DNA of 64,000 nucleotides from Verrucomicrobium sp. (lineage in GTDB: Bacteria > Verrucomicrobiota > Verrucomicrobiia > Methylacidiphilales > GAS474), in assembly GCA_028283855.1 (NCBI GenBank), contig JAPWJX010000005.1:1-64000 (forward strand). Direction: 5' to 3'. Each line of letters opens with the position of its first letter. The stretch's first letter is position 1. The notes below the pieces were generated by a model that saw only the letters and a list, made by a program, of their open reading frames with translations, searched no databases and was not told the origin of the DNA. Positions 1 through 64,000 of the stretch are shown here, in pieces. The translations under genes were made by a program, and so were the position numbers.

Positions 1-281
1 ATCAGCGGCAACAGATCCGCGGCAAGCGGCGACAAACCCGGGCTGATGGCGACGAGTTCGACGCCTTCGAGCAGCACCGGCGAAAACGGGCCGCCGACGA
101 ATTGCGCGTCGACGCCGTGTGCTTCGAGCGCGGACAGGTTCGGCGGCACTTCGCGCGTATCGGCCACACGCAGCCGACAGCCGTGCCGCGCGCACCAGCG
201 CGCCATAGCGAGACCGGATTCACCCAGTCCCAGCACGAGCACCATCGGCTTTTGCCGATCCCGAAACTTCTCGCCGAACAT
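1..281 (-). CDS. murD: UDP-N-acetylmuramoylalanine--D-glutamate ligase, N-terminal part (cut by window start)
   Basis: MurD adds D-glutamate to UDP-MurNAc-L-Ala in the cytoplasm during peptidoglycan precursor synthesis. Only the first 93 or so codons are present. The reading starts at an ATG at 279-281, with a GGGGAA ribosome site just upstream, and runs off the window edge without a stop. The N-terminal fold shows the glycine-rich UDP-binding loop (VLGLGESG, about residues 15-22), then a Rossmann-like repeat (RVADTRE) and the typical AISPGLSP segment. It lies 26 nt downstream of mraY in the dcw operon, its normal place in Burkholderia. No frameshift is visible in the part seen. Confidence 0.93.
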
Positions 282-307
282 CGCCTGCTTCCCCTAATAC
301 CTGCTGC

Positions 308-1477
308 TTAACGCAGTTTGAGCGTGGACAAACCAAAGAGACACAACATCAACGTGATGATCCAGAAGCGCACGACCACTTGCGTTTCCTTCCAACCCGA
401 CAATTCGAAGTGGTGATGCAGCGGCGCCATCTTGAAGAGACGCCGCCCTTCGCCGAAACGACGCTTGGTGAATTTGAACCAGGTCACCTGCAACATCACG
501 GAGAGCGTCTCCGCGACGAAAATGCCGCCCATGATGAAGAGCACGATTTCCTGGCGCACGATCACCGCGACCGTGCCGAGCGCGCCGCCGAGCGCCAGCG
601 CGCCGACGTCGCCCATGAACATCTGCGCCGGGTGCGTGTTGAACCAGAGGAACGCGAGCCCCGCCCCACCCATTGCCGAACAGAAGATCAGCAGTTCGCC
701 CGCACCGGCAATATGCGGAAACAGCAGGTATTTCGAGTAGACCGAGCTGCCCATCACGTAAGCGAACACGCCGAGCGACGCGCCGACCAGCACGACCGGC
801 ATGATCACGAGACCGTCGAGGCCGTCGGTGAGATTGACCGCGTTGCTCGCGCCGACGATCACCAGATACGTCAGTACGATGAAGCCCCACACGCCGAGCG
901 GATAGCTGATCGATTTGACGAACGGCAGCATCAGGTCGGCGTGGGGAGGCAGGCCCATCGACAGGCCGCTGCGCACCCACGCCATGAACAGGTCATACAC
1001 GCGCACATTGCTCGCTTCGGACACGCTGAACGCGAGGTACACGGCGGCGAACAGGCCGATCACCGACTGCCAGAAATACTTTTCGCGCGACGACATGCCG
1101 CGCGGATCCTTGTAGACCACCTTGCGGTAATCGTCGACCCAGCCGATCACGCCGAAACCGAACGTGACGAGCATCACGATCCAGATGAAGCGATTGGTCA
1201 GATCGGCCCACAGCAACGTGGCCACGGCAATGCCGAGCAGAATCAGCACACCGCCCATGGTCGGCGTGCCGGATTTGACGAGGTGAGTTTGCGGGCCGTC
1301 TTTACGAACGGCCTGACCGACCTTCATGGCGGTCAGCTTGCGGATCACCGCCGGGCCGCAGACGAGCCCGATCAGCAGCGCGGTGATGGTCGCCATCACC
1401 GCACGGAAAGTCAGATAACTGAACACGCGCAAGAAGCTTGCGTCATTCTGCAGCCATTGCGCCAGCGCCAGTAGCAT
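308..1477 (-). CDS. mraY: Phospho-N-acetylmuramoyl-pentapeptide transferase (MraY, lipid I synthesis)
   Basis: This integral inner-membrane enzyme transfers phospho-MurNAc-pentapeptide from UDP to undecaprenyl phosphate, making lipid I. The 389-residue length is the usual betaproteobacterial size. About ten hydrophobic segments are seen. Family motifs are intact: VDDYRK (114-119), NLTDGLDGL (215-223) and FMGD (287-290), with the triple-His motif at 354-356 near the C-terminus. The ATG has an AAGGA ribosome site. The gene follows murF by 17 nt and precedes murD by 26 nt, so it is part of the dcw transcription unit. Confidence 0.97.
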
Positions 1478-1494
1478 GCTTCGGTCCTTCTATT

Positions 1495-2907
1495 TCAATG
1501 TGCGGCGGGCGTGCTGCCCGCTGCGTTGGGTTGTGGACTCGTTACGGCGTCCACCACGCGCTCCATCTGCATGAAGCGCGAGCCTTTCACGAGAAGCGTT
1601 GCGGCAGGACCGAAACCGGCCTGCTGCAATTGCGCGACCAGCGTGCCGACGTCGGCGACGTGGTGCGCGTTCGCGCCATACGCGGTGCAGGCGTCGCGCG
1701 AGGCGTCGCCCATTGCGTACAGCGCGTCGATACCGCGTTCTTTCGCGTACGCGCCGATTTCGCGGTGGAACGCCGGACCGTTGTCGCCGACTTCGCCCAT
1801 GTCGCCCATCACCAGCACGCGGGGCGCGGGGCGCGGGGCGAGCACGTCGATTGCGGCGCGCATCGAATCGGGGTTAGCGTTGTAGGTGTCGTCGATCACG
1901 GTTGCGCCGGCGAGCGTGCCGAGTACGGCTTGCTTCACCTGCAAGCGGCCCTTTACTGCGCCGAACGACTCGAGGCCGCGCCTGATCGCGTCGAGCGACA
2001 CGCCTGCGGCGAGAGCGGCTGACGTTGCGGCGAGTGCGTTGTGCGCATTGTGGTCGCCGAGCACTTGCAGCGTGACTTCGATATGGCCTTCCGGCGTGTC
2101 GATGCTCAAGATGTTGCCGGCGAACGTGCCTTTTACCGCAGCTTCAGTGGTGCGCTCCGCGGAGTTCAGCGCGAAGTCCATGATGCGGTTGCCGGTTGCG
2201 GCCACTCGCCAGATGCTCGCGTAAGCGTCGTCGGCGGGGAACACGGCGATACCTTGGGGCGAGAGCGCGTGAATCACGCTTGCGTGTTCCAGCGCGACGG
2301 CTTCGACGGTCGCCATGAATTCCTGGTGCTCGCGCTGTGCGTTGTTTACTACCGCGACGGTCGGCTCGGCGATTTTCGCGAGGTCAGAGGTTTCGCCCGG
2401 ATGGTTCATGCCGAGTTCGACTACCGCCAGTTGATGCGCTGCGTGCAGACGGAACAGCGTGAGCGGCAAGCCGATGTCGTTGTTGAAGTTGCCCGCAGTG
2501 GCGAGACGTGCGTCGGCGCCGACCGCGGCCGCGAAGATCGACGCGATCATTTCCTTGACCGTGGTCTTGCCGTTGCTGCCCGTCACGGCGACGAGCGGCA
2601 TGCTGAACTTGCGGCGCCAGCCGCGTGCGAGCGCACCCAGACCTACACGCGTGTCGGTGACTTGCAGCGTGGGCACGTTCCAGTCTTGCGGCGTGCGCGA
2701 GGCCAGTGCCGCCGTGACGTTACGCGCGGCCACGTCCGGCAGGAAGTCGTGCGCGTCGAACCGGTCGCCCTTGATCGCGACGAACAGATCGCCCGGGCCG
2801 GCGCTGCGGCTGTCGGTCGAGATGCGTTCAAAAGCGACGCTGTCGTCGCCGAGCACGGTCGAGCCCGGGATCAGCGCCGCAGCTTCACGCAGCGAGAACA
2901 TGCTCAT
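1495..2907 (-). CDS. murF: UDP-N-acetylmuramoyl-tripeptide--D-alanyl-D-alanine ligase (MurF)
   Basis: MurF attaches D-Ala-D-Ala to the UDP-MurNAc-tripeptide, completing the pentapeptide precursor. The 470-residue product has the Mur ligase N-terminal domain (about 1-95), the ATP-binding P-loop VTGSNGKTT (108-116) with the following central domain, and the C-terminal substrate domain with the DTYNANPDS motif. Two start codons lie two codons apart (MSM). The first forms an ATGA overlap with the murE stop, which favours it through translational coupling. It sits between murE and mraY as expected for a dcw cluster. Confidence 0.96.
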   Translation of the reverse strand: MSMFSLREAAALIPGSTVLGDDSVAFERISTDSRSAGPGDLFVAIKGDRFDAHDFLPDVAARNVTAALASRTPQDWNVPTLQVTDTRVGLGALARGWRRKFSMPLVAVTGSNGKTTVKEMIASIFAAAVGADARLATAGNFNNDIGLPLTLFRLHAAHQLAVVELGMNHPGETSDLAKIAEPTVAVVNNAQREHQEFMATVEAVALEHASVIHALSPQGIAVFPADDAYASIWRVAATGNRIMDFALNSAERTTEAAVKGTFAGNILSIDTPEGHIEVTLQVLGDHNAHNALAATSAALAAGVSLDAIRRGLESFGAVKGRLQVKQAVLGTLAGATVIDDTYNANPDSMRAAIDVLAPRPAPRVLVMGDMGEVGDNGPAFHREIGAYAKERGIDALYAMGDASRDACTAYGANAHHVADVGTLVAQLQQAGFGPAATLLVKGSRFMQMERVVDAVTSPQPNAAGSTPAAH

Positions 2908-4460
2908 TCGCCACCTCCGCGTGCCTGCGTCGCGCGCGCGGCCAGCGCGAGGCGAGCGTGATCCTGATCGGAGAAAGCGCGTTTCTTACCCATGATTTCC
3001 TGTGTTGCTTCGTGCCCCTTGCCGGCCAGCACGATGACGTCTTCGCGCGCGGCGCTGCGGATCGCCTGCAGGATCGCGCTTGCGCGGTCCTCGATACGGC
3101 GCGCCTTCGACGCGTCTTTCATACCCGCCGCGATCTGCTCGATGATCGATTGCGGATCTTCGCTGCGCGGGTTGTCGCTGGTCACGACGACGCCGTCGGC
3201 GATCTTCTCGGCGATCGCGCCCATCAGCGGACGCTTGGTCGCGTCGCGGTCGCCGCCGCAGCCGAACATGCAGATCAGTTCGCCGCCGCGTGCGGCCGCC
3301 ATCGGGCGCAGCGCTTCGAGCGTCTTTTCCAGCGCGTCCGGCGTGTGCGCGTAATCGATCACGACGAGCGGTTCGTCGTTCTGCAAGCGGCCGCCCAGAC
3401 GCTGCATGCGGCCGTTCACCGGTTCGAGCTTCGCCAGTTCGGCCAGCGCGGCTTCGAACGGCACGTCGGCGGCAAGCAACGCGCCCAGTACGCCGAGCAG
3501 ATTGCTCACGTTGAACGCGCCGAGCGTTTGCACTTCGACTTCGGCATCGCCCCACTCCGAGGTGCTCAGATGGAACGCGGTGCCCGTGGCCGTGGCGCGC
3601 ACATTCGAGGCCAGCAGCAACGCGTCAGCTCGCGGCGCGTCCTGCAGCGCGCCTTGTTCGCTGTCGAGGCCGTAGGCAATCGTGCGCGCATGGCCTTGCG
3701 TGCTGGCGAGCAAACGGCGGCCGGCTGCATCGTCGCGATTGATCACGGCCGCACGCAGTTCGGGCCAGGCGAAGAGGCGCGCTTTGGCGGCTTCGTAGGC
3801 TTCGAACGTCTGGTGATAGTCGAGATGGTCCTGCGTGAGATTCGTGAACACGGCGATGTCGAACGCCGTGCCGTTCACGCGCCCCTGGTGCAGCGCGTGC
3901 GACGACACTTCCATGGCCACCGCCTGCGCGCCCGCGTCGCGCAATTGCGCGAGGCTGCGTTGCAGCTGCGGTGCGTCGGGCGTGGTGAAACCCGTGTGCA
4001 CCAGGTGACCGGGCAAACCCGTGCCGAGCGTGCCGATGATCGCGCAACGCGTGCCGAGCGCCGTCAGCGCCGCCGAGATCCACTGGCTGCACGAAGTCTT
4101 GCCGTTCGTGCCGGTAATGCCGACCGTCAGCATGCTGTCGCTCGGGTCGTTGTACCAGCCGCTCGCGATCGAACCCGCGAGTTCGTTCAACGCCGGCACG
4201 GCGAGCGTGTTCGACGGATCGATCGCGCCGCTGAAGCCCTCGGGCTGAACCAGCACGGCGGCGGCGCCACGTTCGATCGCACCCTCGATGAACGGGCGGT
4301 TGTCCGCGCCGTCCACCGCGTAGGCGAAAAACACGTCGCCGGCCGCGAGCGAGCGCGTGTCGGCGTGCAGATGCGCGCCTGGCTGCACGTGAGCGTGCAG
4401 CCAGGTGAGGGCGTCGGCGATCTGCCGCTGCGCGGGATGCTTGTGACGCAGCGCGCTCAT
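2904..4460 (-). CDS. murE: UDP-N-acetylmuramoyl-L-alanyl-D-glutamate--2,6-diaminopimelate ligase (MurE)
   Basis: MurE adds the third stem-peptide residue. The 518-residue sequence has the ATP loop GITGTNGKTS (114-123), the central-domain VSSHAL and FTNLTQDHLDYH motifs, and the C-terminal DNPR motif (429-432). DNPR marks enzymes specific for meso-diaminopimelate rather than lysine, as expected for a Gram-negative. The start overlaps the ftsI stop by 4 nt and the stop overlaps murF by 4 nt (ATGA both times), so translation is probably coupled along ftsI-murE-murF. Confidence 0.96.
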   Translation of the reverse strand: MSALRHKHPAQRQIADALTWLHAHVQPGAHLHADTRSLAAGDVFFAYAVDGADNRPFIEGAIERGAAAVLVQPEGFSGAIDPSNTLAVPALNELAGSIASGWYNDPSDSMLTVGITGTNGKTSCSQWISAALTALGTRCAIIGTLGTGLPGHLVHTGFTTPDAPQLQRSLAQLRDAGAQAVAMEVSSHALHQGRVNGTAFDIAVFTNLTQDHLDYHQTFEAYEAAKARLFAWPELRAAVINRDDAAGRRLLASTQGHARTIAYGLDSEQGALQDAPRADALLLASNVRATATGTAFHLSTSEWGDAEVEVQTLGAFNVSNLLGVLGALLAADVPFEAALAELAKLEPVNGRMQRLGGRLQNDEPLVVIDYAHTPDALEKTLEALRPMAAARGGELICMFGCGGDRDATKRPLMGAIAEKIADGVVVTSDNPRSEDPQSIIEQIAAGMKDASKARRIEDRASAILQAIRSAAREDVIVLAGKGHEATQEIMGKKRAFSDQDHARLALAARATQARGGGE

Positions 4461-6322
4461 CGCACGACTCCCGGATGGCTTTTCGCGTTCGCGGAAATCG
4501 TCATCTTCTTCGCGCCGGCGCTAGTGGAGAGTTTCTTGACCGTGGCAGGCGTGGCGGGCGCAGTCGGTGCGGGCGGGGCCGAGTCGTCCGACACCACCAT
4601 TTGCTTGACCGGCATGTCCGGCGGCACGTTCAGCGAGCGCAGCGTATCGCCGACGATGCTCGAGAACACCGGACCCGACACCTGACCGCCGAAGTGGCTG
4701 CCCGCCGTCGGTTCGTCGACCGAAACGGCCACGACGATGCGCGGATTCGGCATGGGCGCCATGCCGACGAACGACGCGCGATATTTGGAGTGGTCGTAAC
4801 CGTGCGCGCCGTGCTTGTACGCCGTACCGCTCTTGCCGCCGACGCGATAGCCCGGCACCGCCGCATCCGGCGAGGTGCCGCCCGGCGCCGTGACGGTTTC
4901 GAGCATGGCGCGCACTTCGCGCGCTGTAGTGGGCGCGAAGATCTGCGGGCCGGTGGCCGGCTGATCGCCTGGCGTGCGGAAGATCGACACCGGCATGATC
5001 TCGCCGTCATGCGCGATCGCGGTGTAAGCGCGGCCCAACTGGAACAGCGACACCGACAGACCATAGCCATACGACATGGTCGCCTGCTCGATGCGGCGCC
5101 AGCTCTTCCACGGACGCAGACGGCCAGCCGCCGCGCCCGGGAAGCCGACCTTCGGCGCCTGGCCGAGACCGATGCTGGTGTACATGTTCCACATCTCTTC
5201 GGGCTTGAGCTGCATGGCGATCTTCGTCGCGCCGATGTTGCTCGACTTCTGGATCACGCCGCCCACCGTCAGCACGCCGAACGCGCTGTCGTCGGTAATC
5301 GGCGCGCCGTCAAGCACGAAACGGCCGCCGCCTGTATCAACCAGTGTAGTCGGCGTGACGCGGTGCAGATCGAGCGCGAGCGAGACCGTGAACGGCTTCA
5401 TGATCGAGCCGGGCTCGAACGTGTCGGTCAGGATGCGGTTGCGCAACTGGTCGCCGGTCAGGTGGGTGCGGTCGTTCGGGTTGTAGGTCGGGTAATTGAC
5501 GAGCGCCAGCACTTCGCCGGTGCGCACGTCGATCACCATCGCCGCGCCGGCCTTCGCCTTGAATTTCTCGACGGCCGCCTTCAGGTTCGTATAAGCGATG
5601 TACTGAATCTTGCTGTCGATCGAGAGATCCACGTCCTGGCCGTTGTGCGGCACGACCTGCTCGTCCACGTCCTCGATGATGTGGCCCATGCGGTCCTTGA
5701 TCACGCGGCGGCTGCCCGACACGCCGGCGAGCAGCTTCTGGTCGCCGAGTTCGACGCCTTCCTGGCCTTCGTCTTCCACGTTGGTGAAGCCGATCAGGTG
5801 AGCCGTGATCTCGCCTTCCGGATAGAAGCGCTTGTATTCGTCGCGCGCGTAAATGCCGGGGATGTCCAGCGCGGTGACTTTCTCGGCGACGTCCACCGGC
5901 ACCTGGCGCTTCACGTAGACGAAGTTCTTGTCTTCCGACAGCTTGGCGCGCAGTTCCTTGTTCGTCATGCCGAGCAGCTTGCCGAGCGCGGTCAGCTTGT
6001 CGGCGCCGAGGTCGTCCGGCACCGATTCGGGAATCGCCCAGATGGCGCGCACCGGCAGACTCGTGGCCAGCACGAGACCGTTACGGTCGAGAATCTTGCC
6101 GCGCGTGGCCGGCAGTTCGAGCCGGCGCTGATAGCGGATTTCACCCTGCTTCTGATAGAACGCGTTGCCCGGGCCCTGAATCCAGAAGGCGCGCGCGGTG
6201 AGCGCGACGAACGCCATGAACAGCATGAACACGACGAGTTTCGAGCGCCACATCGGCAGGCGCACCGACAGGATCGGGTTGGCCGAGAAGGCGACGCTCT
6301 TGCGAGCCGACGATTTTTTCAT
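4457..6322 (-). CDS. ftsI: Peptidoglycan D,D-transpeptidase FtsI (penicillin-binding protein 3)
   Basis: FtsI is the septal class B penicillin-binding protein that cross-links peptidoglycan at the divisome. The 621-residue protein has a basic cytoplasmic tail, one transmembrane helix (about 28-48), a dimerisation/pedestal domain (about 65-230) and a transpeptidase domain. The three catalytic motifs are intact: SIMK with the nucleophile Ser306, SSN (360-362) and KSGT (497-500). The C-terminus is an Ala/Pro-rich tail. It overlaps ftsL upstream and murE downstream by 4 nt each, matching the normal dcw order. Confidence 0.96.
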   Translation of the reverse strand: MKKSSARKSVAFSANPILSVRLPMWRSKLVVFMLFMAFVALTARAFWIQGPGNAFYQKQGEIRYQRRLELPATRGKILDRNGLVLATSLPVRAIWAIPESVPDDLGADKLTALGKLLGMTNKELRAKLSEDKNFVYVKRQVPVDVAEKVTALDIPGIYARDEYKRFYPEGEITAHLIGFTNVEDEGQEGVELGDQKLLAGVSGSRRVIKDRMGHIIEDVDEQVVPHNGQDVDLSIDSKIQYIAYTNLKAAVEKFKAKAGAAMVIDVRTGEVLALVNYPTYNPNDRTHLTGDQLRNRILTDTFEPGSIMKPFTVSLALDLHRVTPTTLVDTGGGRFVLDGAPITDDSAFGVLTVGGVIQKSSNIGATKIAMQLKPEEMWNMYTSIGLGQAPKVGFPGAAAGRLRPWKSWRRIEQATMSYGYGLSVSLFQLGRAYTAIAHDGEIMPVSIFRTPGDQPATGPQIFAPTTAREVRAMLETVTAPGGTSPDAAVPGYRVGGKSGTAYKHGAHGYDHSKYRASFVGMAPMPNPRIVVAVSVDEPTAGSHFGGQVSGPVFSSIVGDTLRSLNVPPDMPVKQMVVSDDSAPPAPTAPATPATVKKLSTSAGAKKMTISANAKSHPGVVR

Positions 6323-6669
6323 CGCACGCCTCCGCGACGGGTCGCTGCCGGCGCCGATGCCGGGCCGGAAGTCGGAATCGGTGCGTCTTCGGCTTTCGCC
6401 GCGCCCGGATCGAGCGTGAGGTATTGCGTGCGGCCGGTGGTGACCGATTGCATCTTCAGGGAATCAGTGGCGATCTGCTCGATGCGCGACGTTTTCGACA
6501 ACGCGCTCTGCTGATATTGAAGTTGCGAATAGTCCTGCTGCAACTGGCGCTCCTGCGATTGGGCGCGCTGCAACTGGATAAAGATCTGACGCTGCTGATT
6601 GGTGGCGTTGACGACCGACAAGGCGCAGCCCATCACGATAATCAGCAGGAAGATATTGAGGCGGTTCAT
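6319..6669 (-). CDS. ftsL: Cell division protein FtsL
   Basis: This is a small bitopic divisome protein that forms a complex with FtsB and FtsQ and recruits FtsW/FtsI. The 116 residues show a short N-terminus, a single membrane helix (about 4-22), a Gln-rich heptad-like coiled-coil region (about 25-65), and the short conserved stretch around [13 protein letters not shown] disordered Pro/Ala tail ends the protein. Sequence conservation in this family is low, so position between rsmH and ftsI with 4-nt overlaps on both sides is part of the assignment. Confidence 0.93.
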
Positions 6670-7619
6670 GGTGCGATCCGCTCCGCCACGCGCATCACGG
6701 CAGAACGGGCGCGCGGGTTGGCGGCGACTTCAGCGTCGCTCGCGAACACACGGCCGATGATTTTGAGCGGAGGGCTCGGCAGGTCGACGGCGCGAATCGG
6801 CAGGCGGCGATCCACCGTAGGCGTACTTGCGTGCGCCTGCATGAATCGCTTGACGATCCGGTCCTCGAGCGAATGAAAGCTGATGACCACCAGCCGCCCC
6901 CCTTGCTCCAACAGCGACAACGCTGCTTCTAAAACGACTTGCAGCTCCGCAAGCTCTTGATTGATGTGAATCCGTATAGCTTGAAAGGTGCGGGTTGCCG
7001 GATCCTTGCCCTTCTCACGGGTTTTGACGACGTTAGCCACGATTTGGGCAAGCTCGCCCGTGCTGACGAGAGGCCCAAGACGGTCGGACTCTGCCCGGCG
7101 AGCAACAAGCGCCTTTGCAATCTGAAAAGCAAACCGTTCTTCCCCATAATCTCGTATCACCTCCGTCAATTCCTGCACCGTGGCCCGCGCCAGCCAGTCA
7201 GCCGCGGACTCGCCGCGCGTGGGATCCATCCGCATGTCGAGCGGGCCGTCGGCGCGAAAACTGAAACCCCGCTCCGGGTCGTCGACTTGCGGCGACGACA
7301 CGCCCAGATCCAGCAACACGCCCGACACCCGCCCTACGCCGCGCTCCGCAACCGCGGTGCGCAGTGAAGCAAAACTCTCGTGCACGATGCCAAAGCGCGG
7401 ATCCGCGATCTGCTGCGCCGTGGCGATGGCGAGCGGGTCTTTGTCGAACGCGATGAGCCGCCCCGACTCGCCCAGCTTCTCCAGCACCAGCCGGCTATGA
7501 CCGCCGCGCCCGAACGTGCCGTCCACATACACGCCGTCCGCGCGCGTGACCAGCGCGCCAACCGCTTCTTCCAGCAGCACCGTGCGATGCTGCAATTCGT
7601 TTCCCATCGCAGGTGCCAT
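6666..7619 (-). CDS. rsmH: 16S rRNA (cytosine(1402)-N(4))-methyltransferase RsmH (MraW)
   Basis: RsmH methylates N4 of C1402 in 16S rRNA using S-adenosylmethionine. The sequence begins with the family signature [10 protein letters not shown], has the SAM loop [11 protein letters not shown] and the [10 protein letters not shown](V/L)D segment, and later the FQAIRIHIN and [10 protein letters not shown] motifs. Its 317 residues are normal for the family. Two in-frame ATGs are possible (7619 and 7607). The longer form is given, but the second, which begins MGNELQHR, is equally plausible. The gene overlaps ftsL by 4 nt and follows mraZ by 15 nt. Confidence 0.95.
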
Positions 7620-7634
7620 ATATGTGAGCCGCGA

Positions 7635-8063
7635 TCAGAACGTGAAATTCTTCAACGCTTCGGGCATGCCCTCGGCGATCGCCGCCTGTTCCTTCTCGGC
7701 GTAGGTTTGTGCATTCCATAATTCGAAGTGCCGGCCCATGCCGAGCAGCGTCACTTCTTTTTCCAGCGCGCCGGCCGTGCGCAATTCCGGCGACACGAGC
7801 ACGCGCCCTGCGCCGTCCATATCGACGTCCATTGCATTGCCGAGAAAAATGCGCTTCCACCAGGTCGCGTTCATGGGCAGCTTGTCGACCTTGTCGCGAA
7901 AGATTTCCCACTCCGGGCGCGGAAAGAGCAACAGGCAGCCGTCCGGGTGCTTGGTGATCGTCACCCGGCCCTCTGCCTGTGTTTGCAGCGCATCCCGATA
8001 CCGAGAGGGAATAGACATCCGCCCTTTCGCATCGAGCGTCAGCGCCGACGCCCCTTGGAACAC
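7635..8063 (-). CDS. mraZ: Transcriptional regulator MraZ
   Basis: MraZ is an AbrB/SpoVT-fold DNA-binding protein that represses its own dcw operon by binding short repeats near the promoter. The 142-residue sequence has two tandem half-domains. The first starts with [14 protein letters not shown] (about 10-23), the second with [18 protein letters not shown] (about 78-95). Both carry the conserved D-x-x-GR pattern. The start is a GTG at 8061-8063, because no ATG gives the conserved N-terminus [11 protein letters not shown]. It heads the dcw operon, and candidate operator boxes lie 130-165 nt upstream. Confidence 0.95.
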
Positions 8064-8079
8064 TTCGCTCTCCCCTGTC

Positions 8080-8150
8080 GACCGGAGTTGGCGCTTTTGC
8101 GCTTTACTCCGGTCCCATGCAACCTGGTTGCTCGCGGCGCTTTTGCGCCG
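8080..8150 (-). other. mraZ leader: three consecutive inverted repeats
   Basis: The predicted 5' leader of mraZ (about 157 nt) contains three near-adjacent inverted repeats. The first is an outer 9-bp stem (8080-8088 with 8106-8114) enclosing an inner GCGC/GCGC pair with a four-base loop. The second is a perfect 13-nt repeat at 8119-8131. The third is a 6-bp stem at 8135-8140/8145-8150 around the same four-base loop. The first and third share a 12-nt core, GCGCAAAAGCGC on the transcribed strand. The arrangement is seen directly; any RNA or protein-binding role is inferred. Confidence 0.6.
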
Positions 8151-8192
8151 GCTGTCCGATTCGTGAAAATCTACCCGAAACTGCCTGTGAGA

Positions 8193-8227
8193 TCACACAA
8201 AAATACACTTTCTCACACTGTCTCCCA
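8193..8227 (-). promoter_or_regulatory. Candidate MraZ operator: four 5-nt boxes at 10-bp spacing
   Basis: On the minus strand, four boxes read TGGGA (8223-8227), TGTGA (8213-8217), TGTAT (8203-8207) and TGTGA (8193-8197), exactly 10 bp apart. Published MraZ operators in E. coli and other bacteria are TGGGN repeats separated by 5 nt, so the first box is a full match and the others are degenerate. The boxes begin at the promoter -10 element and run past the predicted start of transcription, a position suited to autorepression. Confidence 0.65.
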
Positions 8228-8255
8228 CTTTAGAGGAACGCTAAACAGGGGTCAA
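8227..8255 (-). promoter_or_regulatory. Predicted sigma70-type promoter of the dcw operon
   Basis: On the minus strand a -35 element TTGACC (8250-8255) and a -10 element TAAAGT (8227-8232) are separated by 17 bp. Transcription should start near 8220, giving mraZ a leader of about 157 nt. Candidate MraZ boxes overlap and follow the -10 element. The rest of the 464-nt gap to coq7 (about 8256-8527) holds no gene or other convincing signal. Confidence 0.6.
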
Positions 8256-8527
8256 GGGAGAACCACGCTTTTCGGCGAATTTTGTTTGTTAGAACAAGGA
8301 CTTAGCGCGACTCCTTCACGTCAGCATAAAACGGAAAACCGTTATAAATGAATGAGCTAGTGCAGCTTGTGAAGGTGATACGTGAAAAGTGCGGGGGAAA
8401 GGCGTGGAATGAAAGAGATCGTTAAGCGGGATCGGCGGGTGTGGGATGGCGTTTCCGGGTACTTCAGGCGGACGGCGCGCGAGGCGCCGCCCCACTTCCG
8501 AGAGGTGCGTGAACGGCTGTCTCGAAC

Positions 8528-9166
8528 TTATATGTAATAGGCGGTGCGCGTCATCACCTTCGACACCGCGCGCATGAGCGCACGCGCGGGGAACGGCAAT
8601 TCGACGCCGCCGGCATCCATCGCCGCCTTGCCGTGACCGGCTTCGTCGACCCGCATCTGCTCGACAATGGCGCGCGACTCGTGGTCGGCGGCCGGCAACT
8701 CGTCGAGATGCTGATCCAGATGCTGCTCGACCTGACGTTCGGTCTCGGCCATGAAGCCGAGACTCACCCGATCGCCAAGACGGCCTGCGGCGAAACCGAT
8801 AGCCAATGCGCCGGTGTACCAGAGCGGGTTCAGCAGGCTCGGACGCGAGTCGAGTGCTTCGAGACGTTTCGGAAGTCCACGCGAGATGATCTTCTTCCTC
8901 GATTGCCGCGCGATTGAACACGGCTCGCAACGACGGCGACCTGGTCGCGAGTTTCTGAGCCTGGTAGAGCGCCTGGGCGCAGACCTCGCCGACGTGGTTC
9001 ACGCGCATCAAACCAGCCGCGTGCGCGCGCTCGGCCGGGTGACAATTCCGGCGCTTGAGTCAGCCGCCGATTCTTGCGGAACCGGCAACGGACGACTCAT
9101 CCGCGACACGCCGGTCATTGAGCGTAAACCCCGATCAAACTCGCTAATCAACTCGTCCAGAAACAT
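8528..9166 (-). pseudogene. coq7: 2-nonaprenyl-3-methyl-6-methoxy-1,4-benzoquinol hydroxylase (Coq7), split by two frameshifts
   Basis: Coq7 is a di-iron monooxygenase of ubiquinone synthesis. A full-length gene of 213 codons is recognisable from ATG 9164-9166 to the stop at 8528, but in two frames. Codons to about 9037 read in frame 1, beginning [14 protein letters not shown]. The part from about 9036 to 8870, with [16 protein letters not shown] and EEEDH, is in another frame. The rest, with [11 protein letters not shown] and RVDEAGHG, returns to frame 1. The breaks map to a short C run (GGG at 9037-9039 on the plus strand, one base missing) and an A run (TTT at 8867-8869, one base extra). 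As written, frame 1 stops within the gene. All iron-ligand motifs survive across the frames, so sequencing error is more likely than true decay. Confidence 0.85.
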
Positions 9167-9468
9167 TCAGCACTCCCTCATTCGACAACCGCCCCGCCGC
9201 GTTGACAGGTCCCCGCGACAAGGCTTTGCGGGGTAAACCCGGCTACGCGGAAACCTTGAATCCGAAACGGCCAGACGGCCAATTTTGATTTTAGACCATG
9301 TTGCGTAAACGTAACAGGAGCCTTCCTGGGAGCTCTCCTTTTGCTTTGTGCCATGTATGCCTTTTGTTACATTACGTGCAACTTCTCGCGAAGTTGGACA
9401 AGCAAGGCCTCAACGCTACACAAATATTCGCCTTGTACAAAAGATTCGTAATCCTTGGAGATCATTCG
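9167..9468. promoter_or_regulatory. Divergent intergenic region between coq7 and the porin gene
   Basis: This 302-nt AT-richer spacer holds no ORF worth calling. Visible elements are an imperfect palindrome GTTGCGTAAACGTAAC (9300-9315), a perfect stem AACTTC-TCGC-GAAGTT (9380-9395), and a weak plus-strand promoter candidate TTGGAC (9394-9399), 17 bp, TACACA (9417-9422). A GGAG ribosome site lies just before the porin ATG at 9469. Porin genes are often under complex control, so the palindromes may be operators, but this is inference. Confidence 0.4.
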
Positions 9469-10638
9469 ATGAAAAAGTCGCTTCTCGCTCTCGCAGCACT
9501 GGGCGCATTCGCAGGCGTCGCACATGCACAGAGCAGCGTGACCCTGTACGGTATCATTGACGAAGGCTTCAACATCAACACCAATGCAGGTGGCAAGCAC
9601 CTGTACAACCTGTCCAGCGGTGTTCTGCAAGGCTCGCGTTGGGGCCTGCGTGGCACGGAAGATCTGGGCGGCGGTCTGAAGGCAATCTTCGTGTTGGAAA
9701 ACGGCTTTGACGTGAACAACGGCAAGCTGGGTCAAGGCGGCCTGATGTTCGGTCGTCAAGCTTACGTCGGTCTGTCGAGCCAGTTCGGTACGGTCACGCT
9801 GGGTCGTCAGTACGACTCCGTGGTCGACTACGTCGGTCCGCTGGAAGCCGGCGACCAATGGGGCGGCTACATCGCTGCTCACCCGGGCGACCTGGACAAC
9901 TTCAACAACGCGTACCGCACCAACAACACGGTCAAGTACACGAGCGCAAACTACGGCGGCCTGACGTTCGGCGGCACGTACAGCTTCGGCGGCGTCGCTG
10001 GCAACATCACGTCGAACCAGATCTGGTCGTTGGGCGCTGGCTACAACAACGGTCCCCTCGTTCTCGGCGTGGGTTACCTGAACGCACGTACGCCGGCAGC
10101 TTCGGGCGGCCTGTTCAACAACGGCGGTACGGCTGCAGCAGCAAACGCAGCAGTCACGTCGCCGGTCTACGCTGGCTTCGCTTCGGCTAACACGTATCAA
10201 GTGATCGGCGCAGGCGGTGCTTACACGTTCGGCGCGGCAACGGTCGGCGTGACGTACTCGAACGTTCGCTTCGGCAACCTGGGCTCGTCGTACGCTTCGC
10301 CGTTCCGCGGTCAGTCGGCTACGTTCAACAACGGCGAAGTCAACTTCAAGTATCAGTTGACCCCGGCATTGCTGGTCGGCGCAGCGTATGACTACACGCG
10401 CGGTGCTGAAATCAACGGCGGCTCGCGTGCTCAGTACCACCAAGGCGCAGTTGGCGTGGACTACTTCCTGTCGAAGCGTACCGACGTGTACGTGACGGGT
10501 GTCTACCAGCACGCTCTGGGCGATACGGTCAATGCAGCAGGCGCAACGGTCGACGCAACGGCTGGCATCAACGGTCTGACGGGTTCGTCGAACCAGAACC
10601 AGTTCACGGCTCGCGTCGGTATTCGCCACAAGTTCTAA
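9469..10638 (+). CDS. Gram-negative porin, Burkholderia OmpC-like type
   Basis: This is an outer-membrane trimeric beta-barrel channel for small hydrophilic solutes. The chosen ATG follows a GGAG site and gives a 389-residue precursor with a clear signal peptide (MKKSLLALAALGAFAG, cleavage after AHA near residue 20). The mature protein starts QSSVTLYG and contains alternating strand patterns, the motif SRWGLRGTEDLGGGLKA, and a terminal Phe (RHKF), the usual signal for barrel assembly. An upstream in-frame start at 9298 would destroy the signal peptide and is rejected. Codon use is strongly biased, as in highly expressed genes. Confidence 0.96.
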   Translation: MKKSLLALAALGAFAGVAHAQSSVTLYGIIDEGFNINTNAGGKHLYNLSSGVLQGSRWGLRGTEDLGGGLKAIFVLENGFDVNNGKLGQGGLMFGRQAYVGLSSQFGTVTLGRQYDSVVDYVGPLEAGDQWGGYIAAHPGDLDNFNNAYRTNNTVKYTSANYGGLTFGGTYSFGGVAGNITSNQIWSLGAGYNNGPLVLGVGYLNARTPAASGGLFNNGGTAAAANAAVTSPVYAGFASANTYQVIGAGGAYTFGAATVGVTYSNVRFGNLGSSYASPFRGQSATFNNGEVNFKYQLTPALLVGAAYDYTRGAEINGGSRAQYHQGAVGVDYFLSKRTDVYVTGVYQHALGDTVNAAGATVDATAGINGLTGSSNQNQFTARVGIRHKF

Positions 10639-10664
10639 TAAGTCGTAAAAAAGCAGTTTTCCTC

Positions 10665-10690
10665 AAAGGCGCCTTCGGGCGCCTTTTTTT
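10665..10690 (+). terminator. Rho-independent terminator after the porin gene
   Basis: A GC-rich stem AAAGGCGCC with a TTCG-type loop and its complement is followed by seven T residues, 27 nt after the porin stop codon. It is a textbook intrinsic terminator for the plus strand. Confidence 0.9.
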
Positions 10691-10751
10691 GATGGTTTTG
10701 CGCCGGCATGCAGCGTGGTGCTGGTTTGCGCCGAAGTGCGAGAATGCAAAA

Positions 10752-10780
10752 GGCCCGGCAGACTGAGCCTGGTCTGGGCT
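10752..10780 (-). terminator. Possible terminator after fadD
   Basis: An imperfect hairpin (GCCC..CAGAC pairing with GTCTGGGC) lies about 50 nt beyond the fadD stop. On the minus strand it is followed by a short CTTTT stretch. The stem contains a bulge and the T run is short, so this is a weak call. Nothing else is seen between the porin terminator and fadD. Confidence 0.35.
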
Positions 10781-10827
10781 TTCGTTCCGCGCCTTTTGTC
10801 GGCGTCTCTAAACCGTGAGATGCCTGT

Positions 10828-12501
10828 CTAGGCGCGGCCGTCGCGTAGTTCGCGACGCAGAATCTTGCCGACGTTGCTCTTCGGCAGTTCAGTGCGGAAC
10901 TCGATCGTCTTCGGGCGCTTGTAACCGGTCAACTGCAGCTTGCAATAGGCGAACACGTCGGCGTCCGTCAGCGCCGGGTCTTTCTTCACGACGAAGAGCT
11001 TCACCGCTTCGCCGGAATTCTGGTCGGGCACGCCGACCGCGGCCACTTCGAACACGCCCGGCAATTTCGCCACCACGTCTTCGATCTCGTTGGGGTAGAC
11101 GTTGAAGCCCGACACCAGAATCATGTCCTTCTTGCGATCGACGATCTTGACGTAACCGCGCTCGTTCATCACGCCGACATCGCCCGATTTGAAGAAGCCG
11201 TCGGGCGTCATGACCTTGGCCGTTTCATCCGGACGATTCCAGTAGCCCGCCATCACCTGCGGACCACGGATGCAAATTTCACCCGGTTGACCGAGCGGGA
11301 CTTCGACGCCTTCGTCGTCACGGATCGACACCTCGGTGGACGGCATCGGCAAGCCGATCGTGCCGCTATATTCGGTGACGGTGGCCGGATTGCAGGTCAC
11401 ACAAGGCGAGGTCTCCGACAGACCGTAGCCCTCGATAATCGGCGTACGCGTAAGTTCGAACCAGCGTCTGGCGACGGCTTCCTGAACGGCCATACCGCCG
11501 CCGTTTGCCGCGATCAGCTTGGAAAAGTCGAGCTTGTGAAAGTCCGGGCTGTTCAACAGTGCGTTATAGAGCGTGTTGACGGCCGGGAAAGTCGTGATCG
11601 GATAGCCCTCCAACGCCTTGATGGTGCCGGGTATGTCGCGCGGATTCGGAATCAGCAAGCCCAGACCGCCGGTGCGGATCGTCAGCAGCCCGCAAACGGT
11701 GAGCGCAAAGATGTGATAAAGCGGCAGCGCGACGACCGTGATGAACTGGCCGATATCCGGACGATTCGCGCGCACCGGGTCGAGCCAGACCTCGGACTGC
11801 AGCACGTTGGCGATCAGGTTCCGGTGCAGCAGCGTCGCGCCTTTGGCGACACCCGTCGTACCGCCGGTGTACTGGAGAAAAGCGATGTCGTCCGGACCCT
11901 GCTGAACCGGCTTGAAACTCTGCCGGCCACCTTCGGCAATCGCGGTATTGAACTTGACGTGACCCGGCAAGCTCCACTCGGGCACCATCTTTTTCACGCG
12001 GCGCACGACGAAATTCACCAGCGTGCCTTTCAGCCCCATCAGATCGCCCATTGCCGCGACGACGACATGCTTGATGGCCGTATTGCGCACGATCGCCTGC
12101 AAGGTGACGGCGAAGTTTTCCAGCAGAACGATTGCTTCGGCGCCACTGTCCTTGAGCTGATGTTCCAGTTCGCGCGGCGTGTAAAGCGGATTGACGTTCA
12201 CCACCACATAACCCGCTCGAAGGATCGCCGCGATAGCCACGGGATACTGCAGCACGTTCGGCATCATGATCGCGATGCGGGCGCCGCGGGCGAGCCCCTT
12301 TGTCTGGAACCACGCAGCGAGTTTGAGTGAAAGCGCATCGAGTTCGCCGTAACTGATCTCTGCGCCCATACAGGTGAACGCCGGTTTCGCGCGATGCTCG
12401 CGAAAGGCCTCTTCGAGCAGTTGACCGACCGACGTATAACGGCTCGTATCGATTTCTGCGGGAACGCCGGGCGGATAAGATTTCAGCCAGATTTTGTCCA
12501 T
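10828..12501 (-). CDS. fadD: Long-chain-fatty-acid--CoA ligase
   Basis: This cytoplasmic, membrane-associated enzyme activates fatty acids to acyl-CoA through an acyl-adenylate, feeding beta-oxidation. The 557-residue protein shows the ANL superfamily motifs in order: the P-loop-like YTGGTTGVAKGA, the LPLYHIFALT region, the A5 motif EGYGLSETSP, the SGDVG aspartate motif, and the C-terminal domain with the catalytic lysine in the KSNVGKILRREL segment. Length and motifs match FadD of Burkholderia. A strong AAGGAGGAG ribosome site precedes the ATG. It is a single gene, not overlapping its neighbours. Confidence 0.95.
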   Translation of the reverse strand: MDKIWLKSYPPGVPAEIDTSRYTSVGQLLEEAFREHRAKPAFTCMGAEISYGELDALSLKLAAWFQTKGLARGARIAIMMPNVLQYPVAIAAILRAGYVVVNVNPLYTPRELEHQLKDSGAEAIVLLENFAVTLQAIVRNTAIKHVVVAAMGDLMGLKGTLVNFVVRRVKKMVPEWSLPGHVKFNTAIAEGGRQSFKPVQQGPDDIAFLQYTGGTTGVAKGATLLHRNLIANVLQSEVWLDPVRANRPDIGQFITVVALPLYHIFALTVCGLLTIRTGGLGLLIPNPRDIPGTIKALEGYPITTFPAVNTLYNALLNSPDFHKLDFSKLIAANGGGMAVQEAVARRWFELTRTPIIEGYGLSETSPCVTCNPATVTEYSGTIGLPMPSTEVSIRDDEGVEVPLGQPGEICIRGPQVMAGYWNRPDETAKVMTPDGFFKSGDVGVMNERGYVKIVDRKKDMILVSGFNVYPNEIEDVVAKLPGVFEVAAVGVPDQNSGEAVKLFVVKKDPALTDADVFAYCKLQLTGYKRPKTIEFRTELPKSNVGKILRRELRDGRA

Positions 12502-12590
12502 GCAGCGTCTCCTCCTTTATTTTCGAATGGTCGTGCTAAAAACGCATCGTAGCATGGGCACCTCGGTGCAATTCGCGAAAAAGGGTGCGG

Positions 12591-14726
12591 TTAGACGGCG
12601 GCCTCCAACCCGCGGTGAGCGGCTTTCGTGCTGCTTTCGCGCGGCGCTCGGGCGGCCTCGACTTCGACGAGGCAATCGTAAAAAGTGGCCGAGCCGCCGA
12701 GGTCGGTGAGCGCCTGGCTCGTCACCTGATTGGCGTTGCAACCGTCCGGCGCGAGTTTTTTCCACCAGATCGACAAGCCGACCACGAGCCCTTCGCGCGC
12801 TCGATCGGTGACGCGTACGCGAGCCTGCATCGAACCGCGATCGTTGAAGATGCGCACTTGCTCGCCGTCGACGATCTCGCGGTATCGCGCGTCGAGCGGA
12901 TGCATGTCGAGGTGCGGTTCGCCTTCGGTCGAACGGAGACTTTCGACGTTGACGAAAGTACTGTTGAGGAAATTGCGCGCCGGCGGCGAGATCATCGCGA
13001 GTGGGTAGCGAGCGGCAAGTTCGGGCGCGCCGTCGGCTGATTCGTAGGGCGCGAGGTAATCGGGCAGCGGCTCGAGTCCCTGCTGGGCGAGCCGCTCACT
13101 ATAGAACTCGCATTTGCCCGACGGCGTGCGGAAGCCGCCTTCGGCAAACGGTGCGTCAGCTAGTTTGAGTTGTGCCCAACCGGTTTTTTTCAGCGATGCC
13201 CAATCGACTCCGTCGAGCGTCGGGTCTTGCCAGCGAAATGCCGCCTGTGCCACGGCCTCGTCGCTTTCGTACAGCGCAGGCTCGTCAAGCCCCATGTACC
13301 GCGCGATGCCCCGAAAAATTTCCGTGTTGGGGCGCGCTTCGCCCAGTGGCGCGATCGCCGGCTCGTTCAGCATGACGTACGTGTGGCCGTACGACTTGTG
13401 CACGTCGAGGTGCTCGAGTTGCGTCGTGGCCGGCAAAAGCAGATCGGCGTAGTCGGCGGTGTCGGTCTGAAAATGCTCGAGCACGATGGTGAACAGGTCG
13501 TCCCGGGCGAAGCCTTCGGCGACACGCACCGAGTCGGGCGCGACGGCCACCGGGTTCGAGTTGTAGACGATCACGGCTTCGACTTTGGGACCGAACTCGG
13601 TGTCGCCCGGGTGCAGCAGCGCGTCGCCGATCGCATTCATATTGATGACACGAGGTATTTTGGCCGGCCATCCAGGCATCAGGTCGGGACGTTGCAGCGC
13701 GTGGGAATCGACCGGCGCCCATCCGCCCGATGACAGCAACACGCCACCCGCTCGTTCGCGCCACGCTCCGGTCAAAGACGGCAGGCTGGCGATCGCGCGG
13801 ACGGCGTTGCCGCCGCCTCGCACTCGCTGCAGACCGTAGTTCATCCTGATCGCGGCTTTTTTCGTGCTGCCGTAGAGGCGCGCGAGGTCCACGATGGTTT
13901 GCGCTTCGATCCCGCAGATGTCCGCCACACGCGCGGGCGGATAGTCGAGCGCGCGGGCGCTGAGCTCGTCGAAGCCTACCGTATGAGCGGCGATGTACGC
14001 GTGATCCAGCAGGTTTTCGACGATCAGCACGTGCATCAGGCCGAGCGCCAGGGCGCCGTCCGTGCCGGGTCTGAGCGCAATGTGTTGATGACATTTTTCC
14101 GCGGTCAGCGAGCGGTATGGATCGATCGCGATCAGGCGCGCGCCGTTCCGCTTGGCTTCCTGTGCGCGGGTCCAGAAATGCAGATTCGAAGCGATCGGGT
14201 TGGCGCCCCAGATCAGAATGACCTCGCTCTCGGCAAAAAACTCGCTGTGCATGCCGATGTTCGCGCCATAGGTGTACTTCAGGCCAGCGGCGCCGGCGGC
14301 TGCGCAGATGGTCCGATCGAGCTGCGACGCGCCGAGCTTGTGAAAGAAGCGTTGCGCGATGCTGTCGCCTTGCACGAGGCCCATCGTGCCGGCGTAGCTA
14401 TAGGGGACGATGGCTTCCGGTGCGCGAACCGCGATTTCTGCGAGCCGCGTTGCGGCGATGGTCAACGCTTCGTCCCAGCTGATCGGCTCGAAGCGTCCCT
14501 CGCCTTTGGGGCCGACGCGCTTCATCGGCGTGGTCAAGCGGTTCGGATGATAGACGCGCTCGGCGTAACGGCTGACTTTCGTGCATAGCGCGCCTTGCGT
14601 GGGAGGATGATCGGGGTCGCCGAGTACCTTGATGGCACGGCCATTGTCGAGCACGACGCGCATCGCGCACGTGTCCGGGCAATCGTGCGGGCAAACCGCT
14701 CGAGCGAATTCGGAAGGAGCATTCAT
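12591..14726 (-). CDS. Molybdopterin-dependent oxidoreductase with an N-terminal [4Fe-4S] domain
   Basis: This is a cytoplasmic member of the bis-MGD (DMSO reductase) superfamily. The substrate is unknown. From the ATG at 14724-14726 the protein has 711 residues. The N-terminal iron-sulfur site is complete (Cys12, Cys16, Cys20 and Cys48, the CPHDCPDTC pattern plus GALC). Further on come the LIWGANPIASN, VYNSNPVAVAPD and LLLPATTQLEH segments typical of the catalytic subunit, then the C-terminal dinucleotide-binding domain. There is no Tat signal. A TTG six codons upstream (14744) is in frame but lies at the suspected genome boundary, so I prefer the ATG. No partner subunit or cofactor gene is adjacent. 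Confidence 0.9.
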   Translation of the reverse strand: MNAPSEFARAVCPHDCPDTCAMRVVLDNGRAIKVLGDPDHPPTQGALCTKVSRYAERVYHPNRLTTPMKRVGPKGEGRFEPISWDEALTIAATRLAEIAVRAPEAIVPYSYAGTMGLVQGDSIAQRFFHKLGASQLDRTICAAAGAAGLKYTYGANIGMHSEFFAESEVILIWGANPIASNLHFWTRAQEAKRNGARLIAIDPYRSLTAEKCHQHIALRPGTDGALALGLMHVLIVENLLDHAYIAAHTVGFDELSARALDYPPARVADICGIEAQTIVDLARLYGSTKKAAIRMNYGLQRVRGGGNAVRAIASLPSLTGAWRERAGGVLLSSGGWAPVDSHALQRPDLMPGWPAKIPRVINMNAIGDALLHPGDTEFGPKVEAVIVYNSNPVAVAPDSVRVAEGFARDDLFTIVLEHFQTDTADYADLLLPATTQLEHLDVHKSYGHTYVMLNEPAIAPLGEARPNTEIFRGIARYMGLDEPALYESDEAVAQAAFRWQDPTLDGVDWASLKKTGWAQLKLADAPFAEGGFRTPSGKCEFYSERLAQQGLEPLPDYLAPYESADGAPELAARYPLAMISPPARNFLNSTFVNVESLRSTEGEPHLDMHPLDARYREIVDGEQVRIFNDRGSMQARVRVTDRAREGLVVGLSIWWKKLAPDGCNANQVTSQALTDLGGSATFYDCLVEVEAARAPRESSTKAAHRGLEAAV

Positions 14727-14740
14727 CGGCGATGGGTCCG

Positions 14741-14962
14741 TCAAACCGCCTCCGGGTTGATTGGCACCGGCTGGGCGGTCACCTCGGGATCGTTCGGCGC
14801 GGGCTTGGCTTCCTTCTTGGGAGTCTTCTTTTTCAGGAAGCCGCCCAGGAGGGATTTAAGGGAGGAAGGCTTTTTCTCCGCCTTTGCCTCGGAAGAAGTC
14901 TTTTTCTTGGCCTTGGGCTTGTCGTCGCCTTTGCCTGCCCCGGAAGTCGATTTTTTCGCCAT
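14741..14962 (-). CDS. Small Lys/Ala-rich protein of unknown function
   Basis: This 73-residue, strongly basic, low-complexity protein has Lys-Lys-rich N-terminal and central parts (KPKAKKKTS, KKKTPKKEAKP) around a short hydrophobic piece (SLKSLLGGFL), and an acidic/Pro tail. The ATG has a good AGAGGA site. I do not recognise a family; it could bind nucleic acid or be disordered. Codon use (TCC, CTC, CTT) resembles the genes to its right, not the Burkholderia genes to its left. Its stop lies only 14 nt before the molybdopterin gene start, which is where I place the genome boundary. Confidence 0.55.
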   Translation of the reverse strand: MAKKSTSGAGKGDDKPKAKKKTSSEAKAEKKPSSLKSLLGGFLKKKTPKKEAKPAPNDPEVTAQPVPINPEAV

Positions 14963-15125
14963 AGTTCCTCTAAAAAATCAGTTCGTCGCGTTGGACGCCC
15001 CGGACGGTAGCATAACACCTAAGGCCGCAAAGAAGTTTTGGGTCACAGCCGGAATATAACGCATGTCCCGCCTTTTGCTTGATAAAGATTTGCGCCGCCC
15101 GGCCTTGCTGGTACCGTCCCCGCCG

Positions 15126-16217
15126 ATGGTTTCCCGGCTCCTTTTTCTCCTGGCCGCCCTCTCTTTTGCGGCGGTGGGGACCCCCGCGTCCGCGGCCCTG
15201 GTCTGGCGGCCGGGGGAGGGGTGGGTCGACGAGACGACCGGTTCCGGCCTTTCCGCCTCCAGCTCCCGCGACCAGCTGGACATCGCCAAGAAACTGGAAG
15301 CCCAACAGAAGTGGGACGACGCCTTGAAGGCCTACCAAATCGTGGTCCGAAAATGGCCGCTCTCCTTCTTCGCCCCGGAAGCCCAATACAAGATCGGCTG
15401 GTGCCTGGAGCAGAAGGGGAAGTATCTGGACGCCTACAAGGCTTACGACAAGATGGTCGAGAAATACCCCGCCAGCACCTTCTTCGAGCAGGCGCTGGAC
15501 CGGGAATTCGCCATCGGCAACCTCTACCTGGCGGGCGAGCCCCAGCGCATGGCTGGCATCCCCATGGGGCCCTCCATGGAAAAGGCGGCGGAAATCTTCC
15601 AGAGCGTCATCAAGGCCGCCCCCTACGGGAAAAACGCCGCCCAGGCCCAGTTCAAGATCGGCCTGGCCCATGAGAAGGAGAAGAAGTGGACGGAGGCCGT
15701 CAGCGCCTACACCAAGATCCTGGACAAATATCCGGGCAACCCCATCGCCGCCGACGCGCAATACCAGATCGGCTACGCCTGGTTCTGCTCCGCCAGCGCC
15801 GCCGATTACGACCAGAGCGCCGCGCAAAAGGCCGTCGAGGCGTTCGAGGACTTCATCGTCCGCTTCCCGGCCAGCGAAAAGGTCGCCGCGGCCAACACCC
15901 ACATCCAGACGCTCAAGTCCCGCCAGATCCAGGGCAGCTTCAACATCGCCCGCTTCTACGAGAAGCAGAAGAACTACAAGGCTGCCTACATCTATTACAG
16001 CGACGTGGTCCGCCGCAACCCGGACTCCCAGCTGGCCGCCGAATCCCAAAAGAAGATCGCCATCCTGCGCCCCCTCATCGGCCAGAACAGCGACGAGAAG
16101 ACGCCCGAGTCCCAGGTCGACGCCCCCGCCGTGCCGAAGACGCCCGCCGACCGCGGCGTCGAGCCCGCTTCCGCCCCCGTCTCCGGCACATCGGACTCCC
16201 CCCTTCCCACCCCATGA
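15126..16217 (+). CDS. BamD-like tetratricopeptide-repeat envelope protein
   Basis: This resembles BamD/YfiO and related TPR proteins that help insert beta-barrel proteins into the outer membrane. The chosen ATG gives a signal peptide (MVSRLLFLLAALSFAA, cleavage near ASA), but there is no lipobox Cys, unlike classical BamD. Several TPR-like helical pairs follow, such as AKKLEAQQKWDDALKAYQ, YKIGWCLEQKGKYLDAYKAY and ARFYEKQKNYKAAYIYYSD. The last 40 residues are Pro/Ala-rich. An earlier ATG (15063) would bury the signal peptide. It overlaps the LptE-like gene by 4 nt, suggesting an outer-membrane biogenesis operon. At 363 residues it is longer than E. coli BamD, so the exact role is tentative. 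Confidence 0.75.
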   Translation: MVSRLLFLLAALSFAAVGTPASAALVWRPGEGWVDETTGSGLSASSSRDQLDIAKKLEAQQKWDDALKAYQIVVRKWPLSFFAPEAQYKIGWCLEQKGKYLDAYKAYDKMVEKYPASTFFEQALDREFAIGNLYLAGEPQRMAGIPMGPSMEKAAEIFQSVIKAAPYGKNAAQAQFKIGLAHEKEKKWTEAVSAYTKILDKYPGNPIAADAQYQIGYAWFCSASAADYDQSAAQKAVEAFEDFIVRFPASEKVAAANTHIQTLKSRQIQGSFNIARFYEKQKNYKAAYIYYSDVVRRNPDSQLAAESQKKIAILRPLIGQNSDEKTPESQVDAPAVPKTPADRGVEPASAPVSGTSDSPLPTP

Positions 16218-16735
16218 AAAACGCCTCCCTTCGTCTCCTCGCCTTCCTGGTCCTCCTTTCCGTCCTGGGCGGCTGCGCCGGCTACCGGCTGGGCAGCATC
16301 GGCGGAAAGAACATCCAGGGGGTCAACTCGATCTACATTCCGGTAGTCAAGAACCGCACCCTGGAGCCCAGCATCGACGTGGCGACGACCGCCGCCATCA
16401 TCCGCGCCTTCGATCAGGACGGCACCGTGGCCACCTCCCAGAACGAGGCCGCCGACGGCGTGCTGGAAATCATGCTGACCGAAGTGCGCCGCCAGATCCT
16501 GCAGCCGGAGCAGCTCGACGCGCAGGCGGGCAACCAATTCCAGATCGTCCTGGTGGCCCACGTCAGCTTCTTCAACCGCAAAACGGGCCGGAAGGTGATC
16601 CAGGACGCCGCCGTCTCCGGCAGCAACTCCTACTTCGTGGGCCGGGACCAAGTGGAGGCGGAGCGCCAGGCCGTCCCCATGGCGGAGCAGGACCTGGCCA
16701 AGAAGATCGTCTCCCTCGTCGTCGAGGGGTGGTAG
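16214..16735 (+). CDS. lptE: LptE-family outer-membrane lipoprotein
   Basis: LptE is the lipoprotein plug of the LptD barrel that places lipopolysaccharide in the outer leaflet. This 173-residue protein has a lipoprotein signal with the lipobox LGGC, then the family opening GYRLGS and the IYIPVVKNRTLEPSIDV segment typical of the LptE fold. The later part (VLVAHVSFFNRKTGRKV, then AMAEQDLAKKIV-like helix) matches the end of the domain. It is translationally coupled (ATGA) to the BamD-like gene, which supports an envelope role. Remote family members are weakly conserved, so the symbol is given with some reserve. Confidence 0.78.
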   Translation: MKNASLRLLAFLVLLSVLGGCAGYRLGSIGGKNIQGVNSIYIPVVKNRTLEPSIDVATTAAIIRAFDQDGTVATSQNEAADGVLEIMLTEVRRQILQPEQLDAQAGNQFQIVLVAHVSFFNRKTGRKVIQDAAVSGSNSYFVGRDQVEAERQAVPMAEQDLAKKIVSLVVEGW

Positions 16736-16738
16736 ATC

Positions 16739-17728
16739 TTACAGAAGAAGGCCCTGCGGCGTCTGGTGGACGTGGGCGTTCTCCTCTTCCCCGGCGATCT
16801 CCCGGCTGAGCCGGAGCAGCTCCCGGTCCCCGGCGTCGGCCAGGAAATCGGCCACCGCGCGGTGCACGCCGTCCTTTTTTAAGCGCAGGCCATGCCGCTC
16901 CGCCAAAAGATGAGGGCGGTGAACGTAGATGGCGAAAAGGGTTTCCAGGCAGGCGCCGCGGTCCTGATAGAGCCGGTCCAGGGAAGGGGCGCGGCGGACC
17001 GCCTTTTCGATCCCCGCCTCCAGTTCGGCGAAGGCCTTCGCCGTCTTTTCCTCCCGGAAGGCCGGGGGGCGGCCCTCGCCGGGAGCGGCCAGGGCGTCGA
17101 CCAGCCGCGTCAGAAGATTCTGCAAGTGGAACGCCTGGCGGCGGCTGCCGACCAGCTTTGGATAGCGCTGCGCGGCGGGCGCGGCGATTTCCTGCCAGAG
17201 GGCCTGGCCGTCCAGCCACGCCTCCGTTACCAGCCCGGCGTCCAGGCCGCTTTCCAAATCCAGGAGGAGCCGGGCCAGGCGGCGGCCCCAGGAAGCGGCG
17301 CCCGCCTCCGGCAGCCCCTTGCGGCCCTGGAGAATTTCCCGCACGGGATCGGAGAGCTCCAGGCCGTTGAACTCCGGGTGCTTCATTTCCAGCTCCAGCG
17401 CCACGCGGAGGCTCTGCGCGTCGGGGTCGAAGCCGCCGTGGTCCGCCATCAGGCGGTCCAGCGCCTCCGTCCCGGCGCGGCCGAAGGCGGGATGCCCCAG
17501 CGCGTCGGAGAGGACCAGGACCTCCGCCACAGACTCGTTGAGCAGGAGGCGCTCCGCCAGGATGCGGGCGATCGAGGCGGCTTGGAGGGCGTAGAAGAGG
17601 CGGCTGGGGAGCAGCTCGCCCGCCGGGTCGAGGAAGAGCTCGCTCTTTCGGTCCAGCTGGCGGAAGGCGCGGGAGTGGAGGATGCGGTCCCGGTCCTGTT
17701 GGGCGGAGAAGGCCACGGCTTTTTTCAC
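16739..17728 (-). CDS. dGTPase-like HD-superfamily protein with replaced metal ligands (likely inactive)
   Basis: The N-terminal part reads like a bacterial deoxyguanosinetriphosphate triphosphohydrolase: QDRDRILHSRAFRQL (11-25), then RLF..LQAASIARILA, LGHPAFGRAG (77-86) and GGFDPDAQSLR (98-108). The catalytic residues of the family are not there, however. The His of the usual RLTHTLEV motif is Tyr46, the HD pair before LGHP is Asp75-Ala76, and the His in the usual FxHN segment is Pro102. It therefore should not bind the catalytic metal. The 329-residue protein is slightly short for the family and C-terminally divergent. It may be a regulatory or structural paralogue. It is divergent from the M16 peptidase gene. 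Confidence 0.75.
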   Translation of the reverse strand: MKKAVAFSAQQDRDRILHSRAFRQLDRKSELFLDPAGELLPSRLFYALQAASIARILAERLLLNESVAEVLVLSDALGHPAFGRAGTEALDRLMADHGGFDPDAQSLRVALELEMKHPEFNGLELSDPVREILQGRKGLPEAGAASWGRRLARLLLDLESGLDAGLVTEAWLDGQALWQEIAAPAAQRYPKLVGSRRQAFHLQNLLTRLVDALAAPGEGRPPAFREEKTAKAFAELEAGIEKAVRRAPSLDRLYQDRGACLETLFAIYVHRPHLLAERHGLRLKKDGVHRAVADFLADAGDRELLRLSREIAGEEENAHVHQTPQGLLL

Positions 17729-17770
17729 GCGCTCCCCAGCGTGGCGTGGAAGCGCCCCGGGGGCAAGAAT

Positions 17771-17798
17771 TTGACACCGCTTTAGGTTTGGCCATCGT
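17771..17798 (+). promoter_or_regulatory. Candidate promoter immediately before the M16 peptidase gene
   Basis: A consensus -35 box TTGACA (17771-17776) is followed, after 16 bp, by a poor -10 box CATCGT (17793-17798). Transcription would start at or within a base or two of the GTG at 17805, so the message would have almost no leader. The weak -10 makes this tentative. Confidence 0.3.
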
Positions 17799-17804
17799 TC
17801 GGAT

Positions 17805-19052
17805 GTGCATTTCCAAACCGCCGTTTCCGCCGGGGGCTTGCCGGTCGTCGTCTCCGAGATGGGCGGCGTGGAGAGCGTCTGCCTGGGGCTTTGGTTCCCC
17901 GCCGGGAGCCGTTATGAACCCGCCCGCCTTTCCGGCGCGCTCCATTTCATCGAGCACCTCCTCTTCAAGGGGACCCGCCGCCGGAACGCGCGGCAGATCT
18001 CGGAGGCGGTGGAGGGCGTCGGCGGCTATCTCAACGCCTTCACCTCGGAAGAGATGAGCTGCTACCATGCGGCGGTCCCGGCCTCCGGCATGGAGCTGGC
18101 CTTCGACGTGCTGCTCGACATGGTGGACCATTCCCTCTTCTCCCCGGAGGAGGTGGAGCGGGAGCGCGGCGTGATCCTGGAAGAGATCAAGATGTATGAG
18201 GACCAGCCCTCCCAGGTCGTCCAGGACCGGCTCAACGCGCTTCTCTGGCCGGGGCAGGCCCTGGGGCGGCCCATCACCGGCACCCTGGCCTCCGTCTCCC
18301 GCCTGACCCGCGCGGAGCTATTAGCTTGCCACCGCCGCCACTACGATTCTTCCCGGATGGTCGTCACTGTGGCGGGGAAGACGACCGTCCCGGCAGTCCT
18401 CCGCCTGCTGGGCCGCCGGAAGGGGCGGAAGCTTTCCTTCCCCCGCGCCGTCCGTCCCGCCTACCGCCCCGCCGTCGACGCGGTGCAGAAGCCGGTGGAG
18501 CAGACCCACCTGGCCATCGGCTGGCCCGCCGTCTCCCGCCACGATCCGCGCCGTTACGCGCTGAAGCTTCTCTCCGTCCTGCTGGGGGAGAACATGAGCT
18601 CCCGCCTCTTCCAGCTGATCCGGGAGCGGCACGGCCTGGCGTACTCGATTTCCAGCCAGCTGACCCACCACCATGACACGGGTAGCTTCGTCGTCCTGGC
18701 CGGGGTGGAGAACGGCAAGGCCCTGGACGCCCTGCGGATGACGTTGAAGACCGTGGAGGCCGTCGCGCAAAAAGGCCCGGCCACGGCGGAGCTGCGCCGC
18801 GCGCAGGACTACGTCATCGGCCAGACCTACCTGGGCCTGGAGGGGAGCACCAACCAGATGATGTGGGCCGGGGAAGGGATGATGGGAAACGGCTCCGTCC
18901 TCCAACCGCGGGAGGCGGAAAAGCGCCTGCGCGCCGTCACGGCGGAGGCGGTCCGCGCCGTGGCCGCGCAGATTCTCAAGCCCGGCCGCGCCTCCATCGC
19001 CGCCGTCGGCCCGGCCGTCGACGGGGAGGCACTCCGGCCGTTCGTGCGATGA
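17805..19052 (+). CDS. M16-family zinc metallopeptidase (insulinase/processing peptidase type)
   Basis: This 415-residue single-unit M16 peptidase resembles the processing-peptidase and YmxG/PqqL-like group. The inverted zinc motif HxxEH is intact (His47, Glu50, His51 in LHFIEHLLFKGT), with the distal acidic ligand in VILEEIKMYED (Glu126 or 127). The inactive-looking C-terminal half shows the usual R/Y motif region (GLAYSISSQL). The start is a GTG; the ATG two bases upstream is out of frame. No signal peptide is evident, so a cytoplasmic location is likely. The stop overlaps the pabB start (ATGA). Confidence 0.9.
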   Translation: MHFQTAVSAGGLPVVVSEMGGVESVCLGLWFPAGSRYEPARLSGALHFIEHLLFKGTRRRNARQISEAVEGVGGYLNAFTSEEMSCYHAAVPASGMELAFDVLLDMVDHSLFSPEEVERERGVILEEIKMYEDQPSQVVQDRLNALLWPGQALGRPITGTLASVSRLTRAELLACHRRHYDSSRMVVTVAGKTTVPAVLRLLGRRKGRKLSFPRAVRPAYRPAVDAVQKPVEQTHLAIGWPAVSRHDPRRYALKLLSVLLGENMSSRLFQLIRERHGLAYSISSQLTHHHDTGSFVVLAGVENGKALDALRMTLKTVEAVAQKGPATAELRRAQDYVIGQTYLGLEGSTNQMMWAGEGMMGNGSVLQPREAEKRLRAVTAEAVRAVAAQILKPGRASIAAVGPAVDGEALRPFVR

Positions 19053-20218
19053 GTGCCGGCTCCGACTTCGCCTCCCTCAATTCCTGGAGCCATCCGGGCT
19101 GGCTCTACCAGGCGGCGGGAGCGGAGGAAATCGTCGCCGGAGGGCCGGGAGACTGGCCCCTGCTGCGGGAGGCTTTGGCCCGCCGCCATGTGCGGGTCGA
19201 CGCGCCCCACCCGCCTGGCGCGGCCATCGGCTTCTTCCGTTACGACGGGAGCTTCTGGTTCGGCTTCTATCCGGAGATCGCCGTCGTCCCCGCCGGGGAG
19301 CCGTCGCCCCTTTGGCGGGCCCAAGCGGCCCGCTGGGCCGATGCGCCGCCGGGCGGGGAGCCGTGGCAAAGCAACCTGACGCCGGAGGGCTTTGCCGCGC
19401 GCGTTGCCGCCGCGCAGGAGTGGATTGCCCGGGGTCATATCTACCAGGTCAACCTGGCCCAGCGCTTTGAAGTTCCCTTCGCGGGCAGCCCGGCGCGGCT
19501 CTTTGAACATCTCATGGCGCGCAGCCCCGCGCCCGGGGCCGCCTACCTGGACACCGGCGCGGAGCGGATCCTGAGCGCCTCCCCGGAGCTTTTCCTGCGC
19601 GTCGAGGGGCGCCGCGTGGTAACCCGTCCGATCAAGGGCACCCGCCCGCGCGACCGCGATCCGGTGCGCGACCAGCAGCTGGCCTATGAGCTGATGACCG
19701 ACCCGAAGGAGCAGGCCGAGCTGGTGATGATTACCGACCTGGAGCGGAACGACCTGGGCCGGATCTGCGAGGCTGGTTCCGTCACGGTGACGGAGCTGCT
19801 CAAGCTGGAGCGGTATCCGCAGGTCTTTCACTTGGTTTCGACGGTGGAAGGCCACCTGCGGGAGGAGGTCGATCCGGTGGAGGCCGTGGCCGCCTGCTTC
19901 CCCGGCGGCTCCATCACCGGCGCGCCGAAGCGGCGGGCCATGGAGATCATCGCGGAGCTGGAACCGGCCCCGCGCGGGCTTTTCACGGGGGCGATCGGCT
20001 ACTTCGGGTTCAACGGGGACTGCGCCTTTTCCATCGCCATTCGGACGATGGTCCATGAGGCGGGAAAGCTCCACTTCCACGTCGGCAGCGGCGTCACCGC
20101 GGGGTCCGATCCGTTAAGGGAATACGAGGAGACGCTGCACAAGGCCCGGGGCCTGCAATTGGCGCTGGAGGCTTACCGGGCCGCGTCGCGGTCCGTGCCC
20201 AGCGTCAGCGGCTCGTGA
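19049..20218 (+). CDS. pabB: Aminodeoxychorismate synthase component I (PabB)
   Basis: PabB converts chorismate and ammonia (from PabA) to 4-amino-4-deoxychorismate for folate synthesis. The ATG at 19049, coupled to the M16 stop, gives 389 residues. The chorismate-binding core is clear: YQVNLAQRFE, ASPELFLR, PIKGTRPR, ELVMITDLERNDLGR, and FPGGSITGAPKRRAMEII. The lysine in PIKGT distinguishes PabB from anthranilate synthase TrpE, which has Ala there. The N-terminal tryptophan-binding-like domain is shorter than usual. No pabA or pabC is adjacent. The 3' end overlaps the convergent flavodoxin gene by 46 bp. Confidence 0.92.
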   Translation: MSAGSDFASLNSWSHPGWLYQAAGAEEIVAGGPGDWPLLREALARRHVRVDAPHPPGAAIGFFRYDGSFWFGFYPEIAVVPAGEPSPLWRAQAARWADAPPGGEPWQSNLTPEGFAARVAAAQEWIARGHIYQVNLAQRFEVPFAGSPARLFEHLMARSPAPGAAYLDTGAERILSASPELFLRVEGRRVVTRPIKGTRPRDRDPVRDQQLAYELMTDPKEQAELVMITDLERNDLGRICEAGSVTVTELLKLERYPQVFHLVSTVEGHLREEVDPVEAVAACFPGGSITGAPKRRAMEIIAELEPAPRGLFTGAIGYFGFNGDCAFSIAIRTMVHEAGKLHFHVGSGVTAGSDPLREYEETLHKARGLQLALEAYRAASRSVPSVSGS

Positions 20219-20733
20219 GCGGGGCCCGGCTGCCGGGTGATTCCGGCGAAGAGGCCCTTTAGCTCCTCAAAACGGGAGCGGGGAGGCTGGAAGAACGCGG
20301 GGAGGCGGTCCAGCCACTTGGCCAGGCCCTTTTCAAAGTGGCGGTCGCACTCGACGCGGGAACCCATCGGCGTGGCGCCGAGTTCCTGGAGCCTGGCGTC
20401 CAAGTCGCGGCCGAACTGGCAGAATTTCGGGAACCGGGTGTCCCCCAGCGCCAGCACCGCGTAGCGGACGCCTTCCAGGGATCCGGGCTCCATGTCGCGC
20501 AGGGCGCGCCACAGGGGCATCGCTCCGGAGGGCGGCTCTCCGCGGCCCCAGGTGCTGGTGACAAAGAGGACTTCCTTTTCCTGCGGCAGGGAGGCGGGGT
20601 CGTAGGCGCGCATTTCCGCCAGGTGCGGCTCCAGGTCCAGGCCCAGTTCCCGGGCCTTGGCGGCGGTCGCCTCCGCGCACTGGGCGGAATGGCCCGTGTT
20701 GGAAGCGTAGAGGATCGGGACGGCCCGGCTCAC
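20173..20733 (-). CDS. Flavodoxin-domain protein (CysJ/diflavin-reductase type FMN domain)
   Basis: This is a stand-alone FMN-binding electron-transfer protein of about 186 residues. The phosphate loop YASNTGHSAQ, the 50s loop TSTWGRGEPP and the 90s loop LALGDTRFPKFCQFGRDLD correspond to the three FMN contacts of the flavodoxin-like domain in sulfite/cytochrome P450 reductases. No NADPH domain is attached. The GTG at 20731-20733 forms a GTGA overlap with a small upstream ORF and is preferred over a TTG at 20769. The partner is unknown; nothing for sulfur assimilation lies nearby. Confidence 0.85.
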   Translation of the reverse strand: MSRAVPILYASNTGHSAQCAEATAAKARELGLDLEPHLAEMRAYDPASLPQEKEVLFVTSTWGRGEPPSGAMPLWRALRDMEPGSLEGVRYAVLALGDTRFPKFCQFGRDLDARLQELGATPMGSRVECDRHFEKGLAKWLDRLPAFFQPPRSRFEELKGLFAGITRQPGPAHEPLTLGTDRDAAR

Positions 20734-20867
20734 TTTGCCTTTTGCGCGGCCATCTTTTCCGGCACGCAAAGGGGAGCGCGGCGGAATTGGAAGGCGTTGT
20801 CGGGGGACTCTACCCGCTCCGAGGGCTTGGGGAAACGGGGGAGGGGCATTGGACGGGGGGTGCTCAT
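20730..20867 (-). CDS. Small ORF (45 aa) coupled to the flavodoxin gene
   Basis: This reading frame of 46 codons starts at ATG 20865-20867 and ends in a TGA that overlaps the GTG of the flavodoxin gene (GTGA). The predicted product begins MSTPRPMPLPRFPKP and continues with SPDNAFQFRRAPLCVPEKMAAQ, ending in a Lys/Ala tail. It has a single Cys (residue 34) and no membrane segment. I do not recognise a family. The coupling and the natural-looking composition support it as real; the weak ribosome site argues against. Confidence 0.4.
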   Translation of the reverse strand: MSTPRPMPLPRFPKPSERVESPDNAFQFRRAPLCVPEKMAAQKAK

Positions 20868-20937
20868 GAGGAAACGAAGGTTGAGGAATTTGCCGGAAAC
20901 GGCGCGGGGCGGCTTCCTTCGCGTTGCGGCGGGCTTG

Positions 20938-21663
20938 CTAAGGATTGCGGACCTGGTCCCGGAAGGGTTTCGGCGTGGGGGATTGCGCCGGGGCGCGGCG
21001 GAAGTCGCCCGCGATCTCCGGGCGGGGTTCCGATGGCAGGCCGAATAGGCGGCCCATCTCCGCTTCGAAGTTGCGGCTAAAGCGGTCGGCGTCCGGCTCC
21101 AGGGACGCGGTGGTGCGCTCCTCCGGCAGGATACTGCCTAGAAGGGCGCGGGGGGAGGCTTTGGCGCCCCGGGCTTTTTCAAAGGTTTCCAGCAGGGGGG
21201 AGCCGGCCTCCTTCAGGCGCCGGGCGGCGTCCTGCTCGGCGCCGGGGCCGCAGGACAGGGCCTCCATGGTCCGGCGGGCGGTCAGGTATTCCATCTCCCG
21301 CTCCCCGCGGCGGCTGGGGGAGGGAGGATTGGCGGCCATTTCCAGAAAGCGGATCTGCTCCGCCTCCGATCCGCCGTGCCGCTTTAAGGCGGCGGCGAAG
21401 TGGGCGGGCGTCGTGTTGTAGACCTTGCGCAGGTAGGCGGCGCCCTCCAGGCCGGAGGTCATGCGGTCCGCCAGGAGGGTGCCGAGGGCGGCCTCGTAAC
21501 GCTGCGCCGGGATGTCATCCGCCACGCCGCGGAGGAGGGAAAGGGTTTCGACCTGCCGGGCGGCGTCCGCGTAGCGCGCGCGATCGGCGGCCAGCCAGCG
21601 GGGGGCCCAGCCATCGAGCTTTTCTTCGCGGAGGCGGCCCCAGACTTCCAAGGAGGGATTCAT
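20938..21663 (-). CDS. Hypothetical protein
   Basis: This 241-residue, Arg/Ala/Glu-rich, mostly helical protein has no signal peptide, membrane segment or motif I can name. Segments such as YEAALGTLLADRM and AAYLRKVYNTTPAHF suggest amphipathic helices. The C-terminal 60 residues are Pro-rich and probably disordered. It is on the minus strand upstream of the 45-aa ORF and flavodoxin genes and divergent from hprK. The 70-nt gap to the small ORF holds nothing obvious, so the three may form one unit. Codon use matches its neighbours. No function is proposed. Confidence 0.6.
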   Translation of the reverse strand: MNPSLEVWGRLREEKLDGWAPRWLAADRARYADAARQVETLSLLRGVADDIPAQRYEAALGTLLADRMTSGLEGAAYLRKVYNTTPAHFAAALKRHGGSEAEQIRFLEMAANPPSPSRRGEREMEYLTARRTMEALSCGPGAEQDAARRLKEAGSPLLETFEKARGAKASPRALLGSILPEERTTASLEPDADRFSRNFEAEMGRLFGLPSEPRPEIAGDFRRAPAQSPTPKPFRDQVRNP

Positions 21664-21741
21664 GAAGGGGTCGACTGTGCCGGGGAAACGGGGAGGGGGC
21701 TTCCTCCCGCTTGTCGCCGGGGTTGTCCCGGATTGTCGCCA

Positions 21742-21770
21742 TTGCCATTTTGGGCGGCGTTTCCTATAAC
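21742..21770 (+). promoter_or_regulatory. Candidate promoter of the hprK gene
   Basis: A -35 box TTGCCA (21742-21747) and a -10 box TATAAC (21765-21770) are separated by 17 bp. The predicted start of transcription (about 21777) coincides with the first ATG of the HprK-like gene, so the transcript may be leaderless, or translation may begin at a later ATG (21783 or 21816). Confidence 0.5.
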
Positions 21771-21776
21771 CCGGGC

Positions 21777-22757
21777 ATGCCGATGAGCGTGCCGATCCGG
21801 ACGGAGGCGAAGACCATGATCCCGAAGGTCACCGTCGGGCAGTTCTACACCCAGCACGCCGACGCGCTGCAGCTCAAGCTGCTGGCCGGCGCCAGCGGCC
21901 TGCACCGCTACATCCGGGAAGGCTCCGTCAACCGCCCGGGCCTGGGCCTGGCGGGCTATTACAAATACTTCGCCTGGCAGCGCATCCAGATCATCGGCAG
22001 CAGCGAGATGGCCTACCTCCGCGCCCTTTCCCTGGAAAAGAGCCGCCAACGCCTCCGCGCCCTCTTCCGCCAAAAGATCCCCTGCATGATCCTGGCCCGG
22101 AACATCAAGCCGCCCAAGGTCATCCTGGAAGAGGCGGAAGCCAGCCGCATCGCCGTCTTCCAATCCCCGCTGACCACCATGCGGCTGGTCAACGCCACCA
22201 CCATCTGCCTGGAAATCGACTTTGCCCCCCAGGCAACGGAGCACGGCAGCATGGTCGATATCCAGGGGATCGGCATCATGGTCCGGGGCAAGAGCGGCAT
22301 CGGCAAGAGCGAGTGCGTCCTCTCCCTCCTGGACCGGGGCCACAGCCTGGTGGCGGACGACATCACCAAGATCCGCTGCCTGGAAGGCCGGGAACTCATC
22401 GGCACCTCGGCCGAAATCACCCGTTTCCACATGGAAGTGCGTGGAATCGGCATCATCAACGTCGCCAATCTCTTTGGCGTAAAGGGCATTCGCCTCGAAA
22501 AACGGCTCGATTTGGTGGTCACCCTCGTCGAGTGGACCCCCGACCTGGAGGTCGACCGCATCGGCCTGGATCAGGAATATTACGAAATCTTGCAAATAAA
22601 GGTACCGCATGTAACTATTCCGGTACGGCCAGGGCGTGACCTGGCCACCTTGGTGGAGGTCGCTGCGTTCGACCAGAAACTCAAGGGAATGGGGCAGAAT
22701 TCTGCCCTGGAATTTAACGAGCGGTTGCTCGCGTTGATGCGAAACCGCGAAAAGTAG
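21777..22757 (+). CDS. hprK: HPr kinase/phosphorylase
   Basis: HprK phosphorylates the regulatory Ser of HPr using ATP and also dephosphorylates it, linking carbon state to regulation. The protein is about 326 residues. It has the N-terminal MurF-like domain, the catalytic segment HGSMVDIQGIGIMV, the P-loop GKSGIGKSE (about 171-179), the VADD metal motif, and the HprK/P signature EVRGIGIINVANLFGV. ATGs at 21777, 21783 and 21816 are all possible starts. It directly precedes HPr and enzyme I genes, and HPr keeps the target Ser, so the pair is consistent. Confidence 0.93.
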   Translation: MPMSVPIRTEAKTMIPKVTVGQFYTQHADALQLKLLAGASGLHRYIREGSVNRPGLGLAGYYKYFAWQRIQIIGSSEMAYLRALSLEKSRQRLRALFRQKIPCMILARNIKPPKVILEEAEASRIAVFQSPLTTMRLVNATTICLEIDFAPQATEHGSMVDIQGIGIMVRGKSGIGKSECVLSLLDRGHSLVADDITKIRCLEGRELIGTSAEITRFHMEVRGIGIINVANLFGVKGIRLEKRLDLVVTLVEWTPDLEVDRIGLDQEYYEILQIKVPHVTIPVRPGRDLATLVEVAAFDQKLKGMGQNSALEFNERLLALMRNREK

Positions 22758-22787
22758 AGTAAGTTTTTACGAGAGAAGGATTTTGAA

Positions 22788-23090
22788 ATGAGCGGCGCGG
22801 CGGCAAAAAAGGGCGAGGAGGCGAAGATGACCAAGGAGGTCGTCATCCTGAACAAACTCGGGATGCACGCCCGGCCCGCGGCCATGTTCGTCCGCGTCGC
22901 CAACCGGTTCCAGGCCGATCTCACCGTCGAAAAAGACGGCGAGGAAGTCAACGGCAAGAGCATCATGGGCCTCATGCTCCTGGCTGCCGGCTGCGGTTCC
23001 CGCCTCAAGCTCACCGCCGTCGGCGGGGACGCGGCGGCGCTCCTCAAGGAAATTGAGGAAATCATTTCTCGGAAGTTCGACGAGGAATAA
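22788..23090 (+). CDS. ptsH: Phosphocarrier protein HPr
   Basis: HPr accepts phosphate from enzyme I on His and is phosphorylated by HprK on Ser. Both sites are visible: the His motif LGMHARPA (His27) and the Ser motif VNGKSIMGLM (Ser58). The first ATG (22788) has an AGAAGGA site 8 nt upstream and adds a short Lys/Glu-rich N-terminus. A second ATG at 22827, also with a GAGGAGG site, gives the classical length, with the His at 14. It lies 30 nt after hprK and 15 nt before ptsI. Confidence 0.94.
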   Translation: MSGAAAKKGEEAKMTKEVVILNKLGMHARPAAMFVRVANRFQADLTVEKDGEEVNGKSIMGLMLLAAGCGSRLKLTAVGGDAAALLKEIEEIISRKFDEE

Positions 23091-23105
23091 CGGGACGCAT
23101 CGCGG

Positions 23106-24917
23106 ATGGTAAACCACTCGGCTCCTCCGGAGTCCGCCCCGCATAGTCCCGATCCCGTCTCCCGCCTGACCGCCGAGACCCGGTTCCAGGCTCTCCCCGC
23201 CTCTCCCGGCGTCGCCACCGGTCCCGTCCTCATCCTGCGGCAGGACCGCCCCACCATCCGCCGCCGCACCATCACCGCGGACAAGGTCCCGGCCGAAATC
23301 GCCCGCTTGGAAGAGGCCCTCCTCCGCACCCGCCAGCACATCCTGGAGGCCAAGGAACGGCTGGCCAGCGCCGTGGGAGAGAAGGACGCCGCCATCTTCG
23401 ACGCCCACCTCCTGGTCGTGGAGGATCCCACCATTCTCCACGCGGTCAAAGTCCAGCTGAGCGAGCGGCTCCTGGCCGTCGACACCATCTACCAGGACAT
23501 CACGCAGAGCCTGGCCCAGCAGATGCGCGAGCTGGGCGACGCTTACCTGCGCGAGCGCTCCAGCGACATCCATGACGTGGCCCGCCGCGTCCTACAGCAC
23601 CTGCGCGGCCTGGAGGACGAGCACGTCGACATCACCCACCCCAGCATCGTCGTCGCCGATTCCCTGAGCCTGCCGGACCTGGTCTCCATCGACCGCGGCT
23701 CCCTCCTGGGCTTCGCCACGCGGCAGGGGAGCAGCACCTCCCACGCGGCGATCATCGCCCGCTCCCTGAACATCCCGGCCATCGTCGGCCTGGAAGGGGC
23801 CCTCGACCGGCTGGAAAGCGGGATGGAAGCCATCATCGACGGCGTCTCCGGCCTCCTCATCGCCTTGCCCGGGGAAGAGACGAAGAAGGAATACGGCCAG
23901 CTGGAGCGCCAGCGAGACCTCGTCGAGGAGCAGCTGGGCGCCATCCGCGACACCCTGGCCCGCACGACCGACGACCGCCGCGTCATCGTCTCCGCCAACG
24001 TCGAGCTGCCGGAGGACTTCCCCCTGGTCACGGAAAACGGCGCGGAAGGCGTCGGCCTTTACCGCACCGAGTTCCTCTTCCTGAACCGGAACGATTTCCC
24101 GAGCGAGGAGGAGCAATACCAGGTCTACCGCCAGATCGCGCAGACGGTGAAGCCCCACTCCATCATCATCCGCACCCTCGACGCGGGCGGGGACAAAGTG
24201 GCGGCCCTTCTTTCCGGCGAGCAGCCGGAGATGAACCCCTTCCTGGGCTGCCGGGGCATCCGCCTCTGCCTGGAACAGCCGGAAGTCTTCCGCACCCAGT
24301 TGCGCGCCATCTGCCGGGCCAGCGCGGAGGGCAACGTGCGCGTCATGTTCCCCATGATCAGCGACGCCTCCGAGCTGCTCCAGTGCAAGGCCCTCCTGGC
24401 CGGAGTGCAGGCGGAACTCCGGGCGGAGGGCGTGCCCCTGCCGGAGAAAATGGAAGTCGGCATGATGATCGAGGTGCCCTCCGCCGCCCTTACCGCCGAC
24501 ATCCTGGCCCAGCACGTCGACTTCTTCTCCATCGGCACCAACGACCTGGTCCAATACACCATGGCCGTCGACCGGCTCAACGAGCGCGTCGCCAACCTCT
24601 ACCAGACCTGCCACCCCTCCGTGCTCCGCCTCATCGCGCGCGTCGTGGAGGCCGGCCACCAGAACGGCATCTGGGTCGGCATCTGCGGGGAAATGGCCAA
24701 CGACGTCCTCCTCATGCCGCTTTTCCTGGGCCTGGGCATCGACGAGCTGAGCATGGGCTCCGTCTTCGTCCCGCGCGTGAAGAAGGCGCTGCAAAGCCTC
24801 TCCTACCGGCAGAGCGTCGCCATGACGCACGAGCTTCTCAAGCACACCAGCCATGAGGAAATCCGCCGGGAATTGGGCGAATTCGCCCGCAAGACCTATC
24901 CCGAGCTGCTGCTCTAA
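23106..24917 (+). CDS. ptsI: Phosphoenolpyruvate--protein phosphotransferase (PTS enzyme I)
   Basis: Enzyme I transfers phosphate from phosphoenolpyruvate to HPr. The 603-residue protein has the N-terminal HPr-binding domain, the active-site segment GSSTSHAAIIARS with His213, the PEP-binding barrel (VGLYRTEFLFL, VRVMFPMISDASEL) and GTNDLVQYTMAVDR. No N-terminal GAF domain is present, so it is not the nitrogen-type PtsP. A 25-residue N-terminal extension precedes the usual start of the fold. It completes an hprK-ptsH-ptsI set. No enzyme II gene is in the window. Confidence 0.95.
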   Translation: MVNHSAPPESAPHSPDPVSRLTAETRFQALPASPGVATGPVLILRQDRPTIRRRTITADKVPAEIARLEEALLRTRQHILEAKERLASAVGEKDAAIFDAHLLVVEDPTILHAVKVQLSERLLAVDTIYQDITQSLAQQMRELGDAYLRERSSDIHDVARRVLQHLRGLEDEHVDITHPSIVVADSLSLPDLVSIDRGSLLGFATRQGSSTSHAAIIARSLNIPAIVGLEGALDRLESGMEAIIDGVSGLLIALPGEETKKEYGQLERQRDLVEEQLGAIRDTLARTTDDRRVIVSANVELPEDFPLVTENGAEGVGLYRTEFLFLNRNDFPSEEEQYQVYRQIAQTVKPHSIIIRTLDAGGDKVAALLSGEQPEMNPFLGCRGIRLCLEQPEVFRTQLRAICRASAEGNVRVMFPMISDASELLQCKALLAGVQAELRAEGVPLPEKMEVGMMIEVPSAALTADILAQHVDFFSIGTNDLVQYTMAVDRLNERVANLYQTCHPSVLRLIARVVEAGHQNGIWVGICGEMANDVLLMPLFLGLGIDELSMGSVFVPRVKKALQSLSYRQSVAMTHELLKHTSHEEIRRELGEFARKTYPELLL

Positions 24918-24961
24918 AAAAACCGCTCAGGTTCCCGGGGGAGGGGCCGATAAGAAGAAGT

Positions 24962-25243
24962 ATGAGCGGCGGTCCCGAGAGTTTTTCCTACCACTTTTCC
25001 CGCAATCTGGCCGAGCAGGCCCTCGCCGAAACCAAGCCGGAGCCCCTTCCCGAGGCCGGTTTCGTCACCAACGTTTTTCAGCTGAACCTCCATGAGGCGA
25101 CCGCATCCTCCCTAAAGCGGGCGCCGAAGCGGGCGGCCGGCTACTGGGCCCAAACCCAGAGCGAAGCTTACACCCGCAATCTTCCCGCCGCCGCCCCTGA
25201 AACGCCCACCCCCTCGCAGACCACCTTCAATCGGGCGTTTTAG
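24962..25243 (+). CDS. Small hypothetical protein with FQLNL motif
   Basis: This 93-residue protein of unknown family is rich in Ala, Pro and Thr and probably partly disordered. It has no signal peptide or membrane helix. It contains the string VFQLNLHEA near residues 38-46, and a similar IFQLNLLDS occurs in the next small gene. The ATG is 45 nt after ptsI with a GAAGAAG ribosome site. Possible co-transcription with ptsI is inferred from spacing only. Confidence 0.5.
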   Translation: MSGGPESFSYHFSRNLAEQALAETKPEPLPEAGFVTNVFQLNLHEATASSLKRAPKRAAGYWAQTQSEAYTRNLPAAAPETPTPSQTTFNRAF

Positions 25244-25331
25244 TTCTTTTATTTCATTGGGCCGCAACGCTTTGGGGAAATCCTAAATTTTCCCCCTCAA
25301 GTTTCCACCTGATCGTGCCGATTAAATCGGT

Positions 25332-25778
25332 ATGAGCAGTCTCTCTCCCGTCACGCCCACCGGCCTGCTGACGAGCGCGAAGTACGACTCGCTTAGCAAA
25401 GCCCAGCAGCTGGCCGCCGACATCGCGCAGAAGCAAATCGACACGAAAACCAGCCTCATCAGCTCCTTGGATGGGAGCGGAGGGCAGGGGCTTCTCAATT
25501 CGATCGGCGTGAGCGGCTCGGACCAGACGGCCTCCAGCGTGAGCGCCAACGCCATCCTGAGCGGCTTGGCCGACCAGGACAGCGACGCGCTCCCGACCAG
25601 CATCTTCCAGCTCAATCTTCTCGACTCCCTGACGCGGGCCCAGGCCGGCGCCAACAACAGCGCGACGAAGACGAGCGACAAGGGCGTCGACGCCGTCGTC
25701 GCGGCCTCCCTCCAGACCTACAGCCACGATCTGACGTCGCCCGTCGAAAAGGGCAACTCGATCAACGTGGCGGCCTAG
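25332..25778 (+). CDS. Hypothetical Ser/Ala/Asp-rich protein with FQLNL motif
   Basis: This 148-residue protein of low complexity (Ser, Ala, Thr, Asp, Gln) begins MSSLSPVTPTGLLTSAKYDS. It shows IFQLNLLDSLTRAQAGANN near residues 97-115. It has no Cys, membrane segment or recognised domain. Composition and the absence of a signal peptide recall proteins exported by non-Sec routes or flagellar-like structural proteins, but nothing proves this. The shared FQLNL motif links it to the preceding small gene. It ends 2 nt before the convergent metallophosphoesterase gene; an inverted repeat (25769-25774/25785-25790) spans the junction. Confidence 0.55.
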   Translation: MSSLSPVTPTGLLTSAKYDSLSKAQQLAADIAQKQIDTKTSLISSLDGSGGQGLLNSIGVSGSDQTASSVSANAILSGLADQDSDALPTSIFQLNLLDSLTRAQAGANNSATKTSDKGVDAVVAASLQTYSHDLTSPVEKGNSINVAA

Positions 25779-25780
25779 GT

Positions 25781-26956
25781 TTAAGCCGCCCGGCGCAGCG
25801 TCAGGTGGAGGATCTCCGCCGGCGCGTGGACGCGGAGCGGAAACCAATTCCCCGTCCCGTTGGAGACGACCAGGCTTCCCTTTGCCCGCCGGTAGAGGCC
25901 GGACCAGTAGCGGAAAAACATCGGGCCGCAGCCCAGCTCGTCCGTCAGCATCAGCTGGCCGCCATGCGTGTGGCCCGCCAGCACCAGGGGAATGCCCATC
26001 GCCTCCGCCGTCTCGAAGGCATGCGGATGGTGCGCCAGGAGGAGGGGAAACGCGCCGGGCTCCAGCGGCGGCAGCGCGTGCATCTGCATCTGGATGCCGC
26101 CGTCATACTGCCCCGTCCAGCGAACGCCCAGGACCTGCACGGGATGGCCTCCCACCTGTGTGGTGGCCGACTCGTTCAGCAGAAAGCGGTGGCCGGGCCC
26201 CTCGATCTCCCGCGCGCGGCGCTCGAACTCGGCGGCGTTTTCCAGCAGGTCGTGGTTCCCCTCGCAGACGAAGACGCCTTGCTTGGCGCGCAGCCCCTGG
26301 ATGACTTCCAGGGCGCGGGGGAGGTCGTCCAGGTCGTAATTGATCAGGTCGCCGGTGACCGCGCCCAGGTCGGCGTCCAGCTCGTTGAACGCGTGCACCA
26401 TGTCGTCCAGGACCGGGCCGTGGGTGAGCTGGCCCACGTGGATGTCGCTCAGGTGCGCGATGGTCATTCCCTCCAGTTCCGCGGGCAATCCAGGAACGTC
26501 GACAGTCAGCCGCCGGATGGAAAAGCGGCGCAGCTGGTAGAGGGAAATGCCGGTCAGCGCGAAGGTGGCCAGCGGCGCGGCGCCCGTGCCCAGCAGGGCC
26601 AGGAACTGCCGGCGGTTCAGCCCGGCGAAGCCCGGGCCCGGGGAAAAAGCGGCCGCGGGAGAGGGGAGACAGGCGCTGATCGCCAGTCCCACGCCCAACG
26701 GCAGCATCACCAGGAAGTGCCACAGGAGAATGAGGGAAAGCCCCGTCTTGCCCCACAGGGACTGAAGCGCCAGCGCCGGCTCCCAAAAGCGGGAGAGGAC
26801 AAGGCCGGACAGCCCGGCGATCTGGAAGAACATGAACAGGTCGAGCGCGATGCGCCAGCCGAGGGGCGCGCCCGCTTGCTGCAGGATGCGGTGAAGGGAA
26901 AACCAGCAGATGCCGTCGCCCAGGAGGAAGAGGCCGAGAATGACTAAAAAGAACAT
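25781..26956 (-). CDS. Membrane-anchored metallophosphoesterase (YaeI-like)
   Basis: This calcineurin-like phosphoesterase has an N-terminal membrane domain of three or four helices (about 1-140) and a metal-dependent catalytic domain. All five motifs are visible: HLSDIHVG, TGDLINYD, CEGNHD, LLAHHPHAF and GHTHGGQ. The linker holds NRRQFLALLGTGAA, which looks like a Tat-type RR motif but sits inside the protein, after the helices. Related enzymes act on phospholipid headgroups such as UDP-diacylglucosamine or have unknown substrates. The gene is divergent from the respiratory operon. Confidence 0.88.
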   Translation of the reverse strand: MFFLVILGLFLLGDGICWFSLHRILQQAGAPLGWRIALDLFMFFQIAGLSGLVLSRFWEPALALQSLWGKTGLSLILLWHFLVMLPLGVGLAISACLPSPAAAFSPGPGFAGLNRRQFLALLGTGAAPLATFALTGISLYQLRRFSIRRLTVDVPGLPAELEGMTIAHLSDIHVGQLTHGPVLDDMVHAFNELDADLGAVTGDLINYDLDDLPRALEVIQGLRAKQGVFVCEGNHDLLENAAEFERRAREIEGPGHRFLLNESATTQVGGHPVQVLGVRWTGQYDGGIQMQMHALPPLEPGAFPLLLAHHPHAFETAEAMGIPLVLAGHTHGGQLMLTDELGCGPMFFRYWSGLYRRAKGSLVVSNGTGNWFPLRVHAPAEILHLTLRRAA

Positions 26957-27086
26957 GGAACAGCGAAACTAATCCCTTTCTTCGCAAAATTCATAACACT
27001 TTTTAGGTGCATTTTGAAAAAGGGACTGGTTAGTTGATGGTTCTAAAGTTTTCAGATGCACGCCTGTTTTGCCTGACCCCTTTTCC

Positions 27087-28283
27087 ATGCTGCCGGACAT
27101 CACTTTATCCACGTTTTCGAACGCCTCGCCTCAAGCCAAGGAAATCACCACCCTTTTCATCAACGTCCTGCTCGTTTGCAGCGTGATCTTCGTGATCGTG
27201 ACGGTGTGGGTCGGTTACTCCATCTGGAAATTCCGCCACAAGGAAGGGGAGGACGGCGAGCCCGATCAGCACCAGATCAATAAGAACTACGAGATCACCT
27301 GGACGATCATCCCGGCCCTCATCTGCGTTCTCCTGGGCTACTGGACGGTGAAGAGCATGTTCGGCCCCAACGGCGGCGAGCCGCGCCATAAGGTCGAGCC
27401 CGACATCGTCATCACCGGCGCCCAGTGGTGGTGGGACGTCCGCTATCCTAAGCTGGGCGTCGTCACCGCCAACGAGATCCACGTCCCCACCGGCCGCCCG
27501 CTGGTCGTCGATCTGGAGTCCAACGACGTCATCCACACCTTCTGGGTTCCCGAGCTGGGCCGCAAGGAGCAGATGATTCCCGGCCACCACAGCCTGCTGA
27601 GCGTGGAATCGACCTTCATCGGCCAATATCTTGGGGCCTGCGCCCAGTATTGCGGCAACCAGCACGCCTGGATGCGCCTGCTCCTGGTCTCCGAGTCGCC
27701 CGCCGACTTTGACGCCTGGGTCGCCAAGCAGAAGTCCCGCGGCCCGCTGCCCCCTCCGCTCGTCTCCCGCGCGGAGGCCGGTCCGGCCCCCGTCATCGCC
27801 CCGAATTCCGGCGAGCAGACGCCGCAGCATCCGGCCGGTTCCGGCGCGGAGCGCCCCCTGGGCCAGCCCATCCCCCTGGCGGCCAAGCTGGGCGGCGGCA
27901 CCAAGGGCGCCACGCCGGTCATCAACACCCTCATGCCCAGCGACAAGGTCGCCAAGCTTTCCGACGCGGCCAGCCCGGCTCCCACCTCCGACGCGATCGC
28001 CGCCAAGGGCGACGTGGCCCGCGGCCTCCAGGTCTACAAGGAACAGACCTGCGGCACCTGCCACGCCGTGGAAGGCGTCAGCGACGCGCCCTACGCCCCC
28101 AACCTGAGCCACCTGGCCAGCCGCCAGACCCTCGGCGCGGGCGTCCTGAAGAACACCCATGAAGACCTTTACAAGTGGATGGCCAACCCGCAGGCCTTCA
28201 AGCCAGGCTGCAACATGCCCAACTTCCACCTGACCCCCGAGCAAACGAGCGACCTCGTCGCCTATTTGGAAACGCTGAAATGA
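27087..28283 (+). CDS. ctaC: Cytochrome c oxidase subunit II with C-terminal cytochrome c domain (caa3 type)
   Basis: This subunit receives electrons at the CuA centre. From the ATG at 27087 it has 398 residues: two membrane helices (about 20-45 and 70-90), the cupredoxin domain with CuA ligands His150, Cys185, Cys189, His193 and Met196 (CAQYCGNQHAWM), a Pro/Ala-rich linker (about 220-305), and a fused cytochrome c domain with CGTCH (322-326) and a C-terminal Met-containing segment. A TTG six codons upstream is possible. No cleavable signal or lipobox is obvious. It starts the respiratory operon and overlaps the next gene by 4 nt. Confidence 0.95.
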   Translation: MLPDITLSTFSNASPQAKEITTLFINVLLVCSVIFVIVTVWVGYSIWKFRHKEGEDGEPDQHQINKNYEITWTIIPALICVLLGYWTVKSMFGPNGGEPRHKVEPDIVITGAQWWWDVRYPKLGVVTANEIHVPTGRPLVVDLESNDVIHTFWVPELGRKEQMIPGHHSLLSVESTFIGQYLGACAQYCGNQHAWMRLLLVSESPADFDAWVAKQKSRGPLPPPLVSRAEAGPAPVIAPNSGEQTPQHPAGSGAERPLGQPIPLAAKLGGGTKGATPVINTLMPSDKVAKLSDAASPAPTSDAIAAKGDVARGLQVYKEQTCGTCHAVEGVSDAPYAPNLSHLASRQTLGAGVLKNTHEDLYKWMANPQAFKPGCNMPNFHLTPEQTSDLVAYLETLK

Positions 28284-30541
28284 CCGATCCCGCCCTCTCC
28301 CACACCGCCGACGCGCACGCCCATGCCCACGGGCATGGCCACGGCGGCTACCACAGCCGCCTCTTCGAGTGGCTGACGACCGTCGATCACAAGCAGATCG
28401 GCATCATGTACCTGGTCACCTCCCTTTTCTTCCTGGTGATCGGGGGCGTGGAGGCTCTCCTCATCCGCGCGCAGCTGGCCTACCCGAACTGCCATTTCCT
28501 GTCGGAAACCATCTTCAACCAGATGTTCACCATGCACGGCACCACCATGGTGTTCCTGGTGGGCATGCCGACCTTGGCCGGATTCCAGAACTACCTGGTT
28601 CCCCTCATGATCGGCGCGCGGGACGTCGCCTTCCCGCGCCTCAACGCCATGAGCTTCTGGATGCTGCCCTTCTCGGGCGTCATGCTCCACTTCAGCTTCC
28701 TGACCGGCGCGGCGCCCTCCGTCGGCTGGTTTAGCTACGCCCCCCTCAGCGAGCACAACTTCACCTCCAACCTCGGCCCCGATTACTGGGCCCTCGGCCT
28801 CCTGGCGGCGGGCATCGGCTCCGTCGGCTCCGCCTTCAACATCATCGTCACCGTCATCAAGTTCCGCGCGCCGGGAATGAGCATTCCCCGCCTGCCGCTT
28901 TTCGTCTGGATGTCCTTCATGACCTCCATTTTGGTCATCCTGGCCCTTCCGGCGCTCAACTCCGGCCTGGTCATGCTCATCGCGGACCGCCTCCTGAACG
29001 GCTCCTTCTTCCAGCACACCCAGGGCGGCGATCCCCTCCTGTGGGAGCACATCTTCTGGATCTTCGGCCACCCGGAAGTCTACATCCTCATCCTGCCCTC
29101 CTTCGGCATCATCTCGGAAGTCATCCCCGTCTTCTCCCGCCGTCCGATCACCGGCTACGCCTTCGTCGCCTGGTCCACGCTGGCCATCGCCCTCCTGAGC
29201 TTCGGCGTCTGGGCGCACCACATGTTCGCCGCGGGCCTCGGCCTCTACGCCGACGCCTTCTTCTCCCTGGCCTCCATGCTCATCGCCATCCCGACGGGCG
29301 TGAAGATCTTCAACTGGACGGCCACCATGTGGCGCGGGCGCATCCGCTTCTCCACGGCGATGCTCTTCTGCCTCGGCTTCCTCATCATCTTCGTCGTCGG
29401 CGGCCTTTCCGGCATCACCCTGGCCGTCACCCCGATCGACTGGGCGGTGACCGACAGCTACTACATCATCGCCCACTTCCACTACGTCCTCTTCGGCGGC
29501 ACCATCTTCGGCTTCTTCGCGGGCATCTACTACTGGTACCCGAAGATGACCGGCCGCATGCTCGACGAGAGCCTGGGCCGCTGGCACTTCTGGGGCACGA
29601 TGATCGGCTTCAACCTGACCTTCTTCGTCCAGCACTTCCTGGGCTTCATGGGCATGCCGCGCCGCATCTACACCTACCCGGACCTGCCGGGCTGGGGCCT
29701 GCTGAACATGATCTCCACCATCGGCGCCTTCCTCCTGGCCGTCGGCACCCTGCCGTTCGTCTGGAACCTGGTGGTCAGCCTCTACCGGGGCAAGATCGCC
29801 GGGGACAACCCCTGGAACGCCTGGACCCTGGAGTGGGCCACCTCGTCCCCGCCCCCGCACGACAACTTCGCACTGGTCCCGCCCGTGGAGGGCCGCCGCC
29901 CGCTGTGGGACCTGAACAACCCGCACGATCCGGATTGGAAGCGCGAGCCCGTCCGGGACGAACCCCCCGTGAAGATGGACCGGAACAAGGTCCTCATGAT
30001 CTTCTTCATCGCCTCGGAAGCGATGTTCTTCACCATGTTGATCAGCGCCTACATCCTGTTCAACTCCCGCCAGATCGACGGTCCCACCGCCGCCAGCAGC
30101 CTCAAGTTCGGGCGCACGCTCTTCTTCACCATCGCGCTGCTCTCCAGCTCAGTGACGATGTTCTTCGCGGAAAAGTGCCTGCATCATAAGAACCGCCGGG
30201 GCTTCGTCGGCTGGATGATCGCCACCATCATCCTCGGCTTCATCTTCCTGGGCGGCCAGGGCTACGAATACGCGGAACTCTTCCATGACGGCGTCACCGT
30301 GGGCCGGAACATCTTCGGCAGCACCTTCTTCACCCTGACGGGCTTCCACGGGTTCCACGTCTTCATGGGCTTGGTGTCCTTGATCGTGTTCCTCATTCTG
30401 GGCTGGAAAGGGGATCTCGACAGTCCGCAGCGCATCCAGCACGTGGAAGCGGCCGGTTGGTACTGGCACTTTGTCGACGTCGTCTGGGTCGTCCTCTTCT
30501 CCCTCATCTACATCAAAAGCCTGCTCTTCCACACCCTATGA
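28280..30541 (+). CDS. ctaD: Cytochrome c oxidase subunit I-III fusion
   Basis: This 753-residue fused terminal oxidase subunit has two parts. The CoxI part (to about 540) has the low-spin haem ligand His86, CuB ligands His264, His313 and His314 with the cross-linked Tyr268 (FGHPEVYILILP), and haem ligands His399/His401 (AHFHYV). The EVY motif places it in the A-type haem-copper oxidases. The CoxIII part (about 585-753) has the usual five helices, including MIFFIASEAMFF and the final HFVDVVWV. The N-terminus is His-rich (HAHAHGHGHGGYH). It overlaps ctaC and ctaG by ATGA. Confidence 0.95.
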   Translation: MTDPALSHTADAHAHAHGHGHGGYHSRLFEWLTTVDHKQIGIMYLVTSLFFLVIGGVEALLIRAQLAYPNCHFLSETIFNQMFTMHGTTMVFLVGMPTLAGFQNYLVPLMIGARDVAFPRLNAMSFWMLPFSGVMLHFSFLTGAAPSVGWFSYAPLSEHNFTSNLGPDYWALGLLAAGIGSVGSAFNIIVTVIKFRAPGMSIPRLPLFVWMSFMTSILVILALPALNSGLVMLIADRLLNGSFFQHTQGGDPLLWEHIFWIFGHPEVYILILPSFGIISEVIPVFSRRPITGYAFVAWSTLAIALLSFGVWAHHMFAAGLGLYADAFFSLASMLIAIPTGVKIFNWTATMWRGRIRFSTAMLFCLGFLIIFVVGGLSGITLAVTPIDWAVTDSYYIIAHFHYVLFGGTIFGFFAGIYYWYPKMTGRMLDESLGRWHFWGTMIGFNLTFFVQHFLGFMGMPRRIYTYPDLPGWGLLNMISTIGAFLLAVGTLPFVWNLVVSLYRGKIAGDNPWNAWTLEWATSSPPPHDNFALVPPVEGRRPLWDLNNPHDPDWKREPVRDEPPVKMDRNKVLMIFFIASEAMFFTMLISAYILFNSRQIDGPTAASSLKFGRTLFFTIALLSSSVTMFFAEKCLHHKNRRGFVGWMIATIILGFIFLGGQGYEYAELFHDGVTVGRNIFGSTFFTLTGFHGFHVFMGLVSLIVFLILGWKGDLDSPQRIQHVEAAGWYWHFVDVVWVVLFSLIYIKSLLFHTL

Positions 30542-31350
30542 CCTCTCCGCTCTCCGTCCTTCTGCAGCAGTGGAACTGGACCTCCCCCATGTGGCTGATC
30601 GCCCTGGCGGCGGCCTTCTTTTACGTGCGCGGCCAGCGCCGCTCCGGCGGGCTGACGGGCCGGGCCTGGTGCTTTGCCGCCGCGCTCGCCTTCTTCCTGC
30701 TGGCCACCGTCTCCCCCCTGCACCGGCTGGCCTACGGCTACCTCTTTAGCGCCCACATGGTGCAGCACCTGGTCCTGCTCCTGATCGTGCCGGGCTTCCT
30801 CCTCCTGAGCTTCTCCGGGGAGCAGTGGCAGGCCGCCCTGCGCCATCCGGCCTTCGCCCGCTTCACCCGCGTCTTCGGCTACCCGCTCGTCGGCTGGTTC
30901 CTGGGCAGCAGCGCCATGTGGCTCTGGCACGTGCCCCGGTTCTGCGTCGCCTCCCAGACCGTCTCCATGGTGGCCGATTTCCAGACCTTGAGCCTTCTCT
31001 TCATGGGCGCCTGCTTCTGGTGGCCCGTCGCCGCTCCGGCGTCCGTCCGCATGGAGGCTCTGCCCTCCATCGGCTACCTCTTCACCGGCTGTCTGGCCTG
31101 CACCCTCCTGGGTGTTTACCTGACCTTTTCGCCCATCTCGGTTTGCCCCTCCTTTCTCACCGCGCCCGATCCGCTGGGCGTGATGCCTTATCTGCGCGAG
31201 ACCCTCGGCATGAGCACCTCGGTCGACCAGCAGCTCGGCGGCCTCCTCATGTGGGTTCCGGCCTGCTTGATCTACGCCGGGGCCATCTGCGTCGTCTTCG
31301 CGCGGTGGTACAACAGCCGCCCGCAACCCTCCTCCGCTCCCGCCCACTAA
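30538..31350 (+). CDS. ctaG: Cytochrome c oxidase assembly factor CtaG (caa3 type)
   Basis: This CtaG of the Bacillus/caa3 family is a polytopic membrane protein needed for oxidase maturation, probably for copper insertion. The 270 residues contain about seven helices. Conserved His-containing pieces are seen: SAHMVQHLVLLL, WLWHVPRF, and the C-terminal DQQLGGLLMWVP. This is not the COX11-type CtaG. It is coupled by an ATGA overlap to the oxidase fusion gene and followed 8 nt later by a small membrane protein gene. The C-terminus is a short Pro/Ser tail. Confidence 0.88.
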   Translation: MTSPLSVLLQQWNWTSPMWLIALAAAFFYVRGQRRSGGLTGRAWCFAAALAFFLLATVSPLHRLAYGYLFSAHMVQHLVLLLIVPGFLLLSFSGEQWQAALRHPAFARFTRVFGYPLVGWFLGSSAMWLWHVPRFCVASQTVSMVADFQTLSLLFMGACFWWPVAAPASVRMEALPSIGYLFTGCLACTLLGVYLTFSPISVCPSFLTAPDPLGVMPYLRETLGMSTSVDQQLGGLLMWVPACLIYAGAICVVFARWYNSRPQPSSAPAH

Positions 31351-31358
31351 GCTTTTTT

Positions 31359-31595
31359 ATGGATCACGGAACTCCCTCCCCCGCTCCGACCGGTGACCGT
31401 TCCAACTGGAACAAGCCGCAGCCGGAACTTATCCCTCCCCCGACCTTCTCGCCGATCTTCATGTCGGCGGGCATCGTTTTCCTGGTCTGGGGCTTTACGA
31501 CGCACTGGCTCGTCTCCTTGACCGGCTTGGCTTTCATGATCGCCTCCATCTGCATCTGGATCTCCGAGATCCGCAAGGACTGGAGGACCCACTAA
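31359..31595 (+). CDS. Small two-helix membrane protein of the respiratory operon
   Basis: This 78-residue product has a polar Pro-rich N-terminus (about 1-28), then two adjacent hydrophobic stretches (about 32-47 and 49-67) and a basic end (EIRKDWRTH). Its size and place between ctaG and the Rieske gene suggest a small oxidase subunit such as a subunit IV-like protein, but the sequence itself does not establish this. The start ATG is 8 nt after the ctaG stop, and the gene ends 1 nt before the Rieske start. Confidence 0.7.
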   Translation: MDHGTPSPAPTGDRSNWNKPQPELIPPPTFSPIFMSAGIVFLVWGFTTHWLVSLTGLAFMIASICIWISEIRKDWRTH

Positions 31596-31596
31596 G

Positions 31597-32157
31597 ATGA
31601 GCTGCTGCTCCGATCACGGCCACGGTGAAGGCCACGGCCACGGATGCTCTCCCCAGTCCGGCGAGCCCATTTCCGTCCAGGAGATGAACCGGCGCAAGTT
31701 CCTGGCCCTTCTTTCCATCGTGCCCGGCGCCATTGCCACGGCCGCCATCGGCGTGCCCGTCGCCGGCTTCGTCGTCGCCCCCATCTTCGCCCCGGAAAAG
31801 CGGGAGTGGGTCTCCTTGGGGGCCGTCAGCCAGTTCAAGATCGGCGACACCATCCAGGTCACCTACAAGGACCCGTCTCCGCTGCCTTGGGCCGGCGTCA
31901 CCGCCAACAACGGCGCCTACGTCCGCCGCACGGGGGAGAACGATTTCATCGCCTTCGCGGTGAACTGCTCCCACCTGGGCTGCCCGGTCCGCTGGATCGC
32001 CAGCGCCAACCTGTTCATGTGCCCGTGTCACGGCGGCGTCTACTACTCGGACGGCTCGGTGGCCGCAGGCCCGCCCCCGCGCGCCCTTTCCCGCTACAAC
32101 GTCCGCATCGAGAACGGGGAGTTGCAGCTTCAGACCCAGGAAGTCCCGATTGGATAA
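31597..32157 (+). CDS. Rieske iron-sulfur protein of a cytochrome bc complex
   Basis: This protein transfers electrons from quinol to cytochrome c in a bc complex. The 186 residues contain a twin-arginine-type membrane anchor (NRRKFLALLS then a hydrophobic helix, about 31-62), as usual for Rieske proteins exported folded. The C-terminal domain has the two cluster motifs CSHLGC (Cys124, His126, Cys129) and CPCHGG (Cys142, Cys144, His145), with the flanking disulfide cysteines. The first 20 residues are unusual: Cys/His-rich (CCSDHGHGEGHGHGC). The stop is 3 nt before the cytochrome b gene. Confidence 0.95.
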   Translation: MSCCSDHGHGEGHGHGCSPQSGEPISVQEMNRRKFLALLSIVPGAIATAAIGVPVAGFVVAPIFAPEKREWVSLGAVSQFKIGDTIQVTYKDPSPLPWAGVTANNGAYVRRTGENDFIAFAVNCSHLGCPVRWIASANLFMCPCHGGVYYSDGSVAAGPPPRALSRYNVRIENGELQLQTQEVPIG

Positions 32158-32160
32158 GCC

Positions 32161-33633
32161 ATGTTCGAAAAATTAAAGAATCTCCTCGTCCGCTTCGTCC
32201 TTTGGTTTGAGGACCGCACCGGCCTGTGGGCCATGTTCGGCCCTTCGCTGACTCACCTGGCTCCGCGCGACGCCAAGTGGTGGTACGTCTTCGGCAGCGC
32301 CACGCTGCTCTGTTTCGCCATCCAGGTGGCTTCGGGCGTCGGCCTGGCCTTCGCGTACATCCCCTCCAGCGGCGACGCCTACCAGAGCCTTCAGTACATC
32401 ACCAACGTGGCCCCCCTGGGCCGCTTCCTGCGCGCCATGCACTACTTCGGCGCGTCGGGGATGGTGCTCCTGGTCGGCATCCACATGGGGCAGGTCTTCC
32501 TCCACGGGTCCTACAAGTTCCCGCGCGAGATGAACTGGTTCAGCGGCGTCGCGCTGCTGGCTCTGACCATCGTCATGGGTTTCACCGGCCAGTTGATGCG
32601 CTGGGACAGCAACGCCGTCTGGTCGATCGTCGTCGCGGCGGAGCAGGCGGGCCGCGTGCCGTTCGTCGGCAAGTGGCTGGCCCACTTCATCATGGCGGGC
32701 GACGCCGTCGGCGGCGCCACCTTGGGCCGTTTTTACGCCATCCACGTCTTCGTGGTGCCCGGCCTGCTCTTCGCGGGCATCGGCCTCCACCTCCTGCTGG
32801 TCATGAAACACGGCATCGCGGAGATGCCCCAGGTCGGCCAGATCGTCGATCCGAAGACCTACCGCGAGGAATACCATGCGCGCCTGGAGAAGACCGGCAT
32901 TCCCTTCTGGGAAATGGCCTGGCGCGACTCCTTCTTCGCCCTGGCCACCACCCTCGTCATCTGTTTCTGTGCCTGGTATTTGGGCCCGCCGCCCGTCGAC
33001 GTGCCGCCCGACCCGAGCATCCTGGACACCGCTCCCGCGCCGGATTGGTATCTCCTTTGGTACTTCGCCGTCCTTTCCCTGGCGAACACCGCCCTGGAGG
33101 ACTACATCATCCTGGGCGCGCCGCTTGTCATCGGCCTTCTTCTATTCTGCATCCCGATCCTGAGCAACAGCGGCGAGCGCCATCCGGCCCGCCGCCCGCT
33201 CTCCGTCATCGCCCTGGTCACGGCCGTCCTCTTCGTGTTCGGCTTCTGGATCTCGGCCATGCACATGAGCTGGACGCCGAATTTCCACCCCAAGCCGCTT
33301 TCCGCGGAGGTGTTGGGAACGCCCGGCACCGCCCATTACCGCGGCGGGGAGATCTTCCAGTCGAAGAGCTGCATCAACTGCCACCTCATGGCGGGAGAGG
33401 GCGGCCGCAAGGGGCCGGACCTTACCTACATCGGCGACCGCGCCACCCGGGACCAGCTGGTCATCCGCATCAACAACGGCGGCATTGGCATGCCCGGCTT
33501 CGCGGGCAATCTGACCCCGCAGGAGCTGAACGACCTGGTCGTCTTCCTCGAGTCGCGCAAGCACCGTTTCGACGAGGCCGCGGGTGAAGGGGCCAAGCCT
33601 GAATCGCTGCCGCTGGGCACCTCTGCCCGGTAA
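32161..33633 (+). CDS. Cytochrome b fused to a C-terminal cytochrome c domain
   Basis: This 490-residue quinol-oxidising subunit has haem ligands His94/His108 and His195/His210. The second pair has 14 residues between them, as in cytochrome b6 rather than mitochondrial cytochrome b. The Qo-site motif reads PDWY (294-297) instead of the common PEWY. Helices corresponding to subunit IV follow in the same chain. After a periplasmic linker, a cytochrome c domain with CINCH (404-408) and the candidate Met444 ligand takes the place of a separate c1. It ends the operon and is followed by a strong terminator. Confidence 0.93.
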   Translation: MFEKLKNLLVRFVLWFEDRTGLWAMFGPSLTHLAPRDAKWWYVFGSATLLCFAIQVASGVGLAFAYIPSSGDAYQSLQYITNVAPLGRFLRAMHYFGASGMVLLVGIHMGQVFLHGSYKFPREMNWFSGVALLALTIVMGFTGQLMRWDSNAVWSIVVAAEQAGRVPFVGKWLAHFIMAGDAVGGATLGRFYAIHVFVVPGLLFAGIGLHLLLVMKHGIAEMPQVGQIVDPKTYREEYHARLEKTGIPFWEMAWRDSFFALATTLVICFCAWYLGPPPVDVPPDPSILDTAPAPDWYLLWYFAVLSLANTALEDYIILGAPLVIGLLLFCIPILSNSGERHPARRPLSVIALVTAVLFVFGFWISAMHMSWTPNFHPKPLSAEVLGTPGTAHYRGGEIFQSKSCINCHLMAGEGGRKGPDLTYIGDRATRDQLVIRINNGGIGMPGFAGNLTPQELNDLVVFLESRKHRFDEAAGEGAKPESLPLGTSAR

Positions 33634-33655
33634 CGGGGCCGATTCCCCGCAAAAC

Positions 33656-33697
33656 AAAAAGCCACCGGTCCTAGCGGGCCGGTGGCTTTTTGTTTTT
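33656..33697. terminator. Bidirectional terminator between the cytochrome b gene and the convergent 92-aa gene
   Basis: A long GC-rich stem (AAAAAGCCACCGG paired with CCGGTGGCTTTTT, small loop CCTAGCGGG region) carries T runs on both strands. It serves the respiratory operon on the plus strand and the small gene or tRNA transcript on the minus strand. Confidence 0.9.
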
Positions 33698-33713
33698 AAA
33701 AGAGGCGTTGCCG

Positions 33714-33992
33714 CTACTTGCCTTGCGTATGGCTGGGGGTGGGAGTCTGGGCCGCTTCGCTCCCCGTGGCCTGGGAACGCTTGGCTTCGGAAAGGAAGTT
33801 CAGGGTCTTGTAATTCTTCGTGGCCGGATCGATGGAGGCGATCTTGTGGCCGGCTTGGCGCTCCTCGAGGCAAAGCTCCAAGAAGGAAAGGGCGTGGTTC
33901 ACGAGGGCGGCGGCGTCCTTGGAGCCGGTCTTGGCGATGAGGTCGTGGAATTCGGCCTCGCGCTCTTTGGGGATGTCTAATTGAAGTCTCAT
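33714..33992 (-). CDS. Small hypothetical protein, possibly a ribbon-helix-helix-like regulator
   Basis: This 92-residue protein begins with a beta-like stretch (MRLQLDIPKE) followed by two predicted helices (REAEFHDLIAKTGS; ALVNHALSFLELCLEERQAG), then HKIASIDPATKNYKTL and a disordered tail. The layout resembles small RHH-fold proteins, but I cannot name a family. The start lies only 28 nt after the 3' end of the tRNA-Lys gene on the same strand, so both may come from one transcript ending at the terminator at 33656-33697. Confidence 0.65.
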   Translation of the reverse strand: MRLQLDIPKEREAEFHDLIAKTGSKDAAALVNHALSFLELCLEERQAGHKIASIDPATKNYKTLNFLSEAKRSQATGSEAAQTPTPSHTQGK

Positions 33993-34020
33993 GCGGATGC
34001 CTGGAAAGAAGCAGGAAGAG

Positions 34021-34092
<72 letters not shown>

Positions 34093-34107
34093 ATGGCAGA
34101 ACCGGAT

Positions 34108-34136
34108 TTAATACGAAAACGGGCCCGTCCCCGCAA
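34108..34136 (-). promoter_or_regulatory. Candidate promoter of the tRNA-Lys gene
   Basis: On the minus strand a -35 box TTGCGG (34131-34136) and a -10 box TATTAA (34108-34113) have a 17-bp spacer. Transcription would start near 34101, about 9 nt before the mature tRNA. Confidence 0.5.
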
Positions 34137-34185
34137 CAAAAAACGCAACCTTTTATAAAACGGCCCGGGATGGCAGCGTGGCCGG

Positions 34186-34722
34186 ATGCGTTTTCTTAGT
34201 GTCTTGGCGTTGGCGTTGGGGCTCGTCTCCGCGGCTCGCGGGGAGGGGGCTTCCTTCTATGATCTGGAAACCCACACTCTTTCCGGGGAGCCGGAGTCTC
34301 TGGCCGCCTATAAGGGGCGCGTGGCGCTGGTGGTGAACGTGGCCTCCAAGTGCGGCTTCACGCCCCAATACGCGGGTCTGGAGGCGCTTTACAAGCGCTA
34401 CCAGGACCAGGGCTTCGTCATCCTCGGTTTTCCTTCCAACGACTTCGGCCACCAGGAGCCGGGCTCGCCGGAGGAGATCGCCAAATTCTGCTCCAGCCGT
34501 TATCAGGTCACCTTCCCGATGTTCGAGAAGGTCGTGACGAAAAAGGGGCCCGGCCAGAGCCCGGTCTACGCCTTCCTCACGGACGGACGGGAGGCGCCGC
34601 AGTGGAATTTCACGAAATACCTCGTCGACCGGCGGGGGAAGGTCGTCGCCGTTTTTCCGAGCAAGGTCACGCCGCAGGACCCTGCGCTGGCCGCCGCGAT
34701 CCAGGCGGAATTGGACAAGTAA
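34186..34722 (+). CDS. Glutathione peroxidase-family protein (Cys type), secreted
   Basis: This thiol peroxidase of the GPx family reduces hydroperoxides. The 178-residue precursor has a signal peptide (MRFLSVLALALGLVSAARG), suggesting a periplasmic location. The peroxidatic Cys56 lies in NVASKCGFTPQY. The other catalytic tetrad residues are Gln90 (GHQEPG), Trp140 and Asn141 (WNFTKYLVD). In the usual FPCNQF motif the Cys is Ser84 and the Gln is Asp86, so the standard resolving Cys is absent; Cys102 may substitute. A TATAAA-like stretch lies 30 nt upstream, but no matching -35 box is clear. Confidence 0.9.
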   Translation: MRFLSVLALALGLVSAARGEGASFYDLETHTLSGEPESLAAYKGRVALVVNVASKCGFTPQYAGLEALYKRYQDQGFVILGFPSNDFGHQEPGSPEEIAKFCSSRYQVTFPMFEKVVTKKGPGQSPVYAFLTDGREAPQWNFTKYLVDRRGKVVAVFPSKVTPQDPALAAAIQAELDK

Positions 34723-34775
34723 CCCTTGCCTCAAGGGATGCGCTGGCGCACCATGGATTTCCCCCTTTGGGCTGG

Positions 34776-35408
34776 ATGAAGTTCATTGACCTGACCCATT
34801 CCCTGCGCGACGGCCAAGCTAGCTTTCCTGGAGACCCTCCTTTCCGCCGCACGCCCCACGCGGTCATCGGCAAGGATGAGTGCAATGTCTCCCTCCTTCA
34901 AATAGGCACTCACCAGGGCACCCATCTGGATGCCCTGCGCCACTTCATGCCGGAAGGGCTGACGACGGAGGAAATGCCGCTGGAATGGTTCTACGGTCCC
35001 GCCACCGTGCTGCGCATCCCGAAGGGGCCCAAGGAGGACATCACGGTGGATGACTTCCGGGCTTTTGAGGAGCGGCTGACGCCCGGCGCGCGGGTTCTTT
35101 ATGAAACGGGCTGGCACCGCCGCTTCCGCGAGCCCGATTTCTTCACCGATTACCCGAGCATGACGGAGGAGGCCGCCGCCTACGTCGCCGGGCGGGGCGT
35201 CCGCCTTCTGGGCATGGACACGCCGACTCCGGGCCGCCACGCCTGCGCCGTTCACCAGGCCCTCCAGCGGGATCCCTTCCGTGTCGTCATCGTCGAGGCG
35301 CTGGCCAACCTGGACGCCCTTCCGGACCAGTTCACCTTCATCGGCTTCCCTTTGAAGCTCGAGGGTGGGGACGGCTCCCCGATCCGCGCCGTGGCGCTTT
35401 GTCCATGA
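34776..35408 (+). CDS. Cyclase-family metal-dependent hydrolase (kynurenine formamidase-like)
   Basis: This 210-residue protein of the cyclase/KynB superfamily consists of metal-dependent amidohydrolase-like enzymes that open cyclic or formamide substrates. The signature HQGTHLDALRH (46-56) supplies the metal-binding His and Asp residues. The start MKFIDLTHSLRDGQASFPGD matches the conserved family opening (IDLT, then PGDP). The late segment RLLGMDTPTPG is also typical. The substrate cannot be told from sequence; no tryptophan-pathway gene is close. It is coupled by ATGA to the next (phosphatase) gene. Confidence 0.85.
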   Translation: MKFIDLTHSLRDGQASFPGDPPFRRTPHAVIGKDECNVSLLQIGTHQGTHLDALRHFMPEGLTTEEMPLEWFYGPATVLRIPKGPKEDITVDDFRAFEERLTPGARVLYETGWHRRFREPDFFTDYPSMTEEAAAYVAGRGVRLLGMDTPTPGRHACAVHQALQRDPFRVVIVEALANLDALPDQFTFIGFPLKLEGGDGSPIRAVALCP

Positions 35409-36592
35409 ACTCCTTTGACCACCAGCTCCTCTCCGTCCTCCTGAAGACCACGCCGGACCGCGTTTTCTTCAAGGACGCGGCGGGGAACTTCATCTTCGCC
35501 AACGAGGCGGTGGTGGCGAACATGGGCTTCCAGAGCCTCTCGGAGATTTTGGGAAAGAGCGACTTCGACTTCTTCGCCCATGAGCACGCTTCCGTGGCCC
35601 GAGCGGACGAGGAGCGGGTCCTGGCCACCAATCAGCCCATGGTGGGCAAGGTGGAGCGGGAAGTCCTACGGGACGGGCGGACCGCCTGGGTCTCCACGAC
35701 GAAGGTGCCCCTGCGCGACGCTCAGGGGCGCGTCGTGGGCATCTGCGGCATCTCCCGCGATATCACGGAGCTGTACAACAAGGAGGAGAAACTCCGCAGC
35801 TACGCCCGGGATCTGGCGCAGAAGCAGGTCCAGCTGGACCAGGAGCTGACCCTGGCCCGCGAGGTGCAGCAGGCCCTTCTGCGCGGCACCCTGCAGGGTT
35901 CGGGAGAATGGGCCTTCGCGCACCGCTACCTGCCCATCGGCCCGGTCGGGGGGGATTTCTTCTCCATTCTGCCGATCGGCAAGCATCAGGTGGGCCTCCT
36001 CATCTGCGACGTCATGGGCCACGGCGTCTCTGCCGCGCTCATCACCGTCGTGCAGCGCATTCTGGTGGACGAGCTGCAGCGCTTCGCCACGGAGCCAGGC
36101 GTCTTTCTGCGGGAGATGAACCGCCGCCTCTGCCAGATATTCGGCCAGGCCTCCCACCCCTTTTACGTCACCGCCTGCTACGCGCTCCTCGACGCGCAGT
36201 CCGCCAAGATGCGCTACGCCCTGGCCGCCCATCCGGCGCCGGTGCATATCGAGAAGAAGTCCGGCCTGGTGAGCGAGCTGCCCGCGCCCGCCGGGCCGCC
36301 GCCGGGCGCCCTGGGCATGGCGATGGAGATTGATTACCCCTGCGCGGAGGTCCGCCTGGAAAAGGGGGATCGCCTCCTCTTCTACACGGACGGCCTTTTG
36401 GATCTGGACCTCGACTCCGGGCAGAACTGGGACAAGCCCGACTTGCTCCGCGTCGTCGATTCCAGCTTGGGCGTGCCCGAGTCCGGCTTTCTGGACGCGA
36501 TTCAGGAAGCCGTCCGCAGCCAATCTCCCCGCCGCCGTTTCCTGGACGACGTCTGCCTGGTCAGCGTCGAATACCGTGACGGAGTGATTTAG
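35405..36592 (+). CDS. PAS domain--PP2C (SpoIIE-type) serine phosphatase
   Basis: This 395-residue cytoplasmic signalling phosphatase has a PAS sensor domain (about 8-122, with FFKDAAGNFIFANEA and the PAC-like CGISRDITELY end), a helical linker (about 124-158) and a SpoIIE/RsbU-like PP2C domain (about 175-390). Metal-binding aspartates are seen in GPVGGDFFS (Asp184) and LLICDVMGHGVSAAL (Asp202), with DRLLFYTDGLLD near the end. Such proteins usually dephosphorylate anti-sigma-factor antagonists, but no STAS or anti-sigma gene is adjacent. The next gene holds an HATPase domain, which may be the partner. Confidence 0.92.
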   Translation: MNSFDHQLLSVLLKTTPDRVFFKDAAGNFIFANEAVVANMGFQSLSEILGKSDFDFFAHEHASVARADEERVLATNQPMVGKVEREVLRDGRTAWVSTTKVPLRDAQGRVVGICGISRDITELYNKEEKLRSYARDLAQKQVQLDQELTLAREVQQALLRGTLQGSGEWAFAHRYLPIGPVGGDFFSILPIGKHQVGLLICDVMGHGVSAALITVVQRILVDELQRFATEPGVFLREMNRRLCQIFGQASHPFYVTACYALLDAQSAKMRYALAAHPAPVHIEKKSGLVSELPAPAGPPPGALGMAMEIDYPCAEVRLEKGDRLLFYTDGLLDLDLDSGQNWDKPDLLRVVDSSLGVPESGFLDAIQEAVRSQSPRRRFLDDVCLVSVEYRDGVI

Positions 36593-36612
36593 CCCTTTTT
36601 TAAAGGGTTTTT
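36593..36612 (+). terminator. Weak intrinsic terminator after the PP2C gene
   Basis: A 6-bp stem CCCTTT/AAAGGG with a 3-nt loop, followed by TTTTT, directly follows the stop codon. The stem is AT-rich and short, so termination would be partial. It separates the PP2C gene from the sigma54-type promoter. Confidence 0.4.
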
Positions 36613-36629
36613 ACGTTTTCCCCTCTTTT

Positions 36630-36645
36630 TGGCACGAAACAAGCC
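36630..36645 (+). promoter_or_regulatory. Candidate sigma54 promoter
   Basis: The sequence TGGCACG-AAAC-AAGCC matches the -24 element completely (consensus TGGCACG) and keeps the invariant GC of the -12 element, with the required 10 nt between GG (36631-36632) and GC (36643-36644). Only the TT of the -12 box is AA. Transcription would start near 36656, 19 nt before the next ATG. The gene after that encodes a sigma54 activator, which makes a sigma54 promoter here plausible. Confidence 0.55.
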
Positions 36646-36674
36646 TTCCAAATGTACACCAAAAATAATATAAT

Positions 36675-37616
36675 ATGGATACAGCGCTTGTCATTCATCC
36701 GGAGAGTGTCGTGCGGCGGCAAATTCAAGGCGTGTTGGAGGGCATCGGCCTGGTTTCCGCCAGCGCGCGGAGCGCGGCGGCGGGATTGGCCCTGGCGCGC
36801 CGCCGGCCCCCGACGGTCATTCTTTGCGCTGACCGGCCGGGGGAGCCCCCGCAAGCCGGGCATAATCTGGCCCGGCTTTTCCGGGAAAAGGTGGAGCGGG
36901 GCCGCGAGGCGCTTATCCTGATGATTTCCGGGCAGCGGAACCGCTGGAAAGGGCATGAGCAGCCGGGCGTAGACGGATTTTTGCGCCTCCCCTTGGATGA
37001 GCGGGCGCTGGCCACGGTGGTGCGGGCCTATTTGGCGCGGCGGCCCTTGCTTCTGAACGGGCTGGCCACGCCGCACGCGGCCCGCAAGCCGGAGGATGCC
37101 GACACCATGGCCCGCCGCCTGGTGTCGATGGCCCAGAAGTGCTGGAAAAATAATTCCATGGGCGCCGTAAGCCGGCCGCTGGGGGAGGGGCGGGAGGAGA
37201 AGCCTTTTGTCCACGCGGGACAGGTGGATGGGCTGGCCCGGGAGATGGCCCGCTTTCATGGCCGGGAGGCGGACCTGCACTGCCATGTGGAAAACGGCTT
37301 TCTGCCCCTTGAAAAGGACGAACTGGCCAGCATCGTCGGGGAATTGGTGGAGAACGCCTGCCGCTACTCTCCGCCGGGAAGCCCGATTAAGGTCTTTGCC
37401 GTCCGGGGGGAAGGCTACGCGGAGCTTTGCGTGAGAGATTACGGCTACGGGGGCATATCCCCGTCTGAGACGTCCCCACAGGGCCTAGGGCTGGGGCTGA
37501 CCCTGGCCAAGATCCTGGTGGAAAGCCGGGACGGGAGCTTCCAGATCCACCATTTTCCCCGCTCCGGCACCCTGGTGCGGATCGAGCTGCCCCTGCGGAA
37601 AGGCCGTGAGGCCTAG
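36675..37616 (+). CDS. Degenerate receiver domain--HATPase protein (atypical histidine kinase-like)
   Basis: This 313-residue protein starts with a receiver-like fold (about 1-122). The acidic pair is replaced (IHPE) and the conserved Lys is not at its place (FLRLPLDE), so it is unlikely to be phosphorylated normally. The C-terminal ATPase domain is well kept: N box ELVENACRYSPPGSP (Asn227), G1 DYGYGG (255-260) and G2 GLGLGL (270-275). No dimerisation/phospho-acceptor His motif is visible between them. It could act as an anti-sigma-like or scaffold kinase with the neighbouring regulator. It lies 9 nt before the sigma54 regulator gene. Confidence 0.8.
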   Translation: MDTALVIHPESVVRRQIQGVLEGIGLVSASARSAAAGLALARRRPPTVILCADRPGEPPQAGHNLARLFREKVERGREALILMISGQRNRWKGHEQPGVDGFLRLPLDERALATVVRAYLARRPLLLNGLATPHAARKPEDADTMARRLVSMAQKCWKNNSMGAVSRPLGEGREEKPFVHAGQVDGLAREMARFHGREADLHCHVENGFLPLEKDELASIVGELVENACRYSPPGSPIKVFAVRGEGYAELCVRDYGYGGISPSETSPQGLGLGLTLAKILVESRDGSFQIHHFPRSGTLVRIELPLRKGREA

Positions 37617-37625
37617 AAAGGCGGC

Positions 37626-39035
37626 ATGCCTGCGCTCTCCCGCATCCTGATTATCGAGGACGACCGCGCGGTGGGGGGCATCTACCAGGCGGCTCTTCTT
37701 TCCTGCGGGCATGAGGTGCGTTGGGAGGAGCGCGGGGATGCCGGCGCCGACGCCGCGGAGGAGGAGCAGTTCGACGCCGTGCTGAGCGACGTGAGACTGC
37801 CGGGATTGGACGGCCTCGGCGTCCTGGACCGCCTCCACCGGAGCAATCCGCGCGTGCCGGTCATACTCCTGACCGGACAGGGTTCCGCAGAGACCGCCAT
37901 CGAGGCGATGAAGCGCGGGGCATACGACTATCTGTTGAAGCCGGTGCAGATCGGCGAGCTCATCGAAGTGGTGCAGAAAGCCGTGGCGAACAGCCGCATC
38001 CGCAGCCAGGAGGTCCGGGTGGGCGGGCGCAACGGGGAGGGGATCTCCTTCGTCGGCCATAGCGAGGCGATGCAGCGCGTATTTAAAGAAATCGGCCGGG
38101 TGGCGGCCCGGCCCGTCACCGTCCTCATTCGGGGTGAGACGGGCACGGGAAAGGAGCTGGCCGCCCAGGCCATCTACCAGCACGGGGACCGAAGGGACCG
38201 CCCCTTCGTGGTGGTGAATTGCGCGGCCATTCCGGAGACGCTTTTGGAGAGCGAGCTTTTCGGCCATGAGAGGGGGGCCTTTACCGGCGCGCAGGCGCGC
38301 CGCATCGGGCGCTTTGAGCAGGCCCATGAGGGAACGCTTTTCCTGGATGAGATCGGGGAGCTGACGCCCGGCACCCAGTCCAAGCTCCTGCGCGCCCTCC
38401 AGGAGCGGGTGATCCAACGGCTGGGGAGCAACGATTCCATCCCTGTCGACGTCCGCGTGCTGGCCGCCACCAACCTGAATTTGGAGCAGGCCATCCAGGA
38501 ACGGCTGTTCCGGGAGGATCTTTACTACCGCCTGAGCGACGCGACGGTACGCCTGCCGCCTTTGCGGGAAAGGCCGAACGATATCTCGGAGCTGGTCGCC
38601 CATTTCATCGTCCACCAGGCGCGCGATCTGGGACTCCAGCAGCCGGGCATCACGCCCCGCGCGGTGGAATACCTCCAGAAGCAGGCTTGGCCCGGCAATG
38701 TCCGGCAGCTCCAGTCCTTTGTCCGCCAGGCTATCCTGGCTTCCCGGGGCTACGCCATTTCCCTGGAGATGGTGCAGGCGCTGGTGGGGGAGCCAAGCCT
38801 GGGACGGGATCATGCCACGCCGCTGCGGGACGAGGTGGCGCGCGCTCTCGACCGGGCGGCGGCGGATGGAAAGCCCGCGGCCTACGCGGAGGTGATGCGT
38901 TTTTCGGAGCGGGAGATCATCATGCAGGCCATCGCCCGCTCCAAGGGGAACCAATCGCTGGCCGCCCGCTGGCTGGGAATCTCCCGGCTGACGCTGCGGA
39001 ACAAGCTGGCCGAGCTAGGGCGCGCCTCTTTCTAA
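37626..39035 (+). CDS. Sigma54-dependent response regulator (NtrC family)
   Basis: This 469-residue transcription activator has a receiver domain with phospho-acceptor Asp55 (VLSDVRLPG) and Lys105 (DYLLKPV). The AAA+ domain has Walker A GETGTGKE (170-177), the sigma54-contact motif GAFTGA (217-222), Walker B LFLDEIGEL and the R-finger region. The Fis-type helix-turn-helix is at the end (SLAARWLGISRLTLRNKL). All key residues are present, so it should be fully functional. It follows the degenerate receiver-HATPase gene closely, and the sigma54-type promoter upstream of both suggests self-activation. Confidence 0.95.
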   Translation: MPALSRILIIEDDRAVGGIYQAALLSCGHEVRWEERGDAGADAAEEEQFDAVLSDVRLPGLDGLGVLDRLHRSNPRVPVILLTGQGSAETAIEAMKRGAYDYLLKPVQIGELIEVVQKAVANSRIRSQEVRVGGRNGEGISFVGHSEAMQRVFKEIGRVAARPVTVLIRGETGTGKELAAQAIYQHGDRRDRPFVVVNCAAIPETLLESELFGHERGAFTGAQARRIGRFEQAHEGTLFLDEIGELTPGTQSKLLRALQERVIQRLGSNDSIPVDVRVLAATNLNLEQAIQERLFREDLYYRLSDATVRLPPLRERPNDISELVAHFIVHQARDLGLQQPGITPRAVEYLQKQAWPGNVRQLQSFVRQAILASRGYAISLEMVQALVGEPSLGRDHATPLRDEVARALDRAAADGKPAAYAEVMRFSEREIIMQAIARSKGNQSLAARWLGISRLTLRNKLAELGRASF

Positions 39036-39046
39036 ATGGAGATTGG

Positions 39047-39075
39047 CCCTAGGCCTTTGGCATGGAGGCCTAGGG
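39047..39075. terminator. Inverted repeat between convergent genes
   Basis: A perfect 10-bp stem (CCCTAGGCCT at 39047-39056 with AGGCCTAGGG at 39066-39075) with a 9-nt loop lies between the regulator gene and the convergent 94-aa gene. There is no T run, so it may be a pausing or factor-dependent terminator site, or a protein-binding site. Confidence 0.5.
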
Positions 39076-39077
39076 GC

Positions 39078-39362
39078 TTAAGACGCCTTCCAGGGCTGGA
39101 AGGGGCGGCGGGGGGCCGACTCGACGGAGTGGGGATGGACGGGCGTCGTATCCAGCTCGAAGACGGGCGAGCGGTTTTCCTCAAAAAGCTCCGGGTGGCG
39201 CTCCAGCCAGTAATTGCGGTGGGTCTTGGCGTCCGCGCCGGTGAAGAGAAGGGAGCCGGGATCCAGCTTGAGGACCTCCTTCATGGTCAGGAGGGTTTTC
39301 CACGGATGCGCGTCGATGCGGATCAGCGTGTAGCCGAAGTTGGGGCCGGGCAGATACCACAT
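39078..39362 (-). CDS. Hypothetical protein
   Basis: This 94-residue protein of unknown family begins MWYLPGPNFGYTLIRIDAHPW. It has mixed alpha/beta composition without a signal peptide or membrane segment. Several aromatic and His residues (HRNYWLERHPELF) could form a small globular domain. The ATG has a GGAAGGG ribosome site and lies 21 nt after the mscL stop on the same strand, so it is probably co-transcribed with mscL. I cannot propose a function. Confidence 0.6.
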   Translation of the reverse strand: MWYLPGPNFGYTLIRIDAHPWKTLLTMKEVLKLDPGSLLFTGADAKTHRNYWLERHPELFEENRSPVFELDTTPVHPHSVESAPRRPFQPWKAS

Positions 39363-39383
39363 CCCTTCCGGTATGGCGTTTCC

Positions 39384-39815
39384 TTAAGGCTTTTTCAAGA
39401 GATCCCGGATTTCCGTGAGGAGGACGACGTCCGGGGACGGCCCCGGCGGGGGGGCGGCCTGTTCCTCCACGTGCAGGGCTTGGCGGGCGGTGTTGATTGC
39501 CTTCACCAAAAGGAAGACGCAAAAGGCCAGGATGGCGAAGTTGAGCGTCACGGTCAGGAAGTTGCCGTAGGCCCATACGGCGCCTAGCTTCCGCGCGTCC
39601 TCCAGGGAAAGGCCGAAGGGCACCTTGGCGGAAAGGGGGACGTAGAGGTTATGAAAATCGGCGTTGCCGACGAAGCGGCCCGCGATGGGCATGATGAGGT
39701 CGTTGACGGCGGAGTTGACGATGTTGCCGAACGCGCCGCCGATGATGATACCGACCGCCAGGTCGACGACGTTCCCCTTGAGGGCGAATTGCTTGAATTC
39801 GTTCAGAATGCTCAT
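39384..39815 (-). CDS. mscL: Large-conductance mechanosensitive channel MscL
   Basis: MscL is the homopentameric inner-membrane channel that opens under high membrane tension to release solutes during osmotic downshock. The 143 residues show the short amphipathic N-terminal helix ([15 protein letters not shown]), TM1 with the conserved [20 protein letters not shown] gate region, the periplasmic loop, TM2 (about 85-105) and a C-terminal cytoplasmic helix preceded by a Pro-rich stretch. Length and order are normal for the family. Confidence 0.95.
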
Positions 39816-39890
39816 GCCTGTATCTTAGCCCATTCCCGGCCGGGCGCAACGGTTGCCAAGGAGAGGAAAGGGCTTACAGTATCGGCTTCG

Positions 39891-40730
39891 ATGATCGCGC
39901 GCCTTCTTTGCCTGGGCCTGCTGCTGGTTGCGGCGGGCTGCTCCGAGTTCGACAGCTTTGACGCCACCCACACGGAAAGGCTGCAAACGCGCCCCCTCTA
40001 CGGGCAGTATTATTATCTGCCGGAGGGGCGCATCCATCTGACGGGCAAATACGCCGCGCCGAGCTGGACGGTGACGGTCGACGTCGACCTCCTGGCCGAT
40101 CCGGCGGCCCGCTTCTATTTCCGCCCGGACAACAGTTTCCTGGACGATGTGGACGACCGAATCACGGTCAACGGCAAGGGCCTCCTGGACACGGCCACCT
40201 CCGCCACGACTTCCTCCTCCCCTCCGGCGGCGCTCACCATCGCGCAGATGAGCCCCGTTTCCGTGACCTTGGACGCTCCGGGCGCTGCGCCGGAGAAGGC
40301 TTCCTTCAACTATTCCTTCGACCCTTTCGACGCGGATAAGGCGGACCGCGTCCGGCAGGAATTGGCCAAGCTGGGGCTGCGGATGAAGATGGCGCCTTCC
40401 CTGGAAAAGGGGCCTACCCGGCAGCCTGTCTATGAGAAGGAGGGGAAATACCCCGGCATCCTTTTCCGCCCCGTGGTGCCGGTCCGCTTCACCTTCCGCG
40501 TGAAGGACGCCTCCGCGCTGGAGGAGCAGCAGGCGCAGGTCTGCGTGCCCGATCCGCGCACGCTTCTGGCCTTCGACATGAACCGCGCTCCCCTCATCCC
40601 GCGCGTGGCGGAGGTGCAGTTCCGGGACGGCATCCTCATTTCCTCCCATGTGAATAAGCCCAGCATCGGCACGGCGATCATTACCGTGCCGCTGCAGATG
40701 ATCCACACGGTCTTTACCGGCGGCCTTTAG
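39891..40730 (+). CDS. Putative lipoprotein of unknown function
   Basis: This 279-residue precursor has a lipoprotein signal peptide and lipobox (LLVAAGCSEF, Cys about residue 17), so it should be anchored in a membrane facing the periplasm. The rest is beta-rich and has no motif I recognise. A Ser/Thr-rich stretch is in the middle and a repeated Pro-Val pattern (RPVVPVRFTFRVKD) follows. The ATG is preceded by a GGAGAGGAAAGG stretch further upstream. It is convergent with, and overlaps by 4 nt, the first GH32 gene. Confidence 0.75.
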   Translation: MIARLLCLGLLLVAAGCSEFDSFDATHTERLQTRPLYGQYYYLPEGRIHLTGKYAAPSWTVTVDVDLLADPAARFYFRPDNSFLDDVDDRITVNGKGLLDTATSATTSSSPPAALTIAQMSPVSVTLDAPGAAPEKASFNYSFDPFDADKADRVRQELAKLGLRMKMAPSLEKGPTRQPVYEKEGKYPGILFRPVVPVRFTFRVKDASALEEQQAQVCVPDPRTLLAFDMNRAPLIPRVAEVQFRDGILISSHVNKPSIGTAIITVPLQMIHTVFTGGL

Positions 40731-42457
40731 TCGGCGCGGGGGGGAGCCTCTCCCCACATGGAGCGCATGGGGTAGGCGGTCAGGGAGGCGATCTGCCCTT
40801 CTCCCGTCAGGGAGAAGCCTCTGGAGGCGGGGAGGTAGCTGCGGCAGGGCCAGACGGAGAGGCCATCCCGCGCGAAGAGTTCGATGGAGCCTTGGTCGAC
40901 CAGGACGCGGCATTTCAGGTGGCCGTTTTCCAGGGGAAGCCTGGCGGTGACGGTCTTGGCCTTTGTGATGCAGGACATTTCCTGTTTGGCCGGATCGTAG
41001 TGGAACTGCGTCGGCCCGATGGCCAGGGTCACGCCGGCCCCTTCCGGCACCACGTCCAGCTCGATGTCATAAGGGCCGCTGACGGCGGCCAGCGGATTGG
41101 CGGTCCCCAGCGCGGCGGTGGTGAGGGAAAGGGAGGGAGCGCCGCGCAGGACGTCGATTTCCTTCACCGGCAGGCTGGAAAGCCGGGGTCCTTCCGGCGT
41201 GGCGCGGAGGGAGAGGCTCAAGGGGACGCTCATCATCTGGCTGAAGGAGTCCTTCGGATTGCGGGGGCCGCGCAGCCACTGGATCTGAAGGCAGCGGGAT
41301 TCCGTGGCGGGCAGGTTGTTGAAGGTTTGGCTGGCGTAGTAGCCGTCGGTCTCGTGGCTGGGAAGGATGGGGGTTTCCGGGCGGAAGGTTTCCCCGTCGA
41401 AGGTGCCTACCTGGTAACGGCCGTCGCCTTGGGTGGCCACCCAGCGGATATTCTGCGCGTCCCCGTTCAGGGGCAGGGAGATGATGTCCGGGCACTCATA
41501 GTAGCCGGGCAGGGTGGAGGCGTCCTTCCAGGTTTTCAGGTCGGGGGAGGTCAGGAAATGGATTGTCTTTTCCTGGCCGGGAGCGGCGCCGGGCTGGGGC
41601 GGCATGCCGATGAAGAGGGCCATCACCCAATGCTTCCCCGGCTCATACCAGATCACGCGCGGATCGCGATTGCCGCCGCGGATCTGCGGGACCACGGGAT
41701 TGCCCTCGTATTTGACGAAGGTTTTCGCCCCGTCGAGGGAGTAGGCCAGGTTCTGCTGTGTCAGGGGCTTTCCGGCCGCGGTGTAGATGAGGACCACGGC
41801 GGGGGAGTCTTCCTTCCCCAGGCCGCTGGTGTTCCGGGCGTCCAGGACCGCGCTGCCGCTGTAGATTTGGCCGAAGGGATCGGGATAGAGGGCGGGGGGC
41901 AGGTTTTCCCAATGAACCAGATCCCGGCTGGTGGCGTGGCCCCACGATTTGTTGGAACCGATCATGCCCAGCGGGTTGAGCTGGTAGAACATGTGGTAGG
42001 CCCCGTCCAGGTAGATGAGGCCGTTCGGGTCGTTGATCGCGCCGGTGGGGGAGGTGAAGTGAAAGGCGGGGCGATCGGTCTCGTGATAGACGTGCTTCGG
42101 CTTCCACGGCTGGTCGGCCTGTTGAAAGGCGGCCTTCGGCTGAGTTTCCCCGGGAAGGACTTGGAACTCGATGCGGGCCGCTTTCCCGACGCTGGGAGAG
42201 AGGTCAAGGGTGCCCCACCAATCGGGCTCGTCCTGTGCCAGCTCGACCTCCAGGGGAATCGGCGGCTGGCCGTCGACGATAACGTTCACATGCCGCCGCG
42301 CGCCGCCGTTCTTTACCGGCAGAAGGAGGAAGCCGTGTTCCAGGGTGAATTCCTTGGTGACGGGCGTGCCCGCCATCGGGGGGGCGGGGGGAGCCTGTTC
42401 GGCGCGGAGCGTTGCCGTCAGCGCCAGCCAGCAGGCCAGGGGAAGGAACGCTTTCAA
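40727..42457 (-). CDS. Secreted GH32 glycoside hydrolase (levanase/inulinase/invertase type)
   Basis: GH32 enzymes hydrolyse beta-fructofuranosyl bonds in fructans and sucrose with retention. The 576-residue precursor has a signal peptide (MKAFLPLACWLALTATLRA), an N-terminal extension, a five-bladed propeller and a C-terminal beta-sandwich. The three catalytic motifs are intact: nucleophile Asp143 in INDPNG, the RDP motif (264-266) and the acid/base Glu321 in ECPD. It follows the PEP-CTERM genes on the same strand with a 3-nt gap, so it may be co-transcribed with them. Exact substrate cannot be told. Confidence 0.93.
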   Translation of the reverse strand: MKAFLPLACWLALTATLRAEQAPPAPPMAGTPVTKEFTLEHGFLLLPVKNGGARRHVNVIVDGQPPIPLEVELAQDEPDWWGTLDLSPSVGKAARIEFQVLPGETQPKAAFQQADQPWKPKHVYHETDRPAFHFTSPTGAINDPNGLIYLDGAYHMFYQLNPLGMIGSNKSWGHATSRDLVHWENLPPALYPDPFGQIYSGSAVLDARNTSGLGKEDSPAVVLIYTAAGKPLTQQNLAYSLDGAKTFVKYEGNPVVPQIRGGNRDPRVIWYEPGKHWVMALFIGMPPQPGAAPGQEKTIHFLTSPDLKTWKDASTLPGYYECPDIISLPLNGDAQNIRWVATQGDGRYQVGTFDGETFRPETPILPSHETDGYYASQTFNNLPATESRCLQIQWLRGPRNPKDSFSQMMSVPLSLSLRATPEGPRLSSLPVKEIDVLRGAPSLSLTTAALGTANPLAAVSGPYDIELDVVPEGAGVTLAIGPTQFHYDPAKQEMSCITKAKTVTARLPLENGHLKCRVLVDQGSIELFARDGLSVWPCRSYLPASRGFSLTGEGQIASLTAYPMRSMWGEAPPRAD

Positions 42458-42460
42458 GCC

Positions 42461-43906
42461 TTAGCCGCGGAACGTGGCGGCCATGCGGCGGCGGGAAAGA
42501 ATGAAGAGGGCCAGGCCGCCGATGAAGAGGGCGTAGGTGGAAGGCTCCGGCACCGCGCTGAAGGAAAGGGTGTAGCTATTGCCCACCTTGGCGACGCTGG
42601 CGGAATAGCTGTTGGTGTCGTAGCCGGTGATGGAGGCGAAGGTGAAGCCGGTGGTGGTGACGTTGTCGAAGACGTTGTAGGTATTCGAATAGCTGAAACC
42701 GGTGCCGAGGCTTAGGGAAAGGGAGACGTTACCGGAGCCGGTCAGCCAATCCCCGGCGGTGCTGAAGGAGACCTCGCTGGAGGAGGTGCCGAGGGTCAGG
42801 GAGAGGGTGGAGCCGCTGCCGAAAGCCAGCTTGCTGCCGGAGGATAGGTTGAAGGTGAGGGTGCCGGCGGTGTCGCCGGGAGCCAGGGTCCCGTTGATGG
42901 TGACGTTGTTTCCGGCGGTGGGGGCGATGATGCCGGTGCCCGCCAGGGTGGCGCCGTTGGAGACGGTGACCGCGCCTGTGCCGGTGCCGCTGCCGGTCGC
43001 GTTGTTCACCACGAGCTTGCCCTGCTGGACGATGGTGCCGCCGCTGTAGGTGCTGGCGGCGGAAAGCTTCTGCGTGCCGGTGCCGCTCTTGATAACGGAG
43101 AGGACGGAGTTGGTGTAGGCGGTGTTGCTGTTGACTGTGGGCTGGTAGTCGATCAGCTGGGCGCTGGTGGCGTAGGTGTTCGCGCCGGTGGTGTTGATGT
43201 TCAGGGTAACGTTGTGGGCGCCGTGGCTGGCGGCGGTGGCGTTATCCTGGCTGCCGTAGATGCGGGTGGTGCCGGAGGAGCCGTCCGCCGTGCTGAGGCC
43301 AGCGACGGTGGCGGTGATGGCGGTGGCGTTGGTGTTGGCGTCCAGGTAGACGTTCTTCGAGTTGCTGCCGTCGAAGTTTAGGGCGCCCAGGCTATAGCTG
43401 TTGGTGACGTTGATGGAGAGGACGCTGTTGGCGGAGCTGCCGGTCAGGGTGATGCTGTTCGTGCCGGCTTGGCTGAGGTTGCCGATGCCGGTGTAGGTGC
43501 TGGCGACGCCGCCGATGTCGAGGTTGCCGCCGTTGATCACGACGTCGTGGAGGGTGAGGGAGAGGCCGTTGCCGCGGAAGATGAGCGAGGCGCTATTGCT
43601 AACCGTCAGGGTGCCCAGGACGTTGTAGGTTCCCGCCGTGCCGCCATAGAAAAGGGTGTTCACCTGGGAGGCCGTGGCCTGGGTGATGTTGTTGATGGAG
43701 TGGGCGGCGGTGGAGAGTGTGATAGAGGCGTTGGCGGTGCTGAAGCCGGTGATGTTGTCGGTCGCTCCGGGCACCACCCCGTCGCTCCAGCTGGTCGTGG
43801 CGTCATAGGAAGTGTTGTTCGTGCCGATGTAGCCGTAGTCGGCGGCCTGGGCGGCGGAGGCAAGAAGGGCAAGGAACCCCGCCAATAGGAAGGAAGAACG
43901 TTTCAT
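42461..43906 (-). CDS. PEP-CTERM surface protein with autotransporter-type beta-strand repeats (copy 1)
   Basis: This 481-residue secreted protein has a signal peptide (MKRSSFLLAGFLALLASAAQA), a Thr/Ser/Asn/Gly-rich beta-helix-like body, one clear autotransporter-associated repeat (GTGTQKLSAASTYSGGT followed by VQQGKLVVNN), and a C-terminal PEP-CTERM signal: VPEPSTYALF, hydrophobic helix, then SRRRMAA. PEP-CTERM proteins are processed by an exosortase, which is not in this window. The last 220 residues are nearly identical to those of the adjacent copy, while the N-terminal halves differ. It lies between that copy and a GH32 gene. Confidence 0.9.
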   Translation of the reverse strand: MKRSSFLLAGFLALLASAAQAADYGYIGTNNTSYDATTSWSDGVVPGATDNITGFSTANASITLSTAAHSINNITQATASQVNTLFYGGTAGTYNVLGTLTVSNSASLIFRGNGLSLTLHDVVINGGNLDIGGVASTYTGIGNLSQAGTNSITLTGSSANSVLSINVTNSYSLGALNFDGSNSKNVYLDANTNATAITATVAGLSTADGSSGTTRIYGSQDNATAASHGAHNVTLNINTTGANTYATSAQLIDYQPTVNSNTAYTNSVLSVIKSGTGTQKLSAASTYSGGTIVQQGKLVVNNATGSGTGTGAVTVSNGATLAGTGIIAPTAGNNVTINGTLAPGDTAGTLTFNLSSGSKLAFGSGSTLSLTLGTSSSEVSFSTAGDWLTGSGNVSLSLSLGTGFSYSNTYNVFDNVTTTGFTFASITGYDTNSYSASVAKVGNSYTLSFSAVPEPSTYALFIGGLALFILSRRRMAATFRG

Positions 43907-43909
43907 GGG

Positions 43910-45388
43910 TTAATCCTGGAAGGTCGCGGCCATGCGGCGGCGGGAGAGGACGAAGAGGGCTAAACCGCCGATGAGAAAGGCGTAGGTGGACGGCTCCGGC
44001 ACGGCGCTGAAGGAAAGGGTGTAGGCGGTGCCGCTTTGGGTGACGTTGGCGGTGTAGCTGCTGGTGTCGTACCCGGTGATGGAGGCGAAGGTGAAGCCGG
44101 TGGTGGTGACGCCGGTGAAGATATTATAGGTGTTCGAGTAGCTGAAGCCGGTGCCCAGGCTCAGGGAGAGGGAGACGTTGCCGGAGCCGGTGAGCCAGTC
44201 GCCCGCCGAAGAGAACGCCACGGAGCTGGAAGCGGTGTCGAGGGTCAGGGAGAGGGTGGAGCCGCTGCCGAAGGCCAGTTTGCTGCCGGAGGATAGGTTG
44301 AAGGTGAGGGTGCCGGTGGTGTCGCCGGGAGCGAGGGTGCCGTTGATGGTGACGTTGTTCCCGGCGGTGGGGGCGATGATGCCGGTTCCGGCCAGGGTGG
44401 CGCCGTTGGAGACGGTGACGGCGCCCGTGCCGGTGCCGCTGCCGGTCGTGTTGTTTACGACGAGTCTGCCCTGCTGGACGGTGGTGCCGCCGCTGTAAGT
44501 GCTGGCGCCGGAGAATTTCTGCGTGCCGGTGCCGGTCTTGGTGACGGAGAGAACGGAGTTGGTGTAGGCGTTGGTCATGGCGCCGGCGGAACCCGTGACA
44601 TAATCAGCCATGACGGCGGTGGTGGCATAATCAGCGGTGTTGCTGATGTTCAGGGTGACGTAGTGAGCGCCATGGAGCGCCGATCCGCTCGTGCTCAAGT
44701 CTTGGGCGCCGTAGATTTGGATCGAACCGCTCGAGCCGCTCAACCCGCCGACGGTGGCGATGATGGGGGCGCTGCTGCTGGTTTGTCCAATGGCATTGGC
44801 ATCGAGATAGACGTATTTGGTGTTGGTCCAGCTGCCGAAATCGAGGGTGCCGACGTTGTAGTTGGCGGCAGAATTGAACAGAAGGTTGCTGGCGAGGGCG
44901 GAGCCGCTGGAGGCAAAAATGATGGATGAATTATGGGATTGGGAGACGGTGGCAACGGGAGTGTAGCCGCTGGCCCCCGCGCCGAAGAAAAGCCCCGCGC
45001 CGGTGGAAATATAGGCATTGCCGCTCAGATTAACGGTCAGGTATTGGCCGCGGAAAGAGAGCGTGCCAAGTTGGTCGTAGATTGAGCCCAGAATATTGTA
45101 CGTGATGGGCGTCGCCGCGACGTAATTGAGTTGGAGGGTCTGGCTGTTCGTGATGTTGTTGATGGAGTAATCGCTGTTCCCCAGATTGATGACGGTGTTG
45201 GTGCTGACGGTGAAATTATCACCGGCGCCGGGAGGAACGGTTGCCGGGCTGCCGCCGACGGTCCAGTTGGTGGCGGTGTCGTAGGACGTATTGGACGGCC
45301 CGGACCACGTGTAATCGCTCGCGTGAAGGGGGGCGCTTGTCAAAATGACGATCCCCAGCGCTAGGAAAACATGAAATAACGCTTTCAC
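43910..45388 (-). CDS. PEP-CTERM surface protein with autotransporter-type beta-strand repeats (copy 2)
   Basis: This 492-residue tandem paralogue of the preceding entry has a signal peptide (about 1-23), a beta-helix-like Asn/Ser/Thr-rich body, the same repeat (GTGTQKFSGASTYSGGT) and the PEP-CTERM anchor VPEPSTYAFL with SRRRMAATF at the end. The start is a GTG at 45386-45388 with a GGGGAG stretch very close to it, so spacing is unusual and the start is uncertain. It lies 3 nt before copy 1 on the same strand. Upstream (45389-45464) is an AT-rich stretch that probably holds the promoter, though I cannot define boxes. Confidence 0.88.
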   Translation of the reverse strand: MKALFHVFLALGIVILTSAPLHASDYTWSGPSNTSYDTATNWTVGGSPATVPPGAGDNFTVSTNTVINLGNSDYSINNITNSQTLQLNYVAATPITYNILGSIYDQLGTLSFRGQYLTVNLSGNAYISTGAGLFFGAGASGYTPVATVSQSHNSSIIFASSGSALASNLLFNSAANYNVGTLDFGSWTNTKYVYLDANAIGQTSSSAPIIATVGGLSGSSGSIQIYGAQDLSTSGSALHGAHYVTLNISNTADYATTAVMADYVTGSAGAMTNAYTNSVLSVTKTGTGTQKFSGASTYSGGTTVQQGRLVVNNTTGSGTGTGAVTVSNGATLAGTGIIAPTAGNNVTINGTLAPGDTTGTLTFNLSSGSKLAFGSGSTLSLTLDTASSSVAFSSAGDWLTGSGNVSLSLSLGTGFSYSNTYNIFTGVTTTGFTFASITGYDTSSYTANVTQSGTAYTLSFSAVPEPSTYAFLIGGLALFVLSRRRMAATFQD

Positions 45389-45464
45389 CTCCCCAGGGTG
45401 AACCTGAAATAACAGCTTGTCGACGCAAATATTCGCTTAAATTGCAAAATTTTAAACCGATCTC

Positions 45465-47603
45465 TTATGGTTGGGGCCAAATCGAGGCCAGGGACCAGGC
45501 CTTTGCTTCACGGACATTAATTTTATGATCTGCCTGCAGGCTTAGGCCGATTTGGGAGGGATCGATGAGGTAGGGCGCGGCCAGGAGGGTCCGGCCTGCC
45601 GCGCCGAAAATTTCGATGGAGGCCCGATCGACCAAGACGCGCAGGCTAAGCGGCTGTCCCGCCGGGTAGGGGGCTGTGCGGCCGAAGGCGGATAGGGTGT
45701 GGGCGGCGGCATCATAGGTGATCGGCTGGCCGTGGACGGTCAGGACGATTTTCTTGGCCTCGCCGGGGTCGAGGGTCAGCTCCAGGTCGAGGAGTTCCGC
45801 CGTGAAACCTTCCAGGAAATTGGAGCCGGGCGCGGCTCCGCCCGCGGCCCATACATGCGTGGGCCCGCGCAGGAGTTCCAATTCGGGGACGGGCTGGATG
45901 CGGACCTCCGGGCCGGAGGGGCCGCGAGCCAAGGTGATCTCCCGGGGGACGGTCATTTGCTGGGTGAAGGGCATGTCTGGGAACTTGCCGCCCTGGAGAT
46001 AGCCCAGCTGGACGTGGCGGCCGGAGAAGTTGCTGAAGGTTTGCTGAGCGTAGACGCCTTCCCACGGGGTGCTCCACACGGGTCCTTCGGGGATGAAGGC
46101 TTTCCCATCGAACTGGCCTACGTAGTAATTGCCGTTGGCGCAAAAGACCCAGCGGGTTTCCTGCGGGTCGCCGTCGACGGGGAGCTGGAAGAGGTCGGGG
46201 TTCTCGATGACGCCGGGCAGGGAGATGTCGGAAAGGCGGGTCCACTCGGTCAGATTGGGGGAGCGCAGCAGGGTGTAGACGCCCGGCTTGAGGAAGAGGG
46301 CCATGATCCAGCTCTTGCTCGGCTCGTGCCAGATGACCTTTGGGTCGCGGTTGCCGCCGTAGACGTTCGGCACCACGGGGTTCTTTGGGTGTTTGATCCA
46401 GGTCTTCCCGTTGTCCGGGGAGTAGCACATTGACTGGGAGGTGAGCTGGCCGTAGGAGGCGGGATTCATCCCGCTGGCGGAGGTGTAGAAGCAGGCGATG
46501 ACTTTGTCCGGGCCGGTGGCCAGGCCCGCCGTGTCGTTCACGTCGGCCACGGCGCTGCCGGAATAGACGGTGCCGTAGCGGTCCGTGTAGACGGCGTCCG
46601 GCAGCTCCGTCCAATGGAGGAGATCCTTGCTCACCGCGTGGCCCCAGCTGCGGATGGCCGTCCGCTTCAGCCCGTAGGAGAAGTGCTCGCAAAAGATGTG
46701 GAACTCCCCGTTGGCGTAGACCAGGCCCACGGGATCGAGCTGCCGCCCCCGGCGGGAGGTGTAGTGGAACTGAGGCCGGTATTTCTCCCGGTAAAGGCCG
46801 GGTTCCGGCCAGGCGTCGACCTGCTCGACGGCCGCCAACCCGTCGCCACGGGGCGGCTGCCAGTCCCGCTCCAGCCGCAGCGTCTGCCCGCGGAAAGGGG
46901 CGACGTTTTCGTAGACCCAGAAATCGGGCTTTGCGCCGTCGGCCAGTTCCACTTCGAATTCCCGCAGCAGCTCCCCCTCCCGCGAGAGCCGCATCAGGGT
47001 GTGGCGTGCGCCGTTCTTCACCGGGATGCGGAGCCAGTCGTGTTCCACGCGAAGGTCGCGGGAGGCCCGCATGCGGGTGAAGTCGGCATCGCTCTGCACG
47101 ATCTGGTCCAGGAGGATGGCGTTGTTCGTGGAGGCGTCGAAGAGTTCCAGCGTCGCCTCTTTCCCGTCCCAGGCGGAGACGTCCCACGCGTGCCAGTCCA
47201 GCCGCTGCATCTTCCCCGTGGCGTCATTGGGGCCGGTGGCGGTGAGGACGGTCTGGCCGTCGACTTTCAGCCGGAGGCCGAGGCGCTCGACGTCCTTGCC
47301 CCCGCCGATGAGGAAGTTGAGGTAATGCCGCTCGATGCGGAAGGGGGCGGAGCGGAGCGTGCCGGTCCCCTCGTTCCCCTTTACGAAGGAGTCGGCGAAG
47401 CCCCGGCCCAGCCAGCCGCTGGGCGGCCCTTGGCCGCGCAGTTCCGCCCGGGTGGGCCCGGTGCCGAAGGCGTCTCCCTCCACCGTCCACCCGTCGTAAT
47501 GATCCCCCTCAAAGTCCGCGACGACGACATCCGGCCGCTCGATGGCAAAGGCGTGGGCCACCCAAAGAAAACTGAAAAAAAGGAGCGTTCGCATCTTGAG
47601 CAT
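45465..47603 (-). CDS. GH32-family protein with N-terminal beta-sandwich domain and variant NDPNG motif
   Basis: This 712-residue secreted protein (signal about 4-21) has an N-terminal domain with GRGFADSFVKGNEGTG and GGGKDVERLGL, a layout seen in some large bacterial levanases, then a GH32 propeller. The nucleophile region, normally NDPNG, reads LDPVG here; Asp290 is kept but both Asn are lost. The RDP motif (419-421) and acid/base Glu467 (ENPD for ECPD) are kept. It is thus probably active with altered subsite -1 contacts, or adapted to a different substrate. ATG 47601-47603 is used; a second ATG three codons later is possible. A TTCGCC-17-TATAAC promoter candidate lies upstream in the divergent gap. 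Confidence 0.88.
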   Translation of the reverse strand: MLKMRTLLFFSFLWVAHAFAIERPDVVVADFEGDHYDGWTVEGDAFGTGPTRAELRGQGPPSGWLGRGFADSFVKGNEGTGTLRSAPFRIERHYLNFLIGGGKDVERLGLRLKVDGQTVLTATGPNDATGKMQRLDWHAWDVSAWDGKEATLELFDASTNNAILLDQIVQSDADFTRMRASRDLRVEHDWLRIPVKNGARHTLMRLSREGELLREFEVELADGAKPDFWVYENVAPFRGQTLRLERDWQPPRGDGLAAVEQVDAWPEPGLYREKYRPQFHYTSRRGRQLDPVGLVYANGEFHIFCEHFSYGLKRTAIRSWGHAVSKDLLHWTELPDAVYTDRYGTVYSGSAVADVNDTAGLATGPDKVIACFYTSASGMNPASYGQLTSQSMCYSPDNGKTWIKHPKNPVVPNVYGGNRDPKVIWHEPSKSWIMALFLKPGVYTLLRSPNLTEWTRLSDISLPGVIENPDLFQLPVDGDPQETRWVFCANGNYYVGQFDGKAFIPEGPVWSTPWEGVYAQQTFSNFSGRHVQLGYLQGGKFPDMPFTQQMTVPREITLARGPSGPEVRIQPVPELELLRGPTHVWAAGGAAPGSNFLEGFTAELLDLELTLDPGEAKKIVLTVHGQPITYDAAAHTLSAFGRTAPYPAGQPLSLRVLVDRASIEIFGAAGRTLLAAPYLIDPSQIGLSLQADHKINVREAKAWSLASIWPQP

Positions 47604-47700
47604 TAATTATTGTAAATACTGCGTTATGGGCGTTATATCATCTTCGCTTTTCTCGGCGAATTGTTTTCCACCCTAAAAAAATCAAACGGAAGGGGCATCT
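47604..47700. promoter_or_regulatory. AT-rich divergent control region between the GH32 and barrel-protein genes
   Basis: This 97-nt gap is far more AT-rich than its surroundings. On the minus strand it has a -35-like TTCGCC and a -10-like TATAAC 17 bp apart, followed by a tandem TAACGC repeat, directed at the GH32 gene. On the plus strand a strong ribosome site GGAAGGGG precedes the ATG at 47701. The repeat could be an operator; that is inference. Confidence 0.4.
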
Positions 47701-49317
47701 ATGCGGACGGAACGGACTTTGGCGCTTGTCTTGGGGATTTTCCTGGCGGCGGGGGCGGCGTGGGCGGAAAAGCCGCCGTTCCGCACCATGCTGAGCAGCG
47801 ACACCACTAATATTCCGAACTGTCCCAGCCCGTTCCGTCCCCAAAAAGGAGGCCCGATCACCGACGCGGACATCCGCGCTTCCGTGACCGAGACGGCGGG
47901 GCAGGGGATCGACGTCCATATGCTTCAGCCCGGACTGGGCTGGGTGCCGTGGTGGCCCAGCCAGTTTTTGCCGATGAAGGATCACGTCGCCTGGCTGGAG
48001 TCACAGGGCCGCAAGCCCGACGCCTTCGAGAAATATGTGCTGGGCGGCGGGGACATGGTGCGGGTCTTCATCGACCAGTGCCGTGCCAGCGGGGAGGCGC
48101 CCTTCATTTCGATCCGGATGAATGACCTGCACCATGTAGGACGGGGCATTCGTTCCAAGGCGGAAGGGGAGGCGGACAAGGTGAAGGCCATGAAGGAGTT
48201 CGCCTTTTTTGCCGACCACCCGGAATTCCGCATCGGTCCCGGTGTCCCCGGCAACAAGGCTCTGCCTTACGCCCTGGACTGGGGCCGCCCCGAGGTGCGC
48301 GATTATAAATACCGCCTCCTGGAGGAGCTGTGCCGGAACTACGACTTCGACGGGCTCGAGCTCGATTTCATGCGGGCGGCGATCCTCTTCCACCCCGCCC
48401 GGACCACTTCCGCCGAACGGCGGCAGATCCTCACCGGCTTCGTGAAAAAGGTCCGCCAGCTCCTGGATGAGACGGCCAAGCCGGGAGTGCATCGCTGGCT
48501 CTGCGTCCGCATCCCCGCCTATCCGGAGACTTACGACGGAATGGGCATCGACCTGGCCGACTTGGCCGCCGCCGGCGTCGACATGGTCAACGCCAGCAGT
48601 TCCTATTTCACCGACATGCAGATCCCCGTGGCCAAGCTGCGCAAGGAACTGCCGGAGTCGGCGGCTCTCTACGAGGAGATCCACTTCGCCACGGGCCAAG
48701 GGCTTAAGACCCCCACGGAGACCCTTTTCCGCCGTTCCAGCCGGGAGGAATTGGAGACCGCGGCGCACCTGGCCTACGCGCGCGGGGCCGACGGCGTCAG
48801 CGCGTTCAACTTCCAGTATTACCGGGGCACCTACGGAAAGACCGACGTGGGCGGGGAATCCGCGGAACCGCCCTATTCCGTCTTCAAGCTGCTGCGGGAT
48901 CCCGCGGCCCTCTCCAAGCTGCCGCAGGATTATTTCTGGGGCTGGATCTACAGCACGCCCTACCGGAAGGACCTGCCTTTGGACAAGCCGCTCCAGGCGG
49001 GCAAGCCGCAGGAGCTGACGCTCGACATGGCGCCGCCGGAGGGCGGCTGGCAGCAGGAAGGGCGGCTCCGCGTCCAGGCCACCGCCGACCTGAAGGGGGC
49101 CAAGCTGCAGGCCTACCTCAACAACGTCCCGTTGGAGCCTTTCGCCGACGTCTCCTCCCCGCATCCGGAATATCCCGTGGCCGTGGGCAAGCCGGAGGAC
49201 TACCGCGCCTGGAAGGTCCCGGCGGCGCTCCCGAAGGAGGGGCCCAACGTCCTGCGCCTCCTCCTGGAAAGCGGGGAGCCGGTGAAGCTCTATTACCTCG
49301 ACGTTTGGCTGCCCTGA
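47701..49317 (+). CDS. Secreted TIM-barrel-like protein, putative glycosidase-like (tandem copy 1)
   Basis: This 538-residue precursor has a signal peptide (about 1-22) and a probable (beta/alpha)-barrel: TAGQGIDVHMLQPGLGWVPWWP, RMNDLHH, YDFDGLELDFMR (214-225), then MVNASSSYF and FNFQYYRGTYGKTD near the barrel end. A C-terminal beta-rich region (about 430-538) follows. Strand-end acidic pairs such as ELDFMR recall barrel glycoside hydrolases, but I do not recognise a catalytic family, so activity is only inferred. The neighbouring copy is very similar. Its place next to GH32 genes suggests a carbohydrate role. Confidence 0.8.
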   Translation: MRTERTLALVLGIFLAAGAAWAEKPPFRTMLSSDTTNIPNCPSPFRPQKGGPITDADIRASVTETAGQGIDVHMLQPGLGWVPWWPSQFLPMKDHVAWLESQGRKPDAFEKYVLGGGDMVRVFIDQCRASGEAPFISIRMNDLHHVGRGIRSKAEGEADKVKAMKEFAFFADHPEFRIGPGVPGNKALPYALDWGRPEVRDYKYRLLEELCRNYDFDGLELDFMRAAILFHPARTTSAERRQILTGFVKKVRQLLDETAKPGVHRWLCVRIPAYPETYDGMGIDLADLAAAGVDMVNASSSYFTDMQIPVAKLRKELPESAALYEEIHFATGQGLKTPTETLFRRSSREELETAAHLAYARGADGVSAFNFQYYRGTYGKTDVGGESAEPPYSVFKLLRDPAALSKLPQDYFWGWIYSTPYRKDLPLDKPLQAGKPQELTLDMAPPEGGWQQEGRLRVQATADLKGAKLQAYLNNVPLEPFADVSSPHPEYPVAVGKPEDYRAWKVPAALPKEGPNVLRLLLESGEPVKLYYLDVWLP

Positions 49318-49326
49318 CCCGGTTTC

Positions 49327-50937
49327 ATGAAAAGAAAGGCCTTATTCCTCGGCGCGGCGTTCCTTTGCGGCGCGCTTTGCGCCACGGCGGCGGAGAAAGC
49401 GCCGTTCCGCGTCATCTTCAGCAACGACACGACGAATCTCTTGAGCTGTCCCAGCCCGTTCCGGCCCGACCGGCACAAGCCGATCACCGACGACGACATC
49501 CGCGCGTCCGTGATCGAGACGGCGGGGCAGGGGATCGACGTCCACATGCTCCAGCCCGGCCTGGGCTGGGTGCCGTGGTGGCCCAGTCAGTTCCTGCCTA
49601 TGGCGAGGTACGTCGCCTGGAAAAAGGCGCGGGGGGAAAAGCCCGACGCCTACGAGAATTACGTCCTGAACGGCGGGGACATGGTGCGGGTCTTCATTGA
49701 CCAGTGCCGGGCCAGCGGGGAGACGCCCTTCCTCTCCATCCGCATGAATGACGTCCACCACATCTACCGGGGCAGGGGCGTTCAGGGTGACGCGGCGGCT
49801 CAGGAAAAGGCGATGGAGGAATTCCCCCTCTTCGCCGACCATCCCGAATACCGGATCGGCCCGGAGATGAAGGGCTCCATGCGCTACGCCTTCGACTGGA
49901 GCCACCCGGAGGTGCGGGAATACAAATACCGGCTCCTGGAGGAGTTGTGCCGGAACTACGACTTCGAGGGGCTGGAGCTCGACTTCATGCGCGCGCCCTA
50001 CCTCTTCAATCCCGTCCGCTCCTCCTTGGCGCAGCGGCGGCAGATCGTCACCGAGTTCGTCGGCCGGGTCCGCCGCCTATTGGACGAGACGGCCAAGCCC
50101 GGCGCGCACCGCTGGCTCTGCGTCCGCGTCCCGGGCTATCCGCAGAGCTATGACGAGATCGGCGTCGATCTGCCCGCGCTGGCGGAGGCGGGCGCCGATA
50201 TGATCAACGCCAGCGGCTACTATTTTACCGACATGCAGATGGACCTCCCGGCCATTCGCAAGGCGTTGCCGGACTCCGTCGCCCTCTACAGCGAGGTCCA
50301 CTTTGCCACCGCCATCGCGGCCAAGCCGCCCACGGGCGATGCCCTCAACCGCCACGCCTCCCGGGAGGAATTGGAAACGGCGGCGCACCTGGCCTATGTC
50401 CAGGGGGCGGACGGGATCAGCGTCTTTAACTTTCAATACTACCGGGGCACCTATGGAAAGACCGACGTGGGCGGGGAGGGGGCGGAGCCGCCCTATTCCG
50501 TTTTCAAGGTGCTGCGGGATCCGGCCGCCCTGGCCAGGCTGCCGCAGGACTATTTCTGGGGCTGCCGCTATTTCTCCCCGGACCGGAAGCCGGAACCCTT
50601 CCACACCCTGTTCCATTCCGGGGAGGTGAAGGAACAATCGCTCATCCTGGCCCCGCCGGAGGGCGGATGGCAGCAGGACGGCAGGCTCCGCATCCAGGCC
50701 AAGGCCAGCCTGGGGAAGACCCTATGGCGGGCCACCCTCAACGGGGTCTCCCTGGAGCCGGACGCCGATGTTTCCGCCCCGCATGCGGAATACCCCGTGG
50801 CCATCGGCAAGCCGGAAGACTACCGCGCCTGGAAAGTCCCTCTTTCCGCGGTGAAAGAGGGGGTGAACCGTCTTCGCCTTGGCTTTTCAGGGGAAGGGGA
50901 GGCCGATTTGGAGTACTTGCAATTATGGTTGCCTTAG
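49327..50937 (+). CDS. Secreted TIM-barrel-like protein, putative glycosidase-like (tandem copy 2)
   Basis: This 536-residue paralogue of the preceding gene, 9 nt downstream, has its own signal peptide (about 1-22). The same landmarks occur: TAGQGIDVHMLQPGLG, YDFEGLELDFMR, MINASGYYFTD, FNFQYYRGTYGKTDVGG and the C-terminal APPEGGWQQDGRLRI region. Differences cluster at loops (for example residues about 145-185 and the tail), which suggests different substrates after duplication. Strong conservation of the acidic ELDFMR strand and the WVPWWPSQFLPM loop marks likely active-site regions. It ends 28 nt before the M55 peptidase gene. Confidence 0.8.
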   Translation: MKRKALFLGAAFLCGALCATAAEKAPFRVIFSNDTTNLLSCPSPFRPDRHKPITDDDIRASVIETAGQGIDVHMLQPGLGWVPWWPSQFLPMARYVAWKKARGEKPDAYENYVLNGGDMVRVFIDQCRASGETPFLSIRMNDVHHIYRGRGVQGDAAAQEKAMEEFPLFADHPEYRIGPEMKGSMRYAFDWSHPEVREYKYRLLEELCRNYDFEGLELDFMRAPYLFNPVRSSLAQRRQIVTEFVGRVRRLLDETAKPGAHRWLCVRVPGYPQSYDEIGVDLPALAEAGADMINASGYYFTDMQMDLPAIRKALPDSVALYSEVHFATAIAAKPPTGDALNRHASREELETAAHLAYVQGADGISVFNFQYYRGTYGKTDVGGEGAEPPYSVFKVLRDPAALARLPQDYFWGCRYFSPDRKPEPFHTLFHSGEVKEQSLILAPPEGGWQQDGRLRIQAKASLGKTLWRATLNGVSLEPDADVSAPHAEYPVAIGKPEDYRAWKVPLSAVKEGVNRLRLGFSGEGEADLEYLQLWLP

Positions 50938-50965
50938 CCTTTCAAACATAACATTGTTATATCAG

Positions 50966-51802
50966 ATGAGTTCCCCCCGTTTTGTCATCCGGTGCGACAT
51001 GGAAGGTGTCGCCGGAATCGTCAGTTATGCCCAGGTTGAGCCCGGCCACCGGGAGTATGAAGAGGGCCGGGCCTATTTCATGGAAGAGATCCTCGCGCTG
51101 GTCGAAGGCCTCAAGGAGGGCGGCGCGGGGGAAATCCTGATCTATGACGAGCATTGGTTCGGCCGCAATCTGCGGCTCGACCGCCTGCCGGAAGGCGTCG
51201 TCGCCTGCTGCGGCAAGCCCCCCTACCGGGAGGACTGGGCGGGCGGCCTCCGCGCCGGGGATGCCGGGCTCATCCTGCACGGCCTCCATTCGAAGCTCGG
51301 CACCGGCCAGGTTCTCCACCACACCTACGAGCCGGACATCAAGGCGATCACCCTCAACGGCATCCCCGTTGGCGAGATCGGCGTGGAGGCGGCCATCGCG
51401 GGTGACTTCGGCGTGCCCACCGTCCTCATGACGGGCGACTCCGGCGGGGCGGAGGAAGCCCGCGCCCTCATTCCCGGCATCGCCACGGTGGAGGTGAAGG
51501 AGTCCCAGTCCCCGGACGGCGCGGCCTGCCTGCCCCTGGCCGTCGCGGCCGCCCGCATCCGGGAAGCCGCGCGCCGCGCGGTGAAGGACGCCTCCTCCGT
51601 GAAGCCCTTCAAAGTCTCCGGCCCGGTGACGATGGAGATCGATTTCAACGACGGCCCCTACCTTAAGGCCTTGCGCGCCTGCGCCGACCTGGCCGGTCCC
51701 GCCCACTTGGTCCTGGAAGGCGATTCCGTCATCCAGCTCTGGGCCCGCTACTGGAAGCTCAAACTCAAAGCCCAGGAGGTCGTCCGTGCCGGAAAGGTCT
51801 AA
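50966..51802 (+). CDS. M55-family peptidase (D-aminopeptidase DppA-like)
   Basis: This cytoplasmic zinc peptidase of family M55, 278 residues, matches the metal ligands known for Bacillus DppA: Asp11 and Glu13 (CDMEGVAG), His63 (DEHWFG), His108 (HGLHSK) and Glu137 (GEIGVEA), with almost identical spacing. Such enzymes act on D-amino-acid peptides. In this carbohydrate region, with an aldolase and isomerase behind it, the true substrate may differ. A perfect palindrome (50948-50960) lies just upstream. The 3' end overlaps the aldolase gene by 17 nt. Confidence 0.88.
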   Translation: MSSPRFVIRCDMEGVAGIVSYAQVEPGHREYEEGRAYFMEEILALVEGLKEGGAGEILIYDEHWFGRNLRLDRLPEGVVACCGKPPYREDWAGGLRAGDAGLILHGLHSKLGTGQVLHHTYEPDIKAITLNGIPVGEIGVEAAIAGDFGVPTVLMTGDSGGAEEARALIPGIATVEVKESQSPDGAACLPLAVAAARIREAARRAVKDASSVKPFKVSGPVTMEIDFNDGPYLKALRACADLAGPAHLVLEGDSVIQLWARYWKLKLKAQEVVRAGKV

Positions 51803-52574
51803 AGCTCCCGCTCCCTTCGACGTCGCCGCGGCGCTGCGCGCGCGGCAGGTGACCTACGGCTCCTGGATCCAGCTGGCCTCCCCGGGAGTGGCCGAGATCC
51901 TGGCCAACGCCGGGTACGACTGGATCGGCCTGGACTGCGAGCACACCGCCGCCGACATCGCCACGGTGGAGGCGGTCGCCCGCGCCGTCTATGGGCGCGG
52001 CTCCTCCCTCCTGGTCCGCGTCAGCCGGTGCGACACGGTGGAGATCCGCAAGTGCCTGGACGTCGGCGCCCACGGCGTCATCGTCCCCCTGGTGGAGACG
52101 GTGGAGGAGGCGGAGCGCGCCGTCGCCGCCGCCAAGTATCCCCCCCGGGGCGTGCGCGGCTTCTGCTTCGGCCGGATGAACAACTGGGGCGTCGACTTCG
52201 ATTCCTACGTGAAGGAGGCCAACGACCGCGTGGCCGTCGTCCTCATGATCGAGTCGAAGACCGGCGTGGAGAACGTGGAGAAGATCGCCGCCGTCCCCGG
52301 CGTCGACGGCCTCTTCATCGGGCCCTACGACTTGAGCGGCTCCTACGGCGTGCCGGGAGAAACCGGCCACCCCCTCGTCCAGGAGGCGCGGCTGCGCGTC
52401 GTGGAGGCGGCCCGCAAGGCGGGCATCTCCTCCGGCCAGCACCTCGTCCGCTCCACGCCGGAGATCCGGGAAAAGGCCGTCGCCGACGGCCTGACGTTTA
52501 TTTGCCTGGACGGCGACATCATCTTTCTGGAACAAGCCGCCCGCACCACCCTGCAAACCACGGAGAAAAAATGA
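51786..52574 (+). CDS. HpcH/HpaI-family aldolase
   Basis: This class II (metal-dependent) pyruvate aldolase cleaves 2-keto-3-deoxy or 4-hydroxy-2-oxo acids to pyruvate and an aldehyde. The 262 residues show the family landmarks GYDWIGLDCEHTAAD, DVGAHGVIVPLVETVEEAE, VLMIESKTGVENVEKIAAVPGVDG (metal-binding Glu) and GLFIGPYDLSGSYG (metal-binding Asp). The start is a GTG inside the M55 gene, with a 17-nt overlap, and the stop overlaps the isomerase gene (ATGA). The three genes are therefore one tight operon, probably for degradation of a sugar acid. Confidence 0.9.
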   Translation: MPERSKAPAPFDVAAALRARQVTYGSWIQLASPGVAEILANAGYDWIGLDCEHTAADIATVEAVARAVYGRGSSLLVRVSRCDTVEIRKCLDVGAHGVIVPLVETVEEAERAVAAAKYPPRGVRGFCFGRMNNWGVDFDSYVKEANDRVAVVLMIESKTGVENVEKIAAVPGVDGLFIGPYDLSGSYGVPGETGHPLVQEARLRVVEAARKAGISSGQHLVRSTPEIREKAVADGLTFICLDGDIIFLEQAARTTLQTTEKK

Positions 52575-53491
52575 AAGAATCCCTGCGCGATTACGCCCGT
52601 CTGGGCCTCGTCCACCACATGCTTTACGGAAAGTCCCTGGCCGACTCTGCCGAGCACGCCCGCACCCTCCAGGACTTTGCCCGCCGGGCCGATATCGAGA
52701 CCCTAGACTGCTGTCTGCCTTACGGCCCTCTGCGGGAGCCGACGGCCAAGGTCATCCGGGAAAGCGGCAAGGTGCGCAACGTCTTCGCCACCCACCATTT
52801 CCCCCTGCGGAAGATCTCCTTCTGCTCCACCCTGCCGGCCGACCAGGCCCAGGCCCGCCTGATCGCCGCCGACATGGTGGACCAGGCCGCTCTCATGGGC
52901 GCCACCGGCTTCATCTTCGCCTCCGGCGGTCCCCGCCCGCGCGAGGCCAAGCCGGAGAACTACCAGGCCTTCGTCGAATTCTGCCGCTGGCTCTGCGCCA
53001 AGCTGAAGCCGCACGGCATCAAGGCCCTCCTGGAGCCCTTCGACATGGAGGTCGACAAGTGCTTCCTCATGGGCACGACCAAGAAGTGCATGGAGATCCT
53101 CGACGAGGTCGGCGCGGACAACATCGGCATCGAGCTGGACGTCGCCCACCTCCCCATCATGGGCGAAGACATCGCCGAGGCGATCCGCACCGTGGCCCCG
53201 CGCCTGGACCGCGTCCACCTGGGCAACGCCATGCTCAAGGACAAGAGCGACCCCTTCTACGGGGACAACCATCCGCCCATCGGCTATCCCGGAGGGGAAA
53301 TCGACGTGCCGGAACTGGTCGTCGCCCTGCAGGCGCTGCTGGAGGTCGGCTTCCTCAGCCGCGAGAACCGCGGCGACGTCGTCCTAGAACTCAACCCGTT
53401 CCCGGGGAAGACGGTCGACGAGTCGGTCGCCGACAACTTTGCCCGCGTCCAGGCGGCCTGGGCCCAGGTCCAGCCGCTCGTCGCCGCCTAG
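52571..53491 (+). CDS. Sugar phosphate isomerase/epimerase (xylose isomerase-like barrel)
   Basis: This 306-residue TIM-barrel protein belongs to the AP-endonuclease-2/xylose isomerase-like superfamily. Probable metal ligands lie in ALLEPFDM (Glu), IGIELDVAHLPIMGED (Asp, His), RVHLGNAM (His) and VVLELNPFPG (Glu), the usual pattern of a divalent-metal sugar isomerase or epimerase. The substrate cannot be told. It is coupled by ATGA to the aldolase gene and ends the M55-aldolase-isomerase operon. No signal peptide, so cytoplasmic. Confidence 0.85.
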   Translation: MKESLRDYARLGLVHHMLYGKSLADSAEHARTLQDFARRADIETLDCCLPYGPLREPTAKVIRESGKVRNVFATHHFPLRKISFCSTLPADQAQARLIAADMVDQAALMGATGFIFASGGPRPREAKPENYQAFVEFCRWLCAKLKPHGIKALLEPFDMEVDKCFLMGTTKKCMEILDEVGADNIGIELDVAHLPIMGEDIAEAIRTVAPRLDRVHLGNAMLKDKSDPFYGDNHPPIGYPGGEIDVPELVVALQALLEVGFLSRENRGDVVLELNPFPGKTVDESVADNFARVQAAWAQVQPLVAA

Positions 53492-53504
53492 GCCGGGGCG
53501 GCGT

Positions 53505-53533
53505 TTGACCGCTCTCCGGCGGCGGGATAACCT
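53505..53533 (+). promoter_or_regulatory. Candidate promoter of the prepilin cassette
   Basis: A -35 box TTGACC (53505-53510) and a -10-like TAACCT (53528-53533) have a 17-bp spacer. Transcription would start near 53540, three bases before the GTG of the first cassette gene, so the leader would be almost absent. Confidence 0.4.
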
Positions 53534-53542
53534 AGCTCACAC

Positions 53543-54253
53543 GTGCACGCTCCCTTGCCCAGGCGGGGTTTCTCCCTGATCGAGCTGCTCGTCGTCCTGG
53601 CGATCGTCGCGATCGTCGCGGCATTCAGCGTGGCGGCTCTTTCCGCCCAAAGCCGGGCGGGGGAAATCCGGCGCAACTTGGTCACCGTCTCCGGCCTCCT
53701 CGACCTGGCCCGGCAGACGGCGGTGGCCCGCCACACCTACGCCTACTTCGGCATGACCAGCCCGGCCCAGGCGGCGGCCACCCATCCCTCCGCGCATGAG
53801 ACGCCGGTCTACCTGGCCGTCTTCGTTTCCAACGACGGCTCGGACGTCCTGGGGGCGGGAGGCAGCCTGAACGACCAGGGCGGCCCCCAGGCGGAAGTCT
53901 CCCTCCTGCGCAAGGTGGAGTCCCTTAAGAACGTCTTCCTGGACACCGTGCTGGGCGCGCGCAACCCCCTGGTTACGCGCCTCCGCCCTCCTGTGGGCAG
54001 CGGCGCCGCGCTGACCTCCTCCTGGACGCTGCAGACCTCCACGCGGGTGAACAACGCGCCCCTCTCGTTTGACAGGATCATCAAATTCACCCCCGCCGGA
54101 GCGGCCCGCGTCAGCCAGGTCCCTATCGAGGTCATTGATTTGATTCTCACCCCCGTGCGCGGCGGCGAGCAGCCGACGGAAGCCGACCGCGAGATTTCCT
54201 CCGTCATCCGCCTGAGCGGGTTGACGGGGAACGTCTCCGTTTATCAGCCCTAG
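53543..54253 (+). CDS. Prepilin-like protein, cassette protein D type
   Basis: This 236-residue protein has a type IV prepilin N-terminus: short basic leader (MHAPLPRRG) and the FSLIELLVVLAIVAIVAAF hydrophobic helix with the conserved Glu5 of the mature chain. This matches GspH/PilE-like pseudopilins cut by prepilin peptidase. The C-terminal body is Ala/Thr-rich and unlike known pilins. It is the first of four genes whose order and sizes (D-B-C-A) match the prepilin cassette described from Verrucomicrobium and Chthoniobacter genomes. The start is a GTG; the preceding isomerase gene ends 51 nt upstream. Confidence 0.85.
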   Translation: MHAPLPRRGFSLIELLVVLAIVAIVAAFSVAALSAQSRAGEIRRNLVTVSGLLDLARQTAVARHTYAYFGMTSPAQAAATHPSAHETPVYLAVFVSNDGSDVLGAGGSLNDQGGPQAEVSLLRKVESLKNVFLDTVLGARNPLVTRLRPPVGSGAALTSSWTLQTSTRVNNAPLSFDRIIKFTPAGAARVSQVPIEVIDLILTPVRGGEQPTEADREISSVIRLSGLTGNVSVYQP

Positions 54254-54255
54254 CC

Positions 54256-54714
54256 ATGAAGCCTTTCGGAAAAGCGGCCTTCAGCCTCATGGAGGTGGTG
54301 CTGGCGCTCGGCCTCATCAGCTTCTGTCTGATCGCGCTCATGGGCCTCCTGGTCGCCGGCCTGAAGAACAACCGGCAGACCCGTTCCATGGTGGACGCCA
54401 CGGCGGCCGCCTCCCTCCTGGTCGAGTCCCTCCGCGCCAGCACGAACAATCGCCCGGTCAATCTGCCGCAAATCCCGCTTCCCACGGGCATGGAGGTGGC
54501 GTCCAACACGGCGCCTCTCTACGTCGATAGCGGCGGCTATCTGGTCGGCTCTCCCCGGGATGCCGCCTTTGCCCTCAACTACCGCGTCCAGGTGGTCGAC
54601 ACCAACCTCGACATCTGCCGCATCTACATCGGCCTAAGCGCGCCGCCGCAGGCGCCCGTCAATTCCAAGGAGCGCTCCACTTACGAGGTGCTCTCCTCCT
54701 TTCAAATGCGATGA
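54256..54714 (+). CDS. Prepilin-like protein, cassette protein B type
   Basis: This 152-residue prepilin-like protein has the leader MKPFGKAAFSLMEVVLALGLISFC, with the conserved Phe and Glu of the processed N-terminus and a long hydrophobic helix. The C-terminal part is short, about 110 residues, with a Thr/Ala/Val composition and the string RVQVVDTNLDICRIYIGL. It begins 2 nt after gene D and overlaps gene C by 4 nt, so the four genes are clearly one unit. It is probably an accessory pseudopilin of a type II secretion-like or pilus-like assembly. Confidence 0.82.
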   Translation: MKPFGKAAFSLMEVVLALGLISFCLIALMGLLVAGLKNNRQTRSMVDATAAASLLVESLRASTNNRPVNLPQIPLPTGMEVASNTAPLYVDSGGYLVGSPRDAAFALNYRVQVVDTNLDICRIYIGLSAPPQAPVNSKERSTYEVLSSFQMR

Positions 54715-55493
54715 GGACGCCTGCCGCCCGCTCCTTTACCCTTATCGAGGTGTTGGTCGCCATGACCGTCCTCTGCCTCATGCTGGGGATGCTTTTCTCC
54801 ATGACCAAGGGAATCAGCGACGCCTATAGCCGGGGAAAGTCGGGCACGCAGAACGATTCGACGGCCCGCGGCGTTCTCGACGCCATCGCCCTGGATCTGG
54901 AAGGGGCCGTCATCCGGCCGGACCTGCCCGGCTTCCAGGCGGAGGGGAACGGCCTTCTCGACTTCTTCACCGCCCAGCCCGGCTTTAGCGCCGCTTTCTC
55001 CAATCCGCGCAACTTGAGCTACGTCGCCTACGGCCTCGACGTTACCTCGACCAACTCGGACATGGTCCGTTACGACATCGCCGTCGATTGGACCACGGCC
55101 AATTTGGCCGCTCTGGCGTCCTCCCAAAGCTTCCATACCAACCGCCTGGCCCCCAGCGTCCTTTGCTTCAACTACCGCTTCATCCTGACCAACGGCCAGG
55201 CCGTCTCCACCGTCTCCAACGCGCAACAGGTCGCCGCCGTCCGCGTCAGCCTGGCGGCGGCGGACACCGCCACCTTCGCCCGCCTGGCGCGCGCGGGACG
55301 GGTGCGGAACGTCCGGGACGCCCTGGCCAACGCGGTGGAGGCGGAAGGGACCGTCAGCGCCAAGTCGGTCTGGGAAAGCCAGGGCTTTTCCTCCAGCTTC
55401 AACACCATGTTTCCCGGCGTCCTGCAGGGGACGGGCATCCGCTTCTTCGAGCGGACCATCCCCGTGCCCGTTTCCGGCCTCTCCACGAACTAG
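54711..55493 (+). CDS. Prepilin-like protein, cassette protein C type
   Basis: This 260-residue pseudopilin-like protein has a leader MRTPAARSFTLIEVLVAMTVLCLMLGMLF, similar to GspJ/PulJ-type minor pseudopilins, with Glu5 of the mature chain. The body contains NDSTARGVLDAIALDLEGAV and FFTAQPGFSAAF, common to larger minor pseudopilins. It overlaps gene B (ATGA) and is followed 4 nt later by the large protein A. No assembly ATPase, platform protein or prepilin peptidase gene is in the window, so these must be supplied from elsewhere. Confidence 0.85.
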   Translation: MRTPAARSFTLIEVLVAMTVLCLMLGMLFSMTKGISDAYSRGKSGTQNDSTARGVLDAIALDLEGAVIRPDLPGFQAEGNGLLDFFTAQPGFSAAFSNPRNLSYVAYGLDVTSTNSDMVRYDIAVDWTTANLAALASSQSFHTNRLAPSVLCFNYRFILTNGQAVSTVSNAQQVAAVRVSLAAADTATFARLARAGRVRNVRDALANAVEAEGTVSAKSVWESQGFSSSFNTMFPGVLQGTGIRFFERTIPVPVSGLSTN

Positions 55494-55497
55494 CGCC

Positions 55498-58400
55498 ATG
55501 AGAAGACATTCCGACCGCGGCGTCGCCCTCATCATGGTCCTGGCGGCCGTTTCCCTTTGCAGCCTCCTGGCCGTTTCCTTCCTCATGATGAGCCAGTTCG
55601 AGGCCGGTTCCGGCAGCGCCTACGCCCGCTCCGTCTCCGCGGACGAGCTGGCGCGGGGCATGGCGCAGGAGCTGGTGGCGGAGCTTGCCGATGAGGCGCG
55701 CCAATCCGGCGCCAACACCAACTCCATTCCGCTGCCCGTCCGTGTCGGCGTCACGGTGACCAACCCGCGCCTCTCCCCCGTCGTCCGTCTGAGCACCAAT
55801 GTCGCCGCCGCCGCCTTTTCCGCCGCCTTTGAGGCGAACAACGTCACCAACCCCCCGACCAACTACGCCACGCCGATCTCCACCCTCCAGCCGGGCCTGG
55901 ACGGCCACCGCCTCTCCCGCACGCGGTGGCAGGCCCCGCGCATCGTTCCGTCCTCCCAGGACGTGCCCATTCCCAATTGGATCGTCGTCTCCCGTTCCGG
56001 CCCCACGCAGAACACCTCCCTGGGCAGCCTTTCCGACCTTTCCCCGACCAATTGGAACGCGGCGATCGGCCGCTACGCCTTCGTGATCTACGACGTCAGC
56101 GGCCTTTTGGACGCCAACGTGGCGGGCATTGCCTCCTCCGACACCCGCACGGGTCAAAAAGGAACCGCCGCGGTGGCCAACCTGGAATCCCTGGGCCTTT
56201 CCCTGGGGGCCTTTTTCAAGTGGCGCGACAGCAATCAGCTGACCAACACCTACGGCACCGATCCCACTCCGGGCCATCCTGGCTCGCCCGGCCTGCTGGA
56301 GATGGGTTTCACCCCGCAGACCAATTATCCCAACCGCAACCAGTTCTACACCCGGGGCGACCTTGTCAGCTATGCCGCGGACACCGGCAATATTCCGGAA
56401 AACACCCTGCCGAATTTCTCCACCTTTTCCCGGGCGGCGAACGCGCCGGACATCCCGCAGGCCACCATGGGGAGCGGTTCCTGCATTCTGGCCGGGAACG
56501 ACACCTCGATCACTTACTATAACCTGCAGGGGCAGCAGAAGAGCTACACCGTCAAGAAAGGGCAGCCCTGGCTCCAGCACAAGTTTCCGCTCTCCCGCCT
56601 CCGGTGGTTTGAATACGTCGATTCCACCGGCGCGCCGACGGGCAATTACGCCCAGGCCATCAAGCGGCACTTCGGCCTGAAATGGGTGGCGGACCTGGGG
56701 GCCGCCGGCGCGGCCAAGCCCGATTTCGAGGGGGTGCCGGGCTTCATCTACACCTCCCCGGACGGGGATTCCGCCGTCTCCACCATCAAAAACCTCTCCC
56801 AGGTCCCGCAGACCCGGGAGCCCGACTTCTTTGAGTGGCTCAAGACCGGCATCGACACGAACAGCCTGGGCGTCAACTTCGGAACCAACAGCCTTACCTA
56901 TTCCGTCAACCAGGATTCCAGCGTCGATTTTCAACTCGTCCAGATCGGGGCCAATATCATCGACCAGGCGGGCTCCAGCGACGTGCCCACGCGCATCGCA
57001 TCCGCCGCCGCCCAGGATCGGCAGGGCGGCCCGCTGGTCGCCTTCGGGGTGAAGAACATCCCTTATCTGAATGAAATCCCCATGGCCTATCACCGGCCAA
57101 AGAATGCCCCGGCGAACCTCAATTGCTATTTCCAGTTCGAGTTCTGGAATCCGCATCAGAACGCGAGCAAGGCCCTGCTCGATCACTCCGGGCATGCCAT
57201 CACGCAGTTCCGCGTCCGTCTTTTGGAGGGGGCCCCCTGGCTGAACGCCTATGTGCGCATCAGCGGCAGCGATACGGCCACGACGAGCGTCACCGCCATT
57301 GCCACCGCCTCCGAGGTGAACCGCACCATCACCCCTTTCTCTATGAACGGAGGGGCCAACAACACCGCCACCTTTGACGTCACCAGCATGGATTTCAGCG
57401 AGCCGCGCGTGTTGGAGAGGGGCTCGCGGGTGAACACGGTGCCGCTGACGATTGCCACCTGTCCCCGCACCTACTCAGTGGGGCCGCCGCCGGAGAGCCC
57501 TAACTTCATCGGGCTGGTCGTGGCCTCCAACACCGCGGCGAATCCTGGAATTACGGATGGAACCCGGTTTCAGGTCAGCAAGGACACGGCGAACTTCACG
57601 GCTTTCGCGGATCCTGCCACCCCCGCCTACACCTACCCGATGGGGGAGAAGTATTTTAACGCTACGCAGCTGCTGTTCGCCAGGCCCGCCGCCGCCTCTG
57701 TCGTCAATCAGCCGGCGGGCGGCAGTCCGGCTCCCATCACGCTGGTGGTGGAAATGAACGCGGACGGACGCTGGATTCCCTTTGAAACAGCGGAGGGGAT
57801 CACCTCCACGATCCTTGCTTCCATCAACTACACCGGCAGCGTGCCGAACATGTATTCGAATCCGATGAACTGGACGGAGAACATTCCCATGCAGTTCACC
57901 ACCTCGGTTAGCGCCTGGAATTGGACCAACCCGGGACATGGGGGGTCGCAGTATAACCCCAAAACCACCGCGGCCATCACCGATTCCGACCGGGGACGGC
58001 TCTATTACGGATGGCAGGATGTGCGCACGCGGCAGTCTTTCATAAAGATCGACCCCCGCACCCGGCGCTGGGGGTTGCCCTCCACCCAGTTCGGCTCGCC
58101 GGGCTTGAGCATGCGGGAGACGTCCTCCGCCTTTAACGCGAAGTTCAGCTCGCTCCAGGACAATTGGGATTCGGCCTTCGTGAACAACAACGTGACCGCT
58201 CCCATCTTGGGGGTGGCCGATTTAGCCCGCAATCTATCCTCTCCCAACAACACGGTTGCCCGCACCTATTCCGTGAAAGACAAGGATGTCGTGCGTCCCG
58301 CCGACTGGGCCTATATCCCGGACGCCGATTTCCCTTCCATCCCCGGGAAGACCACGGCCCGCCCGGTCATCCTCAACCGCCCGTTCCGCTCCGTGGCGGA

Positions 58401-58959
58401 GCTGGGCTATGTCTTCCGCGACACGCCGTGGAAGACGATCGATTTCTTCGAGTCGCAGAGCGCCGACTTGGGGCTGCTGGACGTCTTCTGCGTGGAGGAC
58501 AATTACGCTTCCCCGGGAAAGGTGAACCCGAACGCGGCCTCGCTGGCCGTCCTGCAGTCCTTGATCCAGGGATCGGCCTTGAACAGCGCGGCGTTCGCTC
58601 TGGGGGGAGGGGATGTGGATACGGGCGTCGCCCAGGCCCTGGCGGCCAGTCTGACCAACGGACCCTCCTTGCGCAGCGACCAGGACGTGGTGAAGCGCTT
58701 CCTCTCCAGCACGGAATACACCGGCGTCCAAAACAAGATCCAGCGGGAGGCCTACGCGCGAGGCCTCATCGGGCAGACCGACACGCGCACCTGGAACTTC
58801 CTGATCGACGTGATCGCCCAGGCCGGGCGCTACCCGGTCACGGCGCGGGACCTGAGCCAGTTTCTCACCACCGGGGAGCGCCGGTATTGGGTCCACGTGG
58901 CGATCGACCGGGAGACGGGCCGGGTCGTCGACCTCTCGTTCGAGCCGGTCGTCGAGTGA
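55498..58959 (+). CDS. Large pilin-associated protein, cassette protein A type
   Basis: This 1153-residue protein begins with a basic stretch and hydrophobic helix (MRRHSDRGVALIMVLAAVSL), like GspK/PilX minor pseudopilins. A very large extracellular domain rich in Asn, Thr, Ser, Ala and Pro follows, with no repeats I can define. It probably sits at the tip or surface of the pilus-like structure and is the hallmark member of the Verrucomicrobia/Chthoniobacter cassette. It is 4 nt after gene C and convergent with the sialate O-acetylesterase gene, 10 nt away. Function in adhesion or substrate binding is inferred from size and context only. Confidence 0.85.
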   Translation: MRRHSDRGVALIMVLAAVSLCSLLAVSFLMMSQFEAGSGSAYARSVSADELARGMAQELVAELADEARQSGANTNSIPLPVRVGVTVTNPRLSPVVRLSTNVAAAAFSAAFEANNVTNPPTNYATPISTLQPGLDGHRLSRTRWQAPRIVPSSQDVPIPNWIVVSRSGPTQNTSLGSLSDLSPTNWNAAIGRYAFVIYDVSGLLDANVAGIASSDTRTGQKGTAAVANLESLGLSLGAFFKWRDSNQLTNTYGTDPTPGHPGSPGLLEMGFTPQTNYPNRNQFYTRGDLVSYAADTGNIPENTLPNFSTFSRAANAPDIPQATMGSGSCILAGNDTSITYYNLQGQQKSYTVKKGQPWLQHKFPLSRLRWFEYVDSTGAPTGNYAQAIKRHFGLKWVADLGAAGAAKPDFEGVPGFIYTSPDGDSAVSTIKNLSQVPQTREPDFFEWLKTGIDTNSLGVNFGTNSLTYSVNQDSSVDFQLVQIGANIIDQAGSSDVPTRIASAAAQDRQGGPLVAFGVKNIPYLNEIPMAYHRPKNAPANLNCYFQFEFWNPHQNASKALLDHSGHAITQFRVRLLEGAPWLNAYVRISGSDTATTSVTAIATASEVNRTITPFSMNGGANNTATFDVTSMDFSEPRVLERGSRVNTVPLTIATCPRTYSVGPPPESPNFIGLVVASNTAANPGITDGTRFQVSKDTANFTAFADPATPAYTYPMGEKYFNATQLLFARPAAASVVNQPAGGSPAPITLVVEMNADGRWIPFETAEGITSTILASINYTGSVPNMYSNPMNWTENIPMQFTTSVSAWNWTNPGHGGSQYNPKTTAAITDSDRGRLYYGWQDVRTRQSFIKIDPRTRRWGLPSTQFGSPGLSMRETSSAFNAKFSSLQDNWDSAFVNNNVTAPILGVADLARNLSSPNNTVARTYSVKDKDVVRPADWAYIPDADFPSIPGKTTARPVILNRPFRSVAELGYVFRDTPWKTIDFFESQSADLGLLDVFCVEDNYASPGKVNPNAASLAVLQSLIQGSALNSAAFALGGGDVDTGVAQALAASLTNGPSLRSDQDVVKRFLSSTEYTGVQNKIQREAYARGLIGQTDTRTWNFLIDVIAQAGRYPVTARDLSQFLTTGERRYWVHVAIDRETGRVVDLSFEPVVE

Positions 58960-58969
58960 CGCGCCCGAC

Positions 58970-61015
58970 CTACTTCGCGTTCTTCGTGACGAGGGGGAAG
59001 TCGTCCGTGCGGAAGGGGACGGCGGGAAAACCCGCCGCGTTGTAGAGGTTTCCCTGGGGATTGTTGGCCCAGTCGTAGCGGACGGCCACGGGCTGCGGCA
59101 CGGCGGCGCTGCTTAGGACCACGTTTTCCCCTTCGATCTTCGCCGCGTCCGCCCAGTGCCATTTTTTGTCGGCGCCCGCCAGGGCGAAGCCGTCCAGCTC
59201 TCCGCCGGGGCTCTGCCGGGTGACGGGGATCATCTTGGGGGAGCCGGTCCGTTCCGGATAGGAATCGGGGAGGGGGCGGGCGGCAAGCCCTTCCGCGTTT
59301 TTGAAATGAATGCGGACGGCGTTGCCCTCGACTTTCATCGAGTCGTAGACCGGCCCGGAAAAGGGCACCTGCTGCCCGTAGCTTTGGGCCAGGGCGATGG
59401 CGGCCAGCCGCAGGCCGGCGTCCTTTTTATTCCGGGGATGGATGTCGCCCGTCTCTCCCAGATCGATGAGGACGGCCTGGCCGGTGTTGGGCAAGGCCAG
59501 GGTGAGGGTCTGTGCCTCGCGCAGTTCCGCCCAGCGGCTCTCCTCCGGCTGCGCGCCGCGCGCTTGGTAGTTGGCCAGCTGGCACCAGTAGAACGGGAAG
59601 TCGCCCTCGCTCCATCGTTTGCGCCAATCGTTGATGAGGGTGGGGAAAGCGGTGCGGTAAGCGTAGGCGCGCCCGGCGTTGTTTTCCCCCTGGTACCAGA
59701 TGGCCCCGCGTAGAGCCATGGGGATGAGGGGGGCGATCATGCCGTTGTAAAGGTAGGCGGGGAGCAGCTGCGGGGCGGGCGCCTTGGCCGGGGCGGCGGG
59801 CATCGGCTCGGCTCCGGCGGCCAGGGCGGGGAGCTCTTTCTCCGCCTTGGCCTCCCATTCCCCGGCCAGGGGAATGGAGTAGTCCTGGGAGCGGCAGAGG
59901 AAGGGCTGGCGCTTGTCGCCCAGGGCGGCCTCTCCGGAAGGAACGAAAATGCGGATCGCCAGCACGTTGCTCGGCTTCAGGTCGGCTTTGCGGACGACGT
60001 ATTGGCGTGCATCGGAGGGGGTGGAGCCCGGTTTTTCCGGCGTCATGTCGCCGATTTTTTTCCCGTTCCAATAGACGGTCTCGAAGCCGTTGATGCCGCC
60101 CAGATTCAGGGCGAAATCGCGCTCCTCTTTCCCGGGGGGAATCTCGATGCTCCGGCGGACCCAGAAGGCGCCGTTGGCGGGCAAGCCGGTGAGGGGGCCG
60201 GGCAGGGTCACCTTCGTCCAGCCTTCGGCGGGGGCGCCGGGCGCGGCGAAGCCTTCGGCAGGAGCGGGCGTGTCCTGGCGGCCATTGGCGGCGGCCCACG
60301 CCTGGTATTTTTGGGCGAATTCCTTTTGCAGGGCGGGGAAGGCGGCGTTGGCGGCCAGAAGCTTGTGGCAGTAGGCCTTCAGCTCGGGGTCCTGGTCCAG
60401 GGCTTCCTGGCTGGTCCAGGCCTCGACCGGCGTGCCGCCTACGCTCGAGTTGACGAGGCCGACGGGCTCCTTCAGGACGCGCTGCACCTCCTTGCCGAAG
60501 TAGTAGGCGACGGCGGAGAAATTCCCCGAATCCTGCGGCCCGGCCAGAACCCAGGAGCCCTTGCAGTCGTCCTGGGGCTTGGCCACCGGGTTCCGGGCCA
60601 CCTTGAAGACGCGCAGCTGCGGGTTGGCGGAGGCGGCGATCTCCTCTTGGGCGTTCTGGGTCACCTTGAGCTCCAGGTCCATGTTCGACTGGCCGGAGCA
60701 GAGCCAGACCTGGCCGACGAGGACGTCCTCCGCCGTCACCTTGTTCGCGGGGCCGGAGACGGTGAGGGTGAAGGGGCCGGGGGCGGAGTCCTTCAGGTTG
60801 AGGAGCGCCTTCCATTTTCCGTCGCTTCCGGCGGTGGCGGAGGCCTTGGCGTCTCCCAGGCTGACCTCCACGGCTTCACCCGGCGCGGCGGTGCCCCAGA
60901 TGGGGACGGCTTCCGCCTTTTGGAGCACGGCGTGGTCGGAAAAGAAGGAGGGGACTTTGACCTCCGCGTGGAGGGGGAGGACGGCGAGGAGAAGCAGGAG
61001 AAGGCTCTTTTTCAT
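58970..61015 (-). CDS. Sialate O-acetylesterase-family carbohydrate esterase, secreted
   Basis: This 681-residue secreted esterase of the SASA/SGNH-like group removes O-acetyl groups from sialic acids or from acetylated plant/algal polysaccharides. A signal peptide (MKKSLLLLLLAVLPLHA) is followed by a beta-sandwich and the catalytic domain. The nucleophile Ser110 is in GQSNMDLE, further family motifs are NSSVGGTPVEAW and GAIWYQGENNAG, and the Asp-His pair is in GDIHPRNK. An inserted beta-sandwich lies at about 260-370. It is the last gene of a minus-strand operon with the symporter and YhcH-type genes. Confidence 0.93.
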   Translation of the reverse strand: MKKSLLLLLLAVLPLHAEVKVPSFFSDHAVLQKAEAVPIWGTAAPGEAVEVSLGDAKASATAGSDGKWKALLNLKDSAPGPFTLTVSGPANKVTAEDVLVGQVWLCSGQSNMDLELKVTQNAQEEIAASANPQLRVFKVARNPVAKPQDDCKGSWVLAGPQDSGNFSAVAYYFGKEVQRVLKEPVGLVNSSVGGTPVEAWTSQEALDQDPELKAYCHKLLAANAAFPALQKEFAQKYQAWAAANGRQDTPAPAEGFAAPGAPAEGWTKVTLPGPLTGLPANGAFWVRRSIEIPPGKEERDFALNLGGINGFETVYWNGKKIGDMTPEKPGSTPSDARQYVVRKADLKPSNVLAIRIFVPSGEAALGDKRQPFLCRSQDYSIPLAGEWEAKAEKELPALAAGAEPMPAAPAKAPAPQLLPAYLYNGMIAPLIPMALRGAIWYQGENNAGRAYAYRTAFPTLINDWRKRWSEGDFPFYWCQLANYQARGAQPEESRWAELREAQTLTLALPNTGQAVLIDLGETGDIHPRNKKDAGLRLAAIALAQSYGQQVPFSGPVYDSMKVEGNAVRIHFKNAEGLAARPLPDSYPERTGSPKMIPVTRQSPGGELDGFALAGADKKWHWADAAKIEGENVVLSSAAVPQPVAVRYDWANNPQGNLYNAAGFPAVPFRTDDFPLVTKNAK

Positions 61016-61018
61016 AAA

Positions 61019-62593
61019 TTATTCCAGGGGGCGGGAGGTTTGGTCCCAGACGGTGAGGTTTTCCAAAGGGCGCGGCGCGGCGGGCCGGAGCCACGCGGCG
61101 AAAAGGCCGACGGCCAATACCAGCGCATTGCCGACGATGGCGGTGTAATAGACCTCGATCGGCAGCCGCCAGGCGGCGGGGAGCGCGCCCAGGCGGCCCG
61201 CCGTGACCCAGCCGACGAAGGCGATGGAGACGGCCAGCCCGCACCAGACGGCGCCCGATCCGGCGCGGCGGGTGAACATGCCCAGGAGGAAGACCGCCGG
61301 GATGCCCGCGAAGAGGAAGGCGGTGATCTCCAGCCAGAGGTCCAGGAGGGTGACGGCCTTGGAAAGGTAGATGAGGTAGCCGCCCCCGATCATGAGTACG
61401 GAGATGAGGAAGGAAGTGGCGAAGCCGACGCGGACGTAGTGCTTGTCCGAGCGGCGCGGGGCCAGGAAGGTGCCGTAGAGGTCCCGGACCCAGACCATGC
61501 TGGCCGCGTTGATCCCGGCGCTGACCGCCGACATGGCGGAGGCGAAGGCCCCGGCCAGCACCAGCCCGGCGATGCCGCGCGGCAGGTGAGTGACGATGAA
61601 GTAGGGGACGATTTGCTCCGCCTTCCGTGCTCCGGCCAGGATTTCCGTGGGGATGGGTGCCGGATGGTGGGAGAAGTAGACGAAAAGAGTGGTCCCCAGG
61701 AGCTTGAAGGTGCCCCAGATGGGCACGCAGCCGAAGCCGAGGATGAGGACTCCCTTGCGCGCGTCGGCGGCGGAGCGGGCGGAAACCCACCGCTGGACGG
61801 TGGCCTGGTCCAGCATGCCGGTGAGGAACTGCACGAAGCCGACGAGGACGAGCATCATCACCGTCTTGTGCAGGAGGGAGAGCCCCTCCGGCAGGGGATG
61901 GAGTGTCCCGTCCGGGCCGGCGTCCCAGAAGGAGAGGCGGTGGCTTTCTATTCCCTCCCGCAGGACCTGGCCGAAGCCGCCCGGCACGTGGCCGACGGCG
62001 ACGAAGACGCAGAGAAGCGCGCCCAGGAGCAGGAGGATGGTCTGGATCACGTCGGTCCAGACGACGGCGGCGTAGCCGCCCTTCACCGTGTAGAAGGCGG
62101 TGATGCCGCCGGTGAGGAGGAGGCTGACCAGGAAGTCGAGGCCCAGGATCGACTGCACCAGGACGGAGAGCAGGTAGAGGATCATGCTGATCCGGAAGAG
62201 CTGGGAGAAGAGGAAGAGGACCGCCGCGTAGGCGGAGAGGGAGGCGCCGAAGCGGGCGCGCAGGTAGCCGTAGGCGGAGGAGATGGTCCCGCGCCGGAAG
62301 AACGGGATGAAGAAGACGGCGGCGATCACCGCCACCAAGGGGAAGGCCAGGTTGGGCAGGAAGCGGATCCACGTCGTCTTGAAGGCGTCGGCGGGCGCGG
62401 CGATGAAGGTGACGGAACTGATGAGCGAGCCGATGAGGCTGATGCCCACCACCACGCCGGAGAAGGAGCGGCCTCCCAGGAAGTATTGGTCGGTCCCGGT
62501 GTTCCGCCGGGAAACATAGAGGCCGATCCCGATCATCGACGCGAAGTAGAGGAAGAGGACCGCGAGGTCCACGGGGCCGAGCTGAAGGGTCAT
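61019..62593 (-). CDS. Sodium:solute symporter (SSS family)
   Basis: This inner-membrane Na+-driven symporter has 524 residues and about 13-14 helices. The SSS signature regions are present: GLYVSRRNTGTDQYFLGGRSF near the start, then GISLIGSLISSVTFIAAPADAF, YTVKGGYAAVVWTDVIQ and GLVLAGAFASAMSAVSAGINAAS. Related transporters carry sialic acid, glucose, galactose or other sugars. Location between two sialate O-acetylesterase genes suggests import of the deacetylated sugar. The ATG at 62591-62593 overlaps the YhcH-type stop by 4 nt; longer readings upstream would cover that gene and are rejected. Confidence 0.92.
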   Translation of the reverse strand: MTLQLGPVDLAVLFLYFASMIGIGLYVSRRNTGTDQYFLGGRSFSGVVVGISLIGSLISSVTFIAAPADAFKTTWIRFLPNLAFPLVAVIAAVFFIPFFRRGTISSAYGYLRARFGASLSAYAAVLFLFSQLFRISMILYLLSVLVQSILGLDFLVSLLLTGGITAFYTVKGGYAAVVWTDVIQTILLLLGALLCVFVAVGHVPGGFGQVLREGIESHRLSFWDAGPDGTLHPLPEGLSLLHKTVMMLVLVGFVQFLTGMLDQATVQRWVSARSAADARKGVLILGFGCVPIWGTFKLLGTTLFVYFSHHPAPIPTEILAGARKAEQIVPYFIVTHLPRGIAGLVLAGAFASAMSAVSAGINAASMVWVRDLYGTFLAPRRSDKHYVRVGFATSFLISVLMIGGGYLIYLSKAVTLLDLWLEITAFLFAGIPAVFLLGMFTRRAGSGAVWCGLAVSIAFVGWVTAGRLGALPAAWRLPIEVYYTAIVGNALVLAVGLFAAWLRPAAPRPLENLTVWDQTSRPLE

Positions 62594-63063
62594 GCCAGGA
62601 GATGGGCGGCGATTTTTACGACGACCTTGCGCATCGACTTGTGGGTGCCGTCGGCGACTTTCGGCCGGTGCGGCTCCCCGGGGGGAAAGAAGGCGAAGTG
62701 GCCGGGGAGGAGGTTGAGGGAGCCCAGGGGCCTGGCCTCGGTCTGCCAGAACTGGACTTCCTTTTCCGGATCGTAGGCGCCCAGGGGGCGGAGCGTGTCG
62801 GGCAGGATCCAGTCGATCACCTCGCCGCCGGAAAGGCAGACCTGGACGTCGGCCGTGTGGCGGTGGGACTCCCAGCGGCACTGCTCCGCGGGCAGCGTGT
62901 CGTAGCCGTGGACGTTGCCGAACATCTCCTTCCCGCGCAGCTCGACGATGCCGTCGGGATGGGCCGGGGTGACCGTCCTGGCCCAGGCGATGGCCTCCGC
63001 CAGGACGGGATGGAAGGGGGTCACCCAGCGGGCGGTGATGCCGTCGAGCGTGTCGGTGATCAT
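62590..63063 (-). CDS. YhcH/YjgK/YiaL-family protein
   Basis: This 157-residue cupin-like protein belongs to the family linked to sialic acid and other sugar catabolism (YhcH of the nan regulon, EbgC as a beta-galactosidase partner). Conserved pieces are MFGNVHGYDTLP, the metal-binding WESHRHTADVQVCLSGGE, and FAFFPPGEPHRPKV with a His. In E. coli YhcH is thought to be a sugar anomerase or isomerase. Its place between symporter and esterase genes fits catabolism of an acetylated sugar. The start is 9 nt from the next esterase stop and the end is coupled to the symporter. Confidence 0.88.
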   Translation of the reverse strand: MITDTLDGITARWVTPFHPVLAEAIAWARTVTPAHPDGIVELRGKEMFGNVHGYDTLPAEQCRWESHRHTADVQVCLSGGEVIDWILPDTLRPLGAYDPEKEVQFWQTEARPLGSLNLLPGHFAFFPPGEPHRPKVADGTHKSMRKVVVKIAAHLLA

Positions 63064-63071
63064 GGGGGGGA

Positions 63072-64000
63072 TTACTTCTTGGGGGTGGGGAAGGGGGCGG
63101 TGTCGGTGCGGAAGGGGGCGGCGGGAAGTCCGGCTTGGTTGACCAGGTTGGCGTCGGCAGGGTCGTCGTGCCACGCGTAGCGGACGAAGGCGGGGGAGAG
63201 GACCTCCGGGCTGGTGAGGACTGCCTCGTCCCCCTCGATCCGGGCGGCGGCGGGCTTGTAGCCGCCGTTGCTGCCCGCGATCTCGAAGCCGCCGGGCGCC
63301 GCGTCGCTCCGGCCGGAAAGGCCCTCCGCGTGGGTGAAGCGGACGCGGGCGGAGGCACCGTCCGCCTTCCAGCTTTCGAAGACGGGGCCGGAATCGGCGA
63401 CGGCCTCCCCGTAGACGCGGGCGCGGGCCAGGAGGGCCAGCCGGTGGCCGACGGGCTCCTTGTCCTTCGGGTGGCGGTTCTTCGGATCGCCCACGTCGAT
63501 CGTCACGGCCAGGCCGGTGGAGGGGACCTGGGCCTGCGCCTCCCGCAGATAAGGCCAGCCGACGTGGCCGGGGGTATGGTCGCCGCTCATGGCGTCGGAG
63601 ATATTCGGCAGCTGGACGACGAAGAAGGGCAGGTCTTCCCGCTCCCAACGCTTACGCCAGTCGGCGATGAGGGCGGTGAGGAGGGGGGCATATTCGTCCG
63701 CGCGGTTGACGTTTTCCTCTCCCTGGTACCAGAGGACGCCGCGGATCGCGTAGGGGACGAGGCCGTTCAGCATCCCGCCGTGGAGGCCGGTGGGGGTGTG
63801 GAAGTCCCCGGGGCCGAAGGGCGGGGCGGGCTTGTGGGGCGGCACGGGCTGCGCGTCGACTTGGGCGTCGTCCGCCTTGATCTGCCAGGCGGCCAGGTCC
63901 TTCTCATAGGCTTCCTTCAGCCGGGGATAGTCGGCCATCGCCTGGGCCCAGCGGCTGCGGATGGCGGAAAACTTCGGCTCGGAGTCCAGGGCCTCGGGAG
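63072..64000 (-). CDS. Sialate O-acetylesterase-family protein, C-terminal part (cut by window end)
   Basis: This is the C-terminal 308 or so residues of a second SASA-type esterase; the N-terminus with the catalytic GQSN motif lies beyond the window. The frame stays open to base 64,000, reading PEALDSEPKFSAIRSRWAQ before an internal Met at 63,938. Family landmarks are GVLWYQGEENVNRADEY, FVVQLPNI, and IDVGDPKNRHPKDK with the Asp-x-x-His-type pair. It is related to, but clearly diverged from, the esterase at 58,970. It heads the visible operon esterase-YhcH-symporter-esterase. Confidence 0.9.
   Translation of the reverse strand, partial: PEALDSEPKFSAIRSRWAQAMADYPRLKEAYEKDLAAWQIKADDAQVDAQPVPPHKPAPPFGPGDFHTPTGLHGGMLNGLVPYAIRGVLWYQGEENVNRADEYAPLLTALIADWRKRWEREDLPFFVVQLPNISDAMSGDHTPGHVGWPYLREAQAQVPSTGLAVTIDVGDPKNRHPKDKEPVGHRLALLARARVYGEAVADSGPVFESWKADGASARVRFTHAEGLSGRSDAAPGGFEIAGSNGGYKPAAARIEGDEAVLTSPEVLSPAFVRYAWHDDPADANLVNQAGLPAAPFRTDTAPFPTPKK

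Follow-up and report, generated by a model that had tools for sequence, protein, structure and literature searches.

The window analyzed here, 64 kb in length, is the first part of contig C5 (273,148 bp) in an assembly of 2,556,416 bp and nine contigs, estimated to be 95.6% complete and 0.62% contaminated. Its opening 14,748 bases (1..14748) form a foreign block, which therefore sits at the tip of a contig. The block runs from a dcw cluster to a molybdopterin oxidoreductase gene, and Pfam searches recognized the genes for MraY (308..1477, minus strand; PF00953, PF10555), RsmH/MraW (6666..7619, minus strand; PF01795), a Gram-negative porin (9298..10638, plus strand; PF13609), an AMP-binding, FadD-type ligase (10828..12501, minus strand; PF00501/PF13193), and the molybdopterin oxidoreductase (12591..14726, minus strand; PF00384/PF01568/PF04879). 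An earlier note, made from the letters alone, had assigned this side to Burkholderiaceae. Those of its gene labels that were checked hold, and searching this side against genomes led to the chromosome of Paraburkholderia sp. BCC1886 (contig NZ_CAAJGK010000063.1, from 485778 to about 500605). The blastn alignment follows one contig in one orientation, and the gene order is the same over the whole 14.7 kb; the level of identity differs along the way, at 89.8% over the first 8.5 kb (1–8499) versus 97.2% over the last 6.2 kb (8529–14748). The same order is found at lower identity in dozens of further Paraburkholderia genomes, and the 5-mer composition is Paraburkholderia-like all along.

To judge from its differences from BCC1886, the left block is clean DNA from a real Paraburkholderia related to that strain. 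The fadD and molybdopterin oxidoreductase genes are about 99–100% identical to their BCC1886 counterparts (100% at the amino-acid level for the oxidoreductase, as a rounded value for the best segment). They contain zero gaps, and 18 of their 22 mismatches fall at codon position 3, including eight of the ten differences in fadD. In the coding sequences at 2680–8499, gaps of 15, 9, 12, and 6 bases and a cluster of 8 + 1 + 3 all keep the frame. A single-base gap near the porin start at 9335 has an opposite gap just outside, at 9287. Because identity is only 89.8% over the first 8.5 kb, the donor is not BCC1886 itself but another strain or species related to it. Of the four relatives checked, three have a ribosomal RNA operon within about 2 kb further on, and in BCC1886 a 5S gene some 1.6 kb beyond the matched stretch closes the contig. 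The 1634 bases by which BCC1886 continues upstream of that stretch matched no part of the window significantly.

The two genomes meet at a single point (14748..14749). The last 61 bases of the block (14688–14748) are identical to BCC1886, and from 14749 onward the two sequences are unrelated. An order-4 Markov (5-mer) comparison showed a single change of sign, with the best switch at 14744; scores in 1-kb blocks ranged from −0.07 to −0.13 bits per base to the left of it and from +0.05 to +0.16 bits per base to the right, up to 32 kb. The change in codon choice that the earlier note had placed at the small Lys-rich gene was examined indirectly, by way of 5-mer composition. Similarity to other Paraburkholderia species fades at 14726–14739, where intergenic sequences diverge. 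The earlier note was correct that two genomes meet here, but its range of 14,727–14,745 ends a few bases short of the border. It had also set the boundary between the start of the molybdopterin gene (14,726) and the stop of a small neighboring gene (14,741), and that stop lies inside the Paraburkholderia part.

This small neighbor is a Lys-rich ORF of 73 amino acids (14741..14962, minus strand) which the junction cuts. Translation and the BCC1886 alignment show that 14749–14962 is native, while the last codons and the stop (14741–14743) are Paraburkholderia DNA; since its stop falls in foreign sequence, the ORF may be either a cut gene or a chance frame. Hoping to trace the native sequence across the break, we looked for its homologues: the congeners G001 and G002 had none, and the other searched genomes of the order gave only two weak matches (E about 0.06). 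No tRNA or known RNA family was found at the border, and the genes flanking it (the molybdopterin oxidoreductase, the short cut ORF, and a tetratricopeptide protein) include no integrase, as the earlier note had observed. The border is sharp, with neither a mobile-element nor an RNA-gene signature. The hallmarks of a genomic island, such as an integrase, flanking repeats, or a tRNA target, are absent from this edge; the other edge would lie outside the contig.

From 14749 to the end of the window (14749..64000), the DNA is native to the binned, Verrucomicrobiota-like genome. All full 7-kb blocks match the composition of the interior of contig C3, with correlations of 0.75–0.86. From 15183 to at least 24800, the window is collinear with contig C1 of the single-contig congener G001, from about 3207.4 kb downward, at 72–79% DNA identity in aligned blocks. 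The first clearly native gene encodes a BamD/YfiO-like tetratricopeptide protein (15063..16217, plus strand; Pfam PF13525 and TPR models) and is conserved in both congeners, at 73–78% DNA identity in the best-aligned parts. Further right we recognized PtsI, PEP-CTERM proteins, and prepilins resembling those of the Verru_Chthon cassette (D/B/C-like, with matches below the curated cut-offs), much as the earlier note had read them. The PEP-CTERM proteins and cassette-like prepilins fit a verrucomicrobial origin, and a search of plasmids with the right half of the window returned conserved-enzyme matches only. Each side of the junction is thus collinear with a genome of its own, and these two genomes are unrelated.

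The rest of the assembly provides the context for this junction. A native dcw cluster is present on C3, with RsmH at 1027803–1028714 and Mur-ligase-like genes at 1030850–1033652, so that this assembly holds two copies of RsmH, one foreign and one native, and each congener holds one. Several contig ends overlap without having been joined (C4 tail and C1 head by 2.8 kb, C3 head and C4 head by about 2.7 kb, C8 tail and C7 head by 0.85 kb), at 97–99.5% identity with indels, a pattern that suggests overlap assembly of long reads in which the ends had little support. The heads of C3 and C4 were considered as further chimeras and dropped, as the same sequence is present in both contigs; the low-GC region they have in common is probably a native island. 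Within it (C3:1–6000 and C4:1–6000, GC 0.52–0.53), large ORFs appear AIPR-like and Z1-like by eye, making it a candidate defense island.

Two other contigs also end in foreign sequence. C3 turns foreign in composition at about 1408.4 kb, leaving a tail of about 12.1 kb (about 1408395–1420499) whose DNA appears Burkholderiaceae-like. Its Rep3 plasmid initiator is closest, within the plasmid collection, to that of Caballeronia sp. NK8 (55.5% identical), and its D-amino-acid dehydrogenase gene (dadA) is broken over two frames. The tail also carries an Asp/Glu racemase and a PaaA2-type stability determinant. We considered a single donor for the C5 head and the C3 tail and found no support for it: compared with BCC1886 and two other Paraburkholderia genomes, the tail matched only in 187 bases of dadA. 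No second Paraburkholderia piece was found among the contig ends and the few inner stretches of the assembly that were searched. C2 turns foreign at about 8340 and remains so through 14632, giving about 6.3 kb of foreign composition, in which an OprB porin lies in pieces. Plasmid searches with the proteins of this tail returned only distant, mostly proteobacterial matches and gave the donor no name. Two tRNA genes are also located in the C2 tail.

Each of the three foreign tips adjoins a G001 interval of 4–5 kb that is absent from the assembly. The C3 tail and the C5 head flank one interval of about 4 kb, bounded by the BamD-like gene on one side and by residue 250 of a GH57 branching enzyme on the other. 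The C3 copy of this enzyme is 76% identical to that of G001 and begins only at residue 250; for residues 1–249, the assembly offers nothing beyond one weak partial match. Between the two genes, G001 carries an OB-fold gene, a GarR-like dehydrogenase gene, and a DUF4912 gene. A homologue of the GarR-like gene is present at another place on C3. Searches of the assembly for the OB-fold and DUF4912 genes came up empty, which by itself is weak evidence. Another interval, of about 5 kb, is flanked by the tails of C5 and C2. HisC, which is full-length in both congeners, stops matching at residue 71 at the C2 break, and none of the contig ends examined carries its other part. Native sequence expected at the border is thus missing from the assembly, and the same fault recurs on two other contigs.

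Taken as a whole, the sequence evidence makes it almost certain that the contig is chimeric, with a Paraburkholderia piece wrongly joined to a Verrucomicrobiota-like genome, rather than the product of gene transfer. The rest of the assembly supports an artifact through the position of the block at a contig tip, the native dcw cluster on C3, the two further foreign tips, and the missing native genes. The earlier note had preferred a chimeric contig to transfer, and the chimera is indeed much better supported of the two: an intact core block of another genus lies at a contig tip, it duplicates the native dcw cluster, and two more foreign tips cut conserved native genes internally, at arbitrary codons. 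We propose that the true native contig would stop at about 14749, a place that the assembly failed to get past, and that its tip would have been continued instead into 14.7 kb of Paraburkholderia chromosome. The most likely route would be a DNA molecule or read that was itself chimeric and came from a mixed community. The sample was presumably a metagenome, and the join, we infer, arose in library preparation or assembly, with long reads in use. Chimeric molecules, reads, or joins from such a community would explain all of the cut hisC, the mixed replicon types, and the missing native genes. The Paraburkholderia block is not an uncorrected single read, because it is clean and its ORFs are intact, unlike the foreign tails of C3 and C2.

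A variant of this explanation is a misjoin in the assembly graph at a repeat common to both genomes, which would replace the chimeric molecule or read and still yield a chimera. Benchmarks of metagenome assembly found the choice of assembler to be the main influence on how many chimeric contigs arise (PMC11261854), which speaks for such a step; however, shared sequence is not visible here, and immediately past 14748 the native DNA and the Paraburkholderia chromosome already part ways. As no shared sequence can be seen at 14748/14749, we lean toward a chimeric molecule or read and regard a graph misjoin as unlikely. The contig resembles the inter-species chimeras of PMC11261854 in that two unrelated genomes are joined abruptly with no mobile-element signature. 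It differs from them in being unusually well delimited, as comparison with a close relative of the donor places the border to the exact base and the congener reveals which part is lacking.

A rival reading takes the C3 tail and C5 head, on either side of the same interval, as opposite ends of a single genuine insertion. Under such a recent transfer, a large Burkholderiaceae insert of chromosomal and plasmid DNA would lie between the GH57 and BamD-like genes, and it is in favor of this idea that both tips border the same G001 interval and both carry Burkholderiaceae-like DNA. However, the insertion would have added a second dcw set from a distant genus with its composition unchanged, destroyed the GH57 gene at residue 250, and removed neighboring genes. 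The target is not intact on both sides, given that the small ORF is cut at 14749 and that the GH57 gene breaks off at residue 250, its other part missing, and the integrase, tRNA, or known RNA that might mark an insertion is absent from the window's border. The two foreign pieces also derive from different kinds of replicon, a core chromosomal block and a plasmid-type segment, and the C2 tail, with other DNA and hisC cut at residue 71, would need a separate explanation. We therefore consider recent transfer very improbable. Its specific form is scarcely credible: a Verrucomicrobiota-like chromosome would have recently gained, by insertion, at least 27 kb of Burkholderiaceae DNA that carries a plasmid initiator along with part of a second cell-division and murein gene cluster. 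The converse, a Paraburkholderia contig with the right side as an island within it, has physical linkage alone in its favor and is refuted by the right side, whose composition agrees with that of the remaining assembly and which runs collinear with a single-contig congener.

The Paraburkholderia stretch at the head of C5 is thus not a real feature of this genome but an artifact of assembly or library preparation. About 33 kb of foreign sequence is located at the tips of three of the nine contigs, and we advise trimming it; the contamination estimate of 0.62% gives little warning of its presence. Taken at face value, the record would feed false inter-phylum transfers, including a second dcw cluster, a porin, and a plasmid initiator, into comparative studies.
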